Below, in pieces: positions 1-56,164 of a stretch of DNA of 56,164 nt; within the stretch, counting starts at the first letter, position 1; each line of letters begins with the position of its first letter. The DNA comes from a virus: positions 1 to 56,164 of the IMG/VR virus record IMGVR_UViG_3300005918_000026. One strand, written 5' to 3'. The translations under genes were made by a program, and so were the position numbers. The notes under the pieces are model-generated. The model had not been told where the DNA came from and searched no databases. It saw only the letters and a program-made list of their open reading frames with translations.

Positions 1-2988
1 TATTACACTTTCATCAGCATTAATGTGGTTTATCGTGTTTAGGCTACCACCAATAATAGCGCAATCTGTAGCAGCAGCATTTATAACTTGACTATCCGTT
101 GTTATATTCCCGTGAACATCTAATTTATTTGTTGGTGTTGCTGTTCCAATACCTACATTACCACCAGCAGGATTTAAGGCTAAATCTTGAACACCACCTA
201 ATGGTGTTAAAGCCAAAATAGATGGTATAGCATAACTATCATAATCCATTCTTAATCTATCTGTTGTGCCAGCAGCACCAGCACTTTGAATAGTTCCATC
301 AACGTGTAATGATACTTCTGCACCTACTTTAATACCTAAATTACCACCAATATAATGAGTACCTGTGCCCCATGCTTCAAAATGGTCTGATTTAACTGAA
401 AATATACCAGTGTTATTACCGTGACCATTTGGTCTTAAAAATATACATTTACCGACAGCACCAGAATGAATATATATATTACCAGACGAATTACTAAACG
501 AATTACCAACAGCAGCATATTCTGTTGCTACAAAATAATCTCCTCTAACAACACCATCTACATCTAATTTATATGATGGTGTTTTTCCAATACCAACTTT
601 ACCACTCGTTCCTCCATCACCAACAACACTCATTATTGTATTACCATCAGTCTGGAACTTATGTATACCACCATTAAAAGTATCTTCTATATCATAAAAT
701 TGCGTGTAAGCTCCAGTATATTCAAAATATACATTACCACGTGTGCCAGAAGAGCCATACATTGAAATACCAGCCTTTTCTGTAGTTACTGCGCTATTCA
801 ATTTTAACCACACTTCATCAGTATCACCTATAAGTGTTAAATCTGTACCATCCCAAGTCAACCCGCTTGAACCAGTTAATGTGTTACCAGTACTACCATA
901 ACCAATATATGTTGATGTTAAACCTACACCATATATTTCTCCTTGAACTTCTAAATCACCTTCAATTAATAAATCTTTATATGTGTTTAAATCATAATAA
1001 GTTGTTAACTCACTTGAAGTTCCGATAGCATTTGAGTACTTTTCTATGCCAGCATAACTACCTTCATTTTCAGTACCAGTTCCGCTTTCATATATTGCTG
1101 CCATATCATCAGCACTTATAACAGCATTATGTATTCTTACATCATCAAATGATGTATTTGCATATCCACTTGCCGCATACCTTGTACCTATACCATCATT
1201 ATAACTACCTTCTTGATATGAAAAAGCGCCAGAATTATCTAATACATTATCTACATATAATTTTGCCGTTGTACCATCAAATGTTACAGCTATCCAATAC
1301 CAAATACCACTATTCAAAACCTTATTACCTGTTACAGATTTTGTTACGCCATCCCAACCAACAAGGTATAATTTAGAACTTACTAATTGTATATTTCTTC
1401 TACCACCAGCATTTCCTATCCAATCTTGGTTAGTAGTTGTATTTAACTTAACCCAAGTAGTATAAGTAAATGAAGCATTATCACTAAAACCCCAATTATC
1501 ACCACAATTTATATATTGAGGATATGTATTTAAGTCTAACGCTTCATTTATTTTACCAGCAACACTGTGGTCTTCTGTGTTAGCACCAACTAAAGTACCA
1601 TTATTACTACCATAATTATCTAATACTGTTGTACTAGCTAAATCATCATTCATTAAGTAATGAGATACTAAATAAGTTGAAAGATTTCCACCTTCTGTTC
1701 CTACAATACTATCCACACCGCCAACTAGATATCTACCATTAACACTTAAATCACTACCATCCCAAGTCAATTCTGTTGAACCTGTTAATAGATTAGAAGT
1801 ATTACCATATCCAATATAAGTATCGGTTAATGTTGTACCTGTTAATATATCATCAACTTGTAATGTACTATCAACCAATCTACCATTAGTAGTAGCAACA
1901 GGAATATAAGTATCAGTTAAGTTAGCACCATCATTAAGTATTACACCTTTTCTATAATTGGTAGAACCATATTGAAGTTCAATATGCCTTATACCCATGT
2001 AACTACCATTTCCCCAATCATTTTCAAATTTGAAAGCATAAAATTGATATGCTGTTGAGTTTGAAAATGTTATGTATTTCGGGTCAACTTGGTCTAAAGC
2101 AATATGTTCTTCCATTTGACCAGCTGCAATATAAACCCAAGTTCCATCATTAACATAAACTTGGTCATCATAATCTGCTTGTGTATTTGAACCCCAAATA
2201 GTAAAATCTTTTACACCAGCATTTGTAGTACCACCGAGTGAATGTGAATTTTCATAATATATTCTATTTGCTAATACAGGAGTATTATATTTAATATGAA
2301 ATCTTTGATTTATTGGAGAACCATTCGCACTATACCAAGCTCGATTAACTGGTGTACCAGTTAAGATTTGTGCTGGATTTGTTGCTCTATACGACCAATA
2401 CTGTGTACTAAATTTTGTTGTTGCAATAGTATATAAACTTGAAAATGTTGGTGGATAAAATGGTGTATAAACTGCCGCACTTGGTGTAGTAATACCAACA
2501 TAATAATCATCACTCATAAATTCAACAACACCAGTTTCACTATCAGTATTCAAATCTCCACTATTAAATTGTAATGGTGCTTCATCAGTTGTTCCAGCTG
2601 GAAGTATTAATCTACCAGTCATTGTATCACCAGTTATATGGACAAAATTGCCGTGGACAAAAGGAGATGCTGCAAAAATGTTTTCAATGTTAGTATTTCC
2701 AGAATATATTGTCCCCCCAGAGAGACTTGCGGCATATAATGTATTAAACGTAGAATTCCCTGTTACCACAAAATCCCCATTAACGGTTCCACCTGTCAGA
2801 CCTAAGAATGAATTAGAACCAATTTCAAATACATTAGTACCATCAAAAGAATATAATTTTCTATCTGAGGTATTTAGAGCAAGTTCACCCTGTATGATAT
2901 AGTTTAATTCTGTACCAGTAGTTCCCGTAGGTGCCTTATTAGGCACAGCAGTCCTCTTTGGCAAAAGTCTTACATTTCTTGTAGCCAT
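1..2988 (-). CDS. Large tail fibre / adhesin protein, C-terminus beyond window
   Basis: The minus-strand frame is open from an ATG at 2988 to base 1, giving 996 residues with no stop, so the 3' end lies outside the window. Domains in order: a short N-terminal segment; a fibre repeat with the GDTMTG motif near residue 120; a discoidin-like (F5/8 type C, galactose-binding) domain at about 150-345; a LamG/concanavalin-like domain at about 430-620; then phage-fibre segments with VGIGKTPSYKLDV and VGIGTATPTNKLDV motifs. The last motif often precedes an intramolecular chaperone (peptidase S74) in phage fibres, so such a domain may follow off the edge; that is inference. It is probably a distal fibre or adhesin that binds surface sugar. 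The discoidin-like domain is a paralogue of two in the fibre at 5999-9853. A late promoter motif lies at 3059-3067. Confidence 0.8.
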   Translation of the reverse strand, partial: MATRNVRLLPKRTAVPNKAPTGTTGTELNYIIQGELALNTSDRKLYSFDGTNVFEIGSNSFLGLTGGTVNGDFVVTGNSTFNTLYAASLSGGTIYSGNTNIENIFAASPFVHGNFVHITGDTMTGRLILPAGTTDEAPLQFNSGDLNTDSETGVVEFMSDDYYVGITTPSAAVYTPFYPPTFSSLYTIATTKFSTQYWSYRATNPAQILTGTPVNRAWYSANGSPINQRFHIKYNTPVLANRIYYENSHSLGGTTNAGVKDFTIWGSNTQADYDDQVYVNDGTWVYIAAGQMEEHIALDQVDPKYITFSNSTAYQFYAFKFENDWGNGSYMGIRHIELQYGSTNYRKGVILNDGANLTDTYIPVATTNGRLVDSTLQVDDILTGTTLTDTYIGYGNTSNLLTGSTELTWDGSDLSVNGRYLVGGVDSIVGTEGGNLSTYLVSHYLMNDDLASTTVLDNYGSNNGTLVGANTEDHSVAGKINEALDLNTYPQYINCGDNWGFSDNASFTYTTWVKLNTTTNQDWIGNAGGRRNIQLVSSKLYLVGWDGVTKSVTGNKVLNSGIWYWIAVTFDGTTAKLYVDNVLDNSGAFSYQEGSYNDGIGTRYAASGYANTSFDDVRIHNAVISADDMAAIYESGTGTENEGSYAGIEKYSNAIGTSSELTTYYDLNTYKDLLIEGDLEVQGEIYGVGLTSTYIGYGSTGNTLTGSSGLTWDGTDLTLIGDTDEVWLKLNSAVTTEKAGISMYGSSGTRGNVYFEYTGAYTQFYDIEDTFNGGIHKFQTDGNTIMSVVGDGGTSGKVGIGKTPSYKLDVDGVVRGDYFVATEYAAVGNSFSNSSGNIYIHSGAVGKCIFLRPNGHGNNTGIFSVKSDHFEAWGTGTHYIGGNLGIKVGAEVSLHVDGTIQSAGAAGTTDRLRMDYDSYAIPSILALTPLGGVQDLALNPAGGNVGIGTATPTNKLDVHGNITTDSQVINAAATDCAIIGGSLNTINHINADESVI

Positions 2989-3058
2989 ATTTCGAAATTA
3001 TCTAATTTCTATTTCAACAGCCTATAGAGGCCTAAATTTCAAAAACTATATAGTTTTC

Positions 3059-3067
3059 TATAAATAG
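3059..3067 (-). promoter_or_regulatory. Putative late promoter for the partial fibre gene
   Basis: On the minus strand this reads CTATTTATA, about 70 bases upstream of the ATG at 2988. It is the minus-strand member of a divergent pair with the motif at 3113-3122. Confidence 0.55.
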
Positions 3068-3112
3068 CTTAAAAATTTATACTGAAAAAGATTTAATAAT
3101 TTTTTTTCTCCC

Positions 3113-3122
3113 CTATTTATAA
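3113..3122 (+). promoter_or_regulatory. Putative late promoter for the tail tube gene
   Basis: CTATTTATAA on the plus strand, 21 bases before the ATG of the tail tube gene. It matches the motif found before most virion genes here. Confidence 0.6.
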
Positions 3123-3143
3123 TAAAATTAAAACTATATTGAT

Positions 3144-3632
3144 ATGGCAGATATGTTTAGACCAGTTCCTGTAGAACAGGAACCCAAACGAAAAAACAGG
3201 TTCACACTTGAATTCCCAACAGAATTGGGTATCGATTCTTATTTGGTGCAAACATCTGGTAAGCCGAAAATTGAGATTAACAATGTAGAAATCCAATACA
3301 TGAACACAAGCACATTTGTTGCAGGTCGTTATAAGTGGGGTACGCTTGATATTGAATTTATCGACGTAATAGGCCCTTCTACGACTCAAAAGGTTATGGA
3401 ATGGGTTAGACTACATGCTGAATCTGCAACTGGACGCATGGGTTATGCTATTGGATACAAGAAAAATCTTGTACTAAAAGCTCTTGACCCTGTTGGAATA
3501 GAAGTAGAGAAGTGGACGATGGTTGGTTGTTTCATCACGAATGCTGAATTCGATGACTATGACTATGGTGCAGACGACTTAAGTAAAGTTAAAATCACTA
3601 TCCAGCCAGACAGATGCTTGTTAGCAGCGTAA
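3144..3632 (+). CDS. gp19: Tail tube protein, T4 gp19-like
   Basis: A 162-residue protein, essentially the length of T4 gp19 (163). It begins MADMFRPVPVEQE, has the family's KRKNRFTLEFP opening and a mid-region with RYKWGTLDIEF, TQKVMEWVRLH and DPVGIEVEKWTMVGCFI. It ends in the ITIQPDRCLL strand typical of tube subunits. Such subunits stack as hexameric rings to form the inner tube of a contractile tail. It lies on the plus strand among minus-strand fibre genes, about 9.5 kb from the sheath gene, although gp18 and gp19 are adjacent in T4. Its stop is only 9 bases from the stop of the convergent gene at 3642. Confidence 0.85.
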   Translation: MADMFRPVPVEQEPKRKNRFTLEFPTELGIDSYLVQTSGKPKIEINNVEIQYMNTSTFVAGRYKWGTLDIEFIDVIGPSTTQKVMEWVRLHAESATGRMGYAIGYKKNLVLKALDPVGIEVEKWTMVGCFITNAEFDDYDYGADDLSKVKITIQPDRCLLAA

Positions 3633-3641
3633 GCTTAACAG

Positions 3642-3950
3642 TTATAAACCAACATAGACAGTCATATTGGCTTCGCTGTCTGGTACCACAATATATACAT
3701 TAGACATATACAAAAGGTCTGTAACTTCATTTTTTACATATAATTGATAATCTCCGTAAGTGGAGGCTGACCAAGAAAATGCAAATGCGGCTCTTTCCGC
3801 ATTTGTTAACGTTTCGCTTATTGTTAATCCTGTATATAGAGAGCCATCTTTAAACATTTGAGCATCGAAAGTTGCAGCCGATACTGGGTTGTTTAAATAA
3901 TCAAAAGATAAAACATTTTCATATATTGTGCGTCCTGTTGTTATTTTCAT
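3642..3950 (-). CDS. Small hypothetical, probably virion-associated
   Basis: A 102-residue protein with no family I recognise. It is rich in Thr, Ser, Tyr and Ala with alternating hydrophobics, which suggests a beta-sandwich. There is no signal peptide or membrane segment. It follows three LamG-like genes on the same strand and has its own late promoter motif 10 bases before the ATG, so a role as a small tail or fibre accessory is likely. Its fold pattern resembles the small beta proteins encoded at 9938 and 10329, but I cannot show homology. Confidence 0.6.
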   Translation of the reverse strand: MKITTGRTIYENVLSFDYLNNPVSAATFDAQMFKDGSLYTGLTISETLTNAERAAFAFSWSASTYGDYQLYVKNEVTDLLYMSNVYIVVPDSEANMTVYVGL

Positions 3951-3960
3951 GACTTTTTGT

Positions 3961-3969
3961 TATAAATAG
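3961..3969 (-). promoter_or_regulatory. Putative late promoter before the 102-residue gene
   Basis: Minus-strand CTATTTATA, 10 bases upstream of the ATG at 3950. A second copy in the opposite sense (TATTTATA at 3971-3978) adjoins it, making a small palindrome. Confidence 0.5.
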
Positions 3970-3973
3970 TTAT

Positions 3974-4612
3974 TTATATAAATTTATTTTTCATTGCATT
4001 GAAATTTTGTGTAACTTCTGGCTGCAATAATTCTTTATTATAGATTTTTATGTTCGCTAAATTACCATGTAGACGATAAAAAGTTACACTACTATACCTC
4101 CCCAAATAAAAAGCCGAATTCCAACTATTAGTTCCAATATATTGACTATCATACACACCATTAATATATGTTTTTGATAGTAACCCAGCCGAATTATACG
4201 TATATGTATAATATGTCCATATATTATCTGGTATAACACCAGTTGTAAAATAATTACCAGCAAATTGTTGTAACACATAACCACTAGTTGAAATTAGAAT
4301 CCTACGCAAACCAGAATAACCCATAAATGCTCTATAATTACCCGTATTAATTAAATACATCCAACCACATATTGAAAAATCTGTCGATGTTAAATTTAAA
4401 CTAGGTACAATACCATAATCATCATCAAAAGGACCTCTAAAATATAAACTCCCACCATTGGACGAATCAAATGCTGGACTATTAATTAGTGTAGCGTAAT
4501 TACTATCAACTAAATTAGTCCATGTATCACCACTTTTCGGATAAGATTTTTTGTTAGCTGCATCTAAATACAACACCAAATCATCTGTTACTATTTTTGG
4601 GCCTATTTTCAT
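3974..4612 (-). CDS. LamG/concanavalin A-like virion protein, copy 3
   Basis: A 212-residue single-domain protein. The N-terminus has DLVLYLDAANKKSYPKSG followed by TWTNLVDS, the middle has SICGWMYLINTG, and the C-terminus has NIKIYNKELLQPEVTQNFNA. These are hallmarks of the LamG-like jelly-roll proteins common in environmental T4-like phages, thought to bind polysaccharide. It is the third of three tandem paralogues; its ATG overlaps the end of the upstream copy by four bases, so they are cotranscribed. It diverges most in the central loops while both ends are conserved. I infer surface exposure on the tail or capsid. Confidence 0.75.
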   Translation of the reverse strand: MKIGPKIVTDDLVLYLDAANKKSYPKSGDTWTNLVDSNYATLINSPAFDSSNGGSLYFRGPFDDDYGIVPSLNLTSTDFSICGWMYLINTGNYRAFMGYSGLRRILISTSGYVLQQFAGNYFTTGVIPDNIWTYYTYTYNSAGLLSKTYINGVYDSQYIGTNSWNSAFYLGRYSSVTFYRLHGNLANIKIYNKELLQPEVTQNFNAMKNKFI

Positions 4613-5301
4613 AATCCAAACCTTCCTCTAACAGCATTAAAATTTTGTGTTACTTCTGGTTGTAATAATTCTTTTTGGTGAACCATTATGTATGCTATTT
4701 TACATTCTAATTCAACAGTACTTCTACTAGCTATACTAAAATCTTGCCTAGTTCCTTGCGTATCTAAATTGCCCTGTGTAAAACCTGTAACAGAATCTAC
4801 AAATGAACCATTCCTATAAATTGATATAGAATTAGTACCATTAAAAGTTCCCACATCCATATACCAAATATTTGCTGTTGGAAAATCCCACGACAAACCC
4901 AATCTATTACCCGCATCTATATCGCTAGATACTGTGAAACCCCAATTAGCAGAACCACTTTGACCCAGAGATATGCCATTGTACGGACTTGTTGTTTTTC
5001 TTTCAAAAATACCGCCTCTTAAAGTTGAATTGCCTGGGAGTTGATATATAATTGTAACACTAAAAGGTCCTGTAGGTGGAATAACATGAGTCGGAACTTC
5101 TGCTTTATCATCTACACCGCTAAAATAAAAATAACCACCATCGCCAGTATTAAAAACTGGACTATCTATTAAATTTGCATCATTCCTATTTCCGCTCAAA
5201 TCTTTCCAAACATCACCTGTTCTTGGATATGACTTTTTATTTGCAGCATCCAAATATAATGTTAATTCATCTCTTATAATATATGGTCCTCTTACTATCA
5301 T
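4609..5301 (-). CDS. LamG/concanavalin A-like virion protein, copy 2
   Basis: A 230-residue paralogue of its two neighbours, with ELTLYLDAANKKSYPRTG near the N-terminus, a DLSGNRNDANLIDSP strand-loop, and a C-terminus ending KELLQPEVTQNFNAVRGRFGL. There is one jelly-roll domain and no signal peptide. It overlaps both neighbours by four bases, consistent with translational coupling. The probable role is a lectin-like surface protein on the virion; the ligand is unknown. Confidence 0.75.
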   Translation of the reverse strand: MIVRGPYIIRDELTLYLDAANKKSYPRTGDVWKDLSGNRNDANLIDSPVFNTGDGGYFYFSGVDDKAEVPTHVIPPTGPFSVTIIYQLPGNSTLRGGIFERKTTSPYNGISLGQSGSANWGFTVSSDIDAGNRLGLSWDFPTANIWYMDVGTFNGTNSISIYRNGSFVDSVTGFTQGNLDTQGTRQDFSIASRSTVELECKIAYIMVHQKELLQPEVTQNFNAVRGRFGL

Positions 5302-5999
5302 AATCCAAATCTCCTTCTTAAAACATTAAAATTTTGTATAACTTCTGGTTGTGATAAACTTCTGTTATACATTTGTGTTATGGCATTTTTACCATAAAAT
5401 TGATACAAGTTTCTATTTATATCCCTACCTATTCCTGTTAACAATGTAGTTGAATTGATTGCGCCAGATGGGATAGAACCCATTTGATTACATGATACAA
5501 TATTGCCATTTTTATAAAGTGCTAAAACACCTGTATTTTCATCATATGTTGCAACAATATAATACCAATTGCCGACTGCAACTTCACTAGAGATTGACCG
5601 TAAATTAGTGAATGATGCTGCGGCTGTTTTTACATAAAAATCTAATTGTCCACTATTAGCATGATTTGTTAAGTAATATGAATAAGCAGACGCACTCCAA
5701 CGAGCCATAATTGTATTATATCCTAATAAAGAATCCCAATTAACCCAAACACAAATTGACATTGATGTTGGGTTTAACGATGTATTGTTTCCGAATGACA
5801 CATAATCTCCATCTTGTGAAAATTGCATAACACCACTATTTATAGCCTCAAAGTCAATATTTACCATCGCCCCATCGTTTCTATGCCCACTCATGTCAGT
5901 CCACACCGCTCCGCTACCTGGATAAGACTTTTTATTTGCCGAGTCTATATATAACACCAGACCATCTGTTACCATTCTATACCTTGAAAATACTGCCAT
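5298..5999 (-). CDS. LamG/concanavalin A-like virion protein, copy 1
   Basis: A 233-residue first copy of the LamG-like triplet, with GLVLYIDSANKKSYPGSG, VWTDMSGHRNDGAM, SICVWVNWDSLLGYNTIMAR and a terminal SLSQPEVIQNFNVLRRRFGL. The start codon overlaps the stop of the long fibre gene by one base (TAATG), so it is the second cistron of the fibre operon starting at 9853. It is the closest of the three to a complete LamG consensus. The inferred function is carbohydrate binding on the tail. Confidence 0.75.
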   Translation of the reverse strand: MAVFSRYRMVTDGLVLYIDSANKKSYPGSGAVWTDMSGHRNDGAMVNIDFEAINSGVMQFSQDGDYVSFGNNTSLNPTSMSICVWVNWDSLLGYNTIMARWSASAYSYYLTNHANSGQLDFYVKTAAASFTNLRSISSEVAVGNWYYIVATYDENTGVLALYKNGNIVSCNQMGSIPSGAINSTTLLTGIGRDINRNLYQFYGKNAITQMYNRSLSQPEVIQNFNVLRRRFGL

Positions 6000-8900
6000 T
6001 ATAATAACCTCGCTCCTAGTTTAAAATCCCAAGTACCACTTACGATATCTGTTAATAATCTCACATTACCACCAGAGATATCCATACTAAATGTTACTCC
6101 AGTTGTTGAACCACCTAAATCAGATGTGCTTGATTCGGTATATTCTACATTTGTACCATCCCAAACTGACATAATAGTACCAGCCCTAAGCGTTGTTCCA
6201 CTCTGAACAAAGTAATCAAAATATCCAGCTGTTGCTGTGGTTGAACTAAATGAATATAATAAAATTCCTGTATCTGCTGTTAAACTATATGATTCTGATG
6301 AATTCAATATTGAATAACCGTCAGAATGAACACCAAATATTGGTAAACCAGAAATATCATTTATTGATAATAATTCACCATCTAAATCATCAGTTACACT
6401 AAATAATTGTCCATTAGTCCCATATAAATTTAATACAGATGAACCAGAGGTGTTTGTTGTTATATCTAAAGATTTTTCTATTGATGCGCCTCCTGTTACT
6501 GTTAGGCCACTATAAATATAAGTTTCAGCCGATGTTGCCCTAAGAGCTTCAACTCCGTTTGCTATTAGAGAAACTTCTAAAGGATTTCCCCCAATGCCAG
6601 TATTCATAAACGACCTATCTGGAATTATATTTGGATTTACAAAAGATGACTGTTCATTTAATATAGCCCAATAAGATGCAGATGCATATTGAAAAGCTGT
6701 GTCTAAAAAAGAAAATTGTTTATCATTTCCCGTACCAACATTAAATTGACTAGCAGACACATCTGAAATAAAAGTACCACCTGTAAAAGTAATTAAAGTT
6801 CCAAGACTAAGATTACCAGTCATTGTATCACCAGTGATATTTACATATCTAGCATCTCCTATTGTTTCTGTTATAATATCAGCAACCTGTAACGAACTAT
6901 CAATTAATCTACCATTAGTTGTTGCAACGGGAATATAACTATCAGTTAGGTTTGAACCATCAGATAATATAATTCCTTTTCTAGGATTACCACCCAAAGC
7001 GCCAGTTTGTAACTCAATGTGTCGTATTGACATATAAATTTCCGATGCATCCGCCCAATTATCAGCAATTTTAAACGCATAATATTGATATGCAGTAGTA
7101 TTGGTAACATATACAAATTTAGGGTCAGCTATATCTGAACCTGAGTGTTTTTCAAATTGATTAACATCACAAGTCAATTCAACCCAAGTGCCATCATTAG
7201 CATAAGTTAAATCAGTGAAATCGCCAGCAGTATTAGAACCCCACAGAGTAAAATTCTTAACACCTGTATCAGTGAACCCACCAGATGAATGTCCATTCTC
7301 ATAATAAATCCTTGTAATTGCCTTACTAGAGCCTAAATCAATGTGCAATCTTTGGTTTGTGTTTGTTCCATTAACACTAATCCAACTAATATATTTCCAA
7401 TTTCCCGTTAATGGTAACGTTGGGTCAGTTGCAAACCAAGGTGAATATGTTGTACTAAACGTAGTTGTTGCCTTTACATAACTAGTAGTTTGTGTTGGTG
7501 GATACTCTCCATTATAATCAGCAACCCTAATTGTACCATAATAATCGTCATCAACAAATTCAATTGCTCCTTGCTCTTTGGTTGTTAATAAAACGCCAGA
7601 TACAAATTTCAGTGGTGCAACTGTAGTTGAACCAGAAGTTAAGGTAAGATTACCAGTCATTGTATCACCAGTGATATTTACATACCTAGCATCAAGTTCT
7701 TCGCCTCTATAATCAAACGATGTTGCACTTAACGCTGTGGTTGTATCAAATCTATATAAACTATCATTCCAATAAGCAAAACCATTCACTATTGGCGAAT
7801 TCTCTCTTGTTGCCACAGCCTGTGTATCACCCGATACACCAACTCTAAAATCATCGGTGGATTCATTAAATAAAAATAAATAATTTTGCCATCCACCTCT
7901 ATCTATTTCAATGCCCGCTGTACCTTTAGTAACGCCAGAAATATCAGTTCTACCAGAAAGATAATTAAGTGTTAATAAATTATCAGATATTAATACATTT
8001 TCGGTTGTTGCACTGATAACAGGACCACTAACTATTAAACTGCCAGAAATTCTTGCATCACCGTCAATTTCTAAATTTCCCGTCATTGTGTCACCAGTAA
8101 CATTTACATATCTAGCGTCACCAATAGTTGGTGTTATTATATCAGCAACCTGTAACGAACTATCAATTAATCTACCGTTAGTAGTTGCTACTGGTATGTA
8201 ATCTTCTGTTAAATTAGTTCCGTCATTTAATATAATACCTTTTCTTGGACTAGAGCCACCTGATTGCAACCCTACTCTTCTTAAACCTATGGCCATACCG
8301 CTCCCATAGTTAGCTGCACATTTAAACGCATAATATTTATATGCAACTGTATTAGTAACATAAATATATTTAGGGTCAGCTTGATTCGCGTCAACATGTC
8401 GCGTCATTACAGAAACATCGGTAGTTAATTGAACCCATGTACCGTCATTATTATAAACTAAATCATCAAAGTCTGACTGAGTATTAGAGCCCCATAATGT
8501 AAAATTTTGCACACCAGCATCAGTTAAAGAACCATCCTGGTGTAAATTTTCATAATAAACTTTTGTTATTACCTGAGCAATATGTAAATTAATATGTAAA
8601 CGTTGATTTGCTGTTGCGCCTACAGAAACCCACGCATTCCAATTTGCAGCGCCTATTAAACTTGTACTTGGATTGGCAACATATGGTGCTTCATATTGAA
8701 CCGTCTCACTTGTTGCTTTTATGTATGTAGAAGTATACGCTGGTGGATTTTGACTTACGTAAGGGTCTAAACCAATATTTGCATAATAATCATCGGTTAA
8801 ATATTCTATAGCGCCAGAAATTTCCGTGGTTAATAATGGACCACTTTGAAATTGTAATGGAGCAGTTATTGTTGTTCCAGGTGTTAATATAAGACTACCC

Positions 8901-9853
8901 GTCATTGTGTCACCGCTTACATTAACATAAACATCATTTACATCAACAAACATCAAACTATCACCAGATAATTTTAAAAAATCACCCGTAGAACCCGCTG
9001 TTGTAGGAAATGTATAAGCATTATTAAATTTAATTTGACCATCTATAACAGCAAACCTTGTTGGTGTACTTGTTTCACCATTTGCAGCCGTTTTTAATTC
9101 GAAAGTTACACCATGACCAGTAGATGACCAATTTTCACTAGCTTTAACTTTAATATTAACACCTAAGGAATCAAAGTTGGCACTAGGGTTACCATCTGAA
9201 CCTCTAAATTGAATGGTACCTATACCATTATTAATTAATAGCCCACTATTACCACTTAGTCTTTTTGTAAACCTAAATTGTGGTGTACTAGTATTATATG
9301 TTAACAAAGAAGCATATGGTACACTAGAACCAGAATAAGTTGTAGTGCAAAATGCTGCGTTGGCACCAAAATCTAAACCATCATAATTTATACTGTATGG
9401 TCCAGCTGGAAATACCGTAGAACCTGATGAACCGTTGCTCATAATTAAATCACCCGTCATTGTATCACCAGTAACATTAACATATCTAGCATTATTTTGA
9501 GCTATTGTTTGGTGAATATCAGTATTTCCAGTATGCGTATTAAATATAGAATCTAGTGTAAAAGCTGATAAATTAACAAAGTAAGCTGATAAACCATCTG
9601 TTCTATCAAAATATAATATTGATGAATTTAATGTAGCAGCCGTTGTATAAAAATTATCACTAGAAATACCGCTTAAGTTTGAACCATCTCCATAAAATGT
9701 TGTTGCTGATATTACTGTTCCATATATTGTCTCTGCACTTAATACTGTTGTGTAAATTGTGTTTGCAGTAACCCCAGCAAGAAAATCAGTTTCACCATAA
9801 ACAGTTCCACCTGAAAATGTATCGCTTGGTATTGGCTTAATATAAGTTCCCAT
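5999..9853 (-). CDS. Long multi-domain tail fibre with GDTMTG repeats
   Basis: A 1284-residue phage fibre. The N-terminal part has T/S/G-rich repeats (ETIYGTVISATTFYGDG). Five YVNxxGDTMTG repeats start near residue 125, and the motif is widespread in phage tail fibres. Two discoidin-like (F5/8 type C, galactose-binding) domains lie at about 340-533 and 760-956, with FTLWGSNT and KYYAFK/QYYAFK landmarks. Each is followed by a near-identical linker ending ATTNGRLIDSSLQVADII. The C-terminal region of about 250 residues is beta-rich and may be the receptor-binding tip. It is the first gene of a five-gene minus-strand unit. The repeated modules suggest growth by internal duplication. Confidence 0.85.
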   Translation of the reverse strand: MGTYIKPIPSDTFSGGTVYGETDFLAGVTANTIYTTVLSAETIYGTVISATTFYGDGSNLSGISSDNFYTTAATLNSSILYFDRTDGLSAYFVNLSAFTLDSIFNTHTGNTDIHQTIAQNNARYVNVTGDTMTGDLIMSNGSSGSTVFPAGPYSINYDGLDFGANAAFCTTTYSGSSVPYASLLTYNTSTPQFRFTKRLSGNSGLLINNGIGTIQFRGSDGNPSANFDSLGVNIKVKASENWSSTGHGVTFELKTAANGETSTPTRFAVIDGQIKFNNAYTFPTTAGSTGDFLKLSGDSLMFVDVNDVYVNVSGDTMTGSLILTPGTTITAPLQFQSGPLLTTEISGAIEYLTDDYYANIGLDPYVSQNPPAYTSTYIKATSETVQYEAPYVANPSTSLIGAANWNAWVSVGATANQRLHINLHIAQVITKVYYENLHQDGSLTDAGVQNFTLWGSNTQSDFDDLVYNNDGTWVQLTTDVSVMTRHVDANQADPKYIYVTNTVAYKYYAFKCAANYGSGMAIGLRRVGLQSGGSSPRKGIILNDGTNLTEDYIPVATTNGRLIDSSLQVADIITPTIGDARYVNVTGDTMTGNLEIDGDARISGSLIVSGPVISATTENVLISDNLLTLNYLSGRTDISGVTKGTAGIEIDRGGWQNYLFLFNESTDDFRVGVSGDTQAVATRENSPIVNGFAYWNDSLYRFDTTTALSATSFDYRGEELDARYVNITGDTMTGNLTLTSGSTTVAPLKFVSGVLLTTKEQGAIEFVDDDYYGTIRVADYNGEYPPTQTTSYVKATTTFSTTYSPWFATDPTLPLTGNWKYISWISVNGTNTNQRLHIDLGSSKAITRIYYENGHSSGGFTDTGVKNFTLWGSNTAGDFTDLTYANDGTWVELTCDVNQFEKHSGSDIADPKFVYVTNTTAYQYYAFKIADNWADASEIYMSIRHIELQTGALGGNPRKGIILSDGSNLTDSYIPVATTNGRLIDSSLQVADIITETIGDARYVNITGDTMTGNLSLGTLITFTGGTFISDVSASQFNVGTGNDKQFSFLDTAFQYASASYWAILNEQSSFVNPNIIPDRSFMNTGIGGNPLEVSLIANGVEALRATSAETYIYSGLTVTGGASIEKSLDITTNTSGSSVLNLYGTNGQLFSVTDDLDGELLSINDISGLPIFGVHSDGYSILNSSESYSLTADTGILLYSFSSTTATAGYFDYFVQSGTTLRAGTIMSVWDGTNVEYTESSTSDLGGSTTGVTFSMDISGGNVRLLTDIVSGTWDFKLGARLL
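6876..6913. repeat. 38-base direct repeat inside the fibre gene, copy A
   Basis: This 38-base stretch is identical to 8139-8176. It encodes the linker after a discoidin-like domain, and a diverged third version lies near 1860 in the other fibre gene. Confidence 0.85.
8139..8176. repeat. 38-base direct repeat inside the fibre gene, copy B
   Basis: Identical to 6876-6913, in the same orientation and frame. The pair could mediate homologous recombination that deletes or duplicates one sugar-binding-like module. Confidence 0.85.
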
Positions 9854-9866
9854 GTAATTGTTTTTT

Positions 9867-9875
9867 TATAAATAG
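9867..9875 (-). promoter_or_regulatory. Putative late promoter for the long fibre operon
   Basis: Minus-strand CTATTTATA, 13 bases before the ATG at 9853. With the motif at 9911-9920 it forms an inverted repeat serving two divergent genes. Confidence 0.65.
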
Positions 9876-9910
9876 TTTAAAATTTATTGGTCATGTAATC
9901 ATTTTTTAAA

Positions 9911-9920
9911 CTATTTATAA
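9911..9920 (+). promoter_or_regulatory. Putative late promoter for the 129-residue gene
   Basis: CTATTTATAA on the plus strand, 17 bases before the ATG at 9938, preceded by TTTTAAA exactly as in the opposite motif. Confidence 0.65.
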
Positions 9921-9937
9921 AAGAATAAAAGTATTTT

Positions 9938-10327
9938 ATGGGCGCTACAATTAGACTATATAGGAGATTTTACCAAATAAGCTCTACAGGCAGTGAAGAC
10001 ACCTATAGTTTATTCACTCCAAGTGAAATAGTAAGTACAAATGTTTACCTTAAAAATACTAGCACATTAATTGAAAACGTATCTGTACAAACAGAGGAAT
10101 CCACAGGGGTTTATTATGTTGATTTAAATGCAGCATTGTACTCTTTTGACAATACATATGATTTAAAATGGACTGTTAAATACGTTACAGGGGGAGAAAA
10201 CAAAGTATTAACTACTTCATTTAAATTACACCCAATTAATATAGCAAACAGTATCGATATTGAAATAGTAACTGAGAAATTTGAAATTGAACTGGAACCA
10301 AATGAATTTGAAGTAATAATTATATAA
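9938..10327 (+). CDS. Small beta-rich structural protein of unknown function
   Basis: A 129-residue protein, MGATIRLYRRFYQISSTGSED at the start, with Tyr/Thr-rich alternating strands and an acidic C-terminal tail (EIELEPNEFEVIII). There is no signal peptide. It is the first gene of a short plus-strand unit with the BppU-like gene, whose ATG follows one base after its stop. Position and promoter suggest a baseplate or fibre-attachment protein. The family is not recognised. Confidence 0.6.
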   Translation: MGATIRLYRRFYQISSTGSEDTYSLFTPSEIVSTNVYLKNTSTLIENVSVQTEESTGVYYVDLNAALYSFDNTYDLKWTVKYVTGGENKVLTTSFKLHPINIANSIDIEIVTEKFEIELEPNEFEVIII

Positions 10328-10328
10328 T

Positions 10329-10685
10329 ATGAGTAACCAGATTTTTAAAATAAAAAGGAACGACACGTTACCAGCTTTACAGTTAAATATTGTATCTAAA
10401 GGGAATTTAGGCCAAAAAATAGATTATAATCTTAGCGGAGTAAGTTCTATTTCTTTTTCTATGGCAGATGAGTGTAACAATCTAAAAGTGTATCAACAAT
10501 CCGCACAAACCATTTGTCACTCAGAAGGAACAATACAATACAACTGGCAAGATGGAGATACAGATACATCGGGTACTTATCGAGGAGAATTTGAATTAAC
10601 TTATGCTACGGGACAAAGAATGTCTCTCCCTCAAATGGGAAGTATAAAAATAGAAATCTTCGACGATATAAATTCTTTCGATTAA
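10329..10685 (+). CDS. Baseplate upper protein N-terminal-like (BppU-type) protein
   Basis: A 118-residue protein with the pattern of the phage baseplate upper protein N-terminal domain: FKIKRNDTLPALQLNI at the start, a SGVSSISFSMAD strand, then IQYNWQDGDTDTSGTYRGEF and a closing SLPQMGSIKIEIFDD. In lactococcal phages this domain anchors receptor-binding proteins to the baseplate. Here it is a stand-alone domain immediately downstream of the 129-residue gene, so it may be an adaptor for the fibres encoded around it; that role is inferred. Confidence 0.6.
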   Translation: MSNQIFKIKRNDTLPALQLNIVSKGNLGQKIDYNLSGVSSISFSMADECNNLKVYQQSAQTICHSEGTIQYNWQDGDTDTSGTYRGEFELTYATGQRMSLPQMGSIKIEIFDDINSFD

Positions 10686-10695
10686 ATAGGTTTTC

Positions 10696-10710
10696 TGGCA
10701 CTCTTTTTGC
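10696..10710 (+). promoter_or_regulatory. Sigma-54-type promoter match
   Basis: TGGCAC, five bases, then TTGC, with GG and GC exactly ten bases apart as the -24/-12 consensus requires. It lies 23 bases before the ATG of the secreted protein at 10734, and a late-type motif follows at 10713-10720. Whether the host has RpoN and an activator acting here is unknown. Confidence 0.4.
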
Positions 10711-10712
10711 CT

Positions 10713-10720
10713 TATTTATA
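10713..10720 (+). promoter_or_regulatory. Late-type TATTTATA motif before the secreted protein gene
   Basis: TATTTATA, 13 bases upstream of the ATG at 10734, directly downstream of the sigma-54-like element. Confidence 0.5.
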
Positions 10721-10733
10721 AGTAAAAAAAGCT

Positions 10734-11801
10734 ATGAAAAAATTACTACTTCTAATCACAATTTTAATTACGTCAATCTTCTCATATTCACAAGTAGATG
10801 ATTATGATGATGTTTATTATTCACCCCCTAAAGATACAATATATATTGTTGATACCGTTTACGCGGATGCCGCTGTAGAGGAAAATACGTATATTACCAA
10901 CAATTATTATGATGAGTATGATTATAATGATTATGAGGACTACGGATACACAAAAAGAATCCATAGGTTTCACAGAGGTTATTCTCATGGATATTATTCA
11001 AATTACTATTCAAACTACTATTTCTTATTTTCTGTAGGTGGAGCTGATTGTTATTTCTCAAATTATTACTACCCATATTACTACGGACATTATTACCGTC
11101 CACATCACTATTGGGGATATAGACCATACTATTATGGTTACAGTTCACACCACTATTGGGGATACAGTCACTACTATTCTCACAATAACCACGGATATTG
11201 GAATGGGTATAATGACGGCTATAACGATGGAAATTATAATAACTGGAATTATACCACATCAAACAATAATAACATTTATTATGGTCACAGAGAAAATGGT
11301 TCAACAAGCGGAACTGGTCACAGAACTCCTGCGATTACTTCTACTTCCACTAGACCGTCTGCTACCACAACCAAACCTGTTACATACACTAGACCATCAA
11401 ATTATACATCTAGCAAAACCAATAAACCATCTACATATAAAAAGCCGAATACTTATACAAGACCGACTTCAACATATAAAAAGCCGAATACTTATACAAG
11501 ACCGACTTCAACATATAAAAAGCCGAATACTTATACAAGACCAACTTCAACATATAAAAAGCCGAATACCTATACAAGACCGACTTCAACATATAAAAAG
11601 CCGAATACATACACAAGGCCGACTTCAACATATAAAAAGCCGAATACTTATACTAAGCCTAGCAGTTCAAGTAGGGCTAATTATAGTAGACCAAGCAGCT
11701 CGCCTAGCAGGTCAAATAGTTCTTATAGTAGACCAAGCTCTTCGAGCAATAAATCACACTCTCGAAGTTCATCTAGCTCATCTTCTTCAAGAAGAAGATA
11801 A
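10734..11801 (+). CDS. Secreted tyrosine-rich protein with 13-residue tandem repeats
   Basis: A 355-residue protein. A clear signal peptide (MKKLLLLITILITSIFSYS, then Q) is of flavobacterial style with no lipobox cysteine. It is followed by an Asp/Tyr-rich segment, a Tyr/His/Gly-rich stretch at about residues 80-170, and Thr/Ser/Pro-rich sequence. Six copies of a 13-residue unit (TYKKPNTYTRPTS) begin at residue 234, and the C-terminus is Ser/Arg-rich. Export during infection is predicted. Low-complexity secreted proteins of this style occur in Bacteroidota genomes, so it is probably a host-derived accessory gene (moron) that could alter the cell surface. Its function is unknown. It sits between virion genes with its own promoter elements and a terminator. 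Confidence 0.75.
   Translation: MKKLLLLITILITSIFSYSQVDDYDDVYYSPPKDTIYIVDTVYADAAVEENTYITNNYYDEYDYNDYEDYGYTKRIHRFHRGYSHGYYSNYYSNYYFLFSVGGADCYFSNYYYPYYYGHYYRPHHYWGYRPYYYGYSSHHYWGYSHYYSHNNHGYWNGYNDGYNDGNYNNWNYTTSNNNNIYYGHRENGSTSGTGHRTPAITSTSTRPSATTTKPVTYTRPSNYTSSKTNKPSTYKKPNTYTRPTSTYKKPNTYTRPTSTYKKPNTYTRPTSTYKKPNTYTRPTSTYKKPNTYTRPTSTYKKPNTYTKPSSSSRANYSRPSSSPSRSNSSYSRPSSSSNKSHSRSSSSSSSSRRR
11433..11666 (+). repeat. Six tandem 39-base repeats
   Basis: Unit starts are at 11433, 11472, 11511, 11550, 11589 and 11628. Units 1-5 differ by a few mostly synonymous changes, and the last diverges at its 3' end. The unit is 13 codons, so copy-number change preserves the frame. Confidence 0.9.
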
Positions 11802-11804
11802 AAA

Positions 11805-11832
11805 AAAAGGGAGGCTATCATGTCTCCCTTTT
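11805..11832. terminator. Bidirectional hairpin terminator
   Basis: AAAAGGGAG, a ten-base loop, then CTCCCTTTT, between the convergent ends of the secreted protein gene and the fibre gene at 11856. Confidence 0.7.
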
Positions 11833-11855
11833 ATATTTTTAAAAAATTTCTCAGT

Positions 11856-12974
11856 CTAATACGCTCCTCCATCAAGCACATCCAGCTCCGTCAACACTCT
11901 CACTCCATTCGGACTAACAGTTGTTCCGCTTTCTCGAATTCGAATATCATATAAATTTGTAGCGAATGAGCGATTGTTAGCGCCTATACCAGTCCCTCTA
12001 ATATCAAAGTATGCAGTAGTTCCACTTACCCCCAACCCATCCTGGACTTCCCACCCAGCTCCCAAAGAGGTCACTGATGTATCACCAGTAGGATTAAAGT
12101 TCATAGTAATTCTATTATCTTCAATATAAAGCTGTCCAGTATATGCGCTAATAGCTGCTCCATACACAGTTAAATTCCCGTGAATAACCAAATCTCCCAC
12201 GCCTGGACTAGCTATTGAACCCCCTGAGCCTATCTCTCCATTTGTAACATACATGGTACTTGTAGATTCATTATACTGAAACCCTGTTTCTCCTGTAAGA
12301 GAACCATCACTAGCAATGTAAACTATTTGGCTTGGTGTTAAATTTGTTGTAATTCCAGAAACGGCTAAATTATAAGCGTATACGTTTTGCCAATAAGCAG
12401 AGGGTGAACCTAAATTATAAGCACCATCTACACTTGGCACAATGTTGCCGCCAGCTGTTGTTGCACTTCCAAGAATTGTGTTTGCAAGTACATTTAAATT
12501 ATCAATTGTGAGTGATGATGCAGATATAGAAGGTACAAAAAGTGTACTTGAAGATGCGACATAAGAAAATTGAGAACTTGCAGAAAACTCTCCTCCATAA
12601 TTATACTGAACATTATAATCACTTCCAGCTGCAGATGAACTAATATCAGCAATATTCGCCAATATCATTCCAGCACTTGTTGTACCACTTAAAAATTGGC
12701 CAGCCATATTAGTTACGCCAGCATATTCAGTAATAGTTCCACCAGAACCAATTATAAAATTATTGTTAATATTTAAGCTAGTTAGTTTTGAGCCAACTTC
12801 AAATACTGTCGGTTGCCCGCCTGCTGGAATAAAACTACCGCCTGTATACCCAGAAAAATATAAGATACCATCAAAAACGTTTACAAACGGCTCTCCATAA
12901 AAAGCATTAATAGGAACACTTCCACCAGTAGAGATTTTTTTTCTTAATTTATATCTAATATCTTTTAACGCCAC
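11856..12974 (-). CDS. Tail fibre-like structural protein
   Basis: A 372-residue protein, rich in Ser, Thr, Gly and Ala, with fibre landmarks: a DGAYNLGSPSAYWQNVYAY segment, GDLVIHGNLTVYGA and IEDNRITMNFNPTGD. The last resembles the ISDNLLTLN segment of the 1284-residue fibre. The start codon is GTG at 12974; no in-frame ATG lies nearby, and the late motif sits 14 bases upstream. It is probably a short fibre or fibre segment. No enzymatic domain is visible. Confidence 0.7.
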   Translation of the reverse strand: MALKDIRYKLRKKISTGGSVPINAFYGEPFVNVFDGILYFSGYTGGSFIPAGGQPTVFEVGSKLTSLNINNNFIIGSGGTITEYAGVTNMAGQFLSGTTSAGMILANIADISSSAAGSDYNVQYNYGGEFSASSQFSYVASSSTLFVPSISASSLTIDNLNVLANTILGSATTAGGNIVPSVDGAYNLGSPSAYWQNVYAYNLAVSGITTNLTPSQIVYIASDGSLTGETGFQYNESTSTMYVTNGEIGSGGSIASPGVGDLVIHGNLTVYGAAISAYTGQLYIEDNRITMNFNPTGDTSVTSLGAGWEVQDGLGVSGTTAYFDIRGTGIGANNRSFATNLYDIRIRESGTTVSPNGVRVLTELDVLDGGAY

Positions 12975-12988
12975 AATACACCATTTAT

Positions 12989-12997
12989 TATAAATAG
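12989..12997 (-). promoter_or_regulatory. Putative late promoter for the 372-residue fibre gene
   Basis: Minus-strand CTATTTATA, 14 bases before the GTG start. This spacing supports the GTG as the real start. Confidence 0.6.
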
Positions 12998-13038
12998 TAT
13001 TTTTTTGTTAATTTTCAAGCTAAATTATAACCAAAAAA

Positions 13039-13063
13039 AAAGAGGGAATTTTTATCCCTCTTT
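13039..13063 (-). terminator. Terminator after the sheath gene
   Basis: AAAGAGGGA, a seven-base loop, then TCCCTCTTT with flanking A and T runs, 24 bases past the sheath stop codon. Confidence 0.7.
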
Positions 13064-13086
13064 AATTTTTTTATGTTTGAGACCTT

Positions 13087-15504
13087 TTAAAAGTCTTCGA
13101 AGTTTGCGCCAGCTGGAAGCACTTGGAAAGTAAGGTCAATGTATTCTACAGTTCTTGTAGGTTTCAATTGAATCTTTCCTACCAATGTGTTTCTATCAAT
13201 TGTATCATTGTTATTGTTTGAATCGTCCATTACAACCTTAAAGGAATATAATCCTCTTTGATTTTGGATTTGTAACAATATTGGTTCAACTTTAGCTAAG
13301 AATTGGTCACGAATCGTTTGGTCATTTTGCTCGAACAATAATGTTAATGAAGCTGCTGCAACAAGCCTTCTAACTTGAAGAAGAAGTCTTCTAACATTAA
13401 TTCTATCAAGAGCTGATTGACGTTGTTGTAAAGTTTTTTGTCCTAAAATTACGATTCCTTGTTGTACAAAAGAAGCAATTGGATTAACTCTACCTCTATA
13501 AAGAGTATCTCTACTGTTTTTATTTAATTTAACATCAGTTTTCTTAATACTTGAACCAGCGATACCTCTATTAAAACCTGCAGGTGCGTACCATGGGTTC
13601 GCTACACTATCTGTCAAAGCGATTGCTTTAATTGCAAGCAATGTAGCAGGCTGATAAGTATATTTACCTGTATTGTTGTCCACAATTTGAATCCATGGCC
13701 AGAATGTTGTTGCATAATTAGAATCCACTCCTGTTGACTCTAATAAATTTACAACTTCTTCTGGTGTTCCCTTGGTTTGTCCAACAGTTATCCTTGGAGC
13801 ATCAATTACATAAAGTGAATCAGCTCTTTCTTCGATTACATCAAGAGCATACTTGATAATATCATAGTTATGGCTGAAATCGATACCTGGAGTTGCGAAT
13901 AAGTTAATATCAACATCTTCTGGATTTTCAAACGTGTCAACCGCTGATTTAAATGCGTATACATTTGCTTGATAAGCATCTGTGAATAATGCGTAAGGGT
14001 CAGATGACATTTGATATTTGTCCCATCCATCAAATCCGCCGTAAGGAGATACGGTAAATTTCAATTTATTTTTATCAATTAAAGTCCCAGCCACATTTGT
14101 ATATGCAGTAAGAGAATTTAAACTTCCACTTTCAAACTGAGTAGAGTTTGCAGTATTCTCAAGGTGAAAACCTTTAATTGTTGTTTTTCCTGTTGCTACA
14201 CCACCTTCATACTCAAACATATCTGCTTCTAAACTCTTAACTTGATTAGAAGTTGAAGCCGCTGCGTTTGTGTTTGTATATCCTTTTTCAGAAAGTCCAA
14301 GATATGTTTTGAAAATTGAATCTCCTGATAAGTATCCAGTTTTATAATAAAATACTGGAGGTGTTGCCTCACTAACCGTTGTGCCTCCTCTAAGCTCATA
14401 TCCTCTAAATCCAGAAGGAACAGCATTAGAAGGAATTGCATCAGCCAACTCTAAAGCTATAAAGCTAGATTTGATTGGGAATTCTTCATCATAAGTTCCA
14501 ATTACCTTAGCAATATAATTCTCAGCTGTGTCATCAAGAGTCATATTTGAAAATCTCTCAAGAGCCGTTGCGCCAACCTCAGCATCTGTATCAGAGAATC
14601 TTCTAACAATAACATCAAAAGTATAATTAACAATATCAATATTTGATATCGAAATTTTCAATTCTGTGTTTGCCGCGTCACCATCAGAAATAGTTCTGAA
14701 CTTAAACAAATTTCTTACTTGTCCACCAATAACTCTGGATACAATCCAAGGAGTTGTTGCATGTGTATATTCATTCTCAAAATCTGTATAGTTAACATCT
14801 GTTTTATAAACTGGCGTTGCTTGTACATTTACAATATCACCTCTTGATGTTGCTTCTCTAATAAAATGAGGATAGATTTTTTCCACATAGAAATTAGGAA
14901 CCTCATCTAAAATTTCTGTTGTTTTTCCAAGAATCTTAACAATGTAATTATCTTTTGTTTCATCTAAGGAAACTGTATAACTATTTCCAGATTCAGCCCC
15001 CACGAATGGACCTGTACTTCCACTTATTGTGAAGTCTCCCAGCGGAGATGTTGGAGCGGTCAATATTTCGATATCACTTTCCAAAGTATAATAGAAAGCT
15101 CCACTGATTTGATTTCTCTTACTTCTCAGTATTGCAAGTGTTGCACCTGAATATTGTCCATTTGCCTCGGCCGTATAATCAGCTACAAGTAACCATCCAT
15201 TTGAATTTTCAAAACCTGCGTCAGAACCGTCTTCTTTCCCTGTTCCAAGTACTCTTGTCACTGTTAAATCATTAGCCTGCGCCAAAAACGAACTCGCTAC
15301 ATAAGGTAAAGGCAAGTCTGGAGACGTACCACCGAATCTTAACAGAAATTCATCTGATGTTGCAATTTTTATTGGTTCAAAAGCTGGTCCTTTTTCTGTA
15401 AGTCCAGCTAATCCCAATCTTGTTATTCCAATCCTAGAAGCGAAAACGCTAAAATCTTGTTCTTTAGTATAAACGCCTGGGGATACAAAGATAGTCGTTG
15501 CCAT
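13087..15504 (-). CDS. gp18: Tail sheath protein, T4 gp18-like
   Basis: An 805-residue contractile sheath protein, longer than T4 gp18 (659). The N-terminus (TIFVSPGVYTKEQDFSVF) and the following GLAGLTEKGPAFEPIKI are classic sheath sequence. The C-terminal half has ALTDSVANPWYAPAGFNRG, a feature of the conserved sheath core, and the end carries the TVEYIDLTFQVLPAG strand that exchanges between subunits. The extra length lies in the middle, presumably outward-facing domains. It is the last gene of the morphogenesis block, with its own promoter motif and terminator, which fits a high-copy product. Confidence 0.93.
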   Translation of the reverse strand: MATTIFVSPGVYTKEQDFSVFASRIGITRLGLAGLTEKGPAFEPIKIATSDEFLLRFGGTSPDLPLPYVASSFLAQANDLTVTRVLGTGKEDGSDAGFENSNGWLLVADYTAEANGQYSGATLAILRSKRNQISGAFYYTLESDIEILTAPTSPLGDFTISGSTGPFVGAESGNSYTVSLDETKDNYIVKILGKTTEILDEVPNFYVEKIYPHFIREATSRGDIVNVQATPVYKTDVNYTDFENEYTHATTPWIVSRVIGGQVRNLFKFRTISDGDAANTELKISISNIDIVNYTFDVIVRRFSDTDAEVGATALERFSNMTLDDTAENYIAKVIGTYDEEFPIKSSFIALELADAIPSNAVPSGFRGYELRGGTTVSEATPPVFYYKTGYLSGDSIFKTYLGLSEKGYTNTNAAASTSNQVKSLEADMFEYEGGVATGKTTIKGFHLENTANSTQFESGSLNSLTAYTNVAGTLIDKNKLKFTVSPYGGFDGWDKYQMSSDPYALFTDAYQANVYAFKSAVDTFENPEDVDINLFATPGIDFSHNYDIIKYALDVIEERADSLYVIDAPRITVGQTKGTPEEVVNLLESTGVDSNYATTFWPWIQIVDNNTGKYTYQPATLLAIKAIALTDSVANPWYAPAGFNRGIAGSSIKKTDVKLNKNSRDTLYRGRVNPIASFVQQGIVILGQKTLQQRQSALDRINVRRLLLQVRRLVAAASLTLLFEQNDQTIRDQFLAKVEPILLQIQNQRGLYSFKVVMDDSNNNNDTIDRNTLVGKIQLKPTRTVEYIDLTFQVLPAGANFEDF

Positions 15505-15539
15505 ATTTTATCAATTTTTTGTATATTCTATAACTTTTT

Positions 15540-15548
15540 TATAAATAG
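15540..15548 (-). promoter_or_regulatory. Putative late promoter for the sheath gene
   Basis: Minus-strand CTATTTATA, 35 bases upstream of the sheath ATG. Confidence 0.6.
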
Positions 15549-15569
15549 ATAAAAAAAGTGTTAATTAAT

Positions 15570-16280
15570 TTATTTCTCTGAAATTTTAATAGAAATTTTA
15601 GTAATTGTATTTACACGCTCAAACTTTGTAGGGTCAATCAACTTTCCATGTACTGTTATTGGAAAAATAATCTGATACACACGTTCACTCGCAATATCCT
15701 CAATACTATTTTCTTCCGAAGGTTCTTCAATGATAGAAGTTACATCATATCCATTTATTTTAAGATACCCCTGACCATCTGAATAAGCTTGATACATCAT
15801 CATCTCATAAAAATCATCTACATCTTCGGTATAATGTGCAACAAATCTTATCTCATAAAAAATATCAACATATACTGGTTGTGGTATTTTATAAATATCA
15901 AACCCTTTAAGAGTTCCATCAAAAACAGGAACCTTTACAAATTTAAAAGGCTTGTGTTTTGGAACAGTATATCTAAAAGGAGCAGTTCCTCTTTTCACTG
16001 CAGTTCTATACATTGAAATATATGGACGACTCACCTCTTCCCCATTCTCATTCCTCATATCTTTCCAGTTCATCTTCCTCTCAGCCCACAATTCATGCAT
16101 TGTATGAATAACAGGAACTTTCTTCATTTTCCCGTTTTCATCCATCACACTAAAATTAAAATCTTTTAAAAATCCCATGAGCCCAAGCCCAAAATCTTCT
16201 AACTCTAATTTTTGTGGTAAATAAGCGCTGTTTTCAAACTGTCTATCAAGGTTTGCATCAATGTTATCTAATACCGACAT
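15570..16280 (-). CDS. Probable tail terminator / sheath stabiliser (T4 gp15-like)
   Basis: A 236-residue soluble protein. The middle has a long strand pattern (PQPVYVDIFYEIRFVAHYTED) followed by DFYEMMMYQAY, then IIFPITVHGKLIDP. This resembles the strand-helix arrangement of tail terminator proteins, in which a ring caps tube and sheath. It lies directly before the sheath gene and after the gp14-like gene, the position of gene 15 in T4-like genomes. The assignment rests on position and fold-like pattern, not on a clear signature motif. The start is the ATG 11 bases after a late motif. Confidence 0.5.
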   Translation of the reverse strand: MSVLDNIDANLDRQFENSAYLPQKLELEDFGLGLMGFLKDFNFSVMDENGKMKKVPVIHTMHELWAERKMNWKDMRNENGEEVSRPYISMYRTAVKRGTAPFRYTVPKHKPFKFVKVPVFDGTLKGFDIYKIPQPVYVDIFYEIRFVAHYTEDVDDFYEMMMYQAYSDGQGYLKINGYDVTSIIEEPSEENSIEDIASERVYQIIFPITVHGKLIDPTKFERVNTITKISIKISEK

Positions 16281-16637
16281 ACTCTTTTTAATATAAATAG
16301 TTTAAAAATTACTTGATTTCTTGAATAATATTTCCTAATATTGCAGTGACTGTTTTATCCTGTGACTCTTTTATTTCAGGGGCGTTGGTTTTCGAACACA
16401 GGAGTTTTGTGCACTGGTATGCTGATACACAGAGACTTATAAAACAAACAACCTATCTCCAAATTGTCGAAAGACAAGGAAGGGGGTAGGGGGTTGGTTT
16501 TTCCAGATTTTGTCCCTAATTTGCTGAATGAGATATAGACCTAACTTTTAAATTAGACATAGAAGTATACATTAGATAAAAGTTAAAGATTAGATAGAAG
16601 TATCCTATCATATAGAATTTTTTTTCAGCAGCGCGTT
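16281..16637. other. 357-base non-coding gap with unusual composition
   Basis: This is the only gap above 300 bases in the window. It holds the late motif at 16292-16300, a patch richer in GC than its surroundings (about 16380-16500) with two G5 runs near 16484-16495, and AT-rich near-repeats of ATTAGACATAGAAGTAT and ATTAGATAGAAGTAT at about 16550-16603. The minus strand has a stretch of about 47 codons (roughly 16457 down to 16310) rich in Cys and then charged residues (APEIKESQDKTVTAILGNI), but it has no ATG, GTG or TTG start. I cannot call a gene. Confidence 0.6.
16292..16300 (-). promoter_or_regulatory. Putative late promoter for the gp15-like gene
   Basis: Minus-strand CTATTTATA, 11 bases before the ATG at 16280. 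Confidence 0.6.
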
Positions 16638-17204
16638 TTATCTTGCTTTGAAAATATCTTCATCAATTTCGACAGCTTCTATTGAAATAAAGAATTTTCT
16701 ATCACCACCCCACGAATGTTGATTGCTAAACTGGGAATGTCCATCATCAATGATTTTATAAAATTGACCTTTAAATTCAAGAAAATCGCCCATACGCATT
16801 GATGAGATTATTTCATTATCACTTTTGCGCCATATCAATTTAAGTTCTTCTAAGTGTTCAATATAAATGTGAGCGGTGAAATTACCCATTCCTTTCTTTA
16901 TAGGTCCACCCTTAGATTGAAAACTAGGTTTATCTACTGTTACATTTATTCTTCCAAAGACTTCTATTTCTGGCATCCAAACTTTTTGTTTAGCTTCGCC
17001 ATAAAGTTTGTGAGTTTTTGTTTTCTTAAGGTCAATACGATATAGGAGGAAACTTTCTAAGAGAATTTTCTCTGTAATTTCCCTGCCAGCTTGGTGAAAG
17101 AATTCAGCTTCTTTTTCACCAAAAAACAACTTAATACCTTTTTTGTTGTTTTCGTGCTCTTTTACCTTTTCAGGTTGCTTTCCTATTTCGTCTATATTTG
17201 ACAT
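16638..17204 (-). CDS. Probable neck protein (T4 gp14-like)
   Basis: A 188-residue protein. An N-terminal charged segment is followed by EITEKILLESFLLYRIDLK and HKLYGEAKQKVWMPEIEVF, then RMGDFLEFKGQFYKIIDDG near the end. The order of an E-S-(Y/F) strand, a YGE motif and a GDFLEF/FYKI hairpin resembles T4 gp14, which with gp13 closes the head-tail connection. It starts five bases after the 305-residue gene ends and sits between the gp13-like and gp15-like genes, matching T4 order. At 188 residues it is shorter than T4 gp14 (256), so the call is tentative. Confidence 0.5.
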   Translation of the reverse strand: MSNIDEIGKQPEKVKEHENNKKGIKLFFGEKEAEFFHQAGREITEKILLESFLLYRIDLKKTKTHKLYGEAKQKVWMPEIEVFGRINVTVDKPSFQSKGGPIKKGMGNFTAHIYIEHLEELKLIWRKSDNEIISSMRMGDFLEFKGQFYKIIDDGHSQFSNQHSWGGDRKFFISIEAVEIDEDIFKAR

Positions 17205-17208
17205 ATTA

Positions 17209-18126
17209 TTAATTTGTAAATCTTACATCACTAGGAATCAAAGAGTTTCTATGAACCCTAAAAATGAAAGATAGTGTTTTTTCATTGTTCGATAAATAAT
17301 CAATTGATACTTCGTTATTAAATTTCATAGCAGATACAACATCTATTAAACCGTTGGTTAATTTGAATATTTTATTATCAACATAAATCCATTCGTCGAA
17401 TTTCATAAGACCATCTTTGAATATTTTTTTAGCTTTATATGCATTTTCAAACCTTGGGGCTTCTGTTAAAAGATTTATTTGTTCTTTAATCGTAGCTCTT
17501 ATTTTATTTTCATGTGATTCGTCTAACATTTTATGCCTTTTATTTATAGCAGTTTCTAATAATTTTTCTAACCATATCCAGGCCTCTTTTTTACCTTGGT
17601 CAGTAATTTGCACATCTTTATAGTCAACTCCATCTTCACTGTCTTGCCATGCTCGATATCCCTTTTCTGTTTTTTTGAGTTGGTTGCCAGCTTCTACAGG
17701 AGGAATTAATACATATTTACGATGCATATTTATAAATCCTTTTCTTTCTAAATCCCAAACATATTTTTTTTCAGAGTAATAATCACTACTTATTAGACTA
17801 TAAGCACGAGTTATTTCAACTTTAAAATACATTACAGGACATTCCCAATCGCCACCAGCCATATACATCTCTGCTTTAACTTCATATTTAACTGGTTGGT
17901 CTTTTCGAAGATTCTTCTTTATGTAGAAAGCTTTCTTTTCATTGGTTGAATCATTGTTTTCTAGGTCAAAATTTATTTTTTGAAAATCTTGAGCTTCTTT
18001 TATAACATCTATCCATGCACCATCCACAAGACTGTGATAATTGAAAATTTCTTTTTTCTTATCTTGTTTTCTGGAGGAAATTGATTCTCGTACCAGTTTT
18101 CTTATATGTTTTTCATTTTCTACCAC
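17209..18126 (-). CDS. Unknown protein in the neck-gene cluster
   Basis: A 305-residue, strongly charged protein with no recognised domain. The N-terminus (ENEKHIRKLVRESI) is a basic helix like those opening other putative virion proteins here. The centre is Tyr/Trp-rich with YKDVQITDQGKKEAWIWLEKL. The last third is a separable block beginning FENAYKAKKIFKDGLMKFDEW. Its start overlaps the gp13-like gene by seven bases and its stop is four bases before the gp14-like ATG, so it is part of the neck operon. A role in head-tail joining or packaging is inferred from position only. Confidence 0.65.
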   Translation of the reverse strand: MVENEKHIRKLVRESISSRKQDKKKEIFNYHSLVDGAWIDVIKEAQDFQKINFDLENNDSTNEKKAFYIKKNLRKDQPVKYEVKAEMYMAGGDWECPVMYFKVEITRAYSLISSDYYSEKKYVWDLERKGFINMHRKYVLIPPVEAGNQLKKTEKGYRAWQDSEDGVDYKDVQITDQGKKEAWIWLEKLLETAINKRHKMLDESHENKIRATIKEQINLLTEAPRFENAYKAKKIFKDGLMKFDEWIYVDNKIFKLTNGLIDVVSAMKFNNEVSIDYLSNNEKTLSFIFRVHRNSLIPSDVRFTN

Positions 18127-19316
18127 AAATATAATCCCATTGGTCCATAACTTAAGCTTGTATTTACAGCATCTTGAATAGCCGCATTTCTTTCCATGAT
18201 TTTATCATAATTAAGCTCTGTTAATTGTTCTTTAAGTTCGTCTCTGAGCATTTTTTGGTCTTCTCTACTAGTAGCGATTAAATCATCTTTATTTAGAGTT
18301 AATACAGCATCTGGAATTGGCAATTCTCCATTAAACTTACCTCTTATACCAATACCTAAAACTTCTTTTGCTAACGCTTGGGCGTATTTTTTAACCCATG
18401 TTTGAGCTACAGAATTTAATTGATTATATGCAATATAATTAAGTTGAGCATCTCCAGGAGAAGAAACTAATCCATTTCCTTGATATCCTGCGTCAATTTG
18501 TTCTTGTGTATGGCCAGTAAATCCAGGATTAGCTGTATTTCCAGAATATTCTGGATTTCCATAATTCCCGTATCTATCGTAATATCTGTAAAATAATCGC
18601 CCAGGAGTACCTGCACCACCACCAATTCCAGGGGCGGCATTACCAGCTTCTGACCCTGGCCTTGGAATAGGAAATAAAGTAATAACTTTTTTACCCTCGG
18701 CTCCAGGTCTGATTAGATATGAATATTCTGAACCTCTTACTCTGTTTCTCATTTCAGCGGCTTGAGCTGTCATAATAACATCGTATACAGGCATAACATG
18801 ATAAAGAGTGTGTCCCGCAAAAGATGCTCCAAATTCTGAGAATGCGATATTAGTATTTGCAAATGGGTCAAGTCCATATAAATTAATAAAACTAGGAGTA
18901 AACCATAATACCTCATTTATTTCTCTTTCAGTAGGTATTTCATAATGTTGTGTTCCAGCAGTAAGGATAATTGAATCAGTTTTTATTTCTCTGGTACCTT
19001 CTGCTCCTAATCCCGTTTGCTCTGCAATAGATTTCCCAAAAGATTTTTCAAAATATAAACTATTAGAAACATATTTGAGAGTAAAATCTACCTCAGATGG
19101 TAAACCTAACATTTCTCCTAACCTATTTGTCATTACCCAGTTATTTATATATGTAGAATACTCTTCTATTGCTTCACAAATACATTCTTCAATGTTTTCA
19201 TCAAGCAATTCTACACCCATCACAGGTGCACCAAGTTTTCTTCGTATACGACTGTATATTTTGACTATTTCGGTGCTGGTCATTCCTGACAGACAACCAT
19301 CTGTGCAAAAACTCAT
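18120..19316 (-). CDS. Neck / head-completion protein (T4 gp13-like)
   Basis: A 398-residue protein, longer than T4 gp13 (309). The N-terminal helix region IYSRIRRKLGAPVMGVELLD followed by IEECICEAIEEYSTYI matches the opening of gp13-type connector proteins: a short helix, a LG-P-V turn, then an acidic helix that contacts the portal. A Gly/Pro/Asn-rich insertion lies at about residues 225-300. The C-terminus has a helical TWVKKYAQALAKEVLG segment. An internal ATG at residue 12 (MTSTEIVKIYSRI) is an alternative start that removes a Cys-rich leader. It is the first large gene after the capsid gene in the minus-strand block. Confidence 0.6.
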   Translation of the reverse strand: MSFCTDGCLSGMTSTEIVKIYSRIRRKLGAPVMGVELLDENIEECICEAIEEYSTYINNWVMTNRLGEMLGLPSEVDFTLKYVSNSLYFEKSFGKSIAEQTGLGAEGTREIKTDSIILTAGTQHYEIPTEREINEVLWFTPSFINLYGLDPFANTNIAFSEFGASFAGHTLYHVMPVYDVIMTAQAAEMRNRVRGSEYSYLIRPGAEGKKVITLFPIPRPGSEAGNAAPGIGGGAGTPGRLFYRYYDRYGNYGNPEYSGNTANPGFTGHTQEQIDAGYQGNGLVSSPGDAQLNYIAYNQLNSVAQTWVKKYAQALAKEVLGIGIRGKFNGELPIPDAVLTLNKDDLIATSREDQKMLRDELKEQLTELNYDKIMERNAAIQDAVNTSLSYGPMGLYLW

Positions 19317-19331
19317 AATATTCTATTTTTA

Positions 19332-19598
19332 TTATTTATAATAAGGAGGTTGTTGTGTCTGTTGATGATGAGACTTAAACCCCACGAAAGAACCACTTGA
19401 TACGGTACATTTACCAATAAGAACATCTATAGTTTGACCAGACGTTGCCGTCCAGGTGAAGTTGCCACCACCCTGCGGTTTTACTATAATGGCACCATTA
19501 GTTAAACATAAAATTTGATGAACTACTGATGTTTCCGTGTTTGCAGTATAACCCGCATCTAATGATACACTTTCAAAATTTTGATTGTAAAAAGCCAT
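19332..19598 (-). CDS. Small beta-rich virion protein between capsid and neck genes
   Basis: An 88-residue protein with the strand pattern LTNGAIIVKPQGGGNFTWTA, TSGQTIDVLIGKCTVSSGS, and a Gln/His/Pro/Tyr-rich C-terminal tail. This looks like a small beta-sandwich of the kind used for capsid spikes or decoration, but I recognise no named family. It has its own late promoter motif 15 bases upstream and follows the terminator after the capsid gene, so it is expressed independently. A role as a head decoration or neck accessory is inferred. Confidence 0.6.
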   Translation of the reverse strand: MAFYNQNFESVSLDAGYTANTETSVVHQILCLTNGAIIVKPQGGGNFTWTATSGQTIDVLIGKCTVSSGSFVGFKSHHQQTQQPPYYK

Positions 19599-19613
19599 TG
19601 TTTTAAGTTTTTT

Positions 19614-19622
19614 TATAAATAG
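19614..19622 (-). promoter_or_regulatory. Putative late promoter for the 88-residue gene
   Basis: Minus-strand CTATTTATA, 15 bases before the ATG at 19598. Confidence 0.6.
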
Positions 19623-19667
19623 TGAAAAAAATTACAATGGTTTCTAATCTGGGAGGTATAGACAAAA

Positions 19668-19694
19668 AAAAAGAGGAACAATGTTCCTCTTTTT
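19668..19694 (-). terminator. Terminator after the major capsid gene
   Basis: AAAAAGAGGAAC, a three-base loop, then GTTCCTCTTTTT, a perfect 12-base stem 22 bases past the gp23 stop. It separates gp23 from the neck operon. Confidence 0.8.
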
Positions 19695-19716
19695 AATATG
19701 GTAGTTAATCTTACTA

Positions 19717-21375
19717 CTAGTAAGTATTAATATTGTCAATAATGATAACAGCATAAAATCTGTTATTAACCATTTTCTTCGCATAACGAGTCATGATTCC
19801 TTTACGAGGTGTGAAGTCATTAGGGTCAGTGATTGTTTGTGTTAATTGAAGAGGAATATACGGCGCGTAGATGTAACCTGCTTCTAAGAATGTGTTACCT
19901 TTGTGACCTAAAATTACAAGCTGTGCTGGTAAATAAGGGTCTTTGTAAACTACATATCTTGAACCTAAGTTTCCAATTTTTTCAACACCAAGGTTATATT
20001 TTTCGCTTTCTGGAGCTGCGCTACCGTCAACGTGGAAATATTCAAGGTCATCAAAAATTGCACCTGCTTCTGCTGAACAGATTACCCAGTTAGCTCCACC
20101 TCTCAATGTTGCTTTATGAATTTGAGCTGAAAGTTCATTAATACGAGTGATTAATGTTTGATTCCAGTCCTTCTGTGTTCCGAAGAAGTTTGCGTTATTT
20201 GCAAGCCCTTTATAATCCCAACGTGCGCGGAACGGAGCTTGGTTTGCAAGGTCAATGATGATTTCACGGTCAATCTCAGCCGCAACGTGCTCTGACAGTA
20301 ATGCTGTCAATTCCGCTTCTGCGTCAATTGAATGGTATGCTTCAAGGTCTTGCGCCAATTCAGGAGTCCAGTGAGCTCTAAGCTTACGAGTAATCGTAGT
20401 TACAGTTACACTAGAGAATCTGATTGTAATTTCTGCCATCTCTGACTTACCTTCTAGGTCATTATAAATTTCATAGATAGGTTTGATTTGAATTTCACAT
20501 GCGGTACCGAAGTTGCCAGCGTTGTCATTCAATTTAGTGTAGTCAAAATCACTACCTTGTACAGATGCAGGACGTGCGTCAAAAACAACTTTAGCGATGT
20601 TATTTGCAAACATGTCTGATGTCCAAGTTTGAATTTGTGAGAAGAATGGCCAGTTTTGTTCAGTTGCATCAATAATTTTGATGTTTTGTGAACCTGCACT
20701 GTAATATAAAGATGTTACAGCAGAGAAACGTACAGTTGCACTAGATTGCTGTCTGCTAACATCAAAAGATGTTCCCAAAGTAGCGTCCGTAGCGTACAAA
20801 CCGTTGGATAAACTGTCAGCTGAGAAAGTAAGTAAGGTTGCATCTAGTACAGTTTCACCAGTACCAAAAGAAAGGTCGAAACCTTTGTTTCCATAAAATC
20901 TTTCATAAGCTGTTGTGTCAGCAAATTGAGGACCTGCATTGCCATTGGCAGTGTTTGAAGGTGCTACTTTCTGACTGTTTTCACCATCAAACTGTGTTTC
21001 ATGGGAAATTGGGCTTTGTTGTGTGTTGTCACTACCGTCAAATGATACTCTTGCGTCCATATAGAACAAAAGTCCAGAAGGTAATGCTAAAGGTTGAACA
21101 GATACCAATTCGTTTGCTAGTAAACGTGAAAATACACGTCTAACGATTGGAAATGCTACAGTGTCAAAACGACCTGCAGAGCTATCAAGTGTCACCTCAT
21201 TTAACATGTGGTGAGCTTGGTTTTCAAGCAACTGAGCTGTGTTTGATTTGCGCATTCCGTCCAAATCTTCAAGTAATCCTGAATTTTCCCAGTTATTAAT
21301 AATTGATTGACGTTGTTCGGCCAAATCTTTAAATACTGTCAGACCTACTTTTCCTGATTTTAAAAGTTCGCTCAT
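19717..21375 (-). CDS. gp23: Major capsid protein, T4 gp23-like
   Basis: A 552-residue protein close to T4 gp23 in length (521). Family hallmarks are LLENQAHHMLNEVT near residue 50, FPIVRRVFSRLLANELVSVQ followed by PSGLLFYMDARVS, a C-terminal WVICSAEAGAIFDDLEYF, and PYIPLQLTQTITDPNDFTPR leading to GIMTRYAKK. The N-terminal 60-70 residues are probably a delta region removed by the gp21-like protease during head maturation, as in T4. It forms the hexamers of the head shell. It follows scaffold and protease genes on the same strand in T4 order, and has a degenerate late motif upstream and a strong terminator. Confidence 0.96.
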   Translation of the reverse strand: MSELLKSGKVGLTVFKDLAEQRQSIINNWENSGLLEDLDGMRKSNTAQLLENQAHHMLNEVTLDSSAGRFDTVAFPIVRRVFSRLLANELVSVQPLALPSGLLFYMDARVSFDGSDNTQQSPISHETQFDGENSQKVAPSNTANGNAGPQFADTTAYERFYGNKGFDLSFGTGETVLDATLLTFSADSLSNGLYATDATLGTSFDVSRQQSSATVRFSAVTSLYYSAGSQNIKIIDATEQNWPFFSQIQTWTSDMFANNIAKVVFDARPASVQGSDFDYTKLNDNAGNFGTACEIQIKPIYEIYNDLEGKSEMAEITIRFSSVTVTTITRKLRAHWTPELAQDLEAYHSIDAEAELTALLSEHVAAEIDREIIIDLANQAPFRARWDYKGLANNANFFGTQKDWNQTLITRINELSAQIHKATLRGGANWVICSAEAGAIFDDLEYFHVDGSAAPESEKYNLGVEKIGNLGSRYVVYKDPYLPAQLVILGHKGNTFLEAGYIYAPYIPLQLTQTITDPNDFTPRKGIMTRYAKKMVNNRFYAVIIIDNINTY

Positions 21376-21398
21376 TGTTTTGTGTTTTAAAAGTTTTT

Positions 21399-21408
21399 TA
21401 GTAAATAG
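21399..21408 (-). promoter_or_regulatory. Degenerate late promoter motif before gp23
   Basis: Minus-strand CTATTTACTA, one base off the common form, about 24 bases before the gp23 ATG. Confidence 0.45.
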
Positions 21409-21433
21409 GTTAATTTTTTTAAAAAATTAATTT

Positions 21434-22765
21434 TTACTGATTTGTTTTTTTGATTCCTGCTAGTTCTTGGTTCCTTTTTATCTCGGACATTTCCCTACTT
21501 TCATAAAGAGGCTGTGCTTTTTGAGGAGCGCTAACCGTCTTAGTGTTAGATGCTTTGATTTTCTTTTCAGGTTGTGCATTAGTTGCAGGAGTAATTTTAT
21601 GTTCGGAAATTATTTCCTTATAAACTTTTTCTGCTTCATTTGCATTTTTTGCCTGGTCGAATTTCTCCGCGATGGTTTCTTTCTGTTTGCGAGTTAACCC
21701 ACTTTCAGAAAAGATTTTGTTTGCCCATGCTAATTTGGCATTGAACGTTTGCATTTCATCAAATTGTTTTCTTACGTCAGTGAACGCTTCTTCGTATTCT
21801 TTAATAATACTTGATAGTTCACCTACCGATTTTTTTAAACTCTCATTTTCCTTAATAAGCTCGCCTGTACCAGACTCTTTTTGAGCTGTTTTATTTTCGG
21901 CTACATTTTTTCTACTGGTTCTATAATCTGCAGTAGGTTCTTTGTAGGCTGTTGTTCTTTTTACTGTCTCAGAATTTCCAAGCATTTCTTCTAAAGGCTC
22001 TTCGTCTTCTTCGGAAATAGTAGTATCACATTCCTTTTGAAGCATTTCTTCGAGTTCTAATTCTGTAAATTCGAATTCATCCTCTTCTGGATGTTCTTGA
22101 TTGTTTGGTTCAAATTGTATCATAGTTTCTTCCTCGTCTTCATAAAGTTCATTCATATCAAATTCTAATATACCATCCTCTTGAACAGGTGCAGGTGCTG
22201 CAGGTGGCATTTCTGCTGGTGCTGGCGGCGCAACTTCACCCTCAGGTGGCATTTCTGCTGTCTCGTCGTCAATAACGTCAACTGCTTCTGCTTCTCCAGT
22301 TTCTTGTCCAGTTACTTTTTTCACAAGTTTTATAATGTCTTGAGAAAGCTCTTGGGCTATTTGTGAAATTTCTGGGTCTTCTTCTGTTTCATCAGTTACC
22401 ATAATTTCTTCTTCTGGAGGCATTTCATCCATCGGAACCTCTTCTACAGGTGCTTCTACTGGAGGCGCTTCTGCACCTGGAACTGTAGGAGCCGCTGGAG
22501 CAGCAGGGTCTTCAAGAGGGGGCACTTGTTCTTCCAACTCTCCTTTAGGAAGATTTTCTCCACCCAAATCAATATTTTCTACATCAGCATCATCACTTTT
22601 TATAGTAATTTCAACATCCTCGTTAAGAACTTTGTCCAAAAAATTATCAACTTTTTGGTCTATTTCTTGACGAAGTTCGTCTATTGCTCCATCCGTAGCA
22701 TATTTTTTAATTTCATCGAAGTTACTCTTCGCTTCTTCTAAAGCTGATTTTTTGACTTTGCTCAT
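21434..22765 (-). CDS. gp22: Prohead scaffolding core protein, T4 gp22-like
   Basis: A 443-residue, highly acidic protein placed between protease and capsid genes, as gene 22 is in T4. An N-terminal helix is followed by a Pro/Glu/Ala-rich region (about 75-195) with MPPEGEVAPPAPAEMPP-type repeats, an FDMNEL motif near residue 200, and an acidic stretch. A coiled-coil-like C-terminal third has IKENESLKKSVGELSSIIKE and LTRKQKETIAEKFDQAKNAN. Scaffold cores are assembled inside the prohead and then degraded by the gp21-type protease. T4 gp22 is 269 residues, so this is longer, mostly through the low-complexity part. Identity is inferred from position and composition. Confidence 0.75.
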   Translation of the reverse strand: MSKVKKSALEEAKSNFDEIKKYATDGAIDELRQEIDQKVDNFLDKVLNEDVEITIKSDDADVENIDLGGENLPKGELEEQVPPLEDPAAPAAPTVPGAEAPPVEAPVEEVPMDEMPPEEEIMVTDETEEDPEISQIAQELSQDIIKLVKKVTGQETGEAEAVDVIDDETAEMPPEGEVAPPAPAEMPPAAPAPVQEDGILEFDMNELYEDEEETMIQFEPNNQEHPEEDEFEFTELELEEMLQKECDTTISEEDEEPLEEMLGNSETVKRTTAYKEPTADYRTSRKNVAENKTAQKESGTGELIKENESLKKSVGELSSIIKEYEEAFTDVRKQFDEMQTFNAKLAWANKIFSESGLTRKQKETIAEKFDQAKNANEAEKVYKEIISEHKITPATNAQPEKKIKASNTKTVSAPQKAQPLYESREMSEIKRNQELAGIKKTNQ

Positions 22766-22788
22766 GTTTTTTATATTTTAAGCTTTTT

Positions 22789-22798
22789 AAATAAATAT
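22789..22798 (-). promoter_or_regulatory. Late promoter-like motif before gp22
   Basis: Minus-strand ATATTTATTT, a variant of the common motif, about 24 bases upstream of the gp22 ATG. Confidence 0.45.
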
Positions 22799-22826
22799 CT
22801 AAAAAAATGCAAAATTTTATTTTTTT

Positions 22827-23498
22827 TTAAAATTTCCAGAAATCATTACTCGCTAATTGATAAAGTTTCTGATATTTCTTAGCTTGTTCATCAATATTAT
22901 ATGTTCTTATTACATTGTTCATTGCTTCTGGAAGAGGTGTCATGCCCCATTGTCTGCCCTCTTTGAATAGGTAGGCTCCTGGCGTACTTGGAGACGATAC
23001 AAAATCAAAAGCTATAAGTTCAAAATCTTCTTGAACTACGTCTTGTCCATTAACACTTTTTACAGAGCCAACTCCACGAGAAGATATTCCTAATTTAATT
23101 CCACTTTTTAATAAACCTTTTAAAATTTTTCCTGCGGGACATCCCTCATCTACAATTTGTACTTTTCCGTATAAATCTTCACCTTGCCACCACATATCAA
23201 TTACCTTGTGTGAAACATTAGCCAAACTTACAACAGCGGAGTCAGGGTGGTCTAATTCTCCCATAGCAGAATTAGATTCAACTAGCTCCATATATTTTTC
23301 AACTTCTCTTTTGAGAATCTCATATGGATATACTCTACCGTTTCTATTTAAAGTGTTTGCTTTTTGTAATATACCACTCAATACAATTTCTTTATGAGCA
23401 GTTTCCGCCTCTTTAATAAGGTTTACATCTGCTTCGAATGTATAATATTCAGAAATGATATACTTGTCTCCTGGTAATATAAGTGTTGAATTATTCAT
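22827..23498 (-). CDS. gp21: Prohead core protease, T4 gp21-like
   Basis: A 223-residue serine protease of the herpesvirus/T4 prohead type, close to T4 gp21 in length. Catalytic candidates are His84 in GELDHPD and Ser139/Ser140 in GISSRG, with the family strand FELIAFDFVSSPS at about 159-171. The NRNGRVYPYEIL segment at 51-62 is also typical. It matures the prohead by cleaving scaffold and capsid proteins. It is the first gene of the minus-strand capsid block, with a late motif 13 bases upstream. The acidic proteins at 29-33 kb could be additional substrates; that is inference. Confidence 0.92.
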   Translation of the reverse strand: MNNSTLILPGDKYIISEYYTFEADVNLIKEAETAHKEIVLSGILQKANTLNRNGRVYPYEILKREVEKYMELVESNSAMGELDHPDSAVVSLANVSHKVIDMWWQGEDLYGKVQIVDEGCPAGKILKGLLKSGIKLGISSRGVGSVKSVNGQDVVQEDFELIAFDFVSSPSTPGAYLFKEGRQWGMTPLPEAMNNVIRTYNIDEQAKKYQKLYQLASNDFWKF

Positions 23499-23511
23499 TT
23501 TTAATTTTTTT

Positions 23512-23520
23512 TATAAATAT
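23512..23520 (-). promoter_or_regulatory. Putative late promoter for gp21
   Basis: Minus-strand ATATTTATA, 13 bases before the ATG at 23498. Confidence 0.6.
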
Positions 23521-23596
23521 TTGGAAAAAACCAAAAAAGCCCTTGCATTATAATTTTATCACTCTGGCTATTGATTTTTGTGCAAAATCTTATTAT

Positions 23597-23604
23597 TATT
23601 TATA
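23597..23604 (+). promoter_or_regulatory. Putative late promoter for the 172-residue gene
   Basis: TATTTATA on the plus strand, 17 bases before the ATG at 23622, divergent to the gp21 promoter. Confidence 0.55.
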
Positions 23605-23621
23605 AAAATTAGAAATTTTCT

Positions 23622-24140
23622 ATGAAGAGAACAGCAAGAGAAATCGAAGTGACTCCATCCGAACTATCAAACAAAAATATTAGTGTGAAAATAGGTGCTT
23701 CTGAAAATAGAGATGCTCCAGAGACAGTATATATTTATACCAGTTTTTGGGTAAAACCTCGATGGCGGGAAGATGACATTGAGAAGCATTTTAAAACTAT
23801 ATTACTTGAATCGCTCAGGTCTTTTTATAAGCCAGGGAGCGGAGGTAAGATTATGGATACTATTATAACGAGTGAGGTGTTTATGAATGAAAAAGATAAT
23901 ATATACATTGTTAATGTTCCAGAAAATTTTAATTATAACGAAAAAAGTAATTTTATATCGTTGGAATTGTATTTACACACATCTAATATAGACCCAGAAA
24001 TAAATCTTCCATTAAATCACAAAAAAAATACTCGATTGTATGATGAATTGCTGGGAGTTGCAAATTCTCTTGGAGAATTAATAAATAAGTTAGGGGAAAT
24101 ATATGAAGTAAAAAAGAAATTAAAAAAAGCTGCAATTTAG
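23622..24140 (+). CDS. Unknown protein, late-expressed
   Basis: A 172-residue protein with no recognised family. It has basic N- and C-termini with a mixed middle, including YIYTSFWVKPRWREDDIEKHF and a C-terminal helix rich in Glu/Lys (GELINKLGEIYEVKKKLKK). There is no membrane segment. Its late-type promoter, divergent from gp21, suggests a virion or assembly role. The stop codon lies within the loop of a bidirectional terminator. Confidence 0.6.
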   Translation: MKRTAREIEVTPSELSNKNISVKIGASENRDAPETVYIYTSFWVKPRWREDDIEKHFKTILLESLRSFYKPGSGGKIMDTIITSEVFMNEKDNIYIVNVPENFNYNEKSNFISLELYLHTSNIDPEINLPLNHKKNTRLYDELLGVANSLGELINKLGEIYEVKKKLKKAAI

Positions 24141-24149
24141 CAGCTTTTT
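24124..24149. terminator. Bidirectional hairpin terminator
   Basis: AAAAAGCTGC, a six-base loop, then GCAGCTTTTT, between two convergent genes. It overlaps the 3' end of the plus-strand gene. Confidence 0.75.
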
Positions 24150-24152
24150 ATT

Positions 24153-24965
24153 TTATTCTTCGTTTAATGTTTGTTGTAGTTCCATAAAAGAGAGCAGATG
24201 TTCATCTAATTTAATAGTGTCCACATCAGTAGATGTTTCTAATTTGTTTTTAAACTGTTCCAATAATTTTAGTTTCTCATCATTTTTACACTCATTAATG
24301 GCAATTGTAACCTTAGAAAGAGTTTTAACTCTTAAGTCTTCAATATAGTTTCTTTTTTTACTTGCCTCTGAAATCATTATTTTGAAGACTTTCTTTTCTT
24401 CTTCATTTAAATGGTCGTATCTCTTATTAAAATTATTTACAGCAAGCTTAGTGATAGTTTTCCAATTTGTCAAAGAAGGGTTGTCAGCAGTTTCTTTTGA
24501 TTGTTCACCTTCGTTAACTTCTCTGGTAATATATTCTAAAATATATTCATAGGCGTTTTGACCTCTTTCTACATTTGTAAAAACAGAGTTTGTTTCAGAT
24601 TCAATCAAAACATCAATACTTTCAAACAATTTGTTTTTTTCACTTTTATTAGATTCGATATGAAACCCTTCTAACATGGATGTTTTTACAGCTTTGTTTT
24701 CAGCTACTATTTCTCTCCAATTCATTCCTCTTACGATATTTAGGTTTTGAGCAATAAATCTTTCAGCTAGTCTTTCTTTTGTAAATGGCTTACAATTTTC
24801 AATGTTTTTATATATAAAATACTGTTTTTGTAAGGCAGAACTCTTTTTTAATTTTGTTGCAAACTCCCTTAGAGTTTCACTATTTTCAGTACGGTGAATT
24901 TCTGCAGCTCCTTTTCTATTAACAGATTCCTTAAGAGCGCCAAAGTTTAAAGTGATATCTTCCAT
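24153..24965 (-). CDS. Helical protein of unknown function, possibly prohead or internal
   Basis: A 270-residue protein that is Lys/Glu-rich and mostly predicted helical, with no Cys-rich or catalytic motif. The N-terminus has NFGALKESVNRKG, the middle NKSEKNKLFESIDVLIESETN, and the end a long helix (DEHLLSFMELQQTLNEE). The nearest late-type motif is at 25030-25038, about 65 bases before the ATG. Location next to gp21 and its composition suggest a head component, but this is weak. No homologue is recognised. Confidence 0.55.
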   Translation of the reverse strand: MEDITLNFGALKESVNRKGAAEIHRTENSETLREFATKLKKSSALQKQYFIYKNIENCKPFTKERLAERFIAQNLNIVRGMNWREIVAENKAVKTSMLEGFHIESNKSEKNKLFESIDVLIESETNSVFTNVERGQNAYEYILEYITREVNEGEQSKETADNPSLTNWKTITKLAVNNFNKRYDHLNEEEKKVFKIMISEASKKRNYIEDLRVKTLSKVTIAINECKNDEKLKLLEQFKNKLETSTDVDTIKLDEHLLSFMELQQTLNEE

Positions 24966-25029
24966 AGTCTTAATTTTGTTGTAAAGATAAAAGTTTTTGT
25001 AAAGTTATAAAATTTATCTGTAATTTTTC

Positions 25030-25038
25030 TATAAATAT
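25030..25038 (-). promoter_or_regulatory. Possible late promoter for the 270-residue gene
   Basis: Minus-strand ATATTTATA, about 65 bases upstream of the ATG at 24965, further than the usual 10-35. Confidence 0.4.
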
Positions 25039-25051
25039 CAAAAAATTTTTA

Positions 25052-25059
25052 TATATTTG
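25052..25059 (+). promoter_or_regulatory. Possible Bacteroidota -7 element before the VWA gene
   Basis: TATATTTG matches TAnnTTTG and is 36 bases before the ATG. No TTG is at the expected upstream distance, so the match is partial. Confidence 0.3.
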
Positions 25060-25095
25060 TACCTACGCGAATTATACATTTAAAACTTTCGAAAA

Positions 25096-27402
25096 ATGAC
25101 TTCTTATTTAAAATTAAAAAATGACCTATTTTTTGTAATGCAAAAAGTAGAGACTGAAAAAATTGAACATAAGGTTATTAATTCTGGTGTACATCACGTT
25201 TTTATTTTGGATTGTTCTGGTTCTATGTGGGACCAACTGCCTATAATGAGAAAAGATTTGTATAACAAAATTGCAACTGGTGTTCTAAAGCCAAATGATT
25301 CTATATCGTTAATATGGTTTTCTGGTCGCGGTGAGTATGGGGTAATCCTAGAAAACTTTTCAATCAAAAGCGGACAAAGCCTTAATAAGGTGCGTGAGTT
25401 GATTGACCATTATCTAAGACCCGTTTGCCTAACAGCGTTCAAAGAGCCTCTTGAAGAGGCTGGTAGAGTTATTGAGCGTGTTATAGAAACTGACCCTAAT
25501 GCATTTCATTCCCTTTTCTTCTTAACGGATGGTTATGATAATAGTTGGAGTACAAATGAAATCTTAAAAGCTGTAACTAGTATTAAAGAAAAGTTAAACA
25601 GTGCTACCGTTGTTGAATATGGTTGGTATTGCAATCGTAAATTGTTAGACCAAATGGCAACTGAGTTTGGCGGAGCGCATAAGTTCAGTCAAGACTTACA
25701 AGACTACGAGCCAATTATGGAAAAACAATTTTCCTTAGAAAATAGAGTTGAGAGAAAACAGGTACAGCTTGATAATTCTGCTGATTTTGATTTGGTATAC
25801 ACTTTACAAAATGATGAGTTTATTGCATATGCGCCTGACGAAGAAAATAAAATTCTAATTGGAGCAACTGATGATACTACTATTTGCTACTTTACAAAGT
25901 ATGAGCCTAATGGTGCTGGCTATTATAATGACGGAGATTCCCTAGTTTCAAATTATCTTTCTGAAAAATCACATAGTGACACTATATCTAATTTATATGC
26001 TGCACTTTTCGGTTTCAGTAGAAAAAATAATTACAGTATGGTATCTGAGATTCTTTCTGTGTTAGGAGACGCTGATTTAATTATTAGAAAAGCAAATACA
26101 TTTGGAACACAAAAAATAACCGAGCTTGAAGATAAGTTTTTGACAGCGGCTCTTGATGATTCTAAAAGATTTACTCTTGGGTATGACCCAAATTTAGAAC
26201 CCCCAGCTGATGCATATAATGTATTAGACATGCTTGAAGACCTTATGGAAAGCGATGAAAATAAATTTTATCCACGTCATAAACTTTTTGAATACAAGAG
26301 AATTGGCAGCAAACAAGTTAACAAGAGCAAGGCAGATGATGGAGATAAAAAACTTTTAGAAGAGCTTTCTAAAAAAGGAGACCTTGATGCTATCGTGAAA
26401 AAAATAACTGAAATTAAGCAAGCTTCTGCGGACGTTAAGTTTTCATACGCTGAGCCAAATCCTGGAATACCTTTTACTGATTTAGTTTGGAATGAAAAAA
26501 GAGCTAATCTTTCTGTGAGAGCTATGTATAAGGGTACTGTAAATATCCCTAAGAATAGTTTTGGAGTTCCAGAGATTTTCTCAACTAAAATTTTCAGAAA
26601 TTATACACTCGTTAAAGACGGCGTTATCAACATGTATAAGATTCCTATTTCTCTTTCTGTGGAAACTTTTGCTAAATTGCAAAAAAATGGTCTATTGAAA
26701 AATGAAGTTTATGTTTCAGGTGTTGTTTATTTACTTGATTTTTCTGAGCTGCCAGTGGCAAATCGTGAAATGATTGACTCGCTTTCTGCCGAGGAATTAT
26801 TTAGAAACTCATATGAACTTCTCACCCTACAAGCACAAAATACTGTGTTTAATCACTTCCGTAAAATGAGATTTTCAGGTCTTGGTGTTAAGTTTATGGA
26901 ACAATATACGGAAGACGGTGCGAAATGGCTTAAAGAGATTGGTGTAACTGAATCTGGATTTAATCCCCCTAAAGAAGTTGAAAGAACTAATGAGGAAATT
27001 TTTGTAAATACTTTAGTTGTTAAAACTAAGGGGTTAACATTAATGACTTCTAAAAAAGATTTTGAAAAAGTTCTTGGTAAATTTGAAGAGGGCGCAGACC
27101 TAACAGAAAGAGAATCTTTATTAATTCCTGCAATTAAAGAGTTTAAAGACTTTGAAAGATTGAATGAGGGGTTATCAGATGATACTATCTTTAACGGTTG
27201 GCTTGACCAAAAATCAAAATTGTTTAGAAAAAGAAAAACTGAGCTTATGAATAATATCTCAAGAAGTAAATTTTTAACAATTGTTGGAAAAGCATGGTTT
27301 AAAGAATTTGAAAGCCGCGAGGAAAAATCCTTAACCTTGGATATTAATGGCGAAGAAATTGTTTTCGAAATCGAAGATAAAGAATCTAAAATTAAACTAT
27401 AA
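25096..27402 (+). CDS. Von Willebrand factor A domain protein
   Basis: A 768-residue protein. A VWA domain lies at about residues 28-210, with the metal-ion adhesion motif DCSGSMW near residue 38, a hydrophobic SLIWFSG strand, and the later FFLTDGYDNSW corresponding to the third metal-binding loop. The remaining 550 residues are unassigned alpha/beta sequence ending in a Glu/Lys-rich tail. There is no signal peptide, so it acts in the cytoplasm. Cytoplasmic VWA proteins commonly partner with AAA+ ATPases or chelatase-type complexes, but no such partner is adjacent. It has a possible host-type promoter and no late motif, suggesting earlier expression than the virion genes. Confidence 0.8.
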   Translation: MTSYLKLKNDLFFVMQKVETEKIEHKVINSGVHHVFILDCSGSMWDQLPIMRKDLYNKIATGVLKPNDSISLIWFSGRGEYGVILENFSIKSGQSLNKVRELIDHYLRPVCLTAFKEPLEEAGRVIERVIETDPNAFHSLFFLTDGYDNSWSTNEILKAVTSIKEKLNSATVVEYGWYCNRKLLDQMATEFGGAHKFSQDLQDYEPIMEKQFSLENRVERKQVQLDNSADFDLVYTLQNDEFIAYAPDEENKILIGATDDTTICYFTKYEPNGAGYYNDGDSLVSNYLSEKSHSDTISNLYAALFGFSRKNNYSMVSEILSVLGDADLIIRKANTFGTQKITELEDKFLTAALDDSKRFTLGYDPNLEPPADAYNVLDMLEDLMESDENKFYPRHKLFEYKRIGSKQVNKSKADDGDKKLLEELSKKGDLDAIVKKITEIKQASADVKFSYAEPNPGIPFTDLVWNEKRANLSVRAMYKGTVNIPKNSFGVPEIFSTKIFRNYTLVKDGVINMYKIPISLSVETFAKLQKNGLLKNEVYVSGVVYLLDFSELPVANREMIDSLSAEELFRNSYELLTLQAQNTVFNHFRKMRFSGLGVKFMEQYTEDGAKWLKEIGVTESGFNPPKEVERTNEEIFVNTLVVKTKGLTLMTSKKDFEKVLGKFEEGADLTERESLLIPAIKEFKDFERLNEGLSDDTIFNGWLDQKSKLFRKRKTELMNNISRSKFLTIVGKAWFKEFESREEKSLTLDINGEEIVFEIEDKESKIKL

Positions 27403-27430
27403 AAAAGAATCTAAAATTTAATTATAAAAA
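27381..27430. repeat. Two-copy 25-base tandem repeat at the 3' end of the VWA gene
   Basis: AGAATCTAAAATT-type units begin at 27381 and 27406. The first spans the stop codon and the second is non-coding, as if the gene end had been duplicated. Confidence 0.7.
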
Positions 27431-27452
27431 AAGCGGCGCAATTGCCGCTTTT
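27429..27452. terminator. Bidirectional hairpin terminator
   Basis: AAAAGCGGC, a six-base loop, then GCCGCTTTT, between the convergent VWA and glycosyltransferase genes. Confidence 0.75.
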
Positions 27453-27453
27453 C

Positions 27454-28842
27454 TTATTTCCTAATAATACTCTTAACCACTTTTTGATTAGTGTTTTTAT
27501 TGCTAAATATATCCAAAAGAACTTCTTTGTTTTTCCTAGGAATAGAAAGTTTATTATCTTTTTTCTCTTGCATTACTCTTTTATAGAATTCAACTCTTTG
27601 AGCTGTAACATTCTGTAATTCGTATTTATCTTTGACAAACTCGTGAAGATTTTCTGCAAGACTTTTTCTAAGCCCCTTATCTGTTATTACAGATTTCATC
27701 GCTTTATACCATCCTTGTTTGTTATCTTCTACTAGAAGTCCAGTTTCCCCATGTTTTAAGAGGTCTTTATATACTCCAAAATCTTGAGCAATAAGAACTT
27801 TATTCATCATTCCTGCTTCTATAATTTTAAGTTCTGATTTAACTTCGTTAAAATAATGAGGTTTTGTCATAATAGTTCCTGGCCTCTGGTCTGTATCAGC
27901 CACTATTTCCCCTCCCTTAAGTTTTTTATATCTTTCGTGTTCTAACAATGGGGCGAGGCAGATATCACAATAATTATAATGATTTCCGTATTGAGTAAGA
28001 GGAAGAGTCCATCTTCTGATATATGATTGTTCTTCTTGTGATGGATATTGTTCTTTTTTCACTTTGAGAAGCCACTTTTTATATTTTTCGTCTTTTATAA
28101 GAGTATAGTTAGATGTAAATATCCTTTCAAAGTCATTCCACACCGTTTCGTGGGGTTTTATTTTACGAGTTTTCCTTTGACCGTTTTGGGTAATTTCTGT
28201 TATTGTCCCCCTAGTGTCAAATCCACACATTGTAATTTGGAACTTATCTCTTAGGTTTACATCTGCCACAAGCATGTTGAAGGAGCTTTCTAAGAGTTTT
28301 AAATCATGTAAGTGAGAAGAACCCCCTATCCAGGTAATTCTAGCTCTATCTTTTGAGTCGGGTTCTGTAACACCATTCCACATTGGATGTTGCATATTGA
28401 GAGCATTAGGAATAACTTCAACATTGGTGTTGTATTTTTGAATATGTCTTTTAAACACATTTGTTGTTGTGGTTATATAATGAGCATTATTGAGATTGTT
28501 TAAGATTTTTTCTGTAATATTATCTTTTTTCACAAGCTCATATAGTGGATGAGTAGTAGGTGGGTCCCAATAATCATCAATATCCATTATCAATACAACA
28601 CCAGCTTCGGATAATGTTTTCGACACTTCGCTCATTTTCTCATAAGGACCTAATACTCTGTGAAAATGAATAATATCAAATTTCTTCAAATATTCAATGT
28701 TGGTTATATTAGCATTAGTATTTATTTCAACTTCTATTTCATCTCTAAAATTTTTTTTAATTGCTTGAGCTGGCCATATTGACCTAAAATGACCAACGCC
28801 CATTACATCTGAGGGGCAAATAAGAATTTTTATTTTTTCCAT
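27454..28842 (-). CDS. Glycosyltransferase, GT-B fold (GT4-like)
   Basis: A 462-residue protein. The N-terminal domain starts KIKILICPSDVMGVGHFRS, with a FDIIHFHRVLGP strand. The linker has NTNVEVIPNALNMQ and ARITWIGGSSHLHDL, where a GT4 C-terminal domain begins. The donor-site region SELKIIEAGMMNKVLIAQDF carries the E-x7-E-type arrangement only in part. It transfers a sugar from an activated donor; the acceptor is unknown. It stands apart from the glycan cluster, on the opposite strand, between VWA and acidic virion genes, so it may glycosylate a virion component. That is inference. Confidence 0.75.
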   Translation of the reverse strand: MEKIKILICPSDVMGVGHFRSIWPAQAIKKNFRDEIEVEINTNANITNIEYLKKFDIIHFHRVLGPYEKMSEVSKTLSEAGVVLIMDIDDYWDPPTTHPLYELVKKDNITEKILNNLNNAHYITTTTNVFKRHIQKYNTNVEVIPNALNMQHPMWNGVTEPDSKDRARITWIGGSSHLHDLKLLESSFNMLVADVNLRDKFQITMCGFDTRGTITEITQNGQRKTRKIKPHETVWNDFERIFTSNYTLIKDEKYKKWLLKVKKEQYPSQEEQSYIRRWTLPLTQYGNHYNYCDICLAPLLEHERYKKLKGGEIVADTDQRPGTIMTKPHYFNEVKSELKIIEAGMMNKVLIAQDFGVYKDLLKHGETGLLVEDNKQGWYKAMKSVITDKGLRKSLAENLHEFVKDKYELQNVTAQRVEFYKRVMQEKKDNKLSIPRKNKEVLLDIFSNKNTNQKVVKSIIRK

Positions 28843-28903
28843 TCTATGTGTTTTTTACAAAATATAGTTTGTTGTTTTAGAAAAGTAAATGTTTTTCATA
28901 AAA

Positions 28904-28927
28904 AAACCCTCCCATATTGGGAAGGTT
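28904..28927 (-). terminator. Terminator after the 92-residue gene
   Basis: AAACCCTCCC pairs with GGGAAGGTTT apart from one mismatch, in the gap downstream of the gene ending at 28961. Confidence 0.5.
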
Positions 28928-28960
28928 TCTTGAGGTAATCTATCTTAAATTAAAAATAAT

Positions 28961-29239
28961 CTATTTTGCCATATATCCTCTAAGTTCTATAATAGCTTCA
29001 TCGAGACGAGAGTTTTTAAAAATTTTCCCAAGAGGGAACTTGTACTTACTATTATCGAAATTTTCAATAATGATAAAACCTCTTTTTGATTGTACGTCCA
29101 GTGGGCGCGTCATTTGTTCTAAACTTAAGCAACACTCTCCAGGTTGTAATATAAGTCCAGGTGCAGTTGTGCTTGATAAAGCTACAGAAATTTTAATAGG
29201 CGTTTTTGACGTATTTGTTATTTTCCAAATTCCTTTCAT
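28961..29239 (-). CDS. Small protein of unknown function
   Basis: A 92-residue protein starting MKGIWKITNTSKTPIKISVAL, with a beta-rich first half (LILQPGECCLSLEQM) and a basic second half. It is probably a small beta-barrel or jelly-roll accessory. There is no signal peptide and no recognised family. It lies downstream of the acidic 340-residue gene on the same strand, with a weak TATATTTAAAT motif upstream and a terminator behind. Confidence 0.55.
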   Translation of the reverse strand: MKGIWKITNTSKTPIKISVALSSTTAPGLILQPGECCLSLEQMTRPLDVQSKRGFIIIENFDNSKYKFPLGKIFKNSRLDEAIIELRGYMAK

Positions 29240-29291
29240 AATCTTTTTATTTAAATATAATGTTTACTATTGTGAAAATAAATAGTAAAAA

Positions 29292-30314
29292 TTATTTAGT
29301 TTTCGAATAACATTTTTTATGCGAGATTGGTTTTGCTAAAAAATAGTATTCTTTATCTTCATGCATCCACGTTGAAACTTCGTCGTTTTCTGCCACTAAT
29401 TTAGCAGTGGTATTTTTTCCGCTTACAGCTTCTAAAATTGCATTTGGAGTGTCAATTTTTACGTATCCCCCAGATGATTTTGTAATATCTTTTCTTGTTA
29501 TAGAGTTTTCCTTGATAGGTTTTTTAGACTCTTGCACAGGAGCGCTTTGTGCTAATGGGTTTGTTAGTGGATTAGATAGCACTGCTTGTTTGAGCAATTC
29601 CAAAGCAGCATCCTTAACAGCTTTTTCAACATCAACAGCATTCTCAATTGCTTTAGGGCTAGCATCAACAGTATATGGATTTTCTTTGTATGCGGCCTGA
29701 ACATCAAAGTCAGGGTCTAATCTTTTTTCGCCAAACCTTGCTGTACCACTTAAATAATCAAAATCAATTTCTCCTAATTTTTCAAATTTAGCTACATATA
29801 CTTCTGCTTTTGTTTTGCCATCCTCAGCCCACAAATCTCTCATTGACCTTCTAATTTCTGGGTCTGCCATTGTTTTGAAAGGTTTTGCTGCTAAGTTTTC
29901 ACCACCCTCGCTAAGCTCATTCATATCAAAAATTATTATTTTCTCAGGCTCAACATCTTTGAGCATATCTGGAAGAGGGGCTCTATAAGCAGTAGGCTCT
30001 GATAGGGTTTCTGTTGGAAATTGCTCTCCTGGAACAAAACTTGTTTTTTCTGTTTCGGGCGCTGGAGGTGGAGGTGGAGCGTTATCATCCAATGTAGCAT
30101 CTTCGACAGCTTCTTCTTCATCTGGTCTTGGAAACTGAGTTGGACTTTGGGCTAAATTGGGGGTCTCCATTTCTTGCATCCCCTGTGGCTGGTTTAGTTT
30201 TTCTAATACTTTCTCTCTTACAGCTTCTAGGCTTAAAATTTCATTTAGACCTTTATCTCTAATTTCTTGAGCTATTATATTAGTCAACTTTTCAATATTT
30301 AGTTCTTCATTCAT
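29292..30314 (-). CDS. Acidic scaffold-like or internal head protein
   Basis: A 340-residue, acidic protein with an N-terminal helix (NIIAQEIRDKGLNEILSL), a Pro/Glu-rich stretch with a PPPPPAP run at about 80-85, an IIIFDMNELSEGG segment near residue 126, and a C-terminal part beginning SSGGYVKIDTPNAILEA. The FDMNEL motif is shared with the gp22-like scaffold, where it lies in a similar acidic context. A late motif sits 16 bases upstream. I infer a core, internal or scaffold-associated protein and possible substrate of the prohead protease. No database family is recognised. Confidence 0.6.
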   Translation of the reverse strand: MNEELNIEKLTNIIAQEIRDKGLNEILSLEAVREKVLEKLNQPQGMQEMETPNLAQSPTQFPRPDEEEAVEDATLDDNAPPPPPAPETEKTSFVPGEQFPTETLSEPTAYRAPLPDMLKDVEPEKIIIFDMNELSEGGENLAAKPFKTMADPEIRRSMRDLWAEDGKTKAEVYVAKFEKLGEIDFDYLSGTARFGEKRLDPDFDVQAAYKENPYTVDASPKAIENAVDVEKAVKDAALELLKQAVLSNPLTNPLAQSAPVQESKKPIKENSITRKDITKSSGGYVKIDTPNAILEAVSGKNTTAKLVAENDEVSTWMHEDKEYYFLAKPISHKKCYSKTK

Positions 30315-30330
30315 AACGACGCAATTTTTA

Positions 30331-30339
30331 TATAAATAT
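30331..30339 (-). promoter_or_regulatory. Putative late promoter for the 340-residue acidic gene
   Basis: Minus-strand ATATTTATA, 16 bases before the ATG at 30314. Confidence 0.6.
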
Positions 30340-30396
30340 TTTATTTTTTTGCTTTTTTCATTAGATTTAAATATAAGAGAAAAAATAAAATAGATT

Positions 30397-31176
30397 ATGG
30401 CAGAAAAAAAAGGACAATCTACTAGCAGGTCTCATAATAAAGAGGCATTAAAAAAGGAGACAGACCAATACAATTCCAAACAAAAAAAAACAAATATGTC
30501 AAAAAAAATTAGCATTACAAAAAAAGACTTACAAAAAGGCGGAATAGAACTTACAAAAAAACAACATGAGTTATATAAAGCCATAAGAAACAACACTATT
30601 ACAATTGTGCAGGGTCCTGCTGGAACAGCTAAAACTTTTACAGCTTGTTATACAGCACTAGCTCTTCTTGCTGACAAAAAGATTGATAATATAATCCTTA
30701 CCAAGCCAATAAAAGAAAGCGGGGAGGAGCTTGGTCATCTTCCAGGAGATATTTCTGAAAAGACCGAGCCGTTCATGGAAAGTTATTTTACAAACTTTAC
30801 TAAAATATTAGGCAATGAGACTATTGGAAACCTTCGAAGGATAGATGATATACAAGTAAGACCTTTCGCGTATATGAGAGGTGCAACCTATGATAATTCA
30901 ATCATATTGTTGGATGAGGCTCAAAATGCAACGATTAAGCAAATAATGTTGTGGATAACTAGATTAGGAAAAAATTCAAAGGCTGTAATGATGGGAGACC
31001 TTAGTCAATATGATATAAATAAAAAAGATTCTAGGATGTTAGAGTTTATAGATATGGTCGAAGGAGTGGACTCTGTGGCAAATTTTAAGTTTGATTCTGT
31101 GGATATTATGAGAAATAAGGTGTTAATAGAGATTGTTGACCGTTATGAGAAACGTAAAGCGGAAAACAAGTTTTAA
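30397..31176 (+). CDS. phoH: PhoH-like ATPase
   Basis: A 259-residue protein. A Lys-rich N-terminal 50 residues precede a PhoH P-loop domain: Walker A GPAGTAKT at about 74-81, the family motif LTKPIKESGEELGHLPGD, Walker B SIILLDEAQN near 170, and KAVMMGDLSQYD. PhoH proteins are RNA- or phosphate-linked ATPases widely carried by marine and freshwater phages; the exact role in infection is unsettled. It has no late motif upstream, unlike its neighbours, which points to earlier expression. An internal ATG near residue 33 (MSKKISITKKDL) could be the true start of the conserved protein. Confidence 0.92.
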   Translation: MAEKKGQSTSRSHNKEALKKETDQYNSKQKKTNMSKKISITKKDLQKGGIELTKKQHELYKAIRNNTITIVQGPAGTAKTFTACYTALALLADKKIDNIILTKPIKESGEELGHLPGDISEKTEPFMESYFTNFTKILGNETIGNLRRIDDIQVRPFAYMRGATYDNSIILLDEAQNATIKQIMLWITRLGKNSKAVMMGDLSQYDINKKDSRMLEFIDMVEGVDSVANFKFDSVDIMRNKVLIEIVDRYEKRKAENKF

Positions 31177-31179
31177 TTA

Positions 31180-31188
31180 CTATTTATA
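31180..31188 (+). promoter_or_regulatory. Putative late promoter for the 52-residue gene
   Basis: CTATTTATA on the plus strand, 22 bases before the ATG at 31211, right after the PhoH stop. Confidence 0.55.
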
Positions 31189-31210
31189 TAAAACTTTAAA
31201 ATAAATTATT

Positions 31211-31369
31211 ATGAGCAAATCAAAAAGAGGAAATGGAATGGTTAATCCTGACGAGGCTCCAAAAGAAAAAAGAAAAAAGAAAATAAAAGTTAGAAATCCT
31301 AATGAACTTATTGAGCGTGAAGAGGAACAAATTCTTACTGAAGACGGCAGAGAGCTGTTAAAAGATTAA
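31211..31369 (+). CDS. Small basic/acidic protein, 52 residues
   Basis: ATG at 31211 to TAA at 31367-31369. The sequence starts MSKSKRGNGMVNPDEAP, has a Lys-rich run (KEKRKKKIKVRNP) and an acidic end (EEEQILTEDGRELLKD). It has a late-type motif at the usual distance and a strong terminator immediately after, which supports it as a real gene. Its function is unknown; a small internal or DNA-associated virion protein is possible from charge alone. Confidence 0.6.
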   Translation: MSKSKRGNGMVNPDEAPKEKRKKKIKVRNPNELIEREEEQILTEDGRELLKD

Positions 31370-31390
31370 ACATTTTAAATTAAAACAAAC

Positions 31391-31419
31391 AAAAAAGCCG
31401 CTAAATTAGCGGCTTTTTT
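31391..31419. terminator. Bidirectional hairpin terminator
   Basis: A perfect 14-base inverted repeat, AAAAAAGCCGCTAA and its complement, between the 52-residue gene and the convergent gene ending at 31438. Confidence 0.85.
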
Positions 31420-31437
31420 GTTTTATGTGTTATGGAC

Positions 31438-32313
31438 TTAGTTTACAAGTTTCTTTTTTGAGAATCCTGTAAGTTGTCTCATTCTTTGCATTTCTATATA
31501 AAGTTCTGTACCTTCTTTGATAACTAATTTTGTGTCATCTTTTTTAGCACCTTCGTCCAACTTGTCTGTTTCAGCTGGTTCTGTTTCATCTTCTTCTTGC
31601 AAAGTTCCAGCATTAGTTGATTTTTCTGGATTACCTTCAACACCTTCTTTTCCATTGTCAAATGGAACAGCGTTTTTAGGTTCTTGCTTATTAACAATAG
31701 GGTCTCCCTCTTGTTCTTGAGTAATTTCAATATCAGTTTCGTCTCCACCTTCTGGCGTATTAACTACATCTGTTACTTCAATGTCATCTCCAGGAATTTC
31801 TTCCCCAGGCATATCGTCTCCAGAGATTTCTTCTCCAGGAGCTTCACCTCCAACAGCTGCACCTACTTCGGTCTCAATTGTTGCTTGGATTTTGTCAGCA
31901 ACCATTCCCATTAACTGGTCTAGGTCTAAATCTTCTAATGCGTCGTTATCAGCAGGGCCTTCCATATCAGCAGCAATATCTGTTTCCATGTCATTTCCTG
32001 GCATTTCATCTGTGATTTCGTCGCCTACTGGCATTTCATCTGTGATTTCTTCATCTTCTAAAAGGTGAGAACCTTTTTTCTCGAATTGGGGTGCCCATTT
32101 TTTAGCATCCTTTGATAAACCATCAGGGCTTGTTGTAGACGTTTCTCCGCCAGCAGTTACTTCTTCTAGGTCATCTTCTTGAAGTCTTGTAAGTTCTTCA
32201 TTGACGAGAGATAGTTTTTTCTTGAGTTGGATTTCTTTCATTTTTTTACTCCACTCTTCTTTGATTATTTGAGTAACTCTCTGTTCTGTGATTTTGTATT
32301 TTTTTTCTGCCAT
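31438..32313 (-). CDS. Acidic scaffold-like protein with DEMP repeats
   Basis: A 291-residue, very acidic protein. The N-terminal basic helix (RVTQIIKEEWSKKMKEIQLKK) is followed by low-complexity Asp/Glu/Gly/Pro sequence with two ITDEMP repeats and several GEEI/GDDM variants. The C-terminal end (MQRMRQLTGFSKKKLVN) is compact and basic. Composition and the DEMP element recall the gp22-like scaffold, which has MDEMPPEEE. A late motif lies 22 bases upstream. It may be a second core component or an internal protein; that is inference. Confidence 0.6.
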   Translation of the reverse strand: MAEKKYKITEQRVTQIIKEEWSKKMKEIQLKKKLSLVNEELTRLQEDDLEEVTAGGETSTTSPDGLSKDAKKWAPQFEKKGSHLLEDEEITDEMPVGDEITDEMPGNDMETDIAADMEGPADNDALEDLDLDQLMGMVADKIQATIETEVGAAVGGEAPGEEISGDDMPGEEIPGDDIEVTDVVNTPEGGDETDIEITQEQEGDPIVNKQEPKNAVPFDNGKEGVEGNPEKSTNAGTLQEEDETEPAETDKLDEGAKKDDTKLVIKEGTELYIEMQRMRQLTGFSKKKLVN

Positions 32314-32335
32314 AACAAATGCATTTTAATTTTTT

Positions 32336-32344
32336 AATAAATAG
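32336..32344 (-). promoter_or_regulatory. Putative late promoter for the 291-residue acidic gene
   Basis: Minus-strand CTATTTATT, 22 bases before the ATG at 32313. Confidence 0.55.
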
Positions 32345-32379
32345 TGAAAATTTTTGAAAAAATATTTTTTTTAGTTTGT

Positions 32380-32733
32380 TTACAAATTATTTCTAGTTTG
32401 TGTTAGTTTACTTATTAAATTATTTATTAGAGGAGCGTTTGCTCTAGCTACCTCTTTTTCCTTTTCTTTTTCTATTTGTCTTTCATCATATATTTGCGTT
32501 CCCTGGCTATATGATTTTGCAACTTTGTTCAACATAGAAGTTAAACCTTCATAAAGTTCAGTCAATTCATCGTCCTCAGGTTCGCCCTCTTGCACTATAA
32601 TCACTTGTTTGTTCTTATACCCTATTCCATACCTTTTAAGAATAGGAGCAATGTCTCTAGCCCAATTTACGTGTTTTTTTTGACTTGCCGCATCTCGGTT
32701 TAAACCTTTAAGGTCTTTAATCGCTAGACTTAT
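32380..32733 (-). CDS. C-terminal extension in the -1 frame of the upstream virion-type gene
   Basis: An open frame of 117 residues continuing the gene at 32730-33314 in the -1 frame. It begins ISLAIKDLKGLNRDAASQKK and ends KLTQTRNNL. It has no ATG: the only in-frame start candidate is a GTG at 32604 that would leave out the well-formed HVNWARDIAPILKRYGIGY segment. The frame is open right up to the A10 tract where the upstream frame terminates. This strongly suggests that both pieces form one protein of about 311 residues, joined by slippage or frameshifting, or split by a one-base homopolymer error. Confidence 0.65.
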   Translation of the reverse strand: MSLAIKDLKGLNRDAASQKKHVNWARDIAPILKRYGIGYKNKQVIIVQEGEPEDDELTELYEGLTSMLNKVAKSYSQGTQIYDERQIEKEKEKEVARANAPLINNLISKLTQTRNNL

Positions 32734-33314
32734 TTTTTTTTTGCGTCAGAACTGGCTGTTTTTGAAAAACTTTCGCTAATAGCAGTGTAAGCTTCTTCGA
32801 ATTTAGCTATTTTTTCTTTTAACATGTCGTTTTCAGCTTGCATTTCATCCAAAGTATTTACTCCTTCACCCTCTGATGCAGTGTCGATTCCAAGATTTGT
32901 CATCTCTTCTTCAAGTCCGTATAATTCTTCGAATTTATAAATTCTACCACCTTGTCCATCGTTTGAACCTATTTGAGCACCCTCTTCCCCCTCGGTTTCT
33001 TTGATAGCTTCTCTGCTTGCTTGACCAAATTCTACGTCGCTTGCAGTTGCGCTTCTTCCAGTAACAGCACCTTTTCCACCAACAATGTGTTCATGAGAAT
33101 CTCTTTGGTTGCCTTGCGCATCAACTCTGTTTTTAAATCCAGGACCAGCCATAAATCCACGGCCAATAGTATTAACTTCATTAAGTTGTTTAAGCTCGTC
33201 ATTGATTTTCTTTGCCTCGTTGTATAATTCAATCTTTCTTTTTAAGACAAGAGCTCTTTGCTTAATAGCCTCTTCGATTTGCTTTTTGCTAACCTTATTC
33301 TTTTTTTGTTCCAT
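32730..33314 (-). CDS. Virion-type coiled-coil protein, zero-frame part of a frameshifted gene
   Basis: A 194-residue protein. A basic N-terminal coiled coil (KKQIEEAIKQRALVLKRKIE) precedes Gly-rich central sequence with GRGFMAGPGFKNRVD, an acidic stretch, a second predicted coiled coil (MQAENDMLKEKIAKFEEAYT) and a Lys run encoded by ten A residues at 32733-32742, followed at once by TAA. The -1 frame stays open for another 117 codons. Late promoter motif and composition resemble the other acidic head-associated genes in this stretch. The family is not recognised. Truncated and extended forms may both be made. Confidence 0.65.
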   Translation of the reverse strand: MEQKKNKVSKKQIEEAIKQRALVLKRKIELYNEAKKINDELKQLNEVNTIGRGFMAGPGFKNRVDAQGNQRDSHEHIVGGKGAVTGRSATASDVEFGQASREAIKETEGEEGAQIGSNDGQGGRIYKFEELYGLEEEMTNLGIDTASEGEGVNTLDEMQAENDMLKEKIAKFEEAYTAISESFSKTASSDAKKK

Positions 33315-33331
33315 AATATCATATGTTTTTC

Positions 33332-33340
33332 AATAAATAT
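33332..33340 (-). promoter_or_regulatory. Putative late promoter for the frameshifted gene
   Basis: Minus-strand ATATTTATT, 17 bases before the ATG at 33314. Confidence 0.5.
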
Positions 33341-33371
33341 TTGAAAATTTTTGTTTTTTTTCTTATTTTTG
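33341..33371 (+). promoter_or_regulatory. Bacteroidota housekeeping-type promoter for the glycan cluster
   Basis: TTG at 33341-33343, 20 bases, then TATTTTTG at 33364-33371, matching the known TTG / TAnnTTTG promoter of Bacteroidota. It lies 35 bases upstream of the first gene of the plus-strand cluster. This suggests host-sigma, early or middle transcription of the cluster. Confidence 0.45.
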
Positions 33372-33406
33372 TATTAAACAAACAAATTTAAGAAAATTTT
33401 TACTCT

Positions 33407-34195
33407 ATGAACGTAATTATATTCAGCTATAACAGGTACTCACAGTTAGAATTGCTACTAACGTCTCTTAATAAACATTCTCGAGATAATTTAAATATTT
33501 CAATCTTATATCAAGAAAGAGAAGATATTTTACCAGTAAAAAAGACTCAAGATAAAATAGTCAAAAAATTTTCCAAATTAAAAAATATAAGTTCTATAAA
33601 AACAGAATCATCAATAGATTTTAAAAAAGATGTTATTAGACTATTAGATTCTGGGTCAGAACATATATTATTTTGCAGCGACTCCAATATAATATATAGA
33701 CCAATAGATTTTGGGTTGGCAGAAAAATCTTTACAGGAAAATAAAAACGTTGTGTGTTTCTCACTTCGACTTGGGAGAAACATTACACATTGTTATAATA
33801 CACATACTGACAACAATTTGTACGGAGTTGAAGATGATGGGGAAGAGCTTATAAAATGGTTTTGGAACAAAGCTTATTTAGATTTTGGATATCCATTTAG
33901 TTTTGATGGTCATATTTTTAGAACTAAGGAAATAAAACAACTTATAAAAAACGCTAGAGGAAAAACCCCCGTAGAACTAGAAGATGGATTGCAAATTTTT
34001 GACACTTTTCCTAAAGGCGAAATGATGGCCTTTAAAGAAAGTGTATTAGTAAGTAGAGCTGATGTATTAGAAGGTGCTGGGGAGATGCGAGAACTTACTA
34101 TTAGATATGCAGGAGGGGCAAGATTGGTATATACAAACAGCTACTTCAAAGATGTAGACGCCGTAATTAAAGAAATTAATTTAAAATTTAAGTAA
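33407..34195 (+). CDS. Glycosyltransferase-like protein (GT-A pattern)
   Basis: A 262-residue protein. The start MNVIIFSYNRYSQLELLLTS is typical of GT2-type domains, and a variant metal-site strand, HILFCSDSNIIYRP, lies near residue 90 with DSN in place of DxD. The end has a conserved-looking MRELTIRYAGGARLVY. It is the first gene of the glycan cluster and is followed two bases later by the next. Because the DxD motif is altered, activity is uncertain. It may be a diverged or inverting enzyme with other metal ligands. Confidence 0.6.
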   Translation: MNVIIFSYNRYSQLELLLTSLNKHSRDNLNISILYQEREDILPVKKTQDKIVKKFSKLKNISSIKTESSIDFKKDVIRLLDSGSEHILFCSDSNIIYRPIDFGLAEKSLQENKNVVCFSLRLGRNITHCYNTHTDNNLYGVEDDGEELIKWFWNKAYLDFGYPFSFDGHIFRTKEIKQLIKNARGKTPVELEDGLQIFDTFPKGEMMAFKESVLVSRADVLEGAGEMRELTIRYAGGARLVYTNSYFKDVDAVIKEINLKFK

Positions 34196-34196
34196 A

Positions 34197-34511
34197 ATGG
34201 AAGATAGGTACTATATGGGTGAAAAAAAAGAAAAAATTAAAGATAAGGTAATTATGATTTTTTATATTAATATAGGAAATGTGTCCGATGTAGATGTTAA
34301 GCCGTATGTGGAGAAAACAAAAAATGCGCTCAGCTCAAATCATTTATTTGAAGACGTTGTGGAATATTTCATACCAGTGAGAGACCATGAAAGCAAATTG
34401 GAAATTATCGTTCCTGGACAAGATATTCAAAACGAAGAGGCTGTTCTAGAGAAATTAGAAAATATCCAAGAAATGTATAAACAAATTTTAGAAAAATATG
34501 AAACAAAATAA
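34197..34511 (+). CDS. Small protein of unknown function in the glycan cluster
   Basis: A 104-residue, charged protein with a short hydrophobic strand (KVIMIFYINIGNV) and a C-terminal helix (EKLENIQEMYKQILEKYETK). The last 14 bases overlap the next gene. No family is recognised. Similar small proteins with one beta strand pair and a helix occur among phage regulators, but nothing specific supports a role. Confidence 0.5.
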   Translation: MEDRYYMGEKKEKIKDKVIMIFYINIGNVSDVDVKPYVEKTKNALSSNHLFEDVVEYFIPVRDHESKLEIIVPGQDIQNEEAVLEKLENIQEMYKQILEKYETK

Positions 34512-35337
34512 AATTAAATCGATATCTCCGTTCTATAACGCAGAAAAATTCATTGATAAATGTGTAAGTTCTGTGTTGACACAAAGTTATGAAAATTTCG
34601 ATGCTCTTTTTATTGATGATTGTTCAAGTGATGGAAGTTTCGAAGTAATGAAGGCAATGTTTGCAGAAGTTTCGAAAGAAAGGGAGTTTATAGGATACAA
34701 TGGCGTTCTTATTACAGAATATATTTGTACCCCAAAGAGAAAAACCAACGCAAAGTCAATTAAGATATGGCAACGTGCTGAGAGAACATCTGCAGCAGAA
34801 AACTGGTCAGATGCAATATTGAGAGATTGCGAAAAAGAAGACATTGTAGCGTCTCTTGATGGTGACGATTGGCTGTACGACAGAAATGTGCTTAAATATA
34901 TAAATGAACAGTTTCAAGATGAAAACTTGTGGTTTATGTATGGAGGTTGTGCCTGGACAGATGGTCGCAATTGCTGCTCAATACCATATGATAAAAAAGA
35001 TTTTGATAACCTAAGAAAGATTCAAAGGTTTAAGATTTCTCAAATGAGAAACTTTAGAGCAGGATTATTTCAAAAAATACATGAGCTTGACCCAGAACTT
35101 TCTAATTTTAAAAACAAGAAAGGCGAGTTTTATACCATGGCTGGCGATGTAGCTTTAACATATCCCATGTTGGAGATGGCTGGTTTTGACAGAATAAAAC
35201 ATAATACTAAACATTTGTATGTGTACAACCGTCATTCTCCAATCAATAATGATAAAGTTGACCAAAGCTTACAGTGGAATAACCATGCTGAAATTTTAAA
35301 TAAGAAAGCTTTTAAAAAAATTGACACTTACTTGTAA
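34498..35337 (+). CDS. Glycosyltransferase family 2
   Basis: A 279-residue GT-A enzyme. The opening IKSISPFYNAEKFIDKCVSS, DALFIDDCSSDGSFEVM and the donor-site VASLDGDDWLYDRNVL with its DGDD metal motif are standard GT2 features. A later YTMAGDVALTYPMLEMAG segment probably forms the acceptor side. It transfers a sugar from a nucleotide donor to an unknown acceptor, and belongs to a run of overlapping glycan genes. Length is normal for a single-domain GT2. Confidence 0.85.
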   Translation: MKQNKIKSISPFYNAEKFIDKCVSSVLTQSYENFDALFIDDCSSDGSFEVMKAMFAEVSKEREFIGYNGVLITEYICTPKRKTNAKSIKIWQRAERTSAAENWSDAILRDCEKEDIVASLDGDDWLYDRNVLKYINEQFQDENLWFMYGGCAWTDGRNCCSIPYDKKDFDNLRKIQRFKISQMRNFRAGLFQKIHELDPELSNFKNKKGEFYTMAGDVALTYPMLEMAGFDRIKHNTKHLYVYNRHSPINNDKVDQSLQWNNHAEILNKKAFKKIDTYL

Positions 35338-35348
35338 AACATAAATAT

Positions 35349-36074
35349 ATGATTTCAGTAATATTAAACGTATACAAAAGACCTTATAGTCTAGAAAGCC
35401 AGATTGAAGCTATTAAAGCCCAATCAATCTTTATTAAGAGTGAAAATATTCATGTTTGGTATAATCTTCCAGAAGATGGCACTGCTCAGATTCTGCCCAA
35501 GGATAAAAAGATTAAAACTTATAGGTGTAATCACAATACAAAATTCTTTGGCAGGTTCACAATACCTCTAATGTGCAGAACTCCGTACATAGCAATGTTT
35601 GATGATGATGTTATCCCAGGTAAAAAATGGTTTAAAAACTGCATTGACACTATGGATAAACATAATGGCATAATGGGAAGCAGTGGTGTTATTACCAATG
35701 GGAAGACGTATATGCCTCACCAAAAAGTAGGTTGGAACGGTCTTCATTTTGACACAGCTAAAAAAGTGGACTTGGTAGGTCACGGCTGGTTTTTTAGACA
35801 AGAGTGGGCTAAATTTATGTGGCAAGAAGAGCCGCCGTCGTGGCACAACGGAGAGGATATGTTGTTTTCATATGCAGCGCAAAAAAACGATGTTGACACA
35901 TTTGTTCCACCACACCCAAACGAAGATAAAGAATTGTGGGGAAATATTCCAGGAAGAGACCATAATTGGGGCTCAGATAACAATGCAAACTTTCTAACAG
36001 TTAAAGACCATTTTTCCGTTAGAGACCAAATAGTTATAGATTTGAAAGAAAGAGGCTGGAAAACAATTAGATAA
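35349..36074 (+). CDS. Glycosyltransferase-like protein, GT-A fold
   Basis: A 241-residue protein. The opening MISVILNVYKRPYSLESQIE and the metal-binding YIAMFDDDVIPGKKWF with DDD are GT-A hallmarks. VDLVGHGWFFRQEW and PPSWHNGEDMLFSY follow; the HNGED element is likely catalytic or acceptor-binding, as in related enzymes with a conserved E-D pair. It is eleven bases downstream of the previous GT2 gene. The donor and acceptor are unknown. Confidence 0.75.
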   Translation: MISVILNVYKRPYSLESQIEAIKAQSIFIKSENIHVWYNLPEDGTAQILPKDKKIKTYRCNHNTKFFGRFTIPLMCRTPYIAMFDDDVIPGKKWFKNCIDTMDKHNGIMGSSGVITNGKTYMPHQKVGWNGLHFDTAKKVDLVGHGWFFRQEWAKFMWQEEPPSWHNGEDMLFSYAAQKNDVDTFVPPHPNEDKELWGNIPGRDHNWGSDNNANFLTVKDHFSVRDQIVIDLKERGWKTIR

Positions 36075-36084
36075 AATATATGAT

Positions 36085-36840
36085 ATGAAAACATTTAGAG
36101 GTCATTTTGAAATGCTATTAAAAAAATTAGAAGATGGTGAACACATTGCTTATTCTAGATTCTCTGATGGCGAGCTTAGAATTATGCAGAATGTAGAATT
36201 GGTATTAGCAAGCGGTCATTGTAAGATAGGAAAAAAAGTTTCACCCAATCAATATAAAAAAGAAGACCATAAACATTTTATACCATCAGAGCACGCGTTT
36301 TATAGAGAAAAATTAATGGAGGCTTACAGATTCAAGAAAGAAAAATATTTTGTTGGATTAAGCTGCAGGTGTTGTGTTGGAAATTCTGATTTTAAGCAGA
36401 TGTTGGAATGGTACGACGGAGACTCTGAATCAGACAATCTAACCTGGGCTAATCTATTTTTAAATGGCAATTATCCTTTGTTTATGGAAAAAATAGTTCC
36501 GTTGTTTTCTAAGAAAAAAATTGTATATATTTTAAATGAAAATGCAAATACGAAAAATCTTCCATTTGAAGTAGTTAAAGAATTTAAGGTAGGATTCAAC
36601 TGTTTTGTCAATAATTATGATATGATAGAAGAGATTAAAGAATGGATAAAGAAAAATGATATTGAAGACCATATATTTTTATTTTCAGCGTCGTCGCTGA
36701 GCAATCTTATGATTCATCAATTATTTGATTTTTGTGACAAAAATGCCTATCTTGATATAGGAACAACATTAAACCCGATGCTTGGAATGCAAGCTAAAAG
36801 AGGATATCATACTGGAAATAAAAAAATGTGTATATGGTAA
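36085..36840 (+). CDS. GT-D fold glycosyltransferase-like protein
   Basis: A 251-residue protein. The N-terminal AYSRFSDGELRIM fits the RFGDGE-type signature of the GT-D (DUF1792) glycosyltransferases, which use that acidic motif for metal and donor binding. Downstream VYILNENANTKNLPFEVV and FLFSASSLSNLMIHQLF fit the second half of that fold, and AYLDIGTTLNPML matches its closing DIG segment. The GT-D type was described from a streptococcal glycoprotein pathway, so a protein acceptor is possible here; that is inference. Its stop overlaps the next ATG by one base. Confidence 0.65.
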   Translation: MKTFRGHFEMLLKKLEDGEHIAYSRFSDGELRIMQNVELVLASGHCKIGKKVSPNQYKKEDHKHFIPSEHAFYREKLMEAYRFKKEKYFVGLSCRCCVGNSDFKQMLEWYDGDSESDNLTWANLFLNGNYPLFMEKIVPLFSKKKIVYILNENANTKNLPFEVVKEFKVGFNCFVNNYDMIEEIKEWIKKNDIEDHIFLFSASSLSNLMIHQLFDFCDKNAYLDIGTTLNPMLGMQAKRGYHTGNKKMCIW

Positions 36841-37250
36841 TGAAATTAATAAAAAACGAAGAGAAACACTATGAGTTTATCAGAAAATTAAGAACTGATA
36901 AAAGAAATGCTAGCGGTTTTTTTGAACAGGTGGATATTACAACCGAACAGCAAAAAAAATATATGGAAAAATATAGTGATTGTTATTACATTTGTATCCA
37001 AGACGATATTCCTGTTGGATTTATTGGGGCAGTTGATAATGATGTTAGATTAGCTACTTTACCAGAATTAAAAGGAACAGGTATAGGAAAATTCATGCTA
37101 ACCGAGTTTATGAAAACACATCCAAACGCATCAGCAAAAGTAATGCTTGAAAACGAAGTTAGTAACAACCTATTTCAAAAATATGGGTTTATAGGTTTTA
37201 AAAAGGACGAAAATTTTATATATTATAAATATGACACAAAAGAAAATTAA
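36840..37250 (+). CDS. GNAT-family acetyltransferase
   Basis: About 136 residues from the ATG at 36840, which overlaps the upstream stop (TAATG). A longer GTG-start version from 36828 is possible but less likely. GNAT features: YYICIQDDIPVGFIG, then the acetyl-CoA loop ELKGTGIGKFMLTEF, and the closing NLFQKYGFIGF. It probably N-acetylates an amino-sugar nucleotide, given the adjacent aminotransferase-like gene, as in pathways for N-acyl dideoxy-amino sugars. It overlaps the next gene by 20 bases. Confidence 0.8.
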   Translation: MKLIKNEEKHYEFIRKLRTDKRNASGFFEQVDITTEQQKKYMEKYSDCYYICIQDDIPVGFIGAVDNDVRLATLPELKGTGIGKFMLTEFMKTHPNASAKVMLENEVSNNLFQKYGFIGFKKDENFIYYKYDTKEN

Positions 37251-37896
37251 ACACAATCCGTATTCCATAGTAAAACATTTTGAAGAGGAGGTTGCGGAGT
37301 ATACAGGAGCTCCTTATGCGGTGTCTGTTGACAGTTGTACAAATGCCATATTTTTATGTATGAGATACTTTAAAGATGTCATTATGACTAAGCATGAAGA
37401 TTTTGAAATTACCATACCTTCAAAAACTTACTTATCGGTTCCGCAGTCTATAAAACACGCAGGTTTTGATGTTACATTTGACGCGAGAGAGGAAATAAAT
37501 AACTGGAAAGGGATTTATCAACTAAAGCCACTTCCTGTATATGATGCAGCAAAAAGGTTTACTTCAGATATGTATGTGCCCGATACGTTTATGTGCTTGT
37601 CTTTTCACATAAAAAAACAACTTGCACTGGGAAAGGGCGGCATGATTTTGACCGATAATGAAGAGGCTGTAAAATGGTTTAAACAGGCTCGCTACGAAGG
37701 TAGGGGCGAAAAACTGTACCATGAAGATGATATCACAATGTTAGGGTGGAATATGTATATGACACCACAGGAAGCTGCTCACGGATTAGCATTGATGCAG
37801 AACTATCCAGTGGACGTTCCAGACCTAGAGGAAAACAATGGCTATAGAGACTTAACAGAATTTACAGTTTTTAAAGAATATAAAAAAATATTATGA
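37231..37896 (+). CDS. DegT/DnrJ/EryC1-like aminotransferase, short form
   Basis: A 221-residue protein, against about 370 for typical family members. It retains the N-terminal fold (FEEEVAEYTGAPYAVSVDSC), PVYDAAKRF with the ring-stacking region, and the PLP-lysine segment CLSFHIKKQLALGKGGMIL. The tail GWNMYMTPQEAAHGLALM ends where the small C-terminal domain should begin. It may be a real minimal enzyme or a truncated one. Next to a GNAT gene it suggests amino-sugar synthesis. The next gene starts inside its last codons. Confidence 0.7.
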   Translation: MTQKKIKHNPYSIVKHFEEEVAEYTGAPYAVSVDSCTNAIFLCMRYFKDVIMTKHEDFEITIPSKTYLSVPQSIKHAGFDVTFDAREEINNWKGIYQLKPLPVYDAAKRFTSDMYVPDTFMCLSFHIKKQLALGKGGMILTDNEEAVKWFKQARYEGRGEKLYHEDDITMLGWNMYMTPQEAAHGLALMQNYPVDVPDLEENNGYRDLTEFTVFKEYKKIL

Positions 37897-38831
37897 AAAA
37901 AGTTTTAATTACTGGGGGTGCTGGATATATAGGTTCTGTACTTACTAGAACTCTTTTAAAAGAAGGATACAGTGTAACAGTTATAGATAGTTTGATGTAT
38001 AATCAATTGTCTTTATTAGGTGAATGTCAAAATGAAAATTTTAATTTAACTGTTCACAATATAACAGATTTTGAATTTTTAAAAGAAGAGTTGAAAAAAT
38101 ACGATATCATTATCCCCTTAGCTGCAATTGTGGGAGCACCCGCTTGTGATGAAAATAAAGAGCTGGCTACAAAAATAAATTTTGAACAAATAAAGGTTAT
38201 AGTTGATAATTTGACAGAAAATCAAAAGATAATTATGCCTAACACTAATAGTCAATATGGAAGTTCAAAAAACATAATAACCGAGGAAAGCCCTTTTAAC
38301 CCTCTGTCTCATTATGCAGTTACAAAGTGTAAAGCAGAGGATTATGTATTAGAGCATAGCAATGGAATATGTTTGAGGCTTGCAACTGTTTTTGGAACTT
38401 CCCCTCGAATGAGAACAGATTTACTCGTCAACGATTTTGTTTACAAGTCTATTGTAGATGGTTATCTAATTTTATTTGAACCCAATTTTAATCGTAATTA
38501 TATCCACATACAGGATATAGCAAACACTTTTTTGTTTTGCATAGAGCATTATAGTTCTATGAAAAAAGATGTATATAACGTAGGACTTTCAGATGCTAAT
38601 TTAACCAAGGCTGAGTTAGCAAGTGCTATAAAAAAACAAATACCAAACCTTGTAATTAAAGAAGATGATTATAAAAGTGATGCTGACCAGCGCAATTACA
38701 TAGTTTCTAATGAAAAATTAGAGTCTTGCGTATGGAGGCCAAACCACAGTATTGACGAAGGTATTCAAGAATTGCTAAAAGGTTATAAAATGGTCATAAA
38801 ATTCAACAATAAAAATTTCACAAACTTATGA
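37893..38831 (+). CDS. NAD-dependent epimerase/dehydratase (extended SDR)
   Basis: A 312-residue protein. The Rossmann motif ITGGAGYIGSVL is at residues 6-17, followed by an LAAIVGAPACDENKE segment. The catalytic region HYAVTKCKAEDYVLE has the YxxxK pair. A C-terminal sugar-binding part includes NRNYIHIQDIANTF and VYNVGLSDANLT. It acts on an NDP-sugar; the specific substrate cannot be read from sequence. It overlaps both neighbours by four bases, so it is part of one operon. Confidence 0.8.
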   Translation: MKKVLITGGAGYIGSVLTRTLLKEGYSVTVIDSLMYNQLSLLGECQNENFNLTVHNITDFEFLKEELKKYDIIIPLAAIVGAPACDENKELATKINFEQIKVIVDNLTENQKIIMPNTNSQYGSSKNIITEESPFNPLSHYAVTKCKAEDYVLEHSNGICLRLATVFGTSPRMRTDLLVNDFVYKSIVDGYLILFEPNFNRNYIHIQDIANTFLFCIEHYSSMKKDVYNVGLSDANLTKAELASAIKKQIPNLVIKEDDYKSDADQRNYIVSNEKLESCVWRPNHSIDEGIQELLKGYKMVIKFNNKNFTNL

Positions 38832-39703
38832 TAACTTTTACTAAAATAGGCTCGCTAGGAAGATTGGGAAACCAAATGTTCCAATACGCTGCGCTAAGAG
38901 GGTTATCTTTAAAAAATGGGTATGAGGTGAAAATTCCAAACCCAAAATCAAGGGCGTGGCAAGGGCAAAAATGTTTATTAGGAGAATTTAATATAGAAGC
39001 TTCTTATTTAGAATCCTCCGATTTAAAAAATATTGTTAAACGATACAATGAGCCGTCTTGGAAAACAATTGATAAAAACTTTTTTGACATACTTGATAAT
39101 ACTGATATTAGCGGATTTTTTCAAAGCACGTTTTATTTTGAAGAGTTTGCTGAAAATATAAAAAAAGAGTTGAGACCAAAAGAACACCATATTCAAAAAA
39201 ACAAGATGTTTATAGATGAAATAAAAAATAAATATCCAGAATATGAGTTGGTGTCGGTTCATATTAGAAGAGGGGATAATACGCAGGGGCTAAATAATGG
39301 AGTAGCAAGTCAGATATATCCTAAAATATATGATAAAGGGGGGCTCTATTTTCAATATTTTGAGAAAGCCAAAAAAATATTTGAGAAAAAAAAGGTGAAA
39401 TATATTGTTTTTTCTGGAGGTGCTAGAGGAAGCGAGGATAATAAAAGCGATATAGATTGGTGCAAATCTACTTTTAAGGGAAACGATTATATATTTTCAG
39501 ACGGGTGCGAACCGCTCGATGATTTTTGCAGGATTATGTTGTGCGACCATAACATAATGTGTCATATTAGTAGTTTTGGTTGGTGGGCAGCTTTTCTTAA
39601 TGAGAACGAAAATAAAATTGTTACCGCTCCAAAATTTTATCATCCAGAAGACCAATCTTTAATAAGAACAAAATTTTATCCAAAAGAATTTAAAATAATT
39701 TAA
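38828..39703 (+). CDS. GT11-type alpha-1,2-fucosyltransferase
   Basis: A 291-residue protein. GT11 landmarks are GRLGNQMFQYAALRGLSLKN at the start, LVSVHIRRGDNTQ near residue 142 (the HxRRxD motif) and MCHISSFGWWAAFLN with SSFGWW near residue 245. These enzymes transfer L-fucose from GDP-fucose to a galactose-like acceptor. A GDP-L-fucose synthase lies about 4.6 kb downstream in the same cluster, consistent with a dedicated fucose pathway. Length is normal for the family. Confidence 0.88.
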   Translation: MITFTKIGSLGRLGNQMFQYAALRGLSLKNGYEVKIPNPKSRAWQGQKCLLGEFNIEASYLESSDLKNIVKRYNEPSWKTIDKNFFDILDNTDISGFFQSTFYFEEFAENIKKELRPKEHHIQKNKMFIDEIKNKYPEYELVSVHIRRGDNTQGLNNGVASQIYPKIYDKGGLYFQYFEKAKKIFEKKKVKYIVFSGGARGSEDNKSDIDWCKSTFKGNDYIFSDGCEPLDDFCRIMLCDHNIMCHISSFGWWAAFLNENENKIVTAPKFYHPEDQSLIRTKFYPKEFKII

Positions 39704-39715
39704 AACAATTGAACA

Positions 39716-40405
39716 ATGAAATTAGTATTTGATATCGGATATAACAACGGGGATTTTACAAAAGAATGTTTAAAAAGATTTCCTGACAGCAAGGTTACTG
39801 CTGTGGAGGCTAATCCGAACTTATGTTTAAGAAAAAACCCTCCAAATTGCACTTTACTAAATAGGCTTGCTGCTGAAACAAGTGAAGAGTTAGTCGATTT
39901 TTATATCGCACCACATCAATCAGGAATCTCGACTGCATCCGTAGAGTTTATGCAAAATTCTCGATTCACCAAAGGTAGTAAGAATTTGCCTAAGAAATCT
40001 GGACGTTGGAATAAAATCCCTATAAAAATAAAATCAATCACGCTTGATAAAATGATTGAAATTTATGGAACCCCAGATTTGATGAAAATAGATGTGGAAG
40101 GATATGAATTTAATGTTTTAAAAGGATTGACTAAGAAAGCAAAAGATATTTGTTTTGAATGGCATGAAGAAGAATATGATAACCTGCTTAAGATTGTTGA
40201 ACATTTACAAAAAATAGGCTATGAGCAGTTCGGAGTTATCGGATGGTTTGATGAAAGAGACGTTTTCGAAAAAGCAACTTTCTCAAAAAAAGGAGACCCT
40301 TATATGGAATATCCAAAGAATTTTTACACCTGGGAGGAGTTAGACATGCCTAAGCTTGTAAACCCAGAAAGAAGAGTTAATTACGGAATGTTTTTTGCTA
40401 AATAA
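39716..40405 (+). CDS. FkbM-type methyltransferase, copy 1
   Basis: A 229-residue protein. The SAM-binding motif is near the start (KLVFDIGYNNGDFTKECLKR), with KVTAVEANPNLC as motif II and a LMKIDVEGYEFNVLKGL segment, the strongest FkbM signature, in the second half. FkbM enzymes usually O-methylate sugars. It is one of three FkbM-like proteins in the cluster, which differ in sequence and so probably in acceptor. The end has ICFEWHEEEYDNLL. Confidence 0.8.
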   Translation: MKLVFDIGYNNGDFTKECLKRFPDSKVTAVEANPNLCLRKNPPNCTLLNRLAAETSEELVDFYIAPHQSGISTASVEFMQNSRFTKGSKNLPKKSGRWNKIPIKIKSITLDKMIEIYGTPDLMKIDVEGYEFNVLKGLTKKAKDICFEWHEEEYDNLLKIVEHLQKIGYEQFGVIGWFDERDVFEKATFSKKGDPYMEYPKNFYTWEELDMPKLVNPERRVNYGMFFAK

Positions 40406-40414
40406 TTATAAAAT

Positions 40415-41323
40415 ATGAAAATAGTTGTAGATAGCGGCGGCGAGTATAAAGATATGATAAATAGTTATTATGACCTGGAAAGGTATAATGACGATTCAGA
40501 AGAGTGTGTTTTATTTTTAGGTTATAAAACGTCAAATGATGAACAATTAAAAAAGAAATTTGCTCATATACCCAAGAGAATTTATATTAATTTAGAGGCC
40601 CCATGTTCTTTTACTGGCACCAAAACAGCTGTAAGTAGCCAAAATTATTTTACACATGTATACACAATTTGTCCCTATACGGCAGAGTGGCTTAAAGATA
40701 AATCGGACACTAAGTATATTCCAATACCATTTCCTTTTAATGCTGACAGTTTTAAACATTTAGATTATAGTATAGATAAAGAATATGATGTTATGTACAT
40801 GGGCACCATTATGGATAACGCCCATAAGAACATGCTCTTTACAATGAAAAAACATAAATATATATTAACCTCACTGTTCCAATATCCAGGTGTCACACAT
40901 GTTAATATTAACAGTGCTAAAAAATGGGAGTTACTTAGCAAGTCTAAAGCCTCTATTGCAATGAATGTTGCTCCGATTGCTGGACAACACAAAAATTTTA
41001 TAAAACAATATAACAAATGGGATGAAAATGAAGCATTTAAACATTTAGATGTTAATTATATTCCTCAATTTAAACCAAGAGTAATTGAGTCTATGATGTG
41101 CAAAACTCTTGTTTTGGTTAAAAAAGACCCTTGGAATGTTATTGAAAAATGGTTTGAGCCCGATAAACATTTTATCTATTGGGACAACCTTCAAGAGCTA
41201 AATACATTGTTAGAACATATCAAACACAACCTTGACACATATCAAGATATTGTAGATGCTGCTTATAGTAAAGTCCAAGAATATGAAATACATTATTTAT
41301 ATAAAAATCTGATACATGATTAA
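40415..41323 (+). CDS. Glycosyltransferase-like protein, GT-B pattern
   Basis: A 302-residue protein. The first half has KRIYINLEAPCSFTG and TICPYTAEWL. The second half has YDVMYMGTIMDNAHK and the donor-domain FKPRVIESMMCKTLVLVKKD, a GT-B signature with a conserved Glu in the RVIESM segment. The end is a helical region. It is probably a nucleotide-sugar transferase, with unknown donor and acceptor. It overlaps the next gene by eight bases. Confidence 0.7.
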   Translation: MKIVVDSGGEYKDMINSYYDLERYNDDSEECVLFLGYKTSNDEQLKKKFAHIPKRIYINLEAPCSFTGTKTAVSSQNYFTHVYTICPYTAEWLKDKSDTKYIPIPFPFNADSFKHLDYSIDKEYDVMYMGTIMDNAHKNMLFTMKKHKYILTSLFQYPGVTHVNINSAKKWELLSKSKASIAMNVAPIAGQHKNFIKQYNKWDENEAFKHLDVNYIPQFKPRVIESMMCKTLVLVKKDPWNVIEKWFEPDKHFIYWDNLQELNTLLEHIKHNLDTYQDIVDAAYSKVQEYEIHYLYKNLIHD

Positions 41324-42035
41324 TGCAACGTTTATTAACAAAAGGCACATTAAGTTGTCTGATAGAGTACGTCAAGTAATGGGCTCTTCCAGAAATGGTC
41401 AAATTTATGAACTAGGAATGGTGCAAGCATTTTTTAATAAAATGGTTGCTATTCCAAGAGATAAATATGTTTATTTAGATATTGGAGCTAATACAGGAAG
41501 TTATGCCTTGTTGCCAATAATAAAAGATAATATAACTTGTCATGCATTTGAGCCTAATCCTGTTGCCTATGATGTACTAAAAGAAAACGTTGAATTGAAC
41601 AATTTAAAAAATACTCATATTCACAATATGGGTTTTTGGAAAGAAGATAAAGAGCTAGAACTTAAGACTCCAAAAGATTTATCCGATAGTGGACTATCAA
41701 CACTTGGAGAAAATCCAACAAGATTTAAATATTCTAATAAAACAGGGGAGTATACTACTCAAAAGGTTGAGTGTAAGAAAATTGATACTATTGTTGAAGA
41801 GCTTAAATTAGAAGAAGTTCACGCTATTAAAATTGATACAGAAGGGGCTGAATTGCTCATACTACAAGGGGGCGAAAAAACATTGAAGTCTCAAAAGCCT
41901 TTATTGTTATTGGAATACGACGATAAAAACACAAAACAGTTTGGATATCTAAGAGAAGATATTAAAAATTTGCTAATTTTATATGGATATGATAATTTTG
42001 TTATGTATGGAAAAAGTGATATATTTGTTTTTTAA
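41316..42035 (+). CDS. FkbM-type methyltransferase, copy 2
   Basis: A 239-residue protein. A near-textbook SAM site YVYLDIGANTGSYAL near residue 50, CHAFEPNPVAYDVLKENVEL as motif II, and the FkbM signature HAIKIDTEGAELLILQGG followed by KPLLLLEYDD. It likely O-methylates a sugar in the cluster's product. Of the three FkbM-like copies it is the closest to family consensus. Confidence 0.88.
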   Translation: MINATFINKRHIKLSDRVRQVMGSSRNGQIYELGMVQAFFNKMVAIPRDKYVYLDIGANTGSYALLPIIKDNITCHAFEPNPVAYDVLKENVELNNLKNTHIHNMGFWKEDKELELKTPKDLSDSGLSTLGENPTRFKYSNKTGEYTTQKVECKKIDTIVEELKLEEVHAIKIDTEGAELLILQGGEKTLKSQKPLLLLEYDDKNTKQFGYLREDIKNLLILYGYDNFVMYGKSDIFVF

Positions 42036-42037
42036 TT

Positions 42038-42751
42038 ATGGAAAAAAAATATGCTAAAATTGTTGCCGCTAGTTTTGCCAAAGTGGGTACTCAAACGGTA
42101 GATAGGTCATTAAAAGAAAAATGTGAACACGCACAGTCAATTGTTCGACTTAAAAAATATTTTGAGAATGGGAATACATTATTTATTTGTGGTGTTCGAG
42201 AATTTGTTGGCAGGAATATGTCTTATTTTTTCCAAACAATAAGCGATAAGACGCATAATGATGTAAAACACAAAGGAAATGATTATAAAGGAGAGCTTTG
42301 TTTTCTAGGAGAGCAGCAAGCGGTTCAAAAAATGGACATAGATTTTTTAATCGACACTTTCTATAAAAGAAAATAGATGCACGAAACACCCGTTGTGTGG
42401 TTTGAAGAGTTCTTTGAAACAGTTGGGTTTAATTACAAAACAGAAGCATTTAACAAAGAAAAAGGATATCAGTTTTACAATTTAAAAAACAATAATAATT
42501 TACTGTTATATAGGCTTGACGATATTGTCGCTATGATAAAAAATGTTGATATATTCAAAAATAAAGTCATTAGCACAAATATTGGAGCGAAAAAATGGTA
42601 TAAAAGTCAATATAAAAATTTCAAAGATGAGATAAGTTTTTCTGATGAGTATTTAGAAAAACAACTTAATAATGATGTTATGAAATTTTTTTATCTTGAC
42701 AAAGAAAAAGATACATTTATAAAAAAATATAGAGTTGGTGGTAAAATATAA
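42038..42751 (+). pseudogene. NKWYS-family capsule-type protein, split by an in-frame TAG
   Basis: Two consecutive ORFs, 112 and 124 codons, in the same frame, separated by a single TAG at 42374-42376 and followed at once by ATG. The paralogue at 42735 has TGG (Trp) at that position. The joined protein would be 237 residues: a P-loop-like start SFAKVGTQTVDRSL, CGVREFVGRNMSYFF resembling the second sulfotransferase PAPS-site motif, and IGAKKWYKSQYKNFKDEIS with MKFFYLDKE, typical of the NKWYS putative capsular polysaccharide synthesis family. It may be inactivated, or made as two coupled chains. Confidence 0.7.
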
Positions 42752-43446
42752 TAAAACTATAAGAATTGCAAATTTTGCTAAAGTGGGAACGCACACTGTT
42801 ACCAAGTCGCTAAAAAAGGGGTATATAAAGAAAAGTGCTCACTCTACGCATGTTTTAAAACTTTGGAATAATGGTCAAAAAAATGATTTGATTATTGTCG
42901 GGTTTAGAGAATTTGTTGGCAGAAACATGTCTTAATTTTTTCAAACATTTTGCAGTAAAATTTATAATGATGTAAAACACAAAGGGAATAATTATAAGGG
43001 AGAGCGTGGTTTCGTAGGTACGTCAAAAGTTTTGCAAAAAATGGAAACCATATCTTTAGCTGAAATTTTTTTTAAAAGAGGCTGGATGCATGAAACACCG
43101 TTAATATGGATGCAAGAAGCTTTTGATGTCTTGAAATTTGATTGTAAAAAAAGAAACATTTGACAAAGAAAGAAAATATCAGCTTTATGAATTAAAAAGC
43201 GGTAATTATTTATTATTATATCGAGTAGATGGTGTGGATGATATGATTAATGAGTTGGATATTTTTGGCGAAATAAAATATGACAACATAGGGAGTGAAA
43301 AACATTATGGCAATAAGTATAAAGAGTTTAAAGATAACATTTGTTTTACAGATAATTATTTGGAAACTCAATTAAATAATGATATTATGAAATTCTTTTA
43401 TACTGAGAGTGAAATTAATAATTTTATAAAAAAATACAAAAGATGA
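42735..43446 (+). pseudogene. NKWYS-family paralogue with a nonsense codon and a frameshift
   Basis: A tandem paralogue of the preceding gene, about 236 codons if restored. Its start is non-ATG (TTG at 42735 or GTG at 42738), overlapping the end of copy 1. TAA at 42933-42935 replaces the Tyr codon of copy 1 in GRNMSYFF, and seven A residues at 43146-43152 add one base relative to copy 1, shifting the frame after FDCKK. The last part is open again as 102 codons containing IGSEKHYGNKYKEFKDNICF and MKFFYTESE. At least two lesions make a functional product unlikely unless they are sequencing errors. Confidence 0.75.
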
Positions 43447-44378
43447 AATTTTGGAAAAACAAAAAAGTTTTAATCACTGGAGCTAGCGGATTTGTTGGCC
43501 AAAACCTAGTTAAAAAACTCAAAGAAATTGGTGTGAAAAATTTATTAACACCTAGTAGCAGTGAACTTGATTTGACAAGTGAAGCTTCTGTTAAAAAATA
43601 TTTTGAATCTAACAAGCCTGGGATTGTATTTCACATGGCAGGTAAAGTAGGCGGGATAGGAATTAATAAAGAGAAACCAGCTGAGTTTTACTATGACAAT
43701 GCTATTATGGGTTTGTTAATAACACATTACGCGTACAAAACAGGCGTTGAGAAACTAGTTTCCGTTGCCGCTGGATGTGGATACCCACTTGGTCTTGAAA
43801 CTCCATATGCAGAGGAGGATTTTTGGAAAGGCCTCCCTGATGAAAACTCTCTAGGATATTCAATGGCGAAAAAGAATTTAATTTTACAATCATGGACATA
43901 TAGAAAACAATATGGATTCAATTCAACCGTTTTATTGCCAGCCAATATTTATGGACCTCATGACAACTTCAATTTAGATACTTCCCATGTAGTTCCTGCT
44001 CTAATTAAGAAGTTTATAGAGGCTAAGAAAAATAATGATAACTCTGTTGTTGTATGGGGGAGCGGTATTGCCTCTCGAGAATTTCTATATGTAGAAGATA
44101 TGGTCAATGTTTTAGTTGATATTGCAGAAAAATATGATGAAAGTGGACCACTTAATCTTGGAACTGGAGTTGAAACTACTATTAAAGAGCTGATAGAAAC
44201 TATTAAGGAGATAACAGAGTTTGAAGGTGAAATCGTATGGGACTCTTCAAAGCCTGATGGTCAAATAAAGCGTTATTATGATATGAGCAAGCTTGAAAAA
44301 ACTCTTGGGTATGTTCCTTCTACGAAGGTTAAAGATGGATTGATTAAAACTATTAAATGGTATAAAAATGAATATTAA
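43443..44378 (+). CDS. fcl: GDP-L-fucose synthase
   Basis: A 311-residue extended SDR. GDP-fucose synthase hallmarks: LITGASGFVGQNLV, FHMAGKVGGIGINKEKPAEF, the SVAAGCGYP segment, catalytic YSMAKKN (Tyr-x3-Lys), LPANIYGPHDNFNLDTSHVV followed by PALIKKF, and IASREFLYVEDM. It converts GDP-4-keto-6-deoxymannose to GDP-L-fucose. The usual preceding enzyme, GDP-mannose 4,6-dehydratase, is not in this window, so the host may supply the substrate or the gene lies elsewhere. It probably feeds the GT11 fucosyltransferase at 38828. Confidence 0.9.
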   Translation: MKFWKNKKVLITGASGFVGQNLVKKLKEIGVKNLLTPSSSELDLTSEASVKKYFESNKPGIVFHMAGKVGGIGINKEKPAEFYYDNAIMGLLITHYAYKTGVEKLVSVAAGCGYPLGLETPYAEEDFWKGLPDENSLGYSMAKKNLILQSWTYRKQYGFNSTVLLPANIYGPHDNFNLDTSHVVPALIKKFIEAKKNNDNSVVVWGSGIASREFLYVEDMVNVLVDIAEKYDESGPLNLGTGVETTIKELIETIKEITEFEGEIVWDSSKPDGQIKRYYDMSKLEKTLGYVPSTKVKDGLIKTIKWYKNEY

Positions 44379-45078
44379 CGGTCTTAGATTGGATAATAAT
44401 GGAAAATTAGATATTCCAGCCCATATTGAAAATATCAAAATAGATGTTGGCTTATCATGGTGTGCCCCAAACTCTGCCAGATGGTTGTTCGGAGAGGATA
44501 AATTGTTTGTTATTGGGGTAGAGCCAAATGACCAAGCTATTAAAAGTATCAAAGATAAAGGCATGGTTTGGCACAAAACAACAGAAGTTGTTTATAATGA
44601 AGATAATTATATGTTACTTGAATGTGCTCTCGATAATGTTGACGAGTTACAAATGGTTGATTTTTATCACATGGAGGGAGACCCAGGCACATCTAGTTTA
44701 ATGAAGCCGTCTCCAAAGCTTGTAAAAAAACAGAAGATTGATTTTGTAAAAAAAGTTCCCGTTATATCTCTTTCTGATATTTTAGAAAAAATACCTTGGG
44801 ATAGATTTGAATATATCGAACATATTAAAACTGACGCTCAGGGAAAAGATTTATGTGTGTTTATGAGCGCTGGAGACTATATTGAAAAAGTTGTTTACTT
44901 AGATGTTGAAGTGTCTACAGCAGGACACTATATGAATGAGATAAATGAGAACCATGTAGTCCAAATAATCAAAGAAAAAGGATTTAAAGTTCTTAAAAGG
45001 GGCATGAACACTACTTTTTTAAATACGAGATATGAAAATATTCACAAAAACATTAAACATTTAATAATAGGATGTTAA
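44368..45078 (+). CDS. FkbM-type methyltransferase, diverged copy 3
   Basis: A 236-residue protein. The SAM-site strand is atypical (KIDVGLSWCAPNSARWLFGE), followed by FVIGVEPNDQAI as motif II and EHIKTDAQGKDLCVFMSAGD in place of the usual IKIDxEGxE segment. The altered motifs suggest a distinct acceptor or reduced activity. A helix-rich C-terminus ends with NIHKNIKHLIIGC. Its ATG overlaps the fucose synthase stop by 11 bases. Confidence 0.65.
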   Translation: MNINGLRLDNNGKLDIPAHIENIKIDVGLSWCAPNSARWLFGEDKLFVIGVEPNDQAIKSIKDKGMVWHKTTEVVYNEDNYMLLECALDNVDELQMVDFYHMEGDPGTSSLMKPSPKLVKKQKIDFVKKVPVISLSDILEKIPWDRFEYIEHIKTDAQGKDLCVFMSAGDYIEKVVYLDVEVSTAGHYMNEINENHVVQIIKEKGFKVLKRGMNTTFLNTRYENIHKNIKHLIIGC

Positions 45079-45093
45079 AAATTTAAAACAATT

Positions 45094-46080
45094 ATGAAAA
45101 AAATATTAATCACAGGAGGAGCTGGTTTTATAGGTTCTCATTTAGCAAAAAGACTTGTTAAGCAAGGTCATGAAGTTACAGTTGTAGATAATTTTGAAAG
45201 AGGTAAAATTGAATATCTAAAAGACTGTGAGGGTTTTCCTAATTTGCGAATTGTCCATTCGGATTTGCGAGAAATTAGTGAGAATGATAGCGAATCTTTA
45301 TTTGAGGATGTTGATACGGTAATTCACATGGCGTCAAAAGTTGGTGGCATTAACACATATCTTTCAAAACCGTATGAGGTGATGGCGGCTAACATTAAAA
45401 TAGACTCTAATGTTCTTAATGCAGTTATAAAAAATGGAATACCAAGATATTATTATGCATCAAGCGCTCATGTATATCCCAAAAATTTACAAGGCGATAA
45501 AGACTCTCCAAAAATATCGGAGAACGAGGTTATTCCTGCAGACCCAGAGCTTTCTTATGGGTGGGGTAAACTAATTGGAGAAAAAATGGTTGAATACGCA
45601 TGTCAAGAAAACTCTACTTTGCGAGCTGCGGTTGGTCGATTTATAGGTATTTATGGAGAAAATCAAGATTTTGACCTTGAAACAGGTTCTGTAATTCCAG
45701 TTTTTTCACACAGAGCGGTTAAACATCCTGAAATTCCTTTTATTGTTAAAGGTACAGGAGAGGAAACTAGGTCTTATTGTTTTATAGAGGATGCTTTAGA
45801 TTGTATTGAGTTAATGTTGGATAAATTAGACAACCAGCAGATAATAGGCCCTCTTAACGTTGGAAAGGAAGAAAGAATATCAATTAAGAATATTGCTGAA
45901 AAAATCATTGACATTTCTGGTAAAAATGTTTATATTGATTTTGATAGGAGTTGTAAGACTGTTATTTGGGGGCAATGGTGTGATTTATCAAAAACAAAGA
46001 AAGTTCTTGACTGGGAGGCAAAAACCACCATGGAGCAAGGGTTAAAAAAAGTTTACGAAGATATTAAAAAAAGATTATAA
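45094..46080 (+). CDS. NAD-dependent sugar epimerase (GDP-mannose epimerase-like SDR)
   Basis: A 328-residue protein. The Rossmann motif ITGGAGFIGSHLAKRLVKQG is at 6-25, with VIHMASKVGGINTYLSKP and YYASSAHVYP, catalytic SYGWGKLIGEKM (Tyr-x3-Lys) and GTGEETRSYCFIEDALDC. The MASKVGGI and SSxxVYP elements place it near GDP-mannose 3,5-epimerase and related 4-epimerases. Substrate specificity remains open. It stops one base into the next ATG (TAATG). Confidence 0.82.
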   Translation: MKKILITGGAGFIGSHLAKRLVKQGHEVTVVDNFERGKIEYLKDCEGFPNLRIVHSDLREISENDSESLFEDVDTVIHMASKVGGINTYLSKPYEVMAANIKIDSNVLNAVIKNGIPRYYYASSAHVYPKNLQGDKDSPKISENEVIPADPELSYGWGKLIGEKMVEYACQENSTLRAAVGRFIGIYGENQDFDLETGSVIPVFSHRAVKHPEIPFIVKGTGEETRSYCFIEDALDCIELMLDKLDNQQIIGPLNVGKEERISIKNIAEKIIDISGKNVYIDFDRSCKTVIWGQWCDLSKTKKVLDWEAKTTMEQGLKKVYEDIKKRL

Positions 46081-46508
46081 TGAAAGAAAGAAAATACTTA
46101 CCAACGCTATCCGAACTTGTAGATAGATTGTCTATTGCACAATTAAAAGAAGTTTTCATCACAGAACATAAAGAGGAATATGGAGATGAAATTAAAGATA
46201 TTCTTCACGATATTGACCTGCTTTTAATAGAACAGGCCGAGCTAAATGGTGATGAGAAACCAACTATTAATGCTGAAACAATTAGAGCGATAGTTGTATT
46301 ATCTCAAATGAATTTGCACATCTGGCACAATGAGTCAAATTATAGAAAAGGTATTAAAGATGGTAATGACTTAGAATTGACACATGGTCTCAACGGAATA
46401 AGAAATGTTGCAAAAAACAAAATTCAAGAGCGTGTTGGCGGTCGTAAAGATTATAAAATAGATTGCTTAGCTGCTGATTTTAAAGACTGGGAGATTAGCT
46501 GGAATTAA
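46080..46508 (+). CDS. DUF4254-like protein
   Basis: A 142-residue helical protein. LPTLSELVDRLSIAQLKEVFI at the start and the central MNLHIWHNESNYRKGIKDGN resemble the DUF4254 pattern, in which a RLSI-x-x-LK helix precedes a W/ED-rich helix. Such genes occur in bacterial polysaccharide clusters but have no established function. It sits between the epimerase and the heptose-kinase-like gene, which fits a helper role. Confidence 0.55.
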   Translation: MKERKYLPTLSELVDRLSIAQLKEVFITEHKEEYGDEIKDILHDIDLLLIEQAELNGDEKPTINAETIRAIVVLSQMNLHIWHNESNYRKGIKDGNDLELTHGLNGIRNVAKNKIQERVGGRKDYKIDCLAADFKDWEISWN

Positions 46509-46519
46509 AAACTGATTTA

Positions 46520-47266
46520 ATGAAAAAAATTTTAGTAATTGGCGACAGTTGCCAAGATATATACATTTATGGAAAGTGTGAAAGACTTTGTCCTGATGCG
46601 CCCGTTCCCGTTTTTACTCCAAAACATAAAACTGAAACAGGCGGCATGGCAAAAAATGTATACAATAATCTGGTGAGCCTGGAAAGTGATTGTCATCTGT
46701 TAACTAATCAGACAGAAATTACAAAAACGAGATATGTTGACGACAAAACAAATCAGATGTTGGTACGTGTAGATGTTGGCGAAGACGATGTTGACGAAAT
46801 TGATTTACATGACGTAGAGTTGGGAAAATATGATGCAATTGTTATATCAGACTATGTAAAAGGATTCTTAAATCAAAAAACAATTCAACTGTTGTGTGAG
46901 TCGCACGATACTGTTATCATCGACACAAAAAGACTTCTTGGAAAATACATTGAGAAAGCTGCTTTTATTAAATTGAATGGTCAAGAATATAAACAATCGA
47001 AACACATCTTAGAAACTCTTCCTCATTTAGAAGATAAGATTTTAATTACTCTTGGCAATGGTGGTTGTACTTATCAAGGATGTAATTATCCTGTAGAAAA
47101 AGTTGATATTAAAGACCAGACTGGGGCTGGCGATACTTTTACAGCTGCCTTTATCTTAAAATTTTTAGAAGAAAAAGACATTTCAAAATCTATTATATAT
47201 GCTAACGATTGTGCAACTCAAGTAGTTCAAAAACGAGGAGTTGCTACAGTTAAAAAAACTAAATAA
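46520..47266 (+). CDS. PfkB-family sugar kinase, heptose-7-phosphate kinase-like
   Basis: A 248-residue protein. LVIGDSCQDIYIYGKCERLC followed by PDAPVPVF and TGGMAKNVYNNL corresponds to the HldE/RfaE kinase N-terminus. VISDYVKGFL and the catalytic-site DQTGAGDTFTAAFILKFLEE follow (GAGD with the catalytic Asp). Bacterial RfaE/HldE is about 475 residues with a second nucleotidyltransferase domain, absent here. It probably phosphorylates a heptose-7-phosphate en route to NDP-heptose; partner enzymes are not in the window. Confidence 0.82.
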   Translation: MKKILVIGDSCQDIYIYGKCERLCPDAPVPVFTPKHKTETGGMAKNVYNNLVSLESDCHLLTNQTEITKTRYVDDKTNQMLVRVDVGEDDVDEIDLHDVELGKYDAIVISDYVKGFLNQKTIQLLCESHDTVIIDTKRLLGKYIEKAAFIKLNGQEYKQSKHILETLPHLEDKILITLGNGGCTYQGCNYPVEKVDIKDQTGAGDTFTAAFILKFLEEKDISKSIIYANDCATQVVQKRGVATVKKTK

Positions 47267-47271
47267 CACTT

Positions 47272-48249
47272 ATGAAACCAATAGATTACAAAACAACAGA
47301 CGATAAATCATATTATAAAAGAAAAGATTATTCAGTAAAGATTAATGCAGTTGATAATATTGTGAAAAGCCTACAAGGTGTAAATAAAATTTTTGATTGT
47401 GGTTGTAACAATGGTAATGTATCATATCCTTTACAAAAAAAATATAATAAAACGGTTATAGGTATGGATTTATCTACCGATTTAAACCCGCCTAAAGATT
47501 ATAGTTTTATTAATGGAGATATTGCTAAAATCAATCATAATTTATCTAGTGATTGTACAATTTTTTTAAGCCTATACCACCATATGTTAGGCAAATACGG
47601 TTTAGATGTTGCAGACGATATATTTTATAAGCTATTGTTTAATAGTAAATATTTAATATTTGATACTGGAAATGTATCAGAAAGCCAAAGAAGAGACCAT
47701 TATTGGTATAAAAAACAAAAGGAACATTTTAAAAATGAAGATGAATTATTAAATCATTTTGGCGTTAAATATGAAAGGTATAATTCTTATAATGTGGGGG
47801 GCGGTGCTAGAAGCATTGTTCTTTTTAAAAATGATAAAACTACCGATTTTAAAGTATTACAAACACTTAAAAGAAAACATGGGTCTGAAAAACAAAATAA
47901 AGGACTGTTTGGCATTAATACTCCTGGGACTAATTTTTATGATAGTAAAGTTGCAACGGTTTTTACTCAATTAAAATTAGGAAATAAAACTATGTTTGGG
48001 AAAAAAGTAGTTATACCAAATCGACATGATACAGAAATGGAAAATATCAACCTAGCTTATCAACATATCAGTTCTGATAAATTAATTAAATTTTATGGTT
48101 ATCATGAAACATATGGATTTTTATTTGAATGGGTTGATGATTTTAAATATTTAAATAGAACTAAATTAACAGTGGGCAGCGTAGAGCTTGTTGATGTTGA
48201 TGTGATAGAAATAAATGGTGTAAAAAAATATATTGATTTTGAAAGATAA
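47272..48249 (+). CDS. Methyltransferase-like protein with a kinase-like C-terminal region
   Basis: A 325-residue protein. The first half (about 1-200) is a class I SAM-dependent methyltransferase: NKIFDCGCNNGNVSYPLQ, VIGMDLSTDLNPP and TIFLSLYHHMLG. The second half carries SKVATVFTQLKLGNKTMFGK and LIKFYGYHETYGFLFEWVDD, reminiscent of the start of a phosphotransferase/protein-kinase-like fold but ending early. The fusion is unusual; methylation of a sugar or phospho-sugar is possible. Its 3' end overlaps the WecB-like gene. Confidence 0.65.
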   Translation: MKPIDYKTTDDKSYYKRKDYSVKINAVDNIVKSLQGVNKIFDCGCNNGNVSYPLQKKYNKTVIGMDLSTDLNPPKDYSFINGDIAKINHNLSSDCTIFLSLYHHMLGKYGLDVADDIFYKLLFNSKYLIFDTGNVSESQRRDHYWYKKQKEHFKNEDELLNHFGVKYERYNSYNVGGGARSIVLFKNDKTTDFKVLQTLKRKHGSEKQNKGLFGINTPGTNFYDSKVATVFTQLKLGNKTMFGKKVVIPNRHDTEMENINLAYQHISSDKLIKFYGYHETYGFLFEWVDDFKYLNRTKLTVGSVELVDVDVIEINGVKKYIDFER

Positions 48250-49249
48250 ACAGATATTAGTAACTTACGGCACTAGACCAGAATATATAAAAATTCTACC
48301 TCTTATTAAGGAGATGGAAAAAAGACAAATGCGATTTAAAACTTTGTTTACAGGGCAACATAAAGATATTGTTCCTGATGGGGCAGATTTCAACTTAGAA
48401 ATGAAAGATTTCGGCGGCAACAGATTAGACTCTGTTTTGAAAAACTGCCTGTCAACCCCTGAGGTATGTTTTGAGGGTATTAAATATGTTTTGGTACAAG
48501 GAGATACTACGTCGGTAGTTGGTCTAGCTATGGCCGCAATGCACAGACAAATCAAGGTGATTCACCTAGAGGCTGGACTTAGAACTTATGATAAGAAGAA
48601 TCCATACCCAGAAGAGACAAACAGGAGAATAGTATCATCAATTGCTGATATTCACCTGTGTCCAACAGTTTTAAATAAAGAGAATTTGAAAAATGAAAAA
48701 GTGGGGGGTGATATATATATTGTAGGAAACACTGTGTTAGATAATTTGCTGGAATATAAAAAAGATTGTGAATATACAAATAAAGTTTTGGTCACAATGC
48801 ACAGGCGAGAAAATCATTGGAACATGCATAAATGGTTTGCGGAAATAAATCTACTTGCTAAAACACACTCTCATTTGGAGTTTATTATACCATTGCATCC
48901 AAATCCAAACGTGCAAAAACATAAACATTTGTTAGAAAATGTTAAAATTGTTAATCCTCTTTCTCACGATGAGCTTATTAAAATCTTAGTTAAATGTCGA
49001 TTTGTAATAACGGATAGTGGAGGCTTGCAAGAAGAGTGCAGTTACTTCAATAAGAAGTGTCTAGTTTGCCGAAAAGTTACCGAGAGGCCAGAGTCAGTGG
49101 GCTCTACAAGTTTTATGGTAGAAGACCCTTTCGATTTAAGTATATTATTTAATATTTATATATATGATTATAAGACAGATACAGTTTCTCCATATGGAGA
49201 TGGAAAAAGCGCAAAAAAGATTTGTGACATTTTTCAAGATAACTATTAG
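48233..49249 (+). CDS. wecB: UDP-N-acetylglucosamine 2-epimerase (WecB-like)
   Basis: A 338-residue protein. Family motifs are complete: VTYGTRPEYIKILPLI, HLEAGLRTYD, PEETNRRIVSSIAD, LCPTVLNKENLKNE, VTMHRRENHW, ITDSGGLQEE and TERPESVGS. It makes UDP-ManNAc from UDP-GlcNAc for polysaccharide synthesis. The start is non-ATG: TTG at 48233 (or a second TTG at 48239), overlapping the upstream gene by 17 bases, with no usable ATG nearby. It is the last gene of the continuous cluster. Confidence 0.92.
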   Translation: MILKDKQILVTYGTRPEYIKILPLIKEMEKRQMRFKTLFTGQHKDIVPDGADFNLEMKDFGGNRLDSVLKNCLSTPEVCFEGIKYVLVQGDTTSVVGLAMAAMHRQIKVIHLEAGLRTYDKKNPYPEETNRRIVSSIADIHLCPTVLNKENLKNEKVGGDIYIVGNTVLDNLLEYKKDCEYTNKVLVTMHRRENHWNMHKWFAEINLLAKTHSHLEFIIPLHPNPNVQKHKHLLENVKIVNPLSHDELIKILVKCRFVITDSGGLQEECSYFNKKCLVCRKVTERPESVGSTSFMVEDPFDLSILFNIYIYDYKTDTVSPYGDGKSAKKICDIFQDNY

Positions 49250-49313
49250 TAAGAAAAATTTGATTATATCAAAATAATTTCTTATTATTGCACTGTATGG
49301 AAAATTTTAAAGT

Positions 49314-50873
49314 ATGAGATTCAAAGATTTAACATCTAAACAAATCTCCTATGCTAAAGAAGTCTACTATAATAAAGACTTATCTTGGGACGAGCGCATG
49401 GGGATTCTACAAAAACTTTTTGAAAAATGTGAGCGAACCACAAGAAAGTGGCTTATTACGCTTGGGATTGTCACCAATCAAAAGAAGGACTCTGAGGATT
49501 CGGAGCAATATGAGGAGGCGAAAAAAAAGACTCATGATAAAACTAAAAAAAGGTTTTTGATAACGTGGGCTCAAAACAACACGCCTGTACATAAACCGTT
49601 TTTTGATAATATGAAGGCGTATGCTGAATTTATTGATGCCGACATTCATGTTATCGCTGGTCGATATAAAAATCCAACATCTGTATTTTCTGATTACGCT
49701 CATGATTACTGGGTTGATGATGTACTTCCGTTTTTGGATGCAAATCGACATGATATTCATAAGTATGTGTCGGTAATGTCAGATGTGAAGATTCAACCAA
49801 CAGCCGTTAATCCACTTAGCGGTTTAGAGGGAATGAGTGGAATTAATTCTTGCGTATTTGGTTCTCCCCGTGTCCACCTCAAGGTGATTGCGGCTATGGA
49901 GGGTCACAAGCCGAAGATAATGATGACAACTGGGTCTGTTACTAAGAAGAATTATACAGATTCTAAAGTAGGCAAAAAAGGTGAATTTCATCATACACTT
50001 GGATTTGTAATTGTAGAAATAAGTAGTGAAGACAAATTCTTTGCTCGTCAGGTAACTGCAAAGCAAAACGGGAGTTTCTGTGATTTAATATTCGAAGTTA
50101 AAGACGGAGATGTGGAAGAAATTGACAGAGTAGCTGCAGCTGTACTTGGAGATATTCATCTACATAACATAGACAAAGATGTTATTGATACAACTGTTGA
50201 TTTTTTAGATAGAATAAAACCTAAACATACTATACTTCATGATTTATTTGATGGGTGGTCAATTAGTCACTGGCATACTAAAAATCCAATAAAACTTTAT
50301 CAAAAACAATTAGATGGTTCCGATTCTTTAAAGAAGGAAATAAGTCAGATGGTTGATTGGCTAGAAGACATGAGAAGGTATAATCTTGTTATAGTTCGAA
50401 GTAATCATGATGATTTTGTTGATAGGTGGGTAGTTAATAGTGACTGGAAGAAAAATATTATAAATTCGGTTGAATATATGGAATATGCTAAAGTTCTGTT
50501 ACAGGGCGAGGCTCCTAATGGAATTATCCCATATGTAATAAATAAGAATTTTAATGATATTAAAACTCTTAGTCGAACAGATAGTTACATTGTTAAAGGT
50601 TGGGAACTTGGAGCTCATGGAGACTATGGTCAAAATGGAAGTCGAGGCAGTATAGGACAATTTAGAAGGTTAAATACAAAGGTGGTTACAGCCCATTCGC
50701 ACACTCCCGCTAGACAAGATGGTGCATTAACCGTTGGAACTACAACTAAGCTGAAAATGGATTATAATGAAGGAGGTCCTAGCACTTGGTTACATTCTCA
50801 TGTAATCATTCATGAGAGCGGAAAAGCTCAACATATAATTATTATTGGGGGGGAATTTACAACCTTGATATAA
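49314..50873 (+). CDS. Calcineurin-like metallophosphoesterase, T5 A1-like
   Basis: A 519-residue protein. An unassigned N-terminal half includes VIAGRYKNPTS. A metallophosphoesterase core follows with the ligands in order: LGDIHLHN (about 280), HDLFDGWSISHWH (about 310), VRSNHDDFVDRW (about 363), ELGAHGD (about 436) and TAHSHTP (about 461). The HDLFD-S-SHWH and NHDDFV-RW pattern resembles phage T5 protein A1, required early in infection for host DNA degradation and second-step DNA transfer. Such a role here is inference. No late motif is present, and a strong terminator follows. Confidence 0.7.
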   Translation: MRFKDLTSKQISYAKEVYYNKDLSWDERMGILQKLFEKCERTTRKWLITLGIVTNQKKDSEDSEQYEEAKKKTHDKTKKRFLITWAQNNTPVHKPFFDNMKAYAEFIDADIHVIAGRYKNPTSVFSDYAHDYWVDDVLPFLDANRHDIHKYVSVMSDVKIQPTAVNPLSGLEGMSGINSCVFGSPRVHLKVIAAMEGHKPKIMMTTGSVTKKNYTDSKVGKKGEFHHTLGFVIVEISSEDKFFARQVTAKQNGSFCDLIFEVKDGDVEEIDRVAAAVLGDIHLHNIDKDVIDTTVDFLDRIKPKHTILHDLFDGWSISHWHTKNPIKLYQKQLDGSDSLKKEISQMVDWLEDMRRYNLVIVRSNHDDFVDRWVVNSDWKKNIINSVEYMEYAKVLLQGEAPNGIIPYVINKNFNDIKTLSRTDSYIVKGWELGAHGDYGQNGSRGSIGQFRRLNTKVVTAHSHTPARQDGALTVGTTTKLKMDYNEGGPSTWLHSHVIIHESGKAQHIIIIGGEFTTLI

Positions 50874-50892
50874 AATTTTTATAACTCAAAAT

Positions 50893-50926
50893 AAAAAAGC
50901 CTTTACTTTCGTAGGGGCTTTTTTTA
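50893..50926 (+). terminator. Terminator after the metallophosphoesterase gene
   Basis: AAAAAAGCCTTTAC, loop TTTC, then GTAGGGGCTTTTTT with two G-T pairs, followed by a T run; 20 bases past the stop. Confidence 0.75.
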
Positions 50927-50947
50927 TTTTATAAGAAATATTGAGTT

Positions 50948-51433
50948 ATGAAAAAATTGCCAGAATTATTATATCGATTTCCAAGAGACCCTGATTTTAC
51001 TGATGAAGAGTATTTAAAATGGTGGGATGACTTTGGGTTTCTAGATGTTAATGATGGTGCAAGACTGAAACAAGATGTGGCAAATGCTTTGACAATGGTT
51101 GCAAAAATAATTATTAAAGATACTGATGAAGATGGGGATTTAAAAGAGAATGTTAATGCTATAATTTTTGCAATGACCGTGAGAGTTTTTCGTAAACCAG
51201 AGGTATATGTGAAAATGGATGGAGAATACCACCTTTCAAAGCGTTATTATACAATACATGAAAATTTTAGATTTGATGAAGAAAAGGCGAAAAATTTTGT
51301 CAAATTTGCAAGTGACTGTTATGACTACTCTGCAATCTCAAAACATTTAAATAAAGTTGATTTAGAAGCTGAATATTGTGCTTTTTTAACAAACTTATAT
51401 ATAGCAGAACAAAACGAACTAAATAGACAATAA
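50948..51433 (+). CDS. Unknown protein
   Basis: A 161-residue, acidic, mostly helical protein with KWWDDFGFLDVNDGARLKQD, an AIIFAMTVRVFRKPEVYVKM strand and a helical C-terminus (DLEAEYCAFLTNLYIAEQNE). No family is recognised. It begins soon after a terminator and is followed five bases later by the HAD-like gene, so the two probably form a small operon. No transmembrane or signal sequence is seen. Confidence 0.6.
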   Translation: MKKLPELLYRFPRDPDFTDEEYLKWWDDFGFLDVNDGARLKQDVANALTMVAKIIIKDTDEDGDLKENVNAIIFAMTVRVFRKPEVYVKMDGEYHLSKRYYTIHENFRFDEEKAKNFVKFASDCYDYSAISKHLNKVDLEAEYCAFLTNLYIAEQNELNRQ

Positions 51434-51437
51434 AATT

Positions 51438-52238
51438 ATGAAAAAATTAGGAATTTCCATTGACGGAATACTTAGAGACTTTCACGGTCAATTTGATAAA
51501 CAATACAAAAAAGTTTTTGTGCACAATCCAAACTTAGTTGGAATGACAAAAGACTTTCAGGTTAGTGAACTTTCAGAAGAACAATCTAGAGAATTAGCTG
51601 AAAAAATGGAGGATGCTATTAAGGAAAGAATTTCTTATCCAATAGACACTTTCAACATGCTAAATCATTATAAGTTTGAAGATTTGAAAATGTTTGAGAA
51701 TGAAAATTCATTCAGTTCGGAGGGTGGACAGTTTGAAGAATTTCTAAAAGAGAACGAATTCAAGCTTGATGAAATTGTTTTAGAAGACAAAAATACAGAT
51801 TTTACCCCAGAGGAGGCACTTGATTATTTTATGTATGACAAATATCCATTTCAAATATTTGGAGATGCTGATGTATTTAAAAGAGCTGGAGAGAAGTTTA
51901 ATCAACTTCAGGCATATGGTCTTGAAAATAATCTTTTCGAAACAGTGTTACTAACAAATCTTAAAGGTCAAGCTATATCTGCAACTTATTTCTTTTTACA
52001 TAAAGCTGGTTGTAGAGCTAGGAATATAAAAGTTGTTAACGAAAACGTTGACAAATGGAAAGAGTGTGATGTGCTTATAGATGTTGACCCAGAAGTTTTG
52101 CAAAATAAACCAGACGGGAAAACTATAATAAAAATCAATAGAGATTATAATAAATGGGACAAAGTAGATTATAGCTATGACGAGCTATTTGATGTAGTCC
52201 AAGCGAGACAAATATTTGAAAAGTTATTTAAAAAATAG
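51438..52238 (+). CDS. HAD-like protein with altered nucleophile
   Basis: A 266-residue protein. The opening KKLGISIDGILRDF corresponds to HAD motif I (DxDG), but the first Asp, the nucleophile, is Ser7 while Asp9 is kept. VLLTNLKGQAIS matches motif II (T/N pattern), and CDVLIDVDPEVL is a plausible motif IV. The overall layout resembles 5'(3')-deoxyribonucleotidase-type HAD proteins with an added cap region. Loss of the nucleophile suggests a binding or regulatory role, or another phosphotransfer mechanism. Confidence 0.6.
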   Translation: MKKLGISIDGILRDFHGQFDKQYKKVFVHNPNLVGMTKDFQVSELSEEQSRELAEKMEDAIKERISYPIDTFNMLNHYKFEDLKMFENENSFSSEGGQFEEFLKENEFKLDEIVLEDKNTDFTPEEALDYFMYDKYPFQIFGDADVFKRAGEKFNQLQAYGLENNLFETVLLTNLKGQAISATYFFLHKAGCRARNIKVVNENVDKWKECDVLIDVDPEVLQNKPDGKTIIKINRDYNKWDKVDYSYDELFDVVQARQIFEKLFKK

Positions 52239-52293
52239 AAATAAGTATTTGTTTTAAAGTTTTTTGATTCTATATTTAAAAAAAATGTAAAAA

Positions 52294-53565
52294 ATGAAAG
52301 AAGACGTTCAAAAATCAGTAGAAGAGGTTGACGCTAAAGCGGCAGCTGAGGCTGTAAAAAAAGAAATTGAAAAATCATTAACCGTGGATGTTGATGCCGA
52401 GGCAATACAACATAATGAGATGATTGATGGCATTATAGGGAAAATAAAAGAAAATCAATTTAAATTTTATTTTTTCGCCCCGAACATGAATACTCCTAGT
52501 GGAGGCGTTGCTGTTTTGTTAAAATTAGCAAGAATATTATCAGACCAAGGGATGAATACAATAATTCTTTATGAGCCAAAAATAAACCAGCAAGCTTCAT
52601 ATCAAAAATCTCAAGAAAAAAAGAAACAAATTGAGGTTTATGACAAATTTAATCCAGCCTGGATAGATTTTAGCCTTGAAGGAATTGAATTTGAGCCTAT
52701 GGGTGATGGAAAAAAAGTATTAACATTTTCTGACGACACTAAACAAGTTGCAGAAGTAGTTCAAGTTATGCCTGAGGATTTCATCATTATCCCAGAGGGG
52801 TTTCCTAATGTTATGAAAAAGTTCGCACAAATCAATTGTCAAAAAATTGTATTAGCGCAGAGTTGGTTCTATATATTAAATGCGTTGAATTCTGGTGAAA
52901 CTTGGCAACAATTTGGCATTTCTGATGTTATTACTGTTTCAGATGCTATCACAGAATACCTTATGGCTATTATGCCTGGGTTAAACATCAAGCAGTTTTC
53001 ACAATCAATCGACAGGGGTTTATTTAAGCCACCTGCGAAGCTAACTGAGAAATTCCCTATAGTGGGGTTCATGGCATCAAGAGGTCCTGAAAATAAACTT
53101 AAGACGTACAATATCATAAAAACGTTCCAATCTTTCTATCCTCACTTGAGGTGGGTAAGGTTTGTAGAATTAGCTGGATTGTCAAAAGAAGAGTTTGCAG
53201 ATAGGTTAGCTAGCTGTGCTTTTATTTTATATACGGATGATATTGCAGGTTTTGGAACATTACCTTTAGAAGCTATGGCGTGTAATACTCATGTTGTAGG
53301 GTGGAATGTTTATGGAGGAAAAGAATATGTTACACCTACAAATGGAAATTGGACTGTGAACAATGATTTATTCCAAACGGCAGAAGTTCTAGGAGTTGTT
53401 ATTGACAAGTGGTTGAATGGAGAATTTGACCATCCAGCAATAACTGAGGAGTATGAAAAAACACTTTCAAGATATACGGTTGAAGGTGAAAAAACAGATT
53501 TCTTAAAAATTATTAATGAATATAAAAACAAAAGAATAAATGAACTGGAAAAATTTAAAAAATAG
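52294..53565 (+). CDS. Glycosyltransferase, GT-B fold (GT4-like)
   Basis: A 423-residue protein. A charged N-terminal extension of about 55 residues precedes the acceptor domain FKFYFFAPNMNTPSGGVAVL. The donor domain has VGFMASRGPENKLKTYNII, FILYTDDIAGFGTLPLEAMA and CNTHVVGWNVYGG, where E in LPLEAMACN matches the GT4 donor-binding Glu. It probably extends a glycan. It is about 3 kb after WecB, outside the continuous cluster, and overlaps the next gene by 26 bases. Confidence 0.8.
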   Translation: MKEDVQKSVEEVDAKAAAEAVKKEIEKSLTVDVDAEAIQHNEMIDGIIGKIKENQFKFYFFAPNMNTPSGGVAVLLKLARILSDQGMNTIILYEPKINQQASYQKSQEKKKQIEVYDKFNPAWIDFSLEGIEFEPMGDGKKVLTFSDDTKQVAEVVQVMPEDFIIIPEGFPNVMKKFAQINCQKIVLAQSWFYILNALNSGETWQQFGISDVITVSDAITEYLMAIMPGLNIKQFSQSIDRGLFKPPAKLTEKFPIVGFMASRGPENKLKTYNIIKTFQSFYPHLRWVRFVELAGLSKEEFADRLASCAFILYTDDIAGFGTLPLEAMACNTHVVGWNVYGGKEYVTPTNGNWTVNNDLFQTAEVLGVVIDKWLNGEFDHPAITEEYEKTLSRYTVEGEKTDFLKIINEYKNKRINELEKFKK

Positions 53566-54490
53566 CAATACACTGATATCTATTTTCATCGATAATATCG
53601 AAGAGCATGCAACTGCTCTTGAGGAAACATTATACAGTGTTTCAAAACAAACTGTCGCTCCAGATTTGTTAGTTTTGACCAAAAATTTATCGGACGAGAG
53701 TAAAAAAACTCTTGAAGAGCTTTTGAATAAACCAAAAATAATCATTAGAACAAAAGAAAAAAATGAAGAGTCTGGTGAGGAAAAAATGGTGGAAATAGAG
53801 CAGGAAACCGATGGTAAAATAAATTATATCATAGTTGATAGCGATGCGAAAAATTTCGCTCAGGTTTATAATCAAGGGTTTAATTTAGCTATCGAAGGTG
53901 ATTACGAGTGGTTCATGCAAATTGAAAGAGAGGATATTGTTGCTCTTCATTGGACAGAAAACCTAAATAAATATTCTGCTGGAGAAGAAGAGGTTAGCTT
54001 ATTTTTCCCACTTATCAGAAATTCTGATAATGGAGTGTTTGCTGGCCTTATGAATGAAGCTGTATGGGTAGACGGTATGGTGGATGAAGCAGGAAAAATG
54101 GATGCGCAACTTTTAATGAAATATAATTGTATGTTTCTTCTTGGTGCTGCGATTAGACCAAAATCTATTCTTGAATATGTTGAAGAGGTGGACGGTAAAT
54201 ATAAACCATTAAAAGAAAGTTTTAGAGTGAGTCATTATTATGAATTTTTATTGAGGTTGGCTTATAATGGAATTAATTCTTTTGCGATTCCAAGACTTGG
54301 ATACGAACTCAGAACATTTGTAAAACCTAATTTTAATCCAACATCTACTAAAATTCCTCGAAATCTTTCCCAATTACCTGCTGAAAATGGAGGAATAGAA
54401 CAGGAAGAGGCAACTTTTTGGGTGGAAGAGGCAAAGAAACAGTATTTCTATAAAGAAGATGAACATATCCGATTTACAAAAAATGGGTAA
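53540..54490 (+). CDS. Glycosyltransferase-like protein, GT-A fold
   Basis: A 316-residue protein. TLISIFIDNIEEHATALEET and LYSVSKQTVAPDLLVL are a GT2-like opening. INYIIVDSDAKNFAQVYNQG and EWFMQIEREDIVALHWTEN follow; the canonical DxD is replaced by ERED or DSD, so the metal site is uncertain. A second half with VSHYYEFLLRLAYNG resembles the acceptor side of some GT2 enzymes. It overlaps the upstream GT-B gene, and the pair probably acts together on one product. The acceptor is unknown. Confidence 0.65.
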   Translation: MNWKNLKNSNTLISIFIDNIEEHATALEETLYSVSKQTVAPDLLVLTKNLSDESKKTLEELLNKPKIIIRTKEKNEESGEEKMVEIEQETDGKINYIIVDSDAKNFAQVYNQGFNLAIEGDYEWFMQIEREDIVALHWTENLNKYSAGEEEVSLFFPLIRNSDNGVFAGLMNEAVWVDGMVDEAGKMDAQLLMKYNCMFLLGAAIRPKSILEYVEEVDGKYKPLKESFRVSHYYEFLLRLAYNGINSFAIPRLGYELRTFVKPNFNPTSTKIPRNLSQLPAENGGIEQEEATFWVEEAKKQYFYKEDEHIRFTKNG

Positions 54491-55433
54491 CGAAGAGGGA
54501 GCATATAGAGAAAATCTAGAACGTCTTAAGTCTGAGGAGGAAATTTCGGTAAAGAAAAAATCCCCCTTAGAGTTAGAGATGGAATCTTCTATTGATAAAG
54601 CTATTGAATCTGCCAAGAAAACATATTGGACGGATGATACAGAAGCTGCTGTGGTAGAATTTTTAGCTCTAGATGAAAACTTTTATTCTCAGAGAATAAA
54701 AGAGGAAATAGACAATGCTAAAAAAGCAAAGCCGTCAAGAAAGCCTGATGAAAAATATATAGACAGGATGGCCAAAATGAGAGCCGAGCTTTTATTAGAT
54801 GAAAGTAGAATAGAGGAAAGAGATAAGGTTTTCAGAGAAAGAATTAGAAAACCTTTTAACAGACTTGTTGAAAACATTATATTTAACTATAAATTGTTTA
54901 GACCAGATATAGACGTTAAAACACTGCATGATGATTGCGAGGGATTCGTTTATCAAAAATTTGTAAATTTCAATCCTTGGATGCGAACAAAATCTTATTC
55001 TTTTTATGGGACAATTGCCAAAAATTATCTTATGGGAGAGAAAAAAAGTTTTGATGTGAAACTACAATCTGACCTAGATTATGAAAACAATAGAGACGAG
55101 GCAGACTCAAGAGAAATCATGGAAATTGATATAGAAGAGGTGGACGATAAAATATATCAATACTTTCAACATGTTATTAAAGAAGTAGAAGGACAGGTCA
55201 ACAAAGAAATGTTGAAAGAAAATCCTTCTGAAAATGATATAAAAGTTGGAGATGCTATAGTTGACATATTTAAAAATCATGAGCTTATAGGAGCTTATAC
55301 AAAAAGTCAAGTATATCATCTTATTAAAGAGTATACAAACTTACAAACAAAAGACATCACTTATTCACTTAGCCGATTCAAAGTATTTTATCGACTTTTA
55401 AAGCAGGAGTTCATTAAGAAAGATGAAACGTAA
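54459..55433 (+). CDS. Late transcription sigma factor, T4 gp55-like
   Basis: A 324-residue protein. An unusual N-terminal 130 residues of charged helices lead into a sigma-70 region 2-like core: VENIIFNYKLFRPDIDVKTL, DDCEGFVYQKFVNFNPWM and SYSFYGTIAKNYLMGEKK, which parallels the YITQACFNAFVQRIKKE-type helix of gp55. A C-terminal helical part (KDITYSLSRFKVFYRLLKQE) could be a region-4 or coactivator-contact segment. A shorter start at 54483 overlaps the upstream stop by eight bases and is also plausible. It may direct RNA polymerase to the CTATTTATAA promoters in this window. The identification is by pattern, so moderate. Confidence 0.6.
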   Translation: MNISDLQKMGNEEGAYRENLERLKSEEEISVKKKSPLELEMESSIDKAIESAKKTYWTDDTEAAVVEFLALDENFYSQRIKEEIDNAKKAKPSRKPDEKYIDRMAKMRAELLLDESRIEERDKVFRERIRKPFNRLVENIIFNYKLFRPDIDVKTLHDDCEGFVYQKFVNFNPWMRTKSYSFYGTIAKNYLMGEKKSFDVKLQSDLDYENNRDEADSREIMEIDIEEVDDKIYQYFQHVIKEVEGQVNKEMLKENPSENDIKVGDAIVDIFKNHELIGAYTKSQVYHLIKEYTNLQTKDITYSLSRFKVFYRLLKQEFIKKDET

Positions 55434-55446
55434 TTTTTTTGCTCTA

Positions 55447-55454
55447 TATTTATA
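55447..55454 (+). promoter_or_regulatory. Putative late promoter for the 128-residue gene
   Basis: TATTTATA on the plus strand, 12 bases before the ATG at 55467. Confidence 0.55.
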
Positions 55455-55466
55455 AGAAAAAAAATT

Positions 55467-55853
55467 ATGGCAAAAAATATTAAAATTGACAAAGACGGTT
55501 ATCTTGAAATTCTTGATAAAGTTCTTGACAATCTAAAAGAAGAGCGTGAGCTAGCTTTAGATAGATATAGAAAAGCTGATGATTTAATGGTAACTATTGA
55601 CCAATTTGCTTTACTGGGAAAAAATGCTGTATCATTTTTAACACTAGCTTCAACTACTACTAGTTCTATGGCACTGCTTGCTAAAGAGATAAAATCTATT
55701 GTGTATAAAGAAGATGCTCCTCAAGACATCGATTCAACAATTAGCAACGATTTCAAAAATAAAGTATCAAGACTTAAGGAAGATGAGGATAGAGCTGCTC
55801 CAAATTCTCCAAATGCTCCAAATGTTTCAGACAAACCAAAAACAGAAGAGTAG
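55467..55853 (+). CDS. Unknown late-expressed protein
   Basis: A 128-residue protein. A charged coiled-coil-like N-terminus (LDKVLDNLKEERELALDRYR) is followed by a less polar SFLTLASTTTSSMALLAKEI segment and an Asp/Asn/Pro-rich tail. No family is recognised. Small proteins of this type occur near terminase or portal genes in T4-like genomes, but nothing here proves that. It is separated by three bases from the next gene and has a late-type promoter, so a packaging or virion role is possible. Confidence 0.55.
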   Translation: MAKNIKIDKDGYLEILDKVLDNLKEERELALDRYRKADDLMVTIDQFALLGKNAVSFLTLASTTTSSMALLAKEIKSIVYKEDAPQDIDSTISNDFKNKVSRLKEDEDRAAPNSPNAPNVSDKPKTEE

Positions 55854-55856
55854 AAT

Positions 55857-56164
55857 ATGGCGTACACACCTCCCATAAAACCACCTTTGACTCAATCACA
55901 ATCAGAGCTTATAGCACAAATGTCTGCTATGAGAAGTCTTATATCTATACCTAGAAAAGTAAGATTGAAGATTCCAAAGAATGAACAGGTTTCAATATAT
56001 GAATATATATTGCAACTTCTAGCACCTATGGGGATAGACCCAGAATTTTTATTTACAGCTTTTTTAAAACAATATTTGACTCCACAAAAAATTAATGAAA
56101 TTATTATTAGAGTTTCGGCTAAACTGGCTGCAAAAAATAAGAAATATTTACCGCCAGGAACCGT
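55857..56164 (+). CDS. Unknown protein, 3' end beyond window
   Basis: ATG at 55857, open to the window edge (102 codons). The sequence starts MAYTPPIKPPLTQSQSELIA, then RKVRLKIPKNEQVSIYEYIL, followed by hydrophobic helices (LFTAFLKQYLTPQKINEIII). No family can be assigned from the fragment. It follows the 128-residue gene in the same late unit. Confidence 0.55.
   Translation, partial: MAYTPPIKPPLTQSQSELIAQMSAMRSLISIPRKVRLKIPKNEQVSIYEYILQLLAPMGIDPEFLFTAFLKQYLTPQKINEIIIRVSAKLAAKNKKYLPPGT

Follow-up and report, generated by a model that had tools for sequence, protein, structure and literature searches.

A conserved GT-D, GNAT and small aminotransferase cassette in uncultured T4-like phages, with a possible role in glycosylation of the phage particle

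A multi-gene glycosyltransferase and sugar-nucleotide cluster was found inside a T4-like phage genome at positions 33407-49249 of the analysed sequence, and its core, consisting of GT2/WecB, GT-D, GNAT and DegT genes, is found again in hundreds of sequences from uncultured phages. This core appears to be undescribed in the literature searched. Cytoplasmic glycosylation of virion proteins is the role that we prefer, at just short of even confidence, over remodelling of the host LPS via host exporters. The window, meaning the whole stretch analysed, is a complete IMG/VR record of 56,164 bp, classed as linear, and is a fragment of a phage genome.

The T4-like context of the cluster is certain. 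The window encodes a gp23-like capsid protein, a head maturation (prohead) protease, tail sheath, tube and fibre proteins, a head-tail adaptor and PhoH, and phage backbone genes flank the cluster on either side. The initial annotation had claimed about twenty packed plus-strand glycan genes in a T4-like phage, and this was borne out by 21 plus-strand genes, two of them broken tandem copies, with spacings of -20 to +15 bp; the interval is essentially 100% coding, without a long non-coding stretch. The interval as drawn holds a real cluster, but glycan genes were also found past 49249 and at 27454. Downstream of the cluster stand, in order, a backbone gene (49314-50873, plus strand; PHROG 1745, E 2e-154), a gene that is HAD-like by eye, a GT-B gene (52294-53565, plus strand; PF00534 just over the cut-off), a GT-A-like gene recognised by eye as a probable glycan gene (53540-54490, plus strand) and a gp55-like sigma candidate, the two glycosyltransferase genes being syntenic in relatives. 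A separate glycosyltransferase gene lies among the structural genes (27454-28842, minus strand; PHROG 7162, E 4.6e-35). The gp23-like capsid gene (19717-21375, minus strand) matches the Gp23 profile in two parts that are separated by an insertion, and its product shares 28-47% identity with the capsids of cassette-carrying contigs. Three consecutive minus-strand genes at 3974-5999, apparently tandem paralogues, match the same virion families (PHROG 8510 and 24074) and adjoin a gene for a 1284-aa tail-fibre-like protein. A gene at 25096-27402 (768 aa; PHROG 2426, E 1.5e-136) is on the plus strand, and the structural genes around it are on the minus strand.

Within the cluster, the first gene (33407-34195) is GT2-like by eye, with a weak resemblance at the N-terminus and no Pfam or PHROG match; it is followed by a gene for a 104-aa protein with no family match (34197-34511) and by a GT2 glycosyltransferase gene (34498-35337; PF00535, E 3.8e-11). 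The core cassette comprises another GT2 gene (35349-36074; PF00535, E 2.3e-7), for which identities in viral loci reach 71%, a GT-D-like gene (36085-36840), a GNAT N-acetyltransferase gene (36828-37250; PF00583, E 1.9e-7), whose family has PseH as nearest solved relative, and a gene for a small aminotransferase of the DegT/DnrJ/EryC1/StrS family, termed here mini-DegT (37231-37896; PF01041, E 9.8e-22). The next genes encode an SDR nucleotide-sugar epimerase/dehydratase (37893-38831; PF01370, E 3.8e-30), a GT11 enzyme of the fucosyltransferase-type family (38828-39703; PF01531, E 2.5e-23), an FkbM methyltransferase (39716-40405; PF05050, E 3.9e-19), a GT-B-like glycosyltransferase (40415-41323; PF13524, E 7.3e-8) and a second FkbM methyltransferase (41316-42035; PF05050, E 1.3e-19). 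Beyond two interrupted NKWYS genes lie an SDR gene (43443-44378), a third FkbM gene (44368-45078; PF05050, E 1.4e-5), a further SDR nucleotide-sugar epimerase/dehydratase gene (45094-46080; PF01370, E 2.8e-46), genes for a 142-aa helical protein (46080-46508) and a compact PfkB kinase (46520-47266), a gene whose product has a weak methyltransferase N-terminus (47272-48249; PF13649, E 0.0026, below cut-off) and one for a WecB-type non-hydrolysing UDP-GlcNAc 2-epimerase (48233-49249; TIGR00236, 236 bits, above the NCBIfam cut-off of 210). Profile matches agreed with the initial GT2, GT11, GT-B, SDR, GNAT, WecB and FkbM calls. Other names hold in part. The SDR at 43443 has GDP-L-fucose synthase as its best family match (NF047922, 280 bits), but this is under the equivalog cut-off of 500; the kinase matches TIGR02198 (E 2.6e-37) below cut-off, together with PHROG 8133 (E 1.2e-78) and PDB 4e84, and 'HldE kinase-like' therefore means closest to that enzyme. 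The GT-D protein has no match of its own, but PF22882 is matched by 11 of 23 aligned members of its family (best E 2e-4).

The two NKWYS genes (PF10364, putative capsular polysaccharide synthesis) stand in tandem at 42038-43446, share 66% DNA identity and are interrupted at different places, copy 1 (42038-42751; E 2e-6) by an in-frame stop and copy 2 (42735-43446; E 3.8e-4) by a stop and a frameshift. This points either to turnover of genes in the cluster or to an error in the sequence. Recoding was set aside because the stop positions differ and one copy also carries the frameshift.

A single scan across 2.9 million viral contigs gave 95 relatives of the mini-DegT, of which 80 were kept (47-74% identity), as against five found with the same DegT patterns over 84,980 prokaryotic genomes. 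Four of the five were on MAG contigs at 47-71% identity and one was a fragment match at 26%; the contig at 71%, which carries the whole cassette, looks like a phage contig binned with the genome. Recent transfer from host O-antigen loci, which the initial annotation had put forward for checking, was not shown; the core is viral and largely phage-specific, and such an acquisition is unsupported. A megablast search of the cluster against INPHARED gave no match. The usual order in viral loci is WecB/GT2, GT-D, GNAT and mini-DegT, and in the loci selected by DegT the GNAT gene is directly upstream in 44 and the GT-D gene two genes upstream in 38. Because those loci had been picked by DegT, the retrieval was repeated with GT-D, which has 193 viral relatives. 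In the 79 loci taken for the neighbourhood count, some of them on shared contigs, a mini-DegT gene was present within 5 kb in 75 and a GNAT gene was adjacent in 71. As the GT-D query alone also recovers the triad, the three genes form a real module that does not stem from the choice of query. WecB relatives are present in 36 viral loci, and the 3 loci returned by a single-sequence WecB scan are due to the pattern limit of that scan. The genes downstream of the core vary (GT11, FkbM, GT-B, fucose-synthase-like and other SDR genes, the 142-aa protein and the kinase), which is consistent with a shared gene pool.

The aminotransferase call stood as to family, since the mini-DegT matches PF01041 at 78 bits with a cut-off of 19.8, but the protein is truncated, having 221 aa as compared with about 375 aa in the full-length family, and it falls outside the full-length two-domain type of about 360-400 aa. 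Nearly all members of the mini-DegT family have 196-241 aa. All 56 aligned mini-DegTs keep the PLP lysine, Lys129, and the aspartate, Asp105, and 52 of them have Asn174. A structural model from this 56-sequence alignment (pLDDT 92.5, pTM 0.89) matched GDP-perosamine synthase, ArnB, PseC and PglE in the PDB with E values of about 1e-9 to 1e-8 and TM-scores, normalised by the PDB targets, of 0.34-0.42; Lys129 aligned with the SFFGNK lysine of GDP-perosamine synthase, for which the PDB match includes the K186A mutant. Compared with GDP-perosamine synthase, PseC and ArnB, the mini-DegT has the same fold, the catalytic lysine, the conserved aspartate and a GGMI-type motif, but is without the C-terminal part and is shortened in the middle, making it an unusually small PLP sugar aminotransferase. 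The cluster does not encode a pseudaminic acid pathway, as the PseC profile scored 47 bits against an NCBIfam cut-off of 423 and none of PseB, PseG, PseI and PseF was seen in the cluster. Judged from their families, DegT and GNAT together most likely produce an N-acetylated amino-deoxysugar nucleotide, with the keto sugar coming from the host or from an SDR of the cluster.

The 142-aa protein was found in at least 497 viral contigs, the best 80 of which share 77-84% identity with it, and had no match in 50,697 INPHARED records, nor any PHROG or PDB match. Among uncharacterised phage proteins it is very widespread, yet records of cultured phages contain no match to it. It was also absent from 397 other genomes sampled in the phylum of the one MAG whose phage-like contig has it. 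A sub-threshold match to DUF4254 (19 bits, cut-off 27) points to a distant likeness, and the model is helical with moderate confidence (pLDDT 70.5); assignment of a function by fold was given up at this pLDDT and with no PDB match. The HldE-like kinase gene lies directly 3' of the 142-aa gene in 29 of 80 loci, and a recurrent operon combines the 142-aa protein and the kinase with an Mpo1-like protein, an SDR, an HldE-type nucleotidyltransferase, a small HAD protein and a cupin. Our guess, and no more than that, is that the 142-aa protein assists sugar-nucleotide enzymes. Among ADP/GDP-heptose pathway genes the window has the kinase-like gene only, while the nucleotidyltransferase and the small HAD are found in relatives. 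The Mpo1-like protein (PF06127, 99 aa) is encoded inside a phage kinase/nucleotidyltransferase operon at L147:11132-11431, plus strand. A split E1-dehydrogenase/transketolase-like pair of 210 and 182 aa (L120:10971-11603 and L177:9351-9899, both minus strand), which matches PF00676 and PF02779 and represents both halves of PHROG 34187, also lies close to full-length DegT and RmlC-like genes in related phages and perhaps serves a branched-chain or heptose sugar.

Attempts to find export, initiation and polymerisation genes, using Wzx (PF01943), WbaP-type (PF02397), Wzy/ligase (PF04932) and WecA-type (PF00953) profiles, gave no match in any of 50 viral records, whereas 9 to 13 of 14 control genomes matched these families. 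The records were 49 with mini-DegT and one with a flanking gene; several are near-duplicates, nine exceed 130 kb and most are fragments, so that an export gene could lie elsewhere in these phage genomes. By a crude hydropathy scan, one of 1177 neighbouring proteins looked polytopic (at least 3 TM segments) and none in the cluster had a TM segment. The machinery of the cluster is soluble, and it therefore fits cytoplasmic glycosylation of protein (or DNA) or the use of host exporters, and not a self-contained Wzx/Wzy O-antigen or capsule locus. The initial annotation had proposed three roles, in host surface change, in blocking superinfection and in glycosylation of virion proteins or DNA; the glycan cluster itself stands, a self-contained O-antigen or capsule system does not, the virion and host-exporter routes are left and DNA is unlikely.

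Since the core is phage-specific and export machinery was not found, the phages may decorate their own particles and not only the host surface. The module would then be a phage-owned, soluble system of glycan assembly, as proposed from gene content, conserved order, near-restriction to viruses and active-site residues. The mini-DegT would aminate a keto nucleotide sugar and the GNAT would then acetylate the product, so that an N-acetylated amino-deoxysugar nucleotide of PseC/PseH or perosamine type results. Further activated sugars could come from WecB, the SDRs, the fucose-synthase-like enzyme and the HldE-like kinase, and a short oligosaccharide would be assembled in the cytoplasm by GT-D, GT2, GT11 and GT-B enzymes and capped through methylation by the FkbM enzymes. 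The acceptor would most likely be a virion protein, namely capsid, sheath or fibre, and the particles would be sugar-coated, with the coat diversifying as phages swap genes. Against this reading, surface polysaccharide loci commonly contain FkbM, WecB and NKWYS families, phage-made sugars could be exported by host flippases and polymerases, and the HldE-like kinase is without its nucleotidyltransferase in the window. Precedents include virus-encoded soluble glycosylation in NCLDVs (PMC4691112) and glycans on mycobacteriophage capsid and tail tube, as cited in PMC12619734. Chloroviruses and mimiviruses likewise encode glycosyltransferases and sugar-nucleotide enzymes, including fucose and amino-deoxysugar routes (PMC4691112), although their virion glycan is demonstrated whereas that of the phage cassette is deduced from genes, the enzymes differ and the phage host is bacterial.

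The alternative that the cassette remodels the host O-antigen or capsule, with lipid-linked host precursors being modified in the cytoplasm by phage sugars and glycosyltransferases, exported by host Wzx/Wzy or ABC systems and blocking superinfection, is a serious one that we nevertheless regard with some doubt. Large glycan clusters are already known in T4-like cyanophages, pelagimyophages and jumbo phages, and in the available portions of PMC7029224 (pelagimyophages) and PMC7824862 (jumbo cyanophages) a change of O-antigen is favoured for similar clusters, with no test for export genes given there. The enzyme families are also typical of O-antigen loci. However, export, polymerisation and initiation genes were present in none of the 50 records, and the core is almost absent from the scanned bacterial genomes, so that the cassettes are not copies of a host locus. 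The P-SSM2-type LPS clusters similarly combine several glycosyltransferase families, SDRs, a PfkB kinase and cupins in a T4-like genome, but those portions of the two papers name neither the GT-D-GNAT-mini-DegT core nor the 142-aa protein for them, and the lack of export genes in the 50 records speaks against an O-antigen reading of the present cassette.

Modification of phage DNA bases against restriction, as in T4 glucosylation, is improbable. Phages of the wider group commonly glycosylate their DNA, and soluble glycosyltransferases on a T4-like backbone would suit this, but known systems need far fewer sugar genes, and four large relatives have thymidylate-synthase-family matches in which the synthase Asn motif PFNIA is retained. 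No hydroxymethylase was found among these matches (the weaker G048 and G049 being outside the count), and as the synthase Asn is kept, hydroxymethylcytosine DNA gets no support from the four relatives. DNA glycosylation in the wider group is also noted in PMC12619734; for the present cassette it has little support.

Bacterial DNA misassembled onto the phage contig at 33407-49249 would account for the large O-antigen-like gene content, but such a chimera, considered in the initial annotation, has a negligible probability and is ruled out in the main by synteny, independent contigs placing the same core beside the same backbone genes (PhoH, HAD, GT-B, GT-A and sigma-like genes in the same order downstream of the cassettes in L005, L007, L011 and L017-L020), and by mean GC3, with matching values of 0.255 for the cluster and 0.233 for the backbone (standard deviations near 0.04), the nearest relatives of the core being viral as well.

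Two contigs, L063 and L069, share about 600 bp at 92% DNA identity limited to DegT, with unlike neighbours, and other contig pairs are similar, which suggests exchange at the level of the gene. DegT identity is mostly 64-76% where the capsids share just 28-47% with that of the window; DegT evolves slowly, and therefore no direction or date of exchange is given. In corrected trees DegT was too conserved for good resolution. Capsid and DegT identities were also compared by rank (rho 0.11), but this value was discarded because the wrong DegT paralogue had entered for three records. A reading of 'identical' DegT rows of L057 and L058 as very recent swaps was dropped too, since the near-identical DegT matches did not include that DNA pair.

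So far, such glycan clusters of phages have for the most part been interpreted as O-antigen machinery. Because no export or initiation genes were found in the 50 contigs and the core is phage-specific, the alternative of a glycosylated particle is directly testable. An isolate relative, Flavobacterium phage immuto (NC_055915), makes the question of the acceptor (virion, host surface or DNA) testable: it encodes a mini-DegT with 45% identity, next to which lie a PglD-like 'pilin glycosylation' gene, an SDR gene and glycosyltransferase genes, although its cluster has an additional full-length WecE-like aminotransferase and a different gene order, and the 142-aa protein was not found in it in the INPHARED search. 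We put forward, as a tentative general proposal, that uncultured large T4-like phages share a soluble, phage-specific virion-glycosylation system built on the mini-aminotransferase, GNAT, GT-D and the 142-aa partner, in which swapping from a gene pool diversifies the coat, as a bacteriophage equivalent of autonomous glycosylation in giant viruses. If true, many uncultured T4-like phages would wear a genetically encoded, exchangeable sugar coat, which could affect adsorption, decay and recognition.
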